Made by a program: the position numbers and the translations under genes
Notes under the pieces: generated by a model
Seen by the model: only the letters and a program-made list of their open reading frames with translations
Databases searched by the model: none
What the model was told of the DNA's origin: nothing
Shown here: positions 1 through 32,393 of the stretch, piece after piece
Layout: every line of letters begins with the position of its first letter
How positions within the stretch are numbered: position 1 is the stretch's first letter
Origin: Gammaproteobacteria bacterium
GTDB lineage: Bacteria > Pseudomonadota > Gammaproteobacteria > Chromatiales > Chromatiaceae
DNA: 32,393 nucleotides
Assembly: GCA_009908845.1 (NCBI GenBank)
Contig: JAAAOQ010000064.1
Coordinates: 1 to 32,393 of the forward strand
Direction: 5' to 3'

Positions 1-435
1 GAGCACGCACCCTCATCCCCAGACGACCATGCAGCCTTGGACAAGGCGGTTGCAACACTCGAAGACGGCGACACGCTCTTCCGCTTCAACGCCGACGCGG
101 GCTGCCGCATGGAGACGGTAAACGTCACCTCGGAAATGCTCGACGTGGAGCACGCTGAGCATGACGGGCATGCGCACGACGAGAGCGAGGAGCACGACCA
201 TCAGGGAGCGCCTGCGCATAAAGGCGAGCACGAACATGGCCATGCGGGCGACACCCATTCGGACATCGAGGCCGCCTACCACTTCGAGTGCGACACCCCA
301 GACAAGCTGACGCGGTTGACCGCCGAGGTATTCGAAGCCTTTCCAGGTATGGAGGAGATTAAGGTCCAGTACGTGATCGAGCGCAAACAAGGGGCCGCGG
401 AGCTGACCGCAAAGGATCACGTCGTTAGGTTCTAG
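1..435 (+). CDS. DUF2796 / ZrgA-like periplasmic zinc protein, 3' part
   Basis: The reading frame is open from base 1, so the 5' end lies outside the window; 144 codons and the TAG stop are seen. The C-terminal part matches the DUF2796 (ZrgA-like) family: an AALDKAV/LEDGDTLFRF stretch, a Cys in AGCRMETVNV, a long His/Asp/Glu-rich segment (about residues 45-80), then a Tyr-His-Phe-Glu-Cys strand and the closing AAELTAKDHVVRF. The family is exported and linked to zinc uptake. The His-rich insert suggests zinc binding in the periplasm. Only three bases separate its stop from the next gene, an ABC ATPase, so the three genes at the left edge probably form one operon. Its promoter and any Zur site are not in view. 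Confidence 0.8.
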   Translation, partial: EHAPSSPDDHAALDKAVATLEDGDTLFRFNADAGCRMETVNVTSEMLDVEHAEHDGHAHDESEEHDHQGAPAHKGEHEHGHAGDTHSDIEAAYHFECDTPDKLTRLTAEVFEAFPGMEEIKVQYVIERKQGAAELTAKDHVVRF

Positions 436-438
436 ACT

Positions 439-1197
439 GTGGACCAGGCATCTCCTGAATCATCCGAGGTCGGCGAATTGGTCATCGACATCAAGGGGCT
501 TCAGTTCCGCTGGCAGCCGAGTGCACCCTTGGTGCTGGCGATCGAAGACTTGACGGTCGGCCCTGGGGAACATCTGTTCATCAAGGGTCCCAGCGGCAGT
601 GGCAAGAGCACGCTGTTGAGCCTGATCTCAGGGGTGGCCACAGCGACCGTCGGCACGGTTCGCGTCATCGACCAGGAATTGGAGCAACTCGGCAGTGTCG
701 ATCGCGACCATTTTCGCGCCGATCACATCGGTTACATCTTTCAGATGTTCAACCTGATTCCGTATCTCTCGGTGGTCGACAATGTGACCTTGCCCTGTCG
801 ATTCTCGGCAAGCCGACGCGCCAAGGCACGCGCGCGGGGCAAAGATCTGCACGCGGAGGCCCGACGGTTGCTGGAGCACCTCGACATGGATCATGCCGAT
901 CTCCATCAGCGGGCGGTGACGACGCTGAGTGTCGGCCAGCAGCAACGCGTCGCGGCTGCTCGCGCGTTGATCGGCTCACCGGAGCTGCTGATCGCCGATG
1001 AGCCGACCTCTTCGCTGGATGCGGATCGACGCGAGTCGTTCATCCGGCTGCTGTTCGACGAATGCCGCGCGTCTGGCGCGACGCTGGTGTTCGTCAGCCA
1101 CGACGCCTCCCTGGAGCACCTGTTCGATCGGGCCATCGATCTCGCCGTTGTCAATCGCTCGGTCCAGGACGCCCTGGGTGAGCGAGGAGGTCTTTAA
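439..1197 (+). CDS. ABC transporter ATP-binding protein (LolD/MacB class)
   Basis: This is a 252-residue ATPase starting at GTG 439, three bases after the DUF2796 stop. It has a Walker A motif GPSGSGKST (about residues 50-58), a Q-loop (YIFQMFNLIPYLSV), a signature LSVGQQQR in place of LSGGQ, Walker B LLIADEPTSSLD and a switch His in FVSHD. Length and motifs match the LolD/MacB/FtsE class, which works with FtsX-type permeases as a mechanotransmitter or lipoprotein-handling ATPase rather than a channel importer. The permease follows three bases downstream. Pairing with a DUF2796 zinc protein suggests that the ATPase drives a zinc-related process at the inner membrane; this role is inferred from context. 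No motif is missing. Confidence 0.85.
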   Translation: MDQASPESSEVGELVIDIKGLQFRWQPSAPLVLAIEDLTVGPGEHLFIKGPSGSGKSTLLSLISGVATATVGTVRVIDQELEQLGSVDRDHFRADHIGYIFQMFNLIPYLSVVDNVTLPCRFSASRRAKARARGKDLHAEARRLLEHLDMDHADLHQRAVTTLSVGQQQRVAAARALIGSPELLIADEPTSSLDADRRESFIRLLFDECRASGATLVFVSHDASLEHLFDRAIDLAVVNRSVQDALGERGGL

Positions 1198-1200
1198 GCG

Positions 1201-2460
1201 ATGGCGATCCTGTCCCTAGCGTGGAAGAGCCTGTTGAATCGACGCTTTACGGCGTTGCTGACGCTGTTGTCCATTGCGCTGAGCGTGACCCTACTGGTCG
1301 GTGTCGAACGGCTGCGCACCGAGGCGCGGGCGAGCTTCGCCAATACCCTGTCTGGCACCGATCTCATCGTCGGCGCGCGCAGCGGACCGGTGCAGCTCCT
1401 GTTGTATTCGGTCTTCCGCATCGGCGATGCCACCAACAACCTCTCTTGGGAGAGCTATCAGGACATCGCCGTCCATCCCAAGGTCGCCTGGACCGTGCCG
1501 ATCTCGCTCGGGGACTCCCATCGCGGGTTTCGGGTCCTGGGGACCACCGAAGCCTACTTCGAGCACTACCGTTACGGGCGCGATCGCCGCCTGAGCTTTG
1601 AGGAAGGACAACCGTTCTCCGATCTCTACGATGCCGTGCTCGGTGCCGAGGTCGCGGACACATTGGGCTATCAGATCGGCGACGCGATCATCGTGGCTCA
1701 TGGCGCCGGCGAGGTCAGCTTCGCCAAACACGACGACAAGCCGTTTCGTGTCCTGGGCATCCTTGAGCGAACGGGGACGCCGGTCGATCGCACTGTCCAT
1801 GTCAGTCTCGAGGCGATCGAGGCCATTCACGTCGATTGGCAGAGCGGCGCACCGATCCCCGGCCTGTCGATCTCAGCCGATCAGGCTCGGGCGATGGACC
1901 TGACCCCAAAGGCGATTACCGCCTTTCTGGTGGGACTCGAATCAAAGATTGCGACCTTTCAGGTCCAACGCTTTGTCAACGAGTACCCCGAAGAACCGCT
2001 GTTGGCGATCCTGCCCGGCGTGGCGCTCAGCCAGCTTTGGGATCTGATCGGCGTCGCCGAGAACGCGTTGCTGATCGTCTCGGCCTTTGTCGTCGTGGTC
2101 GGCCTGTTCGGCATGCTGACCGCCTTGTTGACCAGTCTCAATGAGCGACGTCGGGAGATGGCCATCCTGCGCTCGGTCGGCGCGCGACCCGGGCACGTGT
2201 TCGCGTTGATCATGGGCGAGGCGGGTGTTCTCACGCTGCTCGGCGTGCTGTCCGGCATGGCCTTGCTCTACCTGGCGCTGATCGTGGGGCAGCCGCTCAT
2301 CGAGAGTCGATTCGGGATCTTCGTCCCCATCGGCGGGCCGACACCCTACGAGTGGGTCCTGCTCGGCGCCGTGATCGCCGCAGGGTTCCTGGTCGGAAGC
2401 ATCCCCAGCTATCGGGCCTACTGCTTGTCGTTGGCCGATGGCTTGGCAGTGCGGATCTAA
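1201..2460 (+). CDS. FtsX-like ABC permease
   Basis: This 419-residue inner-membrane protein starts at ATG 1201, three bases after the ATPase. Its layout is that of MacB/FtsX permeases: one N-terminal transmembrane helix (about residues 17-36), a periplasmic domain of about 240 residues, and three C-terminal helices (around residues 282-308, 335-360 and 380-405). The cytoplasmic loop LNERRREMAILRSVGA is the conserved FtsX segment that contacts the ATPase. With the upstream ATPase it should form a two-component transporter or mechanotransmitter; the DUF2796 protein is a plausible partner. Substrate is unknown; zinc or a zinc-binding lipoprotein is an inference. The next gene is convergent, and no clear intrinsic terminator is visible in the 125-bp gap. 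Confidence 0.85.
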   Translation: MAILSLAWKSLLNRRFTALLTLLSIALSVTLLVGVERLRTEARASFANTLSGTDLIVGARSGPVQLLLYSVFRIGDATNNLSWESYQDIAVHPKVAWTVPISLGDSHRGFRVLGTTEAYFEHYRYGRDRRLSFEEGQPFSDLYDAVLGAEVADTLGYQIGDAIIVAHGAGEVSFAKHDDKPFRVLGILERTGTPVDRTVHVSLEAIEAIHVDWQSGAPIPGLSISADQARAMDLTPKAITAFLVGLESKIATFQVQRFVNEYPEEPLLAILPGVALSQLWDLIGVAENALLIVSAFVVVVGLFGMLTALLTSLNERRREMAILRSVGARPGHVFALIMGEAGVLTLLGVLSGMALLYLALIVGQPLIESRFGIFVPIGGPTPYEWVLLGAVIAAGFLVGSIPSYRAYCLSLADGLAVRI

Positions 2461-2585
2461 AGGGCGGTTTACTGGTTTGGGTAAAGCGGCATCGGAGAAC
2501 GCCGAGGGGCAGGGTGTTTCCGCTCATATTGTGCGAACGCGTCGCGTCCAGCGCAAAGTAGCAAGGGTTCCGTACGACCTGTTTA

Positions 2586-3968
2586 TCAGCTTACGGACCC
2601 GGTCGCGCTCAATCCTAAAGCCTTCGCTTGGCTTCCGTCGTCATCTTTTAGCTCGGTCGGTAGTATTACCACCTTAGCGAGGTGTCCGGGAGGATTAGAC
2701 GGTTTCACGCTATAGCCCGGGCCGGCGCGGCAAGGGCGCAAACAGGAACTGCCAACAGGCAAAAAGGCGGTTATGCTTCCGACACACATATGTGACTCGA
2801 AGCGCTGCTTGCCGTCACCGCAAAGCTGATCCACGACCACGGCGGCCTGGCTATTGATACACTCGACGAATGAAAATACCTGCCCCTTGTGTTCAGCACA
2901 ATCACCGACAGCGTAGATATCTGGTTCGCTGGTACGCATGGTGTCATCGACCTTGATACCCTGGCCAATATCAAGGCCCGCTCGGGCCGCAAGATCAACG
3001 TTGGGCTTCAGGCCGATCGCCGAGATCACGACGTCGCGCTCTATGGTGCGCCCATCCTCGAACTGGATCTGCAACCCACTGTCTTCTTTGGCGACATCGT
3101 TCATCGCGGTGCCGAGCAAGAACTCGATCCCGTTCTGCACGTATCGATCGTGGACGTAGGTGGACAAGCCCTCGGACGCCACTGAAGACAGCAAATACGG
3201 GGATCTATCGTTGATCGCGACCTCATGCCCGGCACGAGCAAGATCATCGGCCAATTCACATCCGATCAAGCCGGCACCCAGAATCAGTACCCGTTTGCTA
3301 CCGCTGTTGAGCAATTTCGTCAGTGACTCGTACTGATCTAGGTCATTCAGCTGACGAATATGCTGCTGGATACGACGATCGTAGAGACGGAACGGTACCG
3401 CGCCCGTCGCAAGCACCAATTTGGCGTACTCAATCTTGCCGTGCTCGACCTTGCCTATATTGGTTAACAAACGTTTTTTCTTAAGATCGAGACCGAGCAC
3501 CTGGGTACGTGCACGCAAGTCCACGTCTAGCAACTGCGCGCGATCCGATCCTTTGGCAATGATCAGATCACCACGTGACTTGCTGGTCACGGACACGGAC
3601 AAGTGCGGCTTGTAGTAGTAGTCTCCATCATCCTTCGTGACGATGGTGATCGGGCCTTTGGCACCATTCTGGCGCAGTTGATCGGCGATGTACCAACCGC
3701 CAATCCCAGCGCCAACAATCACAATCGGAACCTCTTCCTGGTCACTGCCGTTACGTCTCTGGTCGCTGTTGCGTTCGGCTACGGCTTGCGCAAGCTTGGA
3801 CGAACCGGCAAGGCTAAAACTTTCGTGAGGATCACCACAAACCGAACAAAACCATTCGTCCGGTAGGTCACCAAATCGGGTCCCCGGGGCCACCCCGTGA
3901 ATCGGGTCACCAATAGCTTCGTCGTAGATATGCGCGCAAGTGCCACAACGATAGCGATTAAAGTTCAT
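2586..3968 (-). CDS. Rubredoxin - NAD(P)H:rubredoxin reductase fusion, suspect 3' end
   Basis: The N-terminal 50 residues are a rubredoxin with iron ligands Cys8, Cys11, Cys41 and Cys44. A FAD/NAD reductase follows, with FAD motif VIVGAGIGGWYIAD, NAD motif RVLILGAGLIGCELAD and a second FAD motif DIYAVGDCAEH. Such fusions pass electrons from NAD(P)H to rubredoxin, in oxygen or superoxide defence of anaerobes or in alkane oxidation. A strong ribosome site (GGAGGGAAGGAAG) directly precedes ATG 3968. After residue about 390 the sequence stops resembling the family: the last ~65 residues are a Pro/Cys/Gly mixture, with only hints of the usual C-terminal motif near the end. Frameshifts or a deletion there are likely, so the true C-terminus may be damaged. 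Base composition is AT-richer than in neighbouring genes, which suggests transfer. Confidence 0.75.
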   Translation of the reverse strand: MNFNRYRCGTCAHIYDEAIGDPIHGVAPGTRFGDLPDEWFCSVCGDPHESFSLAGSSKLAQAVAERNSDQRRNGSDQEEVPIVIVGAGIGGWYIADQLRQNGAKGPITIVTKDDGDYYYKPHLSVSVTSKSRGDLIIAKGSDRAQLLDVDLRARTQVLGLDLKKKRLLTNIGKVEHGKIEYAKLVLATGAVPFRLYDRRIQQHIRQLNDLDQYESLTKLLNSGSKRVLILGAGLIGCELADDLARAGHEVAINDRSPYLLSSVASEGLSTYVHDRYVQNGIEFLLGTAMNDVAKEDSGLQIQFEDGRTIERDVVISAIGLKPNVDLAARAGLDIGQGIKVDDTMRTSEPDIYAVGDCAEHKGQVFSFVECINSQAAVVVDQLCGDGKQRFESHMCVGSITAFLPVGSSCLRPCRAGPGYSVKPSNPPGHLAKVVILPTELKDDDGSQAKALGLSATGSVS

Positions 3969-4493
3969 CTTCCTTCCCTCCGGAATTGATGTGGTGATCG
4001 AAATAATCCTTAACCGCGCCCCTTACGACGACGACCGAGATTGGCTCGTGCGACACGAGAGCCTAGGAACCCCGATCAAATCGGCCGTTTGAACTGCGCA
4101 AGTTCTTGATTTTACAAGCCGCAAGAGCCATTCTGTTCGGGCCTCTAAGCCAACAGCCCCTACCACCGGTAGAACGCCCATACGAATTCTCAGCGGCTCA
4201 AGCCCCTGCCTCGACGGTATCCTGAACAGCTAGCGGCTCCAGCCACTTCGCCCATCGCTGTTGGGCCGAGCTTTGCAGAGTTGGCGCATAGCATTCGCCA
4301 TCTTCCCGTCGTTCGGGGACCGTCAGCCCTTCTCCTGATCCAATTTCATGTGTAGGACTGAGCTCCTACAAAAGCAAGCCCCGCGCCAAACCAGCAAGCC
4401 CTGCGCAGAAGCCGTGGAGATCGTTTATCTATTTGCTTTTATCAGCTAATTACGAAAGCTTATGACCTTGTTGGTGTTGTAGCATAGTCGACA
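3969..4493. other. Non-coding gap, 525 bp
   Basis: The stretch between the rubredoxin reductase (minus) and the metE remnant (plus) has no supported gene. It is AT-richer than its surroundings and holds the promoter region of the rubredoxin gene and the inverted repeat at 4351-4370. No tRNA-like cloverleaf or transposase fragment was recognised. Confidence 0.5.
4351..4370. repeat. Short inverted repeat, REP-like
   Basis: TGTAGGA and TCCTACA form perfect 7-bp arms around a 6-base centre (CTGAGC). The arms resemble REP-type extragenic palindromes seen in gammaproteobacteria. It could fold as a hairpin in RNA of either strand but has no following T-run, so a terminator role is doubtful. No second copy was noticed in the window. 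Confidence 0.4.
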
Positions 4494-5165
4494 ATGGGGT
4501 TCGGCCTGTATGGATCGCAACAGACCTGTTGCCCTCGATCCGCGTCTCGGAGATCCGGGACTCCCGGCATCGATGCCGCCGCCTACGAGCAAGTGATGCG
4601 TGAACAGATCGCCCGGGCGCTGCGCGATGAGGTTCAGGACCTTGAGCAGGCCGGCATCGGCGTCATCCAGATCGACGAACCGGCCTTCCGCGAGGGACTG
4701 CCGCTGCGCCACGCCGCCTGGGCTGCCTATCTCGACTGGGCGGTGCGCTGCTTCCGACTGAGCAGCTCGGGGGCCGGCGATGCGACCCAGATCCACACCC
4801 ACATGTGCTACTCGGAGTTCAACGACATCATCCAGTCCATCGCCGATCTGGATGCCGATGCCATCACCATCGAGACGGCGCGCTCGGACATGGAGCTGCT
4901 CGAGGCCTTCTCGGACTTCGAGTATCCGAACGAGATCGGCCCCGGCGTCTACGACATCCACTCGCCCAACGTCCCCGAGGTCGGCCAGATGGTCCAGCTC
5001 ATGCGTCGGGCTGCCGAGGGGGTGCCAGCCGAGCGGCTCTGGGTCAATCCCGACTGCGGGCTCAAGACCCGCGGTTGGGTCGAGGTCGAGCCCTCGCTGC
5101 GCAACATGGTCGCCGCGGCGCGGCAGCTACGCCGCGATCTTGGCGTCGAGCGGACCGCTGCCTGA
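4494..5165 (+). pseudogene. metE: 3' fragment of cobalamin-independent methionine synthase
   Basis: From about base 4585 to the stop at 5165 the frame encodes the C-terminal ~190 residues of MetE. The conserved segments include [61 protein letters not shown] and [13 protein letters not shown]. The zinc ligands of the active site are all present: His and Cys of HxxC in THMCY, Glu in IETA and Cys in PDCG. An intact MetE is about 750 residues, so roughly three quarters is missing. The ~30 codons before the homology begins do not look like MetE. No homology to the missing part was seen upstream. Without the N-terminal barrel it cannot be functional. It is a deletion or rearrangement scar; a full copy may exist elsewhere. 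Confidence 0.85.
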
Positions 5166-5185
5166 GCGCGCGGACCGGGCCTTCT

Positions 5186-5222
5186 CGATCCACCGGTCGC
5201 GATCCACCGGTCGCGATCCACC
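5186..5222. repeat. 14-bp tandem repeat, 2.6 copies
   Basis: The unit CGATCCACCGGTCG is repeated head to tail without mismatch for 37 bp, in the gap between the metE remnant and folK. It includes two CCACCGG palindromic-like cores. It is most likely a slippage product near the recombination scar; no function is evident. Confidence 0.7.
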
Positions 5223-5892
5223 TCTGCATCGGGTCACGGATCGCGGCCGGCATCCGCTGTCCGACATCAGCGCTGCCGCTGCTCGCCTCTGGCAGCGCGG
5301 TGTCGGTCGACACCCTTTCGCGCCAGTCGAGGCGACCCTTCATGGCAACCGTCTATCTGAGCCTGGGCACCAATCTCGGTGACCGAGCGTACAATCTCGA
5401 GCGCGCGGTCACGCGCCTCACCGAGGTGCTGGATGCGCTGGTTTTGTCGTCGGTCTACGAGACCGATCCTTGGGGGCTGGTCGATCAGCCCGACTTCTAC
5501 AATCTGTGCGCGCTCGGCGAAACGACGCTCGAACCGCGCGCGCTGCTGCGCTTGCTCAAACACCTGGAGCGCGCATTGGGCCGGGTCGATGGCACCCTGT
5601 GGGGGCCACGGCTGATCGACATCGATCTCCTGTTCTACGACGATCAGGTACTGGACGAGCCGGCGCTGCAGGTGCCGCATCCGCGTATCCGCGGCCGTGC
5701 CTTCGTGCTGATCCCGCTGCTCGACCTGGTCGAGGACCTGGAGCATCCCGCGCTCAAGCGATCGATCCGTTCACTCGCTTCCGAAGTCGATGCAACCACG
5801 GTGCGCCGTTTGGCTCAGCCGCTCTTGGCAGCCTCGGCGGCGTGCGACCAAGCGTCGGAGCCGAGCGCGACGCAGTCGCTTGGCATCAATGG

Positions 5893-5922
5893 TCAGTCGT
5901 GCACCGGGGTTCAGTCGTGCAC
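5893..5922. repeat. 12-bp direct repeat in the folK tail
   Basis: TCAGTCGTGCAC occurs at 5893 and again at 5911 (period 18 bp), in phase with the folK frame, giving a repeated QSCTG peptide. It lies just before the overlap with the convergent gene and looks like a local duplication. Confidence 0.6.
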
Positions 5923-5941
5923 TGGGTCGGAGACCAGCAGG

Positions 5942-6901
<960 letters not shown>

Positions 6902-6965
6902 GCACTCAGTCTTGCCGGGGACTGAGCCCCACCGATCAGCGAGCATAGCAAGCGCCTGCTCAGGC

Positions 6966-7649
6966 TCAAAACCGGTCTCCCCCGAGGAGGAGGCCGACGA
7001 GACCAACGGCGGACAGCAACAGACCCGCCGCTGCCCGCCAAGCTGGGCGTCGTGCAAGCCCGGCGATCCAGCCAACAAATGAGCCCAGCCCCAGGATCGC
7101 CGGTAACGTGCCCAGTCCGAACAGGCTCATCATCAGCGCGCCCTGCAGTGGATCATCGGCAGCCAGGGTTAACAACACCGCGTAATAGACCAGCCCGCAG
7201 GGAAGCCAGCCCCAGACCATCCCATAGAGCACCGCCTGTCGGTGTGAGTGCACCGGCAGCAAGCGGCGCTGCAGCGGCTCGAGGCGTCGCCATATCGGCA
7301 CACCAAGCCGATCCATCTGCTTGAGGCGCGGAAACCAGCCCGTGAGGTAGAGGCCGGTCAGGATCACGACCAACGCCGCCAGCCCGCGCAGGAGCTCGTG
7401 CAAGGAGGGAGCGAGCGGATTCTGCGCGATAGCCGATCCCAGCAAACCGCCGAGGCCGCCGGCTAGGCCGTAGCTCAGGATGCGCCCTAGGCTCAGCGCG
7501 ACCAGGTATGCGGCCAGATGAAACGGATTGTGACGGCACTCCGTCGGTAGGCTCAGCGCTAAGGCGCCCGCGATCGGTCCACACATCGCCACGCAGTGGA
7601 CGGACCCGAACAGGCCCATCAAGAGGAACAGGCCGGGTGAGGGCTCCAC
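6966..7649 (-). CDS. COG2836 / TauE-UreH-like membrane protein
   Basis: This 227-residue polytopic inner-membrane protein starts at GTG 7649 with a GGAG ribosome site. It belongs to the COG2836 family (sulfite exporter TauE/SafE-like, DsbD-like core), recognised by the paired Cys motifs GSVHCVAMCGP near the N-terminus and WGWLPCGLVYYAV in the middle. About six to seven hydrophobic helices are visible. Members often sit with cytochrome cbb3 oxidase maturation or copper genes and are suspected to act in copper or thiol handling across the membrane; the exact reaction is not established. Here it is divergent from a putative copper receptor gene, which fits a copper role. It may share a transcript with the sigma-54 activator downstream. 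Confidence 0.8.
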   Translation of the reverse strand: MEPSPGLFLLMGLFGSVHCVAMCGPIAGALALSLPTECRHNPFHLAAYLVALSLGRILSYGLAGGLGGLLGSAIAQNPLAPSLHELLRGLAALVVILTGLYLTGWFPRLKQMDRLGVPIWRRLEPLQRRLLPVHSHRQAVLYGMVWGWLPCGLVYYAVLLTLAADDPLQGALMMSLFGLGTLPAILGLGSFVGWIAGLARRPAWRAAAGLLLSAVGLVGLLLGGDRF

Positions 7650-8006
7650 CTTAGCTCCAGTTGGCGGCTCGTGCCGAGTGGCTGGAGTTGGTCCGGCGAT
7701 AGCAGGGCATCTTCAGCGTCTTGCTCCTGTCCGGTTGCCGTCCTGAACGCCATGACGCAGGCTCAGTTCAGCTGGAAACTGTGTGAAATGCCGGCTTTTG
7801 CTGTGTGAGCTGACCACGATCAGCGATCGCCTCCGCTTGTCAGCCTGTGTAACCCTTTGTTTTAAAAAGAAGGGCAAACCTGGCGCAGCAAGTGCTCAGG
7901 CATCCGCCGGCTGCTCGACTAATCAACGTTGGCGCGCCGAATTACCTGCCCTGGCCAGCGCTGGCTGAGGGTGCCGGCGTGCGAAGAATGCTGCTCGCTT
8001 GATGAC
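7650..8006. other. Divergent intergenic region, 357 bp
   Basis: The gap separates the COG2836 gene (minus) and the TonB-dependent receptor (plus) and must carry both promoters. A short CCCTT/AAGGG stem occurs around 7851-7874. No Zur-like core, complete riboswitch or known copper-regulator dyad was recognised. The frame of the receptor is open back to 7929, but that part lacks signal-peptide character. Confidence 0.5.
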
Positions 8007-10367
8007 ATGACAATGCATAATCGTTTCCAGCTCGTTGCCGCAGGTCTTTCCCTTGTGGTCGCACCTAATCTGGCTGCCCAAATGGGTTTCGACACGGATG
8101 CGCCCGCGCTCCTTGAGCCGATCCTCGTGACCGCCCCTGAAGAGCCTCCTGTCGGCCGTTCCTTCAGTCTAGGTCCGAGTGCGATCGCGCCCCAGCGCGC
8201 GCGCACCAGCGATACCGCCAAGCTCCTGACCGGCTTGCCGGGTGTCAGTGCCTATGGCGCCGGCGGCGTCTCCAGTCTGCCCGCCATCCGTGGTCTGGCG
8301 GATGAGCGTCTGCGCACCACCGTGGATGGGATGGACCTGCTGGCGTCCTGTCCCAACCACATGAATCCGCCCATGTCCTACATCGATCCAACAGCGGTCG
8401 GACGCATCGAGGTCTTTGCCGGCGTCACACCGGTCAGCGTCGGCGGCGACAGCATTGGCGGCACCATCGTGGTCGAGTCTGCGCCGCCCGCCTTTGCCAA
8501 GTCGGGAGAGCGACTGGTCGAAGGAGAGATGGGCGCCTTCTACCGCAGCAATGGTGAGAACTGGGGTGGCAATCTATCCGCAACGGTCGCCAGCGAGCAG
8601 CTGAGCCTTAACTATAAGGGTGCTTACACACAAGCCGATAACGATCGCGCTGGTGGTAACTTTAAGGACTACGACTTCACCGGTCGAGCGGGCCATACCC
8701 TGGATCGCGACGAGGTTGGCTCCACCGCCTACGAGGCCAGCAACCAGTCGCTCACGCTGGCCTGGACGGATGGGCGCACGCTGCTGGATTTGAGCTACGA
8801 CCACCAGGATATTCCCTACGAGGGCTTTCCGAACCAACGGATGGAGATGACCAGCAATCAGAGCCACCAGTTCAACCTGGGTTATGCCAGTGATTTGGCC
8901 TGGGGAAAGCTCAACGCACGGGTCTACTACCAGCAGACGCGGCACGAGATGGATTTCGGCGACGACAAGCGCTTTTGGTACGGGCCTGGTCAGCCGCCGC
9001 TGGGCTCTGGCGGCAATACCGCGTTGAACGGCATGCCCTGCTCGCCGATATCGGGTGTCAGGATGGCCAACGGCATGATGGTCGGCTGTGCGGCTGGCAT
9101 GCCGATGGAGACCGACAGCAGCAACTTCGGCTTCACCGTCAACGCTGAGATCCCGGTCGGCCAGGACGACCTTCTGCGCGTCGGAGCCGACTATCAGCGT
9201 TATCGCCTTGATGACTACTGGTCCCCGTCCGGGGCGGGCATGTGGCCCGATACCTTCGACAATATCAATGACGGTCAGCGCGATCGTTACGCGGCGTTTG
9301 GTGAATGGGAGCTCACGAAGGGGCGCTGGACCCACCTGCTTGGCCTCCGCTTTGAAGCGGTGCAGATGGATGCCGGCCCAGTGAGCGGCTACAACCTGGC
9401 GACGCCGCCGACGAGCGGGACCGGCGGACGCGCCAACCAAACCCGCGATGCAGTGCTGTTCAACAACAGCTCCCGTTCCAAGACCGACCACAACTGGGAC
9501 CTCGCTTGGCTTGCGCGCTTCACACCGGACGCGATGCAGCGCTACGAGATCGGACTGGGGCAGAAGACGCGGTCACCCAACCTCTACGAGCGTTATACCT
9601 GGTCGACCTGGCAGATGGCCGCGTTGATGAACAACTTCGTCGGGGATGGCAATGGCTACATCGGTAACCTCGACTTGAAGCCGGAGGTCGCGCGCACGCT
9701 GAGCATCACCGCCGACTGGCATGATGCCGACGAGCAACGCTGGGGCCTCCGGATCACCCCCTATTTCACCTACGTGCAGGACTACATCGATGCGGTGCAG
9801 TGGGATGCGTCCGCCAATGCCCCGCGAACGGTGCCGGTGGCAGATGATTTCACCGTGCTCAAATACGCCAATCAATCGGCCCAACTCTATGGCGTCGACC
9901 TCTCCGCAGACGTCCTGCTAGCGAGCGACACCGCTTATGGCGCCTTCAGCGCGCAGCTTGTGGCGAGCTACACGCGAGGCAAGAATGAGGACACCGGGGA
10001 TAATCTCTACAACATCATGCCGCCGAACGCGACGCTGGTCCTGGCCCAGACCAAGGGCCGGTGGCAGAATGCCTTGGAAGGCGAGTTTGTCGCTGCCAAG
10101 GACGAGGTCTCGCAGGTGCGCAATGAGATCGAGACCGCCGGTTACGCGCTGCTGCACCTGCGCAGCCGCTATCAGACCCAGCGCTGGACCCTGGAGCTGG
10201 GGGTCGAGAACCTGTTCGACCGCTTCTACGATCTGCCCCTGGGTGGCGCCTACGTTGGCCAGGGCACGACCATGACCATCCCGCCGGCGCCGAATCAGCC
10301 GCAGTGGGGCACCGCTGTGCCGGGCCCAGGTCGCTCGCTGTACGCGGCGTTAAGCTACCGCTTCTGA
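8007..10367 (+). CDS. TonB-dependent receptor, OprC/NosA-like copper type
   Basis: This 786-residue outer-membrane receptor uses ATG 8007 (or 8013); from there a signal peptide ends near NLAAQ (residue ~24). The plug domain has a TonB-box-like segment (EPILVTAPEE), the RGLADERLRTTVDGM plug motif and VGRIEVFAGVTPVSVGGDSIGG. The barrel ends in the typical SLYAALSYRF with a terminal Phe. Key residues: a CxxxM motif in the plug (Cys115 and Met119 in SCPNHMNPP) and an HxM motif in the barrel (His313 and Met315 in RHEMDF). Together these match the CxxxM-HxM copper site described for Pseudomonas OprC, and NosA has a similar CPMRMDPP. A Met/Cys-rich loop lies around residues 345-370. Import of copper, or a copper complex, is inferred. 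The next gene, an exported DsrE protein 26 bp downstream, is probably cotranscribed. Confidence 0.85.
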   Translation: MTMHNRFQLVAAGLSLVVAPNLAAQMGFDTDAPALLEPILVTAPEEPPVGRSFSLGPSAIAPQRARTSDTAKLLTGLPGVSAYGAGGVSSLPAIRGLADERLRTTVDGMDLLASCPNHMNPPMSYIDPTAVGRIEVFAGVTPVSVGGDSIGGTIVVESAPPAFAKSGERLVEGEMGAFYRSNGENWGGNLSATVASEQLSLNYKGAYTQADNDRAGGNFKDYDFTGRAGHTLDRDEVGSTAYEASNQSLTLAWTDGRTLLDLSYDHQDIPYEGFPNQRMEMTSNQSHQFNLGYASDLAWGKLNARVYYQQTRHEMDFGDDKRFWYGPGQPPLGSGGNTALNGMPCSPISGVRMANGMMVGCAAGMPMETDSSNFGFTVNAEIPVGQDDLLRVGADYQRYRLDDYWSPSGAGMWPDTFDNINDGQRDRYAAFGEWELTKGRWTHLLGLRFEAVQMDAGPVSGYNLATPPTSGTGGRANQTRDAVLFNNSSRSKTDHNWDLAWLARFTPDAMQRYEIGLGQKTRSPNLYERYTWSTWQMAALMNNFVGDGNGYIGNLDLKPEVARTLSITADWHDADEQRWGLRITPYFTYVQDYIDAVQWDASANAPRTVPVADDFTVLKYANQSAQLYGVDLSADVLLASDTAYGAFSAQLVASYTRGKNEDTGDNLYNIMPPNATLVLAQTKGRWQNALEGEFVAAKDEVSQVRNEIETAGYALLHLRSRYQTQRWTLELGVENLFDRFYDLPLGGAYVGQGTTMTIPPAPNQPQWGTAVPGPGRSLYAALSYRF

Positions 10368-10393
10368 TCACCTCAACCAATCGGAGATTGACG

Positions 10394-10846
10394 ATGAAGA
10401 ATCGATTCTTTGTGACGTTTGTCTTGCTGTTGTCGTTGGCGGGTTTGTCCTGGAACGCCCAGGCCGAGGAGGCAAAAGGCGGACTGTTCGTCAACCTGAC
10501 TACCGATGACACCTGGGCGGCGGCCATGGCGATCCAGTTCGCGCATGAGCGCGTGCTAAAACGAGGCCATAAGCCGGTGGCGATCTGGCTCAATGTGCGC
10601 GGCATCTACCTTGCCGACAAGAAACGACTGTCCCACGTGCACGGACTCATGAAGGAGCAGGGTAAGTCCATTCAGGACATGCTGCGGGCGTTCGAGAATG
10701 ATGGTGGGCTGGTCATCGCTTGTCCAGCCTGTGCCAAGGCGGCAGGCATCACCAAGGACGACCTCATCGAAGGCGTTCAGATGGGGAATCCGGACCTGGT
10801 GCTAGGCATTCTGTTCGATCCAACGGTCAAGACCCTGTCTTGGTGA
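10394..10846 (+). CDS. Exported DsrE-family protein
   Basis: This 150-residue protein starts at ATG 10394 with a GGAG ribosome site eight bases upstream. The first ~24 residues are a Sec signal peptide (MKNRFF, hydrophobic core, NAQAEE), so the protein should be periplasmic, unlike the cytosolic DsrE/TusD sulfur carriers. The body has the DsrE fold signature: LFVNLTTDDTWAAAMAIQFA, a middle Leu/Asn strand, and VIACPACAKAAGI with a CxxC pair that could bind metal or a persulfide. It follows the copper-type receptor directly. A role as a periplasmic metal or sulfur partner of that receptor is plausible but unproven. Confidence 0.8.
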   Translation: MKNRFFVTFVLLLSLAGLSWNAQAEEAKGGLFVNLTTDDTWAAAMAIQFAHERVLKRGHKPVAIWLNVRGIYLADKKRLSHVHGLMKEQGKSIQDMLRAFENDGGLVIACPACAKAAGITKDDLIEGVQMGNPDLVLGILFDPTVKTLSW

Positions 10847-10936
10847 CAGGCTCTTGGTAACAGGCTTGGGTCGGTCAGCCTCGACAGCACGCGAGTTGCC
10901 ATCTCTGGTTGTCCGCCCAGCCTCTTTTCTGCTTCG

Positions 10937-10955
10937 GTCGGCTGCCCAAGCCGAC
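10937..10955. other. Hairpin between convergent genes
   Basis: GTCGGCT and AGCCGAC form 7-bp perfect arms around a 5-base loop, between the DsrE gene (plus) and the COG0523 GTPase (minus). A T-rich tract precedes it on the plus strand but none follows on either strand, so it may be a weak bidirectional stop or only a transcript-end stabiliser. Confidence 0.35.
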
Positions 10956-10982
10956 AGTGCCGAGCGTTGCAGGAATGCTGCG

Positions 10983-12131
10983 CTATTCAGGCCAAGTGGC
11001 GAGAAACGCTTCCAAGGTCTCCTCGATGACCGCGCGCGGGACATCGCGCGTGATGAATACCAGCTTTGAGCGCCGGTCTTCGCTGGTCCAGCCCGGTAGC
11101 TCAATGGGTGGATAGAACAGATGCTGCACCCCGTGGATGGCGATGGGCTTGGGGCGGCCGCGCACGTTCAAGATCCCTTTGATACGCAGCATGTCCTGAC
11201 CGCACATCGCGAGCAGCAGATCCAGCCAGGCATCAAGCATGGCATCTGGGATCGGTTGGTCGACGACGATGGCAAACGACTGGATGTGATCATCATGCCG
11301 ATTCACATCGTGCGCATGGCCGTGATCGTGGTCATGATGATGGTCATGATCTTGATGATCGCGCTGCCCTGAGTCTCCTGCAGTGCCAGCCTGCTGCGAG
11401 CTGCGCGGGGAATGGCTCGCATGGGGGTCGTGCGCCTGTGCATACGCCTCCTCATTCAGCCAGCGGGCGACATCGGGGATCTTGGCGTTGGTGCTGAACA
11501 GCCCCAGCCCAAGGATGTCGGCGGCGTCGACCTGACCGTGCCGCGCCTCAAGACGACTCGCGGCCGGGTTGATGCGCTGCAGGCGCTGCTCAAGCGCCGC
11601 CGCCTGTTCCGCGTCGACGAGATCGCGCTTGGTCAGCAGGAGACAATCGGCCATCGCCGCCTGCTTGACCGCTTCCGGCTGGGCATCGAGTGTCGTCTCG
11701 GCGCTGGTCAGGTCGATCGTCGCCACGACGCCATCGAGGCGATACCGACGTGCGATCGCGCCCACGCTCATCAGGGTATGGATGATCGGCGCTGGATCAG
11801 CCAGCCCGGTAGTTTCGATCACAACCCGATCGAATCGCGGCTCGCCGCCGACCTGGTAGCGCCAGTGCGCATCCCGCAGCGTCTCGACCAGGTCGCCGCG
11901 GATGGTGCAGCACAGACAGCCACTGCTCATCTCGATCATGTTGTCGTCGGCGACCCGACTCATCAGGAGATGATCGAGCCCGATCTCGCCGAACTCGTTG
12001 ATGATGACCAGGGTGCGGGCGAGGGTGGGTTGGCGGACTAGCTGGTTGAGCACCGTGGTCTTGCCGCTGCCGAGGAAGCCGGTCAGCAGGGTCACCGGCG
12101 TCAGTTCTGTTTCAAGGTGGGGTGAAGTCAT
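10983..12131 (-). CDS. COG0523 (CobW/ZNG-type) GTPase, zinc metallochaperone
   Basis: This 382-residue G3E GTPase has Walker A TGFLGSGKTT (about residues 17-26), the metal-binding CxCC motif GCLCC (Cys72, 74, 75), a Walker B/switch region VVIETTGLADPAP and guanine-recognition motif TKRD. A long loop in the middle, about residues 235-285, is packed with His and Asp (HDHHHDHDHGHAHD). The C-terminal CobW_C domain follows. Such proteins use GTP hydrolysis to deliver zinc to client enzymes during scarcity. It starts at ATG 12131, ten bases after the dksA-like stop, so the two share a transcript that begins at the Zur-like site near 12.63 kb. Which client it serves cannot be read from sequence. Confidence 0.9.
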   Translation of the reverse strand: MTSPHLETELTPVTLLTGFLGSGKTTVLNQLVRQPTLARTLVIINEFGEIGLDHLLMSRVADDNMIEMSSGCLCCTIRGDLVETLRDAHWRYQVGGEPRFDRVVIETTGLADPAPIIHTLMSVGAIARRYRLDGVVATIDLTSAETTLDAQPEAVKQAAMADCLLLTKRDLVDAEQAAALEQRLQRINPAASRLEARHGQVDAADILGLGLFSTNAKIPDVARWLNEEAYAQAHDPHASHSPRSSQQAGTAGDSGQRDHQDHDHHHDHDHGHAHDVNRHDDHIQSFAIVVDQPIPDAMLDAWLDLLLAMCGQDMLRIKGILNVRGRPKPIAIHGVQHLFYPPIELPGWTSEDRRSKLVFITRDVPRAVIEETLEAFLATWPE

Positions 12132-12141
12132 CGGCGTGCCC

Positions 12142-12591
12142 TCAGCGGTTCAGATTGGCCTGGCGTTCACGCAGCTCCCGGCGCTCTTGGGCCTCGACCG
12201 ACAGCGTGGCGATCGGCCGTGCCTCCAACCGAGCCAGCCCGATCGGCTCGCCGGTTTCCTCACAATATCCATAGTCACCGGTGTCGATGCGCGCGAGCGC
12301 CTCATCGATCTTGATCACGAGCTTGCGATAACGATCGCGGGTGCGCAGCTCGAGCGTCTGGCTTGCCTCTCGGCTCGCGCGGTCGATCTCATCGCCGACA
12401 TCGCGATGGCTGTCATCACGCAACTGCTCAAGGGTCTCTTGCGCCTCGTTGAGGAGCGCTTCGCGCCAGTTGAGCAACTTTTGGCGGAAATACTCCAGCT
12501 GGCGTGGGCTCATGTAGTCCTCATCCGCGATCGATTGGGCGTCGTTTCGTGCAACGTCTTGGGGGTCTTCGACTCGGGTTTCAGCGTTCAT
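12142..12591 (-). CDS. dksA2: DksA2-type RNA polymerase regulator lacking the zinc finger cysteines
   Basis: This 149-residue DksA/TraR protein has the coiled-coil domain with the acidic tip motif DEIDRAS (Asp67, Asp70), which DksA inserts into the RNA polymerase secondary channel with ppGpp. The globular end aligns with the canonical C-x2-C-x17-C-x2-C finger, but the four positions are Cys110, Thr113, Ser131 and Ala134; only one cysteine is left. Cysteine-poor paralogues (DksA2 in Pseudomonas aeruginosa) are made in zinc starvation to replace the zinc-dependent DksA. The gene begins 27 bp from a Zur-like operator and is followed by a COG0523 GTPase, which supports that role. A zinc-dependent DksA should be encoded elsewhere. 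Confidence 0.9.
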   Translation of the reverse strand: MNAETRVEDPQDVARNDAQSIADEDYMSPRQLEYFRQKLLNWREALLNEAQETLEQLRDDSHRDVGDEIDRASREASQTLELRTRDRYRKLVIKIDEALARIDTGDYGYCEETGEPIGLARLEARPIATLSVEAQERRELRERQANLNR

Positions 12592-12617
12592 GAGCGGGAT
12601 TGTTGGCTTTCCGAAAA

Positions 12618-12640
12618 GTGATGTTATAGCATTATTGTTT
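12618..12640. promoter_or_regulatory. Predicted Zur operator, dksA2/DUF1826 divergent promoter
   Basis: The core ATGTTATAGCAT (12621-12632) differs at one position from the perfect palindrome ATGTTATAACAT, and the left half ATGTTATA equals that of the known gammaproteobacterial Zur box. The right flank is degenerate. It lies 27 bp from the dksA2 start and 26 bp from the DUF1826 start, so one bound repressor could silence both. A second copy of the core lies at 17400-17411. Confidence 0.7.
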
Positions 12641-12665
12641 CTTCGCTGACTGGAGAGGACACCGC

Positions 12666-13400
12666 ATGACTGCCACGGCGCTCAATGATCTCACGACAGC
12701 GCACGGCGCCCTCGCATCGGGTCCCTTTGGCGATTCCGTTGCGCCAAGGCTGCTGCCGCCGCTCACCAGCGTGATCCTGGTCGACGATGCGCAGCCGCTT
12801 GACCACATCGGCCATCCGCGGATCAGCCTTGCGCTCTGGCGGCGGCGGGTTGATCCCAAGATCGAGCGAGCGGTCGCCAGTTTACCGACCGAGCGGCTGC
12901 TGAACGGACGCATTGCGTTGGGCTCAACAGAGACACAAGCGCAGTGTATGGCGCGTCTACAAGACCTGTTGCAGGAGCATGCCGTCGAGCCGGCGGGCCT
13001 CGGCTGGTGGCTGGCGGACATGGCCATGCTGGCCGAGCTGTTCACTGACCTGGTCAGGCGCACGCTCGGGCCACGCCCGATCACGGCCCGCGTCGAGACG
13101 CTTGATCGCGTCTCCTGCCCGCGCTTCCACGTCGATCGCACGGGCCTGCGGTTGCTCTGCACCTACCGCGGACCCGGCACCGAATGGCTACCGGACGAGG
13201 AGATCGACCGCTCGGCGCTCGCGAACCGCCAGCCGAACGAGGCCATCCAGCACGGCACCCAACCGCGCGCGCTGCAGCCGTTTTGGGTCGGCCTCTTCAA
13301 GGGCGAGTGCTTCCCGGGTAATGCCGGCCGCGGCCAGGTGCATCGCTCGCCCGCGGTGCCGCCGGACGACCTGCGGGTGCTCTTCTGCCTCGATGCCTGA
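12666..13400 (+). CDS. DUF1826 protein, zinc-starvation associated
   Basis: This 244-residue protein starts at ATG 12666 with a GGAGAGG ribosome site. It matches DUF1826: a conserved CPRFHVDRTGLRLLCTY segment with an HxD pair, RGPGTEWLPDE, a middle WVGLFKGE strand and a closing HRSPAVP segment. The HxD...H arrangement recalls a cupin or 2-oxoglutarate-oxygenase-like metal site, but no activity is established for the family. DUF1826 genes are commonly found beside COG0523 GTPases under Zur, and here a broken COG0523 gene follows 105 bp downstream. Transcription likely starts at the Zur-like site just upstream. Function remains unknown; a role in coping with low zinc is inferred. Confidence 0.8.
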   Translation: MTATALNDLTTAHGALASGPFGDSVAPRLLPPLTSVILVDDAQPLDHIGHPRISLALWRRRVDPKIERAVASLPTERLLNGRIALGSTETQAQCMARLQDLLQEHAVEPAGLGWWLADMAMLAELFTDLVRRTLGPRPITARVETLDRVSCPRFHVDRTGLRLLCTYRGPGTEWLPDEEIDRSALANRQPNEAIQHGTQPRALQPFWVGLFKGECFPGNAGRGQVHRSPAVPPDDLRVLFCLDA

Positions 13401-13505
13401 TGCCTTGGCAAGGACCGCTGTTCGCGCCGTCTGTTCCAAGACCGCTCTCGAACCCGGGCGGAGCCAAGGTCCGTTGAAACCCGCTCTTGATCGTAGGACC
13501 ACTGA

Positions 13506-13944
13506 ATGAATGCTGAACCCATCCCCATGCAAGAGACCGATGCACGGCTTCCCGTGACGGTCCTCTCCGGCTTCCTCGGTGCTGGCAAGACGACTCTGCT
13601 CAACCACATCCTCAACAATCGCGAGGGGCTGCGCGTCGCCGTGATCGTCAATGACATGTCGGAGGTCAACATCGACGCCGATCTGGTGGGCGGCGAAGGA
13701 AGGTGGTCGGCGGTATTGGCCGGATGATCCCGCTCAGCGGGCGCGGATTCTGTCGGACTTCGACGGCGACTTTGGCGACCGGCGACAGCAGCTCGTCTTC
13801 ATCGGCCAACATCTCGAGCGCGATGCAATGCGTGCCCGTCTCGACGATTGCCTGCTGACTGATGATGAGCTGGCCGCGGGTCCTGCCGTCTGGCGTGCAT
13901 TTCCGGACCCGTTTCCGGCGTGGGTCCGCGATGCTGAGCACTGA
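13506..13944 (+). pseudogene. Second COG0523 GTPase, broken by internal deletion
   Basis: The 5' part (13506 to about 13690) encodes the first ~60 residues of a YciC/ZigA-type GTPase: [20 protein letters not shown] (Walker A) and [18 protein letters not shown]. The 3' part (about 13691-13944, in another frame) encodes the last ~80: [39 protein letters not shown] and FPDPFPAW. The normal middle, about 230-260 residues with the CxCC metal motif and guanine-binding motif, is gone, and the junction shifts the frame so that the 5' frame ends at 13727. A functional GTPase is impossible. It presumably once formed a DUF1826-COG0523 pair with the upstream gene. An assembly error is the alternative. 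Confidence 0.85.
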
Positions 13945-14067
13945 GGCTCCTCCGGGCTCGCCCCCGGGTTGTCGCGGCCGTCGTCGTTTCCGGCGCATCC
14001 TTGTCCCGAGGCCAAGTTCCGAAGCGATCTAGCAGGGTGACCGGTCGTGATCAGGACCCGGCCTTGC

Positions 14068-15045
14068 TCACTGCGTCGTTAATGTCTCAACATCACGCCA
14101 CGACAACACCGAGGCGTCTGATCGCTGCTGGGTACTGTCGCCCCCGTATACCAAGAATGCCCTCTGGTCATCGCTTGCGGGCCTGTCCATAGGTCGTTCG
14201 GCGAAACGCTTCAGGTTGCGGAAAAAGTCGCTGGCGATGGTGGCGCCCGATTTGATTTCGACGCGGTCGAGCCGAAGTCCGTTTTCGATCAGCAGATCAA
14301 GCTCGATCCCTCGGCTCTCGCGATAGTGAAACAGGCTGGGCCGTTGGCCGCTGTGCACGATCCCCTTATAAACCTCGGCGACCACCCAGCTCTCGAAGAT
14401 GGCCCCGCGTAAGGGGTGTGATTGCAACTGCTCGGGCTCACGCATGCCCAGCAGGTAACACAGCAGACCGCTGTCGAAGAGGTGGAGCTTGGGCGCCTTG
14501 ACGAGCTGCTTGCGGACAGTGGCATGCCATGCGGGCAGGCGATGCAGGACAAAGCTGGTCTCCAGCACCGACAACCAGGCCCGCGCGGTGTTATGCGAGA
14601 CGCCCGCATCGGCGCCCAGCGCGCTGAGGTTGATTTCTTGTCCACTGCGCCCGGCACAGAGGCGCACGAACGTCATGAAACTCTGCAGGTCACCAACATT
14701 GATGATCTGGCGCACATCCCGCTGAATGTAAGTCGCAAGATAGTCATCGAGCCATTGATGGGCGGGAATGGCGCGATCATAGATGCGCGGATAGCTGCCT
14801 TGCCAGAGCAGTGTCCAGAGGTCGTCTGGCGCGTCTGGAAACGCACGCAGCTCGGACAAGCTGGGTGGCAGGAGCGTCAGCAGCCCACAGCGGCCGGCGA
14901 GCGATTGGGCAATGGCCTCGCTGAGACCAAGATGTTGCGACCCGGTCAGAACGAAACGGCCGACTGGATACCAGCGCGGCGGATAGACCCACCGCCGGCC
15001 CTCGGTCGCATCGTCAGCTCGATGAGGCGTCTTCGCCTTTTTCAT
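14068..15045 (-). pseudogene. AAA_14/DUF4143 ATPase, N-terminally truncated
   Basis: From about codon 28 the frame matches the C-terminal two thirds of a COG1373-type ATPase (AAA_14 plus DUF4143): GRFVLTGSQHLGLSEAIAQSLAGR (sensor-1 region), LLPPSLSEL, WLDDYLATYIQRDVRQI, the winged segment AGVSHNTARAWLSVLE, and the nuclease-like ELDLLIENG...VEIKSG. The Walker A and Walker B motifs (normally the first ~90 residues) are missing, and the first ~27 residues have no family resemblance. Its ATG lies inside the TonB stop (ATGA overlap), so it might still be translated by coupling, giving a protein without an ATP site. The natural role of the family is unclear (often toxin-like or defence-associated). 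Confidence 0.75.
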
Positions 15046-16064
15046 CGGAGGCTAAAGTTGATTGGAAGCGTCACCGTCACCCGTGAGCGATTCAGCGCCG
15101 ACGGGATGGCGGGCATCGGCGACGCCCGCTTGAGCATGGCCTCGGCCTCCTGGTCGAGGCGTCGGTGGCCCGAGCTGCTCAGGATGCGATGCGACAGTAG
15201 GCGCCCATTGCGGTCGATCGTGAACTGGATCTTGACCGTCCCCTGCTCGCGTCTGCGGCGGGACTGGCTTGGATAGCGCTTGTGCCGGTTGAGCCAGGTT
15301 GCGAGCTGGCGAAAATACTGGCCGGCGCTGGATGAGCTTCCGCCACGGCCAGAGCCGCCGCGCCCTGTGCCCTGCTGGCCATGACCTGCACCCCGGCCAT
15401 TGCCGCCGGTCCTGGCCTGCTCCGCGCGGCTTCCCGAGCTGGATGCGCGCGTGCTGGCTGACGGCTTGGTGGCAGGTGCTCGGTGTTGGGGGCGCGCCGG
15501 CGCATCCGGTGGGCCGCGCGCGTCGGCCGCTGAGGATTTGGGCTCGGGCTCAGGTTCGGGCTTCTTGGGTTGCGGCTTCGACTTCGCAGGGGTTGGTGCC
15601 GGCTTTGGCTTCGCCTGCGCTCGGATTGCTTCGGGCTCCTCTTGGGGGCTTGCGCGCGTCCGTTCTGCTTCATCGAGCGGTGTCGTGAGCGGGGCAGCGG
15701 CGTCCGAGTGTGTGGGGGTGGGCCTCGGCCGTTGCGGCGCCGCCTGCGTAATCGGCGTTTCCGCTGTCTCAGTCGCGGCCGCTGTGGTTGGCACTGGCGT
15801 GGTCGTTGCTTGCTCAGAGCCGGTGCTCGGACTCATGGCGGCCAAGGGCGAATCGGCTGCCGGCTCGACGGCAGAAAGCGCCCCCACGGGCTTGCCGTCG
15901 CCGCCAACGAGACGTCCATCGCCACCTGTGCCGATCTCGAGAAGGATGGTGCTCGGCTCAGCGGCCGGTGATGGGCGGTGGGGCACCAGCGCGAGCGCCA
16001 GCGCGGCGTGCAGCAAGACGGCGATCAGGAGCGCAATGATCCAATGACGGGGGTGCAGTTCCAT
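15042..16064 (-). CDS. tonB: TonB energy-transducing protein
   Basis: This 340-residue protein has one N-terminal transmembrane helix (about residues 9-27) and a long Pro/Lys/Ala/Ser-rich periplasmic spacer (about 30-250) with a PKPEPEPEPK-like stretch and a Gly/Ser-rich hinge. It ends in a TonB_C domain (about 258-340: YFRQLATWLNRHKRYPSQ, GTVKIQFTIDRNGRLL, GHRRLDQEAEAML). It couples the proton motive force, via ExbB/ExbD, to outer-membrane receptors. The neighbouring exbB and the Zur-linked ZnuD-like receptor suggest it is the dedicated energiser of zinc, and perhaps copper, uptake. It is transcribed in the direction of exbB with a 169-bp gap that carries an inverted-repeat element where exbD would be expected. 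Confidence 0.9.
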   Translation of the reverse strand: MELHPRHWIIALLIAVLLHAALALALVPHRPSPAAEPSTILLEIGTGGDGRLVGGDGKPVGALSAVEPAADSPLAAMSPSTGSEQATTTPVPTTAAATETAETPITQAAPQRPRPTPTHSDAAAPLTTPLDEAERTRASPQEEPEAIRAQAKPKPAPTPAKSKPQPKKPEPEPEPKSSAADARGPPDAPARPQHRAPATKPSASTRASSSGSRAEQARTGGNGRGAGHGQQGTGRGGSGRGGSSSSAGQYFRQLATWLNRHKRYPSQSRRRREQGTVKIQFTIDRNGRLLSHRILSSSGHRRLDQEAEAMLKRASPMPAIPSALNRSRVTVTLPINFSLR

Positions 16065-16097
16065 GATCGATGCAATCGGTCTTGACGGACAGCAGCT

Positions 16098-16183
16098 TTA
16101 AGAAGCCCTGACAGAATGCTCCTTGCGGCCATCGAAATCAGGGGCCTGTACAGGCTGGATGATCATGCTGACAGGGCTTCTAA
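16098..16183. repeat. 86-bp element with inverted ends (MITE- or scar-like)
   Basis: Both ends carry the same sequence in inverted orientation: TTAAGAAGCCCTGACAG at 16098-16114 and the complement of CTTAGAAGCCCTGTCAG at 16168-16184, with 14 of 17 matching. A perfect 12-bp palindrome GCCTGTACAGGC sits near the middle (16145-16156). It fills half of the gap between exbB and tonB. It could be a non-autonomous mobile element, a deletion scar or a large RNA hairpin that separates expression of the two genes. No transposase or obvious target duplication is visible. Confidence 0.5.
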
Positions 16184-16233
16184 GTCGAACGGCAGGCCGG
16201 CGTGCTGTTTGCTGGCGCGCCAGTCGCATGGGC

Positions 16234-17232
16234 TCAGGCCCGGTTGGTCGCTGCGCGCGGTTCGCGCACGGCCGCTGGGTTCGCCGTGAGAGCCGATGGC
16301 TGTGGCCGCCCATGAGCGGAATCGCCGGCGCGGGCGGGCGCATGGAGGGGACGGGTGAAGATGCGCGTGACAGCATCCTCCATGCGATGCGCACAACGCT
16401 CGACGCGGCGCTCCAGCCAACTGTGCAGCAGCACCACCGGGATGGCGACGCTCAAGCCCGCCGCCGTTGTCAGCAGCGCCTGCCAGATCCCGCCCGACAA
16501 CAGCGCCGGATCGACCTGACTGCCCGCTGCGGCGAGCTGCCGAAACGCCTCGATCATCCCGAGAACGGTCCCGAGCAATCCGAGCAAAGGGCTCAGGGTC
16601 GCGATCACCTCCAGCGCGCGCAACCAGCTACGCAGTTGCTCGAGCTGCGCGGTCGCAGAGCGGGTGAGCTCCTCGCGGAGCAGTTCGAGGCCGTCTGCGG
16701 ACTGTGCCGGCGCTGCCTGGAGGCCGTTGATTGCTTGAACGACAAGGATTGCGCTGGGCTGGCGGCTATTGCCGATCGCCTGTAGGGCCGCGTCGGGATC
16801 GTCTTGATGCCAGCGCTCGAGCGCGGTCTCGACCGGCTGCCGCGCATCCACACGCAGCCGAGCGAACTGCCAGAGCTTTGCCAGCACGATGGTCAGCGCG
16901 GCGATGGACATGGCCGCCAACACCAACAGCACCGGACCTCCGTTACCAGCGAGATCGACCAGCGGGCTGAGGGTGTCTTGCAATACGGGGAGGTCAGGTG
17001 TGGCCGTGGGCGCTCCGGCATCCGACGCAGCCGTCTGGGCGCCATGCAGTCCGTCTGCTGGCTCGCTCGGCGCTGCGGCAGCATCGGTCTCGCCCGGCGG
17101 GTTCTCGTCGGCGCCGACAGCAGCCGGCTCAACCGATGTGCTGCGTGGCGCCTCGCTGATCGCGGCCCCGTCATTGGCCGTGGCCGACGCCTCATCGACG
17201 GTGGAGCGGGTTTCGTGTTGCTGATTACTCAT
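16234..17232 (-). CDS. exbB: ExbB/TolQ-type proton channel with long N-terminal extension
   Basis: This 332-residue MotA/TolQ/ExbB protein has three hydrophobic segments: one around residues 98-122 (GPVLLVLAAMSIAALTIVLA), and two around 205-232 (LSPLLGLLGTVLGMIEAF) and 248-275 (GGIWQALLTTAAGLSVAIPV). The latter two are the conserved channel-lining pair with the GTVxGM and the TTAAGLxxAIP motifs. The first ~90 residues are an acidic Ala/Pro/Glu-rich extension without a clear signal peptide, unusual for the family. It normally needs ExbD, which is not encoded here. It is divergent from the ZnuD-like receptor, with a Zur-like site between them, and upstream of tonB on the same strand. Confidence 0.9.
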   Translation of the reverse strand: MSNQQHETRSTVDEASATANDGAAISEAPRSTSVEPAAVGADENPPGETDAAAAPSEPADGLHGAQTAASDAGAPTATPDLPVLQDTLSPLVDLAGNGGPVLLVLAAMSIAALTIVLAKLWQFARLRVDARQPVETALERWHQDDPDAALQAIGNSRQPSAILVVQAINGLQAAPAQSADGLELLREELTRSATAQLEQLRSWLRALEVIATLSPLLGLLGTVLGMIEAFRQLAAAGSQVDPALLSGGIWQALLTTAAGLSVAIPVVLLHSWLERRVERCAHRMEDAVTRIFTRPLHAPARAGDSAHGRPQPSALTANPAAVREPRAATNRA

Positions 17233-17396
17233 CGTGTGCGCACAAACTGCCTCGCGTTGCGCTAGACCGGCCTGAAGGATCTGGCCTGGAGGATCTACTG
17301 ACTGGATGTTGGCCGAGTCTGCGGGAAGGTGTGCCGAGGAACGGCACCACCGAGTTGTCGAGAAAGCAACGACTGTTGCTTCGGCGTCGCATGGTT

Positions 17397-17419
17397 GATA
17401 TGTTATACCATGTTTTGAT
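17397..17419. promoter_or_regulatory. Predicted Zur operator, exbB/znuD divergent promoter
   Basis: The core ATGTTATACCAT (17400-17411) is one mismatch from the palindrome ATGTTATAACAT and shares 11 of 12 bases with the site at 12621. It lies 40 bp before the receptor start (17459) and 165 bp before exbB. A repressor bound here could control the receptor and perhaps exbB-tonB. Confidence 0.65.
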
Positions 17420-17458
17420 GATTCTAAACCCCGCTGCTGTTCGATGAGGTCAATCCCA

Positions 17459-19564
17459 ATGCGAAACCTGACTCTAGACCTGCTGATCGGGTCGCTGCTT
17501 GGCGGCGTCGCCGCGCCCGTGCTCGCTCAGCCGATGAGCGATGGTCAACCCTTGTCGGTTGAACTCGACGCCATCGAGGTGACGGCCGGTGTGCCGGTGC
17601 CGGGTGACCCGATGTTGCAAGCCGCCAACGTCAATGTGCTGGCCGGCGAAGACCTCCGCCGCCGCGAGCGTTTTACCATCGGCGAGACCCTTGACGCGCT
17701 ACCTGGCGTTGCTTCGATCACGGCGGGCAGCACGGTTGGCAAGCCGGTGGTGCGAGGGCTCACCGGAAACCAGATTCAAGTGTTATCGAACGGGATTGGC
17801 GTCGATTATCAGCAGTATGGCGCGCGCCATCCGCCGAATATCGACCCCTTCCTCGCCGGACGCATCGAGGTGGTGCGTGGCGCGTCCAGTCTGCTCTACG
17901 GCTCCGGCGCCTTGGGTGGGGCCATTGATGTGCAGGCGCCGGCCTTCGAGTTTACGCCGCAGGGCGAAAGCGAAGCCGTTGCCGACACGCTCTTCGCCTA
18001 TCACAGCAATAACGCCCAATGGGACACCGGCGCCAAGGCGCGGGCAAGCAGCGATTGGCTGAGCGTCGATGCCGGCGTGATGCGCCGCTCTGCGGGCAAT
18101 CTCAACACACCCAACGCGAAGACAGCGGCCGAGTCCGGTAATCCGAGTGACCCCAAGTTCACCGGCGAGCTGCCGTTCACCGATTTCGATCAGCTCAACG
18201 CGCAGTTCGGGGTCGGTATGCTGACCGACATCGGCGAACTCGGCCTCCGCTACAACCAGTGGAACAACGAGAACAACTTCCTGCTACCGAATGGTAAAGG
18301 GATTGGACTCTGGCTGCGCAACGATCAGCTTCAGTTCACCGGCGCCCTGCCGCTCGCCTCGGGCTGGGAGCTGAAGCCGACCCTGTCCTGGCAGCGCAAC
18401 CTGCGCCGCGCCAACAGTGCCGGGACGCCGCTGAGCTCCGGCTACGATGGCACCGTTCACTTGGAGTTCGATCGCTATGTCGCGCGCTTGGAGGCGATTC
18501 ACGGCGCGCTCGGGCCGTTTGACGGCGGCACCCTCGGTGTCGAGTACACGAAGAAGACCCAAGACTCGCGCGGCACCACGGTGCTGGCGCCTGGCGGCGA
18601 GGTCAGCAATCTGGCGCTGTTCGCGTTCGAGAGCAAGGACATCGGCGCCTGGACGCTGCAGGCGGGGCTGCGCCATGACTGGCACTCGGTGACCGGCGAC
18701 GCCGGCCGGACCCGGGCGCCGGTCGATTTCGTCGGTCGCGATTCGCACGATTTTGCGGTCTTCACCGGCTCGCTCGGCGCCGTTTATCGGCTCACCGATC
18801 AGGTCGCTATCGCCTCGAATATCAGTCGGGGTTTCCGCGCGCCAAGCCTGTTCGAGCTCTACGCCGATGGCGTCCATGGCGGTGTCGCGGCTATCCAAGA
18901 GGGTAATCCCGACCTGGAGCCAGAGAAGTCCATCAACGTCGATCTCGGGCTGCGCTGGAACACGCCGCGGCTGCAGGGCAGCGCGACGGTCTATCGCAAC
19001 GCCATCAGCGATTACATCTTCCTGCAGGATACCGGTGTGTCTCGGGACGGCTTGCCGGTCTTCGCCTATCAGCAGAACGACGCCCTGCTGACAGGCCTGG
19101 AGTTGGAAGCGCGTTGGCAGGTCACCGATCAGCTCGAGCTCGGCGGCACCTTGGATCTGGTGCGCGGCACCAATGACCTCACCGATGATGATCTTCCGTT
19201 GCTGCCCGCCGACTCCCTGCGCCTCGAGGCGACCTATCGCTTCGCCGAGCGGGGACCGATTCGCGAGCCCTATCTGACCCTTGGCATGCGTCACGCGGCA
19301 GCGAAGGACGCGGCGCCCGGCGAGCCGTTCGCACAGTTCGACCGGCTGCCGTTCGGGACCGCCTCGACCGATGCCTACACGCTCGCCGACCTGGACCTGG
19401 GCTTTGCGTTCCGCGCCTTCGGCAACCGCTTGGCCCGGGTCGATCTGGCGGTGCGCAACCTGTTCGATACCGAGTACCGAGATTTCCTCGATACCTATAA
19501 GGGCTATGCACTGAGTCCGGGGCGCGATGTCCGCATTAGCTTGAGCGTGCCTTTCGGCGGTTAG
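17459..19564 (+). CDS. znuD: ZnuD-like TonB-dependent zinc receptor
   Basis: This 701-residue receptor is read from ATG 17459, preceded by GAGG at a good distance (ATG 17444 is an alternative). A signal peptide ends near VLAQP. The TonB box region LDAIEVTAG is followed by the plug with RFTIGETLDALPGVASI, KPVVRGLTGNQIQVLSNGI and the GARHPPNIDPFLAGRIEVVRG segment. The barrel contains the family motifs SRGFRAPSLFELYADGVHG and GNPDLEPEKSINVDLGLRW and ends in ISLSVPFGG. These match the ZnuD class of zinc (or zinc/heme) receptors known from Neisseria. A Zur-like site lies 40 bp upstream and exbB/tonB are divergent, so zinc uptake is well supported by context. The terminal residues are Gly-Gly rather than the usual aromatic. 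Confidence 0.85.
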   Translation: MRNLTLDLLIGSLLGGVAAPVLAQPMSDGQPLSVELDAIEVTAGVPVPGDPMLQAANVNVLAGEDLRRRERFTIGETLDALPGVASITAGSTVGKPVVRGLTGNQIQVLSNGIGVDYQQYGARHPPNIDPFLAGRIEVVRGASSLLYGSGALGGAIDVQAPAFEFTPQGESEAVADTLFAYHSNNAQWDTGAKARASSDWLSVDAGVMRRSAGNLNTPNAKTAAESGNPSDPKFTGELPFTDFDQLNAQFGVGMLTDIGELGLRYNQWNNENNFLLPNGKGIGLWLRNDQLQFTGALPLASGWELKPTLSWQRNLRRANSAGTPLSSGYDGTVHLEFDRYVARLEAIHGALGPFDGGTLGVEYTKKTQDSRGTTVLAPGGEVSNLALFAFESKDIGAWTLQAGLRHDWHSVTGDAGRTRAPVDFVGRDSHDFAVFTGSLGAVYRLTDQVAIASNISRGFRAPSLFELYADGVHGGVAAIQEGNPDLEPEKSINVDLGLRWNTPRLQGSATVYRNAISDYIFLQDTGVSRDGLPVFAYQQNDALLTGLELEARWQVTDQLELGGTLDLVRGTNDLTDDDLPLLPADSLRLEATYRFAERGPIREPYLTLGMRHAAAKDAAPGEPFAQFDRLPFGTASTDAYTLADLDLGFAFRAFGNRLARVDLAVRNLFDTEYRDFLDTYKGYALSPGRDVRISLSVPFGG

Positions 19565-19744
19565 ACTGCCTACGACTGAGCCGAGAACGCTGCGCAGAAC
19601 CTGGATGTGAAGACCTCGCCCTGGCGGGCCACGAAAACCGCGCGGCCGGGGGCGCGGTAGCGCCGGGAACGCTGCCTCAGACCGCCCTGTGCGCGTCCCC
19701 AAGCTCGCGGCGCAGCTGCTCGGCCGCCCCCGCGACAATGCGGG

Positions 19745-20785
19745 TCAGCCGCCCGTCATGCTCATGCGGCGAAACGCAATGGGCGCGATGCCCGGGCCGA
19801 GGTCGCAGCCTTCCGGCTTGAGCCCCATCGCCGCGGTGATCGCATTCCGCAAACAGGTTATGTCGCCGGAGTGGGCACGCAGCAGCGCGCGCAGATCGAG
19901 CGAGTGCTCGTTGCCGAGGCAGAGCAGGAGCCGTCCCTCGGCCGTGACGCGCACGCGGTTGCAGTCGTTGCAGAAGTTGTGGCTTCGAGGGGAGATCAAG
20001 CCGAGGCGCGTCTGCGAGCCCGGGATGCGGTAGTAGCGTGCCGGGCCGCCGGTGGTTTCGGTGGTCGGGATCAGGCTCAGCTTCGCCGCGAGCTCCTCGC
20101 GAATGCGATCGGTCGGGTAGTAGGTCTCGGCTCGGTCATGCTCGCCGATCGTACCGAACGGCATCTCTTCGATGAAGCTGAGATTGATCCCCTTGGCGAG
20201 CGCGAAGCGGGCCAGATCGAGGATCTCGTCGTGGTTGCGGCCTTTGAGGATCACGGCGTTGAGCTTGATCCGCTCGAAGCCGGCAGCGATCGCGGCATCG
20301 ATACCGTGCAGCACCTGCGCAAGATCGCCGGTGCGGGTCAGGGATCGGAAGCGTTCCGGGCGCAGGCTGTCGAGACTGATGTTGATGCGGCGAACGCCCG
20401 CTTCGCGCAGCGGGACCGCGAGCCGCTCGAGCTGCGCCCCGTTGGTCGTAATCACCAGCTCGCAGAGGCCGGGGAGGGACGCGATCCGACGCATCAGCTC
20501 GATGGCGCCACGTCGCATGAGAGGCTCCCCGCCCGTGAGCCGGATCTTGTGGACGCCGAGGTCCGTGAACGCCGCGGCCACAGCAGCCAACTCGTCTAGC
20601 GACAACAGCCGATCCGGGCGGGCAAAGCGCGTGTCCGACGTCATGCAGTAAATGCAGCGAAAATTGCAGCGGTCCGTCAGGGATAGGCGCAGGTACGTGA
20701 TGCGTCGGCCGAACCGATCGATCAGCCCCGCCCGTGGACGGGTACCAAACCGAGGCCGTTGGGTCTGCATGTCAGGGGGCGTCAT
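19745..20785 (-). CDS. moaA: GTP 3',8-cyclase, molybdenum cofactor synthesis
   Basis: This is a 346-residue radical SAM enzyme that converts GTP to 3',8-cyclo-GTP, the first step of molybdopterin synthesis. The N-terminal SAM cluster is in DRCNFRCIYC (CxxxCxxC) and the C-terminal cluster in FCNDCNRVRVTAEGRLLLC (CxxC-x13-C). LTGGEPLMR and ISLDSL are conserved, and the protein ends in Gly-Gly (SMTGG), which the family needs for activity. ATG 20785, with GGAG upstream, is chosen; the frame runs open to a TTG at 20905 but without family resemblance. A TATAAT on the minus strand at 20941-20946 may be its -10. It is divergent from the molybdoenzyme operon and presumably helps supply its cofactor. 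Confidence 0.93.
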   Translation of the reverse strand: MTPPDMQTQRPRFGTRPRAGLIDRFGRRITYLRLSLTDRCNFRCIYCMTSDTRFARPDRLLSLDELAAVAAAFTDLGVHKIRLTGGEPLMRRGAIELMRRIASLPGLCELVITTNGAQLERLAVPLREAGVRRINISLDSLRPERFRSLTRTGDLAQVLHGIDAAIAAGFERIKLNAVILKGRNHDEILDLARFALAKGINLSFIEEMPFGTIGEHDRAETYYPTDRIREELAAKLSLIPTTETTGGPARYYRIPGSQTRLGLISPRSHNFCNDCNRVRVTAEGRLLLCLGNEHSLDLRALLRAHSGDITCLRNAITAAMGLKPEGCDLGPGIAPIAFRRMSMTGG

Positions 20786-21149
20786 CAGGCCATGCTCCGC
20801 GTTCGATTCGCCACTCGCTGAAGAGTAGCAGAGCCGGGCGCCACGCTGACCGCCTACCCGGACCGTGCCATCCTGCTCGACTCCTGGCAGGTCGTTTGCG
20901 CTCAATGCTCGGCGACTTGGCTTGGCGGCCTGCCTATTGAATTATAAATCAAAGACTTGAGGTCTCTCTCCGCCGGCCCAGGGAACGCCCCTCGCGACGC
21001 CGCCGAGTCCCTTCCGAACGTTCGCGTTACATCGCATTCACATTTTTCTACCCGTTGTTCACAGGGCCTCGGAACCCTGTTTACGCCTCCTCGCTATAAC
21101 ACCTGCTAGACCGGCAAGTGACGCACCGAGAACGGGGAGGTCCCTGACG
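20786..21149. other. Divergent promoter region moaA / Mo-enzyme operon
   Basis: This 364-bp region holds a good minus-strand -10 for moaA (TATAAT, complement of 20941-20946) and, on the plus strand, the repeated-box promoter described at 21026-21100. If moaA starts at 20785 its leader is about 150 nt; I could not fold a convincing molybdenum-cofactor riboswitch in it. Confidence 0.55.
21026..21100 (+). promoter_or_regulatory. Tor-box-like promoter module 1 (Mo-enzyme operon)
   Basis: Direct repeats ATTCAC (21036-21041), GTTCAC (21057-21062) and GTTTAC (21079-21084) are spaced 21 and 22 bp apart. A -10 hexamer TATAAC follows at 21095-21100, ten bases after the last box, and an extra half-site GTTAC lies ten bases before the first. 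The same boxes at the same spacing recur at 28221 and 32100. The tract CTACCCGTTGTTCAC around the second box is the best conserved part. The probable ligand is the TorR-like regulator encoded at 27389-28126; E. coli tor boxes (CTGTTCATAT) are similar direct repeats. Confidence 0.75.
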
Positions 21150-23882
21150 ATGAAAATGCTCGACCGGCGCGAGTTCCTGCGCACGACCACGCTCTCCTGC
21201 GTCGGTGTCTTGGCGAGTGGCCAGACTTGGGCCCTGAACGCCTTGAAACCCATCGCCGATCCCCTCGGCAGCGAATACCCCTATCGCGGCTGGGAGGATC
21301 TCTACCGCAACGAATGGACCTGGGATCGCATCGGCTACGCGGCGCACTGCATCAATTGTTTAGGTAACTGTGCTTGGCAGGTGTTCGTCAAAGACGGCAT
21401 CGTGCTCCGTGAGGAACAGCTCGCCGAGTATCCGCAGATCAATCCCCGCGTGCCCGATGCGGACCCACGCGGCTGCCAGAAGGGCGCGATCCATTCGGCG
21501 GCGATGTACGAGGGGGATCGCATCCACTACCCGATGAAGCGCGTCGGGGCGCGCGGCGAGGGCAAGTGGCAACGCCTGTCCTGGGACCAGGCCGCCACCG
21601 AGATCGCCGACAAGGTGCTCGACATCTTCGAGCACCACGGCCCCGGACAGCTGATGACTCACACCGGAAGCGGCAATCTGAGCCATGTGCGGCTGGCCGC
21701 GCCCTATCGACTGGCCTCGCTGCTGGGCGGCGTGCAGCTCGACATCTTCACCGATGTCGGCGACCTCAACACCGGCGCCCACCTAGCCTATGGCGATCCA
21801 TTGCAGAGCTTCACGTCGGACGCCTGGTTCGACGCCGATTACATCATGCTGTCGCTGATCAATCCGAACGCGACGCGCATACCGGACGCGCATTTCATTT
21901 GGGAGGCCCGTTGGAATGGGGCCCGGGTGGTGAGCATCGCGCCAGACTACAACCCGAGCTCGGTGCACGCCGACCTCTGGATACCGATGAAGCCAGGCGC
22001 CGATCCATTCTTCAACATGTCGCTGGCACAGGTCATTCTGGAAAAAGGCCTGTACAAGGCGGACTTCATCAAGGAGCAGACCGACCTGACGTTGCTGGTG
22101 CGCGAGGACAACCACCGCCTGCTGCGGCAGAGCGACTTGGTCGCCGACGGCAAGGACGACGTCTTCTACCTCTGGGATCAGCGCTCACAGCAGGCCGTAC
22201 CAGCCCCCGGCTCGATGGGTAGCGAGAAGCGCTCGATCGCGCTCGAGTGTCTGGACCCGGCGCTTGAGGGGACCTTCGAGGTCACGGGGATCGCTGTACG
22301 CCCGGCCTTTGAGCACATGCGCGCCGAGGCCATGCGGTGGACCCCGGAGGTCACCCAAGAGGTGACCGGCGTACACCCGAATATCGTCCGCCAGGAGGCC
22401 TGGCACCTGGCTACCGCGCGAAAGGCCGTGCTGCTGAACGGTTTCAATATCGGTCGCTACAGCAACGGTCTCTACACCGGCTGGGCGCAAACCCTGCTAC
22501 TGGCCCTGACTGGCCACGGCGGCCCAAGCGGTGGCCTCGACACCTCGTGGATTGAATGGAGCCAGCCCAAGCTCCTGGCGCTGGCCCTGTTTGACTTCCA
22601 GAAGCTCCCGCGCCTGGAGGCGGGCGGTCTGGGCGAGTTCATGCGCGGCGAGATGTTCCGCGAGGCCAAGGAGCACTATGACCCGGTCAAGCTGAAGGAC
22701 CGCGTCGGCTTCGACATCGACGAGCTGCTGGAGATGATCCAAGAGAGCATCGACGACCAGGGAATGCCCTACCACGGCAAGGTCAAAGGCATGATCTCGA
22801 TAGCCGACAACAAGTTCCGACGCAACAAGGGCACCGACCGCTACCGCGAGCGCATTTTGGAGGAGGTCGAGGAGCTCTTCGTCGATGTCAATGTGCGCAT
22901 GGACTCGACCGCCGAGTGGGCCGATTATGTCCTGCCGGCGGCCAGCCACTACGAGGCATGGGACTTGCGCTCGGTGGGCTTCCACCGCTTCGTCAATGTC
23001 TTCACGGCGCCGGTCGAACCGATCGGCGAGGCCAAGCCGGACTGGGACATCATGGCCTTGCTGGCACGCAAGATCCAGGATCGCGCTATTGCCCGCGGGA
23101 TCGGGTCGATCCAAGACGGTGATGTCACACGCGACCTCGATCGGATTTATGACGACTTCACGATGGAGGGTTCGCTCGCGTCCCAGGAAGATGCGGTCCG
23201 TTGGCTGGTCGATAACAGCCCCGAGATCGACGGTCCCCTCGAGGAGGGCGCCAAGCGCGGCTTTTTTATCCTCAACGAGCAGGGTGGTCCCGCCCACAGT
23301 CCGCTGCATGCAGACAAGCCCGTGCATCCCTTCGAGCGCCAGGTTGTCGATAAGACCCCGTATCCGACGCTGTCCGGGCGCATCACCTTCTATTGCGACC
23401 ACGACCGCTTCATTCGACTCGGCGCCCGCGTGCCGACGGCACGCCACCATGCCGGGCGCGACGCCTCCCATCACCCGCTAAGCTTCTACACGCCGCACAC
23501 CCGCTGGGGCATCCACAGCAACTGGCGCTCGAACAAGTACATGATGCGCCTCCAGCGTGGCGAACCGAACCTCTATATCAGCCCGCAGCTGGCCGCGCGC
23601 AAGGGCATTGCCGACGGCTCTCGCGTGCGCGTCTTCAACGGGATCGGCGAGTTCTTCGCGCAGGCGAAGTTCTATCCGAGCCTGCCCGCCGATGCGCTGA
23701 TGATGGAACACGGGTGGGAGCCACATCAGTACGAGCAGCGCAAGCCGCTCAACAACGTCACCGCCACCATCCTCCAACCGCTCGAGCTCGTCGGCAACTG
23801 GGGCCACCTGAAGTTCGCCCTGTGGAAGTGGAACGCGAACCAGCTGGCGCACGAAAGCAGCGTCGACATTGAGCGGGCCTGA
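21150..23882 (+). CDS. Type II DMSO-reductase-family molybdenum enzyme, catalytic alpha subunit
   Basis: This 910-residue subunit has a twin-arginine signal DRREFLRTTT (Arg6-Arg7), so it is exported folded to the periplasm. The FS0 cluster is bound by His66, Cys70, Cys74 and Cys109 in H-x3-C-x3-C form, a hallmark of the type II group (SerA, ClrA, DdhA, EbdA, PcrA, NarG). The segment DVGDLNTGAHLAYGD (Asp205) aligns with the region that supplies the Mo-coordinating Asp, followed by AWFDADYI, NPNATRIPDAHF and DYNPSSVHADLWIP. A molybdopterin-binding C-terminal domain follows (FYTPHTRWGIHSNWR). GGGGAGG precedes ATG 21150. The ABDC gene order matches ser, clr and ddh operons. The substrate cannot be assigned; a dehydrogenase feeding a c-type cytochrome or a reductase of an oxyanion are both possible. 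Confidence 0.88.
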   Translation: MKMLDRREFLRTTTLSCVGVLASGQTWALNALKPIADPLGSEYPYRGWEDLYRNEWTWDRIGYAAHCINCLGNCAWQVFVKDGIVLREEQLAEYPQINPRVPDADPRGCQKGAIHSAAMYEGDRIHYPMKRVGARGEGKWQRLSWDQAATEIADKVLDIFEHHGPGQLMTHTGSGNLSHVRLAAPYRLASLLGGVQLDIFTDVGDLNTGAHLAYGDPLQSFTSDAWFDADYIMLSLINPNATRIPDAHFIWEARWNGARVVSIAPDYNPSSVHADLWIPMKPGADPFFNMSLAQVILEKGLYKADFIKEQTDLTLLVREDNHRLLRQSDLVADGKDDVFYLWDQRSQQAVPAPGSMGSEKRSIALECLDPALEGTFEVTGIAVRPAFEHMRAEAMRWTPEVTQEVTGVHPNIVRQEAWHLATARKAVLLNGFNIGRYSNGLYTGWAQTLLLALTGHGGPSGGLDTSWIEWSQPKLLALALFDFQKLPRLEAGGLGEFMRGEMFREAKEHYDPVKLKDRVGFDIDELLEMIQESIDDQGMPYHGKVKGMISIADNKFRRNKGTDRYRERILEEVEELFVDVNVRMDSTAEWADYVLPAASHYEAWDLRSVGFHRFVNVFTAPVEPIGEAKPDWDIMALLARKIQDRAIARGIGSIQDGDVTRDLDRIYDDFTMEGSLASQEDAVRWLVDNSPEIDGPLEEGAKRGFFILNEQGGPAHSPLHADKPVHPFERQVVDKTPYPTLSGRITFYCDHDRFIRLGARVPTARHHAGRDASHHPLSFYTPHTRWGIHSNWRSNKYMMRLQRGEPNLYISPQLAARKGIADGSRVRVFNGIGEFFAQAKFYPSLPADALMMEHGWEPHQYEQRKPLNNVTATILQPLELVGNWGHLKFALWKWNANQLAHESSVDIERA

Positions 23883-23901
23883 GCCCCAGGAGCACCCACC
23901 G

Positions 23902-24888
23902 ATGACCAACCAATCCAAGCGCCAGCTGCGCATGGTCATGGACCTCAACAAGTGCATCGGCTGCCACACCTGCACCTCGGCCTGCAAGCTGATGTGGACG
24001 AATCGCAACGGCCGCGATTACATGTACTGGAACAACGTAGAGACCCGCCCCGGCGCAGGCTATCCGCGCGACTTTCAGGACAAGGGCGGCGGCTTCGACG
24101 AGAACGGCCGGCTCAAGCTCGGCGAGACGCCGCCGCTCGAGGACTATGGCATCCCCTGGGAGTACAACTACGAGGGCAGCCTGATCAACGGCAGCGACCC
24201 CAGCCTGCGCCCCAACGTGAAGCCGAGTTGGGGTGCGAACTGGGATGAGGACAAGGGCGACGGGGAGTACCCGAACAGCCATTATTTCTACCTGCCAAGG
24301 CTCTGCAACCACTGCAGCAATCCGGCCTGTCTGGCGGCCTGTCCACGCCATGCGATCTATAAACGCCAGGAGGACGGCATCGTCCTGGTCGATCAGGCCC
24401 GCTGCCGCGGTTACCGCTATTGCGTCACCGCTTGTCCGTACAAGAAGGTCTACTTCAACGAGCAGATCGGCAAATCAGAGAAGTGCCTCTTTTGCTATCC
24501 GCGTGTTGAGAAGGGGCTGCCGATGGCCTGTGCCCGTCAATGCGTTGGACGCATCCGTTGGGTCGGCTACGCGGACGACACCGAGGGCGCGGTGCATCTG
24601 CTGGTGGAGAAATATCGGGTTGCCTTACCGTTGCTCGCCGATCGTGGCACCCGTCCGAACGTCTTCTATGTCCCGCCCGACTCGCCGCTGCGGATCGGGA
24701 CCGACGGTGCACCGGAGGCAAAGCGGCGCATTCCGATCGAGTACTTGGAAGGACTGTTCGGACCGCGTGTCGGGGAGGTGCTCGAGACCCTGGCCGCCGA
24801 GCGCGCGCGCAGGGCGCGCGGTGAATCCTCCGAGCTGATGGATCTCCTCATCGGCTACCGCCACAAGGAATTCTTCAAATTGGGGTAA
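23902..24888 (+). CDS. Four-cluster Fe-S beta subunit of the Mo enzyme
   Basis: This 328-residue electron-transfer subunit starts at ATG 23902 with an AGGAG site 19 bp after the alpha stop. Four Cys groups are visible: CIGCHTCTSACK, CNHCSNPACLAACPRHA, CRGYRYCVTACPYKK and CLFCYPRV...CARQCVGR. In the third group a Tyr replaces the second Cys (CRGYRYC), as Trp does in NarH, which implies one [3Fe-4S] and three [4Fe-4S] clusters. It lacks its own signal peptide and should travel with alpha through Tat. It carries electrons between the alpha FS0 cluster and the gamma heme. NarH, SerB, DdhB and EbdB are its relatives. Confidence 0.92.
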   Translation: MTNQSKRQLRMVMDLNKCIGCHTCTSACKLMWTNRNGRDYMYWNNVETRPGAGYPRDFQDKGGGFDENGRLKLGETPPLEDYGIPWEYNYEGSLINGSDPSLRPNVKPSWGANWDEDKGDGEYPNSHYFYLPRLCNHCSNPACLAACPRHAIYKRQEDGIVLVDQARCRGYRYCVTACPYKKVYFNEQIGKSEKCLFCYPRVEKGLPMACARQCVGRIRWVGYADDTEGAVHLLVEKYRVALPLLADRGTRPNVFYVPPDSPLRIGTDGAPEAKRRIPIEYLEGLFGPRVGEVLETLAAERARRARGESSELMDLLIGYRHKEFFKLG

Positions 24889-24892
24889 TGCC

Positions 24893-25618
24893 ATGACTGA
24901 GATCAACGCGCATTGTCGCGAGGGGGCTTGGGAGCGCTCCCGGGCCTGGCAGCTCCTCTCGATCGCCTTCGCCCACCCGGTGCCGGAGATCCACGAGCAG
25001 CTGACCGAGGGCCACTTTCAGCAGGCCTTCCAACAGACCTTGGCGACGGTACACGGGGTACGGATGGCGCTGCCTCCCCTCAGCGTCGATGGCGTCGAGT
25101 TCGAGGCCCAGTACATCACCTTGTTCGACACCGGACCGAAGGGGCGACCGCTGGTCTCACTGCGCGCGAGCGCCTACGAGACCCTGCTAGCGGGCGAGCC
25201 GGCGCCGCGACTGATGCAAAAGTACGCTCAGTTCTACCGGCACTTCGGTGTGCAAGCGAGCGCCGGTCACGGCGACGTCGCCCTGCCGGATCACCTGACC
25301 TGTCAGCTCGACTGTCTTGTTTGGCTCACCCATCTGGAGGGCCGCGCTCAGGCGTCGCGTGATGCGGCAGGGGGCTACCGGCGGGCGCAGCGAGACTTTG
25401 TCGAGCGGCTCTTGGGGCCACACTGCCGCGAGTTCGCGCCCCGGCTATCTGATGCCTGCCGTCAGCGTGGCTTTGATCCCTTCTTCGCGGCGCTTGCCGA
25501 GGCCCTCGATCAGTTGCAAGCCCTTGAGCTGAAATTCCTTCGATCCACGCTACCCGCCAGCGACCCAAGGCCGCCCGCGCCCGTGGCGGTCCGGCCGGCG
25601 CAGAACCTCTGGGGATAA
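24893..25618 (+). CDS. TorD/DmsD-like chaperone of the Mo enzyme (delta)
   Basis: This 241-residue cytosolic protein begins four bases after the beta stop. It is helical, with the family features YITLFDTGPKGRPLVSL, YAQFYRHFGV and LPDHLTCQLDCLVWL (the conserved E/xPDHL segment). Proteins at this place in ser, clr, ddh and ebd operons assist molybdenum cofactor insertion and hold the alpha signal peptide until folding is complete; they are not part of the mature enzyme. The position between beta and gamma (ABDC order) supports the assignment. Confidence 0.85.
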   Translation: MTEINAHCREGAWERSRAWQLLSIAFAHPVPEIHEQLTEGHFQQAFQQTLATVHGVRMALPPLSVDGVEFEAQYITLFDTGPKGRPLVSLRASAYETLLAGEPAPRLMQKYAQFYRHFGVQASAGHGDVALPDHLTCQLDCLVWLTHLEGRAQASRDAAGGYRRAQRDFVERLLGPHCREFAPRLSDACRQRGFDPFFAALAEALDQLQALELKFLRSTLPASDPRPPAPVAVRPAQNLWG

Positions 25619-25621
25619 CCG

Positions 25622-26407
25622 ATGTACAAATCACTGCGAAGAGTCAGTCTCGTCGCGCTGGCCGCGGCCCTGCTGCAGGTGAGTCCAATCAGTGCCAGCG
25701 CCGCCAACCCGAATGCATTGGCGGTCGAGCCGGGGGCGACCATCCCGTTAACCGTGTTTCCCAGTCAGGTCTTCCTGCGGGTAGCGAACGACCCCAGTGA
25801 GATCCTCTGGGAGCGCGTGCCCGAGTATCAGGTCGAGCTGGTCGCGGCGCCGGTCGTGCACCACTCGGTGGAGCTGCGCAAATCGAGCGCCGGGGCCCCT
25901 ATGCCGCTCTACTTCAGTGTTGCGAGCGACGGCGAGCGCCTCTATGTCAAGCTGCGCTGGCGGGATGCGACGCGTGACCGCGAGACCGGAATGGACCAGA
26001 CCCGCGACGGTGCCGCCGTCCAGTTCGCGATGCGCCCAGGGGAACGGACCTCGCACATGATGGGGGCCCCGAACAGGCCCGTGAACATCTGGTATTGGCG
26101 CCCCGATGGCGATCGCGCCGAGAACCTCGGTGCGGGCGGCTTTGGCTCGGCCACCACCCTACCGGACCAGCCCGTGAGCGCCCGCAGCCACTACGGGACG
26201 GCGCGCGTCGCCGATGACAATCAGTGGACGGTCGTCCTGTCGCGGCCACTCGCCGCCGGTGGGGAGTACGACGCGCGCTTCGAGCCGGGCATGGTGCACG
26301 CGATGGCCTTCGCCGTCTGGCAGGGTGACTACGACCAGCGCGATGGACTCAAGCGCACCACCCCGGGCTGGATCAACGTTGATTTCAGTCCCCTTGGGGA
26401 GGGGTAG
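25622..26407 (+). CDS. Heme-b gamma subunit of the Mo enzyme
   Basis: This 261-residue protein has a Sec signal peptide ending near ISASAAN (residue ~28), so it reaches the periplasm by a different route from alpha-beta. The mature part is the beta-sandwich of the ethylbenzene dehydrogenase-like heme-binding family: LYFSVASDGERLYVKLRWRD, DGAAVQFAMRPG, VNIWYW and a C-terminal GWINVDF. Candidate axial ligands are a Met in SHMMGAPNRP and the Lys in GLKRTTPGW, matching the Met-Lys ligation known in EbdC and DdhC. It receives or delivers electrons between the Fe-S subunit and a periplasmic cytochrome, plausibly the diheme protein encoded at 28341. Only three bases separate it from the chaperone gene. 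Confidence 0.88.
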   Translation: MYKSLRRVSLVALAAALLQVSPISASAANPNALAVEPGATIPLTVFPSQVFLRVANDPSEILWERVPEYQVELVAAPVVHHSVELRKSSAGAPMPLYFSVASDGERLYVKLRWRDATRDRETGMDQTRDGAAVQFAMRPGERTSHMMGAPNRPVNIWYWRPDGDRAENLGAGGFGSATTLPDQPVSARSHYGTARVADDNQWTVVLSRPLAAGGEYDARFEPGMVHAMAFAVWQGDYDQRDGLKRTTPGWINVDFSPLGEG

Positions 26408-26411
26408 GGCG

Positions 26412-27347
26412 GTGCCGGTGCCGATCGTGACACTGTCGGGGCAGATCGAAACGGACCCCTCACCCTGCGCGCGCGGTCACGCCTGCAGCTTCTGTCCAGA
26501 GGAAGACAGTTGCCAGCGCGACAAGCCGGGGCATGATCGCGATCTCGTCGCGGAGCGACTTGCGGCAATGGATCGCATCCTGCTCGTGCTCGGAAACAAG
26601 GGCGGGGTCGGCAAGAGCACGGTCGCGGCGAACCTTGCTGCCGCGCTCGCCCAGAAGGGCCATCGGGTTGGGCTGGCCGATGCCGACATCCACGGTCCAA
26701 ACGCCGGGGTCTTCTTCGGCTGCCAGGGCGAGCGGGTCAGGGTTGGCAGTGGCGGCATTCGGCCCACTCGGTATCAGTCACCGGACGGGGCCACTGGGCT
26801 GGCGCTGGGCTCACTAGCCATGCTGCTGCCGGAGCTGGACTCTCCCGTCGTCTGGCGCGATGCCTACAAGTTCGAGTTCATCCACCACCTGGCCGGCTCC
26901 TTCGACTGGGGGCCGCTTGACTACTGGGTCGTGGACATGCCTCCGGGCACCGGCAATGAGCTGATCACCCTCTGCGATCTGCTGGAGGGCCGCCAGGCCG
27001 CGGCGCTCCTGGTAACGACACCACAGGCGATCGCGCTGCACGACAGTCTCAAAGCGGCGCGCTTTTGCCGCGAGCGGGGCTTGCCGATCCTAGGCTGGGT
27101 CGAGAATATGGCCGGCGTGGTCTGTCCGCACTGCGGTGGCGAGATCCAGCTCTTCCCGACATCCGAGCTCAGCGAGCGACTGACCGCTGCCGGGTTGGCG
27201 ACGCTCGCGCGTCTGCCACTGTCACCGCGACTGGCATTCAGATCGGATGCAGGCGCACCCGTCGTCGTTGCGGACCCTGGCAGTCAGGAGGCCGAGAGCT
27301 TCACCGATCTCGCCTCGCGCTGCACGGACTGGCCGGCCCCCTCCTAA
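26412..27347 (+). CDS. Mrp/NBP35-type P-loop ATPase with N-terminal cysteine cluster
   Basis: The start is GTG 26412, preceded by a strong GGGGAGGGG site and four bases after the gamma stop; ATG 26568 would cut off the cysteine-rich part. The 311-residue protein has the deviant Walker A GNKGGVGKST (61-70), DADIHGPN, the VVDMPPGTG Walker B region and the Mrp hallmark CPHCGG (CxxC) that bridges a dimer with an Fe-S cluster. The N-terminus has Cys19, Cys25, Cys28 and Cys34 (C-x5-C-x2-C-x5-C) and lacks the DUF59 domain of classical Mrp. This resembles N-terminal clusters of NBP35-type carriers. As the last gene of the operon it probably supplies Fe-S clusters to the alpha and beta subunits; this is inferred. 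Confidence 0.8.
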   Translation: MPVPIVTLSGQIETDPSPCARGHACSFCPEEDSCQRDKPGHDRDLVAERLAAMDRILLVLGNKGGVGKSTVAANLAAALAQKGHRVGLADADIHGPNAGVFFGCQGERVRVGSGGIRPTRYQSPDGATGLALGSLAMLLPELDSPVVWRDAYKFEFIHHLAGSFDWGPLDYWVVDMPPGTGNELITLCDLLEGRQAAALLVTTPQAIALHDSLKAARFCRERGLPILGWVENMAGVVCPHCGGEIQLFPTSELSERLTAAGLATLARLPLSPRLAFRSDAGAPVVVADPGSQEAESFTDLASRCTDWPAPS

Positions 27348-27388
27348 AGCGTGGAGGTTGAAACGCACCGGGTCGGTCGAGAACGCGG

Positions 27389-28126
27389 CTAGTCGCCGTG
27401 AACCTTTGCCGCAAAGAGATAGCCGACGCCCTGCATAGTGATGATCATCCGTGGCGCGCGCGGATCATCCCCGAGCTTGCGGCGCAGGCGCCCAATCAGG
27501 ACATCGACGGTTCGATCGGACGGGTGCCAATCACGGTTGCTAACGTGATCGAGCAGCGCATCGCGGCTCAGGGCGCGGCCGGGTCTAGCCGTGAGAGCCT
27601 CTAAGAGATTGAATTCGCCACGGGTGAGGTTGATGCGCTGACCATCAGTGGCTAACAAGCAGCGCTGGTGGAGATCTAACGACCAATCCACGAAGTTGCG
27701 GCGGATCGGCTTTTCGTCCTTGTCAGTCTGCCCTTTGACGCGCCGCAGCAGATTGCGTGCCCGCACAAGGAGCTCGCGGGCATTGAAGGGTTTACCGATA
27801 TAGTCGTCGGCGCCAAACTCCAGGCCCAAGATTCGATCCACATCCTCGGCGCGGCCACTAACGAAGATGACGGGCAGTTGCGAGTGCTGGCGAATCTCTC
27901 GCATCAGGCTGTAGCCATCCTCTCCCGGTAGGCCGACATCTAACAGAACGAGATCGACGCTCTGTCGCGCCATGGTGTCTCGTGCCTGCGCCGCATCGCC
28001 GGCCTCGGCGACCACATAGCCATCCTGCTCAAAATAACCCGCTAGCGTGGCACAGGTGACGGGATCGTCGTCGACGATCAAGACGCGGTTATTTGGCAGT
28101 TGCGGCTGTGGATCAGTATTGATCAT
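27389..28126 (-). CDS. OmpR/TorR-type response regulator
   Basis: This 245-residue protein has a receiver domain (RVLIVDDDP, phospho-acceptor Asp63 in LLDVGLP, Lys in GKPFNA) and an OmpR-type winged helix at the C-terminus (DRTVDVLIGRLRRKLGDD, GVGYLF). The receiver/output pattern is closest to TorR-like regulators. It is convergent with the Mrp gene (41 bp apart) and divergent from the diheme cytochrome gene. Its partner is probably the hybrid kinase at 29310, whose terminal Hpt domain would be the phosphodonor, and its targets the three repeated-box promoters. An AT-rich stretch with the palindrome ATGAATTTCAT (28139-28149) precedes its start and may belong to its own promoter. Confidence 0.9.
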   Translation of the reverse strand: MINTDPQPQLPNNRVLIVDDDPVTCATLAGYFEQDGYVVAEAGDAAQARDTMARQSVDLVLLDVGLPGEDGYSLMREIRQHSQLPVIFVSGRAEDVDRILGLEFGADDYIGKPFNARELLVRARNLLRRVKGQTDKDEKPIRRNFVDWSLDLHQRCLLATDGQRINLTRGEFNLLEALTARPGRALSRDALLDHVSNRDWHPSDRTVDVLIGRLRRKLGDDPRAPRMIITMQGVGYLFAAKVHGD

Positions 28127-28220
28127 TATGAGAAAATTATGAATTTCATATGGTTGCGGAACTGCATTTAGACTACAGCGCGATTCGCCCTACCTCAAGT
28201 CCGCGCTCGGGCCGCCATCG

Positions 28221-28296
28221 GTTTTCGTGGCGTTCACAATTTCCTACCCGTCGTTTACAGGTCATGCGTTTGCCGTTTACACCTATTCGGTAAAAG
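28221..28296 (+). promoter_or_regulatory. Tor-box-like promoter module 2 (diheme cytochrome)
   Basis: Boxes GTTCAC (28232-28237), GTTTAC (28253-28258) and GTTTAC (28275-28280) are at 21- and 22-bp steps, then TAAAAG (28291-28296) as -10 after ten bases. GTTTTC lies 11 bp before the first box. The tract CTACCCGTCGTTTACAG is almost identical to module 1. The start codon follows at 28341. Confidence 0.75.
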
Positions 28297-28340
28297 GGAT
28301 TTGTGCGCGCCAACGGCGTCGTCAAAGCGGAGACGAAGCG

Positions 28341-29078
28341 ATGAAAGATAAAGTGACGGAAAGCGTTCTCTTGGCAATGGTCCTAGCGACCGGCGGGACC
28401 ATGCTGCCGGCAGCCGCGAGCGAGCCGAGGCAGCCGTGGGCCCCGGGCATCGAGTCGCCTGGCTATGTCTGGAACGAGCAGAAAGGCGAGAAGCTCCTAG
28501 CGCTGAAGGCAGAGGGCAATGTCATCCGCGGTGAGATCGCCTTTGAGGTGTGCCAAAATTGCCACGGCTTCGGTGCCCCGGGTGACGCTGAGGGTCGCTA
28601 TCCGCGCCTGGCCGGACAGCACGCGTCAGTGTTGATCAAGCAGATGACCGATGTGCGCGCCGGCCGCCGCGACTATCCGAGCGAGTATCCCTTCTTGACA
28701 GAGCATATCGTCAACGTCCAGGAGATCGCCGACGTTGCCGCCTACCTCGAGAGTCTGCCCGTGACATCTGATAACGGCAAGGGTCGTGGCGATGACCTCG
28801 AGCGCGGTCAGGCGCTCTTCGTCGAGGACTGCGAGACCTGCCACGGCGTCTACGGCGAAGGTGATGCTGAGGGGTTCTTTCCGCGCGTCTCGGGCCAGCA
28901 CTACGGGTATTTGGTCCGCGAGTCACGTGACATCCGCGACGGGCGCCGGCGCAACGCGAACCCGGAGATGGTCGATGCGATCGACGACTACACGGACGAG
29001 GAAATCGAGGCCGTCGCGGATTTCATGTCCCGTCTGCCCATCGATGTTCCGCAGGAGGGCAGTGCGGAAGGGAGCTAG
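28341..29078 (+). CDS. Diheme cytochrome c (c4-like)
   Basis: This 245-residue periplasmic protein starts at ATG 28341 with GGAG upstream; the frame is open further 5' but that part overlaps the promoter boxes. A signal peptide ends near AAASEP (about residue 27). Two heme sites are seen, CQNCH (71-75) and CETCH (164-168), each in a cytochrome c fold of about 85 residues with RYPRLAGQH / FFPRVSGQH repeats. This places it in the cytochrome c4 (c553-like tandem) family. Candidate Met ligands are in KQMTDVRAGRR and NPEMVDA. It shares its promoter type with the Mo-enzyme operon, so it probably exchanges electrons with the heme-b gamma subunit and a membrane electron-transport chain. Confidence 0.88.
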   Translation: MKDKVTESVLLAMVLATGGTMLPAAASEPRQPWAPGIESPGYVWNEQKGEKLLALKAEGNVIRGEIAFEVCQNCHGFGAPGDAEGRYPRLAGQHASVLIKQMTDVRAGRRDYPSEYPFLTEHIVNVQEIADVAAYLESLPVTSDNGKGRGDDLERGQALFVEDCETCHGVYGEGDAEGFFPRVSGQHYGYLVRESRDIRDGRRRNANPEMVDAIDDYTDEEIEAVADFMSRLPIDVPQEGSAEGS

Positions 29079-29309
29079 GCGTGAGGCTGGGGGCTAGGGG
29101 TCTAGGGTGACAAAGGTCGCGGCCGGACCCATGGATTGGCCTTCATGGCCTGGTGCAGAGGCGCCGGTCGTGACACTGTCCTGGCTGCCCAAAGCGGCTC
29201 GACCTTAAGCGCGGAAATCGCGTCGTACCTGGAGCCCCGTCACCTTGCAGCGAGTTGTGAACCCGCCTAGGCTCCCGAGCCATGATCCCCGATCACCTGA
29301 GGCGCCTCG

Positions 29310-31697
29310 ATGACGCATCCCCTTCAGCAGCGGCTCTGCGAATGCGTCCGCCGGCATGAAGACCGGCTCGTCGAGCAGGTGATCGACGCCGCCAGAAGGA
29401 CCGGCTATTTCCAATACACACCGGCGCTGACCCGCGCCTGGCGTGAATCGGTCGTCGGCCTCAGTGCCGATTTGACCGCTGCACTTTCGGCGCAGGACGA
29501 TCCGCAACCGATCGTCGCCGACGTCGACTACGTCGATGATCCGCATTGCCGATTCGCGCTGGAGACTGGCCGTCGACATCGCGCGCGGGGCGTCACGCTG
29601 AGCCTCTTCCTCGGACTGATGAAGCACTTTCGGGGGTGCTATCTAGAACTGGTCAGGGAGTGCGATCTGCCGCCGGGCGACAGTGAGCTAGGCCGGAGCT
29701 TCGTGGAGGGCTTCTTCGACCGCGTTGAGGTCGCCCTGTGCACCGACTGGTCACGTCCGGACAAGGACGCGGCGATTGCCGAGCTGACCGCGAAGAACCG
29801 GCTCCTGACCAACGAGAAGGACAAGTACCTGACGCTCTTCGAGAGCATCCAGGATCCCGTCTTCGTGCTCGATCCGACCGGTCGGGTCGAGAATCTGAAT
29901 GCCGCAGCCTGGCGCCTGATCGGGATCGAGACCGACTCGGGTGAGGCCTATTACGGCCACAATCGCCAACTCGCCTCACAGCATCGGATCGCAGCGCTGC
30001 TCGATACCGAGCCCCTCGAGGATGGGGCCACCATCAGGATGGAGACACCGCAGGGACGGCGCAGCTTCGATGTGCACCGACGGGTCATCCTCGACACCGG
30101 TGACAAGTACTCGGGCTCGGTGTTGGTCCTTAGCGATGTCACGGCGCACCTGCGGGCGCTCGCCGAGACCGAGCAAGCCAATCGGGTCAAATCGGCCTTC
30201 CTTGCGACCATCAGCCACGAGATCCGCACGCCACTCAACGGCATCCTCGGTGCGGTCAGGCTGCTCGGCCGTGATCCACTGACACGCGAGCAGCAGTCTT
30301 ATGCAAAGGCCATCGCCCGTTCGGGAGAGCGGCTGCAGACCCTGATCGACAACGTGCTCGACTACTCGCGTATCGAGGCCGGGAAGCTCGCGCTCGATCT
30401 GGGTCCCTTCAGCCTGCGCGAGATCCTCGACAACGTCATCGCGATCATGTCACCGCGTGCCGAAGAGCTGGGCCTGGCGCTCGTCCTCGACGCCCCCGAC
30501 CTGCCGAGCACGGCCGTGCGCGGCGATGCCTGCAAGCTCCAGCAGGTGCTGCTGAATCTGGTCGGCAATGCGCTCAAGTTTAGCGAGCGCGGCGAAGTGA
30601 CCTTGCGGGTGCGTCGCGTGGCGGTCGATCAGACGCGCTTCGAGGTCGAAGACCGCGGCCCTGGAATCGGCGCCACGGAGCGCGAACGGCTGTTTCAGCC
30701 ATTCACACAGCTTCAGCGAGCGGCATCGGAGCGCGACCGGGGTAGCGGGCTCGGCCTTGCGATCTGCCGGCATCTGACCGAGATCATGGGCGGGCGCATC
30801 GGCGTCGAGCCCGCGCAGCCTCGCGGGAGCCTGTTTTGGCTCGAGATCTCGCTGCCGCCGGTCAGCGAGGCCGCGGCACCGGCCTGTCCGGCTGTCCAAG
30901 CGCCTCAGCCCTGCCGGCCGCTGTCGATCCTGCTCGTCGAGGACGAGGAGGTGAATCAGCTCGTGGCGCGGGGCCTACTCGAGTGTGCCGGGCACCGGGT
31001 CAGCGTTGCGGCCAGCGGGGCCGCGGCCCTTAACGCACTGCGCCGAGGTCGAAAGCCGGCCTTCGATCTGGTCATGCTCGATATCCGTCTGCCAGACATG
31101 GACGGCTTCGAGGTCGCCGAGCAGATCCGCGAGCTCACCGAGTGGCGCTTGCCGGTCGTCGCCGTCACCGCCCACGTCGCCCGCCAGGAACTCAAGCGTC
31201 GCGATACGCTCGACGCCCTGATTCTCAAGCCCTTCGATCCGGACGAGCTGCAGCGGACGCTAGCGCGTCTCACTGGCGACGGCGCGCGCGTGCCCTTTCT
31301 CGATCGGGCCCTGCTTTGCGAGCGTCTGGAGCAGCTCGGCCCGGCACGGACTGCCAAGATCGTCGCCGCCTTCGAACGGGTCTGTTCGGCCACCTTGACC
31401 GAATTCTACGATGGGCCCCGTCCAGCACCGGCGACGATCACGGCGGCAGCCCACCGCCTGCGCGGGGCCGCCAACGGGCTCGGGCTGCGCCAACTGGCGC
31501 GGCAGGCGGCCAAGGTCGAAGCGGCTCAGCCGGACCAAGCCGGTCTGGATGCGCTACTGGAAGACCTCCGGACGAGCATCATGCGCTCGCGCCGGGTACT
31601 CGCCGCCTTCTGGGGGGCAATGGACCCATTGAAGCAGGCCCCGGTCAGCGACTCCGGATCGTCGCCCCGAACTGATAGCCGACGCCATGTAGCGTGA
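29310..31697 (+). CDS. Soluble hybrid histidine kinase, TorS-like (PAS-HisKA-HATPase-REC-Hpt)
   Basis: This 795-residue protein starts at ATG 29310 after a GAGG site. Order: an all-helical N-terminal domain (~1-150) of unrecognised ligand; a helix and PAS domain (~160-290, IQDPVFVLDPTGRVENLN); HisKA with SHEIRTPLNG (His303); HATPase with NALKF, DRGPGIG and GSGLGLAI; a receiver (ILLVEDEEVN, Asp591 in MLDIRLP); and an Hpt domain with AHRLRGAANGLG (His715). No transmembrane helix is seen, so unlike TorS it must sense a cytosolic signal. The terminal Hpt should phosphorylate the TorR-like regulator at 27389. The last ~18 codons run antisense into the remnant of a second regulator gene, so the original C-terminus may have been replaced. 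Confidence 0.88.
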   Translation: MTHPLQQRLCECVRRHEDRLVEQVIDAARRTGYFQYTPALTRAWRESVVGLSADLTAALSAQDDPQPIVADVDYVDDPHCRFALETGRRHRARGVTLSLFLGLMKHFRGCYLELVRECDLPPGDSELGRSFVEGFFDRVEVALCTDWSRPDKDAAIAELTAKNRLLTNEKDKYLTLFESIQDPVFVLDPTGRVENLNAAAWRLIGIETDSGEAYYGHNRQLASQHRIAALLDTEPLEDGATIRMETPQGRRSFDVHRRVILDTGDKYSGSVLVLSDVTAHLRALAETEQANRVKSAFLATISHEIRTPLNGILGAVRLLGRDPLTREQQSYAKAIARSGERLQTLIDNVLDYSRIEAGKLALDLGPFSLREILDNVIAIMSPRAEELGLALVLDAPDLPSTAVRGDACKLQQVLLNLVGNALKFSERGEVTLRVRRVAVDQTRFEVEDRGPGIGATERERLFQPFTQLQRAASERDRGSGLGLAICRHLTEIMGGRIGVEPAQPRGSLFWLEISLPPVSEAAAPACPAVQAPQPCRPLSILLVEDEEVNQLVARGLLECAGHRVSVAASGAAALNALRRGRKPAFDLVMLDIRLPDMDGFEVAEQIRELTEWRLPVVAVTAHVARQELKRRDTLDALILKPFDPDELQRTLARLTGDGARVPFLDRALLCERLEQLGPARTAKIVAAFERVCSATLTEFYDGPRPAPATITAAAHRLRGAANGLGLRQLARQAAKVEAAQPDQAGLDALLEDLRTSIMRSRRVLAAFWGAMDPLKQAPVSDSGSSPRTDSRRHVA

Positions 31698-32107
31698 CGA
31701 TCAGTCGCGGCGCTCGGGGATCATCGCCCACCTTTTGGCGCAGCCGGCCGGACATCGACCGCATTGAAGGGATTCACAACAAGGTCGTCAGCACCCCGCT
31801 CGAGCCCGAGGATGCGCTCGACATCCGAGTCCCAGCCTCTGACGAAGATCACCGGCAGCAGCGAGTGCTGGCGGATCTCCCGCATCAGGCTGAAGCCGTC
31901 ATCGCCCGGCAGGCGGTCGTCTAGCAAGACGAGATCGATCTCTCCGCAGCCCCTGGGATAGCGCGTCTGCAGGGCATCGGCCACTTCGGCGACCGCGTAG
32001 CCGCACGTGCTCGAAATGGCACGCGAGGGTTGCATAAGCGACCGGGTCGTCGTCGACATCGAGCGCCACACGCAGCCTCTCGCCCGGTCTCGCTGTCGCG
32101 TTTTCAA
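31645..32107 (-). pseudogene. Second TorR-like response regulator, decayed
   Basis: Read on the minus strand, pieces of a paralogue of the 27389 regulator appear in three frames: LDVDDDPVAYATLACHFE; then GYAVAEVADAL, DLVLLDDRLPGDDGFSLM, REIRQHSLLPVIFV and ILGLERGADDL up to NPFNA; then GRLRQKVGDDPRAPR, LIVTLHGVGYQFGA and a stop at 31645. Between PFNA and VDV about 100 residues (linker and start of the winged helix) are deleted, and a few bases are lost at the junction. A first frameshift lies near CHFEH. The invariant Lys of KPF is Asn. No good start codon exists. It lies between the hybrid kinase and the third repeated-box promoter, the same arrangement as the intact regulator. Confidence 0.85.
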
Positions 32108-32175
32108 TCCGTTGACAAGGTTCTACGCGTCGTTAACCCGAATCGGAATGCCCGTTTACCCCCATTCGATATAAA
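32100..32175 (+). promoter_or_regulatory. Tor-box-like promoter module 3 (right-edge gene)
   Basis: Boxes GTTGAC (32111-32116), GTTAAC (32132-32137) and GTTTAC (32154-32159) at 21- and 22-bp steps; -10 TATAAA at 32170-32175, ten bases after the last box. GTTTTC at 32100-32105 lies 11 bp before the first box, as in module 2. This copy is the most divergent in boxes 1 and 2. Confidence 0.7.
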
Positions 32176-32315
32176 GGATCTTGAGGCGCCCGTTGCCGGC
32201 CGCACCCGGCCGATGCGCGTCTGCGCCTTTGTCGACCTGTTTGCAACGGGTCATACCGTGCCGCCTTCAAGGCGTGCCAGTCGGGCAGATCCATCGACCG
32301 GAAGAGAGAACGATA

Positions 32316-32393
32316 ATGATGCCAACACTCTTGTGGCAGCGCTCCATCGGCATCCTGCCGGTGGCCCTGCTCTGCGCGCAGCTGACCTACGCC
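32316..32393 (+). CDS. Exported protein, 5' end only
   Basis: Only the first 26 codons are in the window. ATG 32316 (or 32319) follows a GGAAGAGAG ribosome site. The peptide is a Sec-type signal: short polar start with Arg, hydrophobic core IGILPVALLCAQ, and a possible cleavage after LTYA at the window end. The promoter module upstream is shared with the Mo enzyme and the diheme cytochrome, so this is probably another periplasmic component of the same system, for example a cytochrome or binding protein. The family cannot be named. Confidence 0.7.
   Translation, partial: MMPTLLWQRSIGILPVALLCAQLTYA

Follow-up and report, generated by a model that had tools for sequence, protein, structure and literature searches.

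Three arrays of direct-repeat boxes in a 32,393-nucleotide stretch of DNA from a Chromatiaceae bacterium (hereafter, the window) are tor-box arrays by their layout, and two of them stand before a type II molybdoenzyme operon and a diheme cytochrome c gene. Judging from sequence, the arrays are likely to be TorR-type operators, through which the response regulator encoded at 27389–28126 is predicted to bind and to activate both the operon and the cytochrome gene. We infer that a tor-type operator module has been re-used here for a different molybdoenzyme. The arrays provide a precise candidate regulon for a purple sulfur bacterial molybdoenzyme, the regulation of which is the subject of no paper found in the open-licence literature, and they predict that the diheme cytochrome functions together with that enzyme.

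Gene organization of the locus

The window makes up an entire contig of a 4.16-Mb genome that is 87% complete. From position 19745 on, the gene order is headed by moaA, on the minus strand, ahead of the molybdoenzyme operon. The operon, of the type II DMSO reductase family (21150–27347, plus strand), comprises genes for a catalytic subunit (21150–23882), an iron-sulfur subunit (23869–24888; TIGR03478, 550 bits, cut-off 481), a chaperone (24893–25618; TIGR03482, 124 bits, below the cut-off of 152), a heme b subunit (25622–26407; TIGR03477, 180 bits, cut-off 170) and an Mrp/ApbC-type P-loop ATPase (26214–27347), all on the plus strand. The catalytic subunit belongs to TIGR03479, scoring 1223.2 bits against a cut-off of 984.75. 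As the listed ATPase frame overlaps the preceding heme b gene, its true start is probably further in than 26214. The operon is followed by the TorR-like response regulator gene (27389–28126, minus strand), which is divergent from the gene for a diheme cytochrome c (28341–29078, plus strand) whose closest solved structures are cytochromes c4. Next come a hybrid histidine kinase with PAS, HisKA, HATPase, receiver and Hpt domains (29310–31697, plus strand), a decayed second torR-like gene in two pieces and different frames (31657–32107, minus strand) and the first 26 codons of a gene that runs into the contig end (32316–32393, plus strand).

Three arrays with one layout

A preliminary description of this DNA had proposed that three arrays share one layout, and all three are located where it placed them, on the plus strand. 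Array 1 (21026–21100), upstream of the molybdoenzyme operon, has a half-site at 21026, box 1 at 21036, box 2 at 21057, box 3 at 21079–21084 and the hexamer TATAAC at 21095–21100. Array 2 (28221–28296), in the gap separating the regulator gene from the divergent cytochrome gene, has its half-site at 28221, box 1 at 28232, box 2 at 28253, box 3 at 28275–28280 and TAAAAG at 28291–28296. Array 3 (32100–32175), upstream of the gene truncated by the contig end, has the same parts at 32100, 32111, 32132 and 32154–32159, followed by TATAAA at 32170–32175. Counted from box 1, the half-site therefore lies at −10 (array 1) or −11 (arrays 2 and 3), box 2 at +21, box 3 at +43 and the hexamer at +59.

The sequence bears out that box 3 reads GTTTAC in all three arrays, and the further half-site 10–11 bp before box 1 is also seen in each. 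Two other points of the proposed layout hold in part. A hexamer does stand ten bases after box 3 every time, but as a −10 element the TAAAAG of array 2 fits TATAAT at only four of six positions. The pattern CTAC-S-CGT-Y-GTT-N-AC around box 2, described as invariant, is so within the window but not beyond it: relatives have CTACCAGTT, CCACCTGCC, CTACCAGCC and TTACCGCTC at that position, and what they conserve is the boxes themselves, not the surrounding CTAC pattern. The CTAC element, roughly one helical turn past box 1, may be one more half-site. The core of the window boxes is RTTYAC(A), near GTTCAT but not identical to it (the compared sequence was CTGTTCATAT); mixed forms occur at locus L019, described below.

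The spacing itself is distinctive. Among the 68 RTTNAY hexamers on the plus strand of the window, 21/22 is the sole triplet spacing to occur at all, three times, when both steps may range from 8 to 39 bases. A −35-like hexamer was not seen, by eye, 17 bases before the hexamers in the array rows. A sigma-70 scan of 20900–32393 returned two promoter-like sites, at 22711 and 26510, against a mean of 1.5 in shuffles, and none at any array; its rule demands a final T in the second hexamer, so it is blind to these −10s.

The arrays are specific to the locus and recur in relatives

We scanned for the arrays with a strict pattern, GTTNAC-N6-CTACSCGTYGTTNAC-N16-GTTTAC, allowing up to three mismatches. 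It matched three times in the window, against a mean of 0.00 in 100 shuffles. The complete source assembly also yielded three matches, which are the three arrays, and the reversed control yielded 0; random matches unrelated to the locus, which would have spoken against a dedicated operator, were thus absent from this genome at up to three mismatches. In 273 other drawn genomes of the class the pattern found 0 matches (reversed control, 2), the array-bearing relatives lying outside that draw, and it is too narrow for those relatives. A relaxed pattern gave seven matches at 0–1 mismatch in 55 related genomes, all at described loci, and 12 further matches at 2–3 mismatches versus 16 in the reversed control; we take these 12, which were not individually inspected, as chance. 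Applied to seven genomes, the relaxed pattern recovered the arrays of the relatives together with one chance-like three-mismatch match in genome G027 (reversed control, 0).

Position matrices led to the same sites. With a matrix built from the three window sites alone, array sites outranked all other matches in the loci scanned: the top ranks went to the enzyme operons of L021, L022, L023 and L024, the cytochrome gene of L021 and two sites of L019. The weakest of these array sites scored 15.4 against 13.6 for the best other match, a thin margin for L019. A ten-site matrix scored 56–92 on the array sites, which are its own training rows, versus 14.9 for the next best match, which lies in Rhodovulum imhoffii, at the promoter for an enzyme of this family. 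The equivalent of array 1 occupies the same place in L021, L022, L023 and L024 (L016 and L017, contigs of L023 and L022, respectively, were counted once) and that of array 2 the same place in L021; an equivalent of array 3 was not found in the relatives.

The regulator co-occurs with the arrays

The window regulator is 45% identical to Escherichia coli TorR and has in common with it the recognition-helix stretch RTVDVLI-x-RLR-x-KL. Its best model is the TorR equivalog NF008034, at 248.3 bits, below the cut-off of 275. Likewise, the best NCBIfam model for the kinase is the TorS equivalog TIGR02956, which it matches with 422.6 bits over residues 276–654, below the cut-off of 676.5. Hydropathy indicates no transmembrane segment in the kinase.

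The regulator and the arrays co-occur, and this makes the 27389 regulator the candidate partner of the arrays. Matches to the regulator at an E value of 1e-80 or better are present in 4 of the 55 related genomes (G000, G010, G011 and G028), and these same four carry an array at 0–1 mismatch. In G027 the regulator match is weaker (E = 3e-63, 48% identity) and there is no array at fewer than three mismatches. A survey of promoters of the enzyme family extended this association: where the fetched stretch includes a TorR-like gene, arrays precede the enzyme genes at 17 of 21 promoters, versus 0 of 45 where it does not, which leaves four regulator-bearing promoters with no array by the survey rule. 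That rule counted either the 21/22 skeleton or tandem GTTTACA boxes at 10–11 bp as an array. The survey took in 66 upstream regions from 63 of 67 loci, with three loci counted twice and L076, L085, L086 and L087, for which there was no gene start, omitted; some loci had short flanks, so that a regulator beyond the fetched stretch would be missed. In L025 and L026 the enzymes are 77% identical and a kinase match is present, and the fetched stretch has neither an array nor a regulator. A Thiorhodococcus bin has a second copy of the enzyme (L055), which also lacks an array.

OmpR-family regulators use direct-repeat sites, and the source genome encodes further OmpR-type paralogues, the best of them 39% and 40% identical, any of which might bind the arrays in place of the 27389 protein. 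We regard this as very improbable: paralogues of 36–46% identity exist in the relatives also, yet the arrays track the close homologue of the 27389 regulator.

The predicted target enzyme

In named genomes, the closest catalytic subunits are those of Chromatiaceae (Thiohalocapsa, 93%; Thiorhodococcus and Rhabdochromatium, 88–90%). We infer that the window enzyme is a periplasmic type II molybdoenzyme, nearest the putative dimethyl sulfide (DMS) dehydrogenases. This reading draws on its nearness to alphaproteobacterial enzymes and on the established function of DdhA as a donor enzyme in anoxygenic photosynthesis (PMC10100899). Besides 28 hand-picked loci of the 67, our enzyme tree includes the window enzyme and ClrA of Ideonella; some of its branches (L086 and L074) are very long and its root is uncertain, and its DdhA-type members are putative ones such as that of R. 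imhoffii.

The enzyme might instead reduce chlorate or some other substrate, and the rewiring would then not be towards DMS oxidation. In Stutzerimonas chloritidismutans AW-1, a 64% identical enzyme shares its stretch with a chlorite dismutase. However, the chlorite dismutase family PF06778 has no match in the source genome, at its 87% completeness, which makes a chlorate reductase less likely; Ideonella ClrA is just 43.5% identical to the window enzyme, and the tree groups the latter with the Chromatiaceae enzymes, away from the AW-1 clade. Chlorate reductase is accordingly not favoured, and a chlorate- or other-substrate-reducing enzyme seems to us unlikely overall.

A possible third transcription unit

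Of the three targets first put forward, the molybdoenzyme operon and the diheme cytochrome are likely ones, with arrays before both in relatives as well, but the third unit is weak. Its gene is seen as 26 codons in the contig, lies beside the decayed torR-like copy and is absent from the closest relative, L021, in which other, unrelated genes (named by eye) follow the kinase. Array 3 is itself 218 bases from the contig end. These features would suit a relic or an assembly artefact, with arrays 1 and 2 at work and the third unit no real target, and we put this not far short of an even chance. Set against it is the condition of array 3, which despite the decay of the adjoining gene has kept all its boxes and TATAAA with 0 mismatches to the pattern. 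If the array does function, it may be a third promoter of this type, serving an exported protein, to go by the signal-peptide-like start recognized by eye.

The two pieces of the decayed gene correspond to residues 35–120 (62%) and 210–242 (64%), with the stretch between them unmatched. At the DNA level, the torR-like genes of the window, L021 and L022 are all 73% identical to it, which marks it as an old copy. Kinase and regulator genes converge in L019, L022, L023 and L024, an arrangement that puts the regulator in the place of the decayed copy of the window; the intact window regulator may thus be the one that was relocated.

Proposed mechanism

If the arrays are TorR-type operators, as we consider likely, the apparently soluble kinase (29310–31697) would phosphorylate the 27389–28126 regulator. 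Because hydropathy places no segment of the kinase in the membrane, sensing is probably cytosolic and would fall to the PAS region or to the N-terminal part. Once phosphorylated, the regulator would bind the direct repeats along a single DNA face and recruit RNA polymerase to promoters with a −10 but no −35-like hexamer, for which reason these promoters should depend on an activator. The molybdoenzyme and the diheme cytochrome c would in this way be co-induced, and the cytochrome may accept the electrons of the enzyme. Autoregulation would also be possible, since array 2 sits between the divergent regulator and cytochrome genes, as between torR and torC in E. coli.

More tentatively, and as a conjecture that we would not yet back as a whole, a complete TorR/TorS module, its layout kept to the base pair, may have been re-used in purple sulfur bacteria, from trimethylamine N-oxide (TMAO) reduction to the oxidation of DMS to DMSO with an acceptor cytochrome, a soluble kinase replacing the membrane sensor. 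If true, DMS oxidation would be switched on by machinery made for the opposite type of reaction.

Comparison with known tor systems

The analogy to tor boxes, raised in the preliminary description, is upheld by the E. coli torR–torC region (L088). There, GTTCAT occurs at 4476, 4486, 4507 and 4529, in steps of 10, 21 and 22, and TAAGAT follows ten bases after the last box. These boxes match those published (PMC9239176), and in PMC10845959 the −10 of torC is placed at the same AAGAT. The window, too, has four direct-repeat boxes, stepped by 10 or 11, 21 and 22, and its −10 falls in the same register as in E. coli. When the ten-site matrix, built with E. coli excluded, was run over the 10-kb E. 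coli tor locus, its best match was the torC boxes, in register, with a score of 12.9 versus −9.2 for the next position. In both systems, moreover, the regulator gene is divergent from a c-type cytochrome gene. The two differ in the box core (GTTCAT in E. coli, RTTYAC in the window), in the target (TorA as opposed to a type II enzyme) and in the sensor, as E. coli TorS has a transmembrane segment whereas the window kinase has none. E. coli also uses TorT, a TMAO sensor in the periplasm (PMC10845959). No TorT-like protein was present among the window proteins scanned.

A torC-torD-torA locus in the same family as the source organism, L019 of genome G010, is a second close counterpart. It has the same arrays upstream of torC and of torA, which flank torD, and a TorR gene in divergent orientation whose product scores 293.9 bits, above the NCBI cut-off of 275. 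Its TorA scores 1055.7 bits on NF011682 (cut-off 909) and 1013 on TIGR02164, below the 1465 required; its TorD scores 144.7 bits (cut-off 132) and its TorC-like pentaheme cytochrome 477.0, just below the cut-off of 478.2. L019 resembles the window in its arrays, its soluble kinase (36% identical) and its TorR (55%). Unlike those of the window, its arrays control a TMAO reductase, and the sole type II homologue found in G010 is 36% identical.

A kinase and a TorR-like regulator are also encoded upstream of the operon in all 17 alphaproteobacterial loci with an enzyme of this family (among them those of Rhodovulum imhoffii and Salipiger thiooxidans), the regulators being 34–39% identical to that of the window (five aligned). 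Tandem GTTTACA boxes precede the operon in 13 of the 17, compared with 0 of 2,674 background stretches; in contrast to the window boxes, these are 10–11 bp apart and lack the 21/22 skeleton. Such tandem boxes occurred in none of 24 hand-picked gammaproteobacterial loci, a count superseded by the 66-region survey. The kind of operator found in the window is already known, and what is new is the target enzyme and a different sensor: between E. coli and Chromatiaceae the layout is conserved to the base pair, while the controlled enzyme has changed.

Array 1, the tor-box-like direct-repeat array before the molybdoenzyme operon (21026-21100, forward strand), is divergent from moaA (19745-20905, reverse strand), a gene for molybdenum cofactor synthesis that also adjoins the operon in three relatives carrying the same enzyme (L021, L023 and L024). 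Beyond moaA, as seen from array 1, lie genes for a TonB protein, an ExbB-like protein and a TonB-dependent receptor (15042-19564).

Tandem GTTTACA boxes with a spacing of 10-11 bp were found upstream of the catalytic gene in 13 of the 17 alphaproteobacterial loci of the window's enzyme family (L066, L030, L034 and ten more), where they adjoin a TorR-like regulator different from that of the window. These boxes are a second box array, with a spacing unlike the window's.

A second, decayed torR-like gene lies at 31657-32107 (reverse strand), with 73% DNA identity to the window's intact torR-like gene and to those from two relatives. The decayed copy occupies the position held by the intact torR-like gene in other Chromatiaceae.

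Gene order differs in the Thiorhodococcus bin (L022): a 627-amino-acid protein with repeats (L022 16336-18219) separates the Mrp-type ATPase from the kinase, whereas in the window the regulator and cytochrome lie between them.

In the Stutzerimonas chloritidismutans AW-1 locus (L050), one stretch encodes both an enzyme that shares 64% identity with that of the window and a chlorite dismutase-like protein (L050 6929-7777; 59% identity to Ideonella chlorite dismutase). This co-location suggests that the AW-1 enzyme is a chlorate reductase of a kind unlike Ideonella ClrA.
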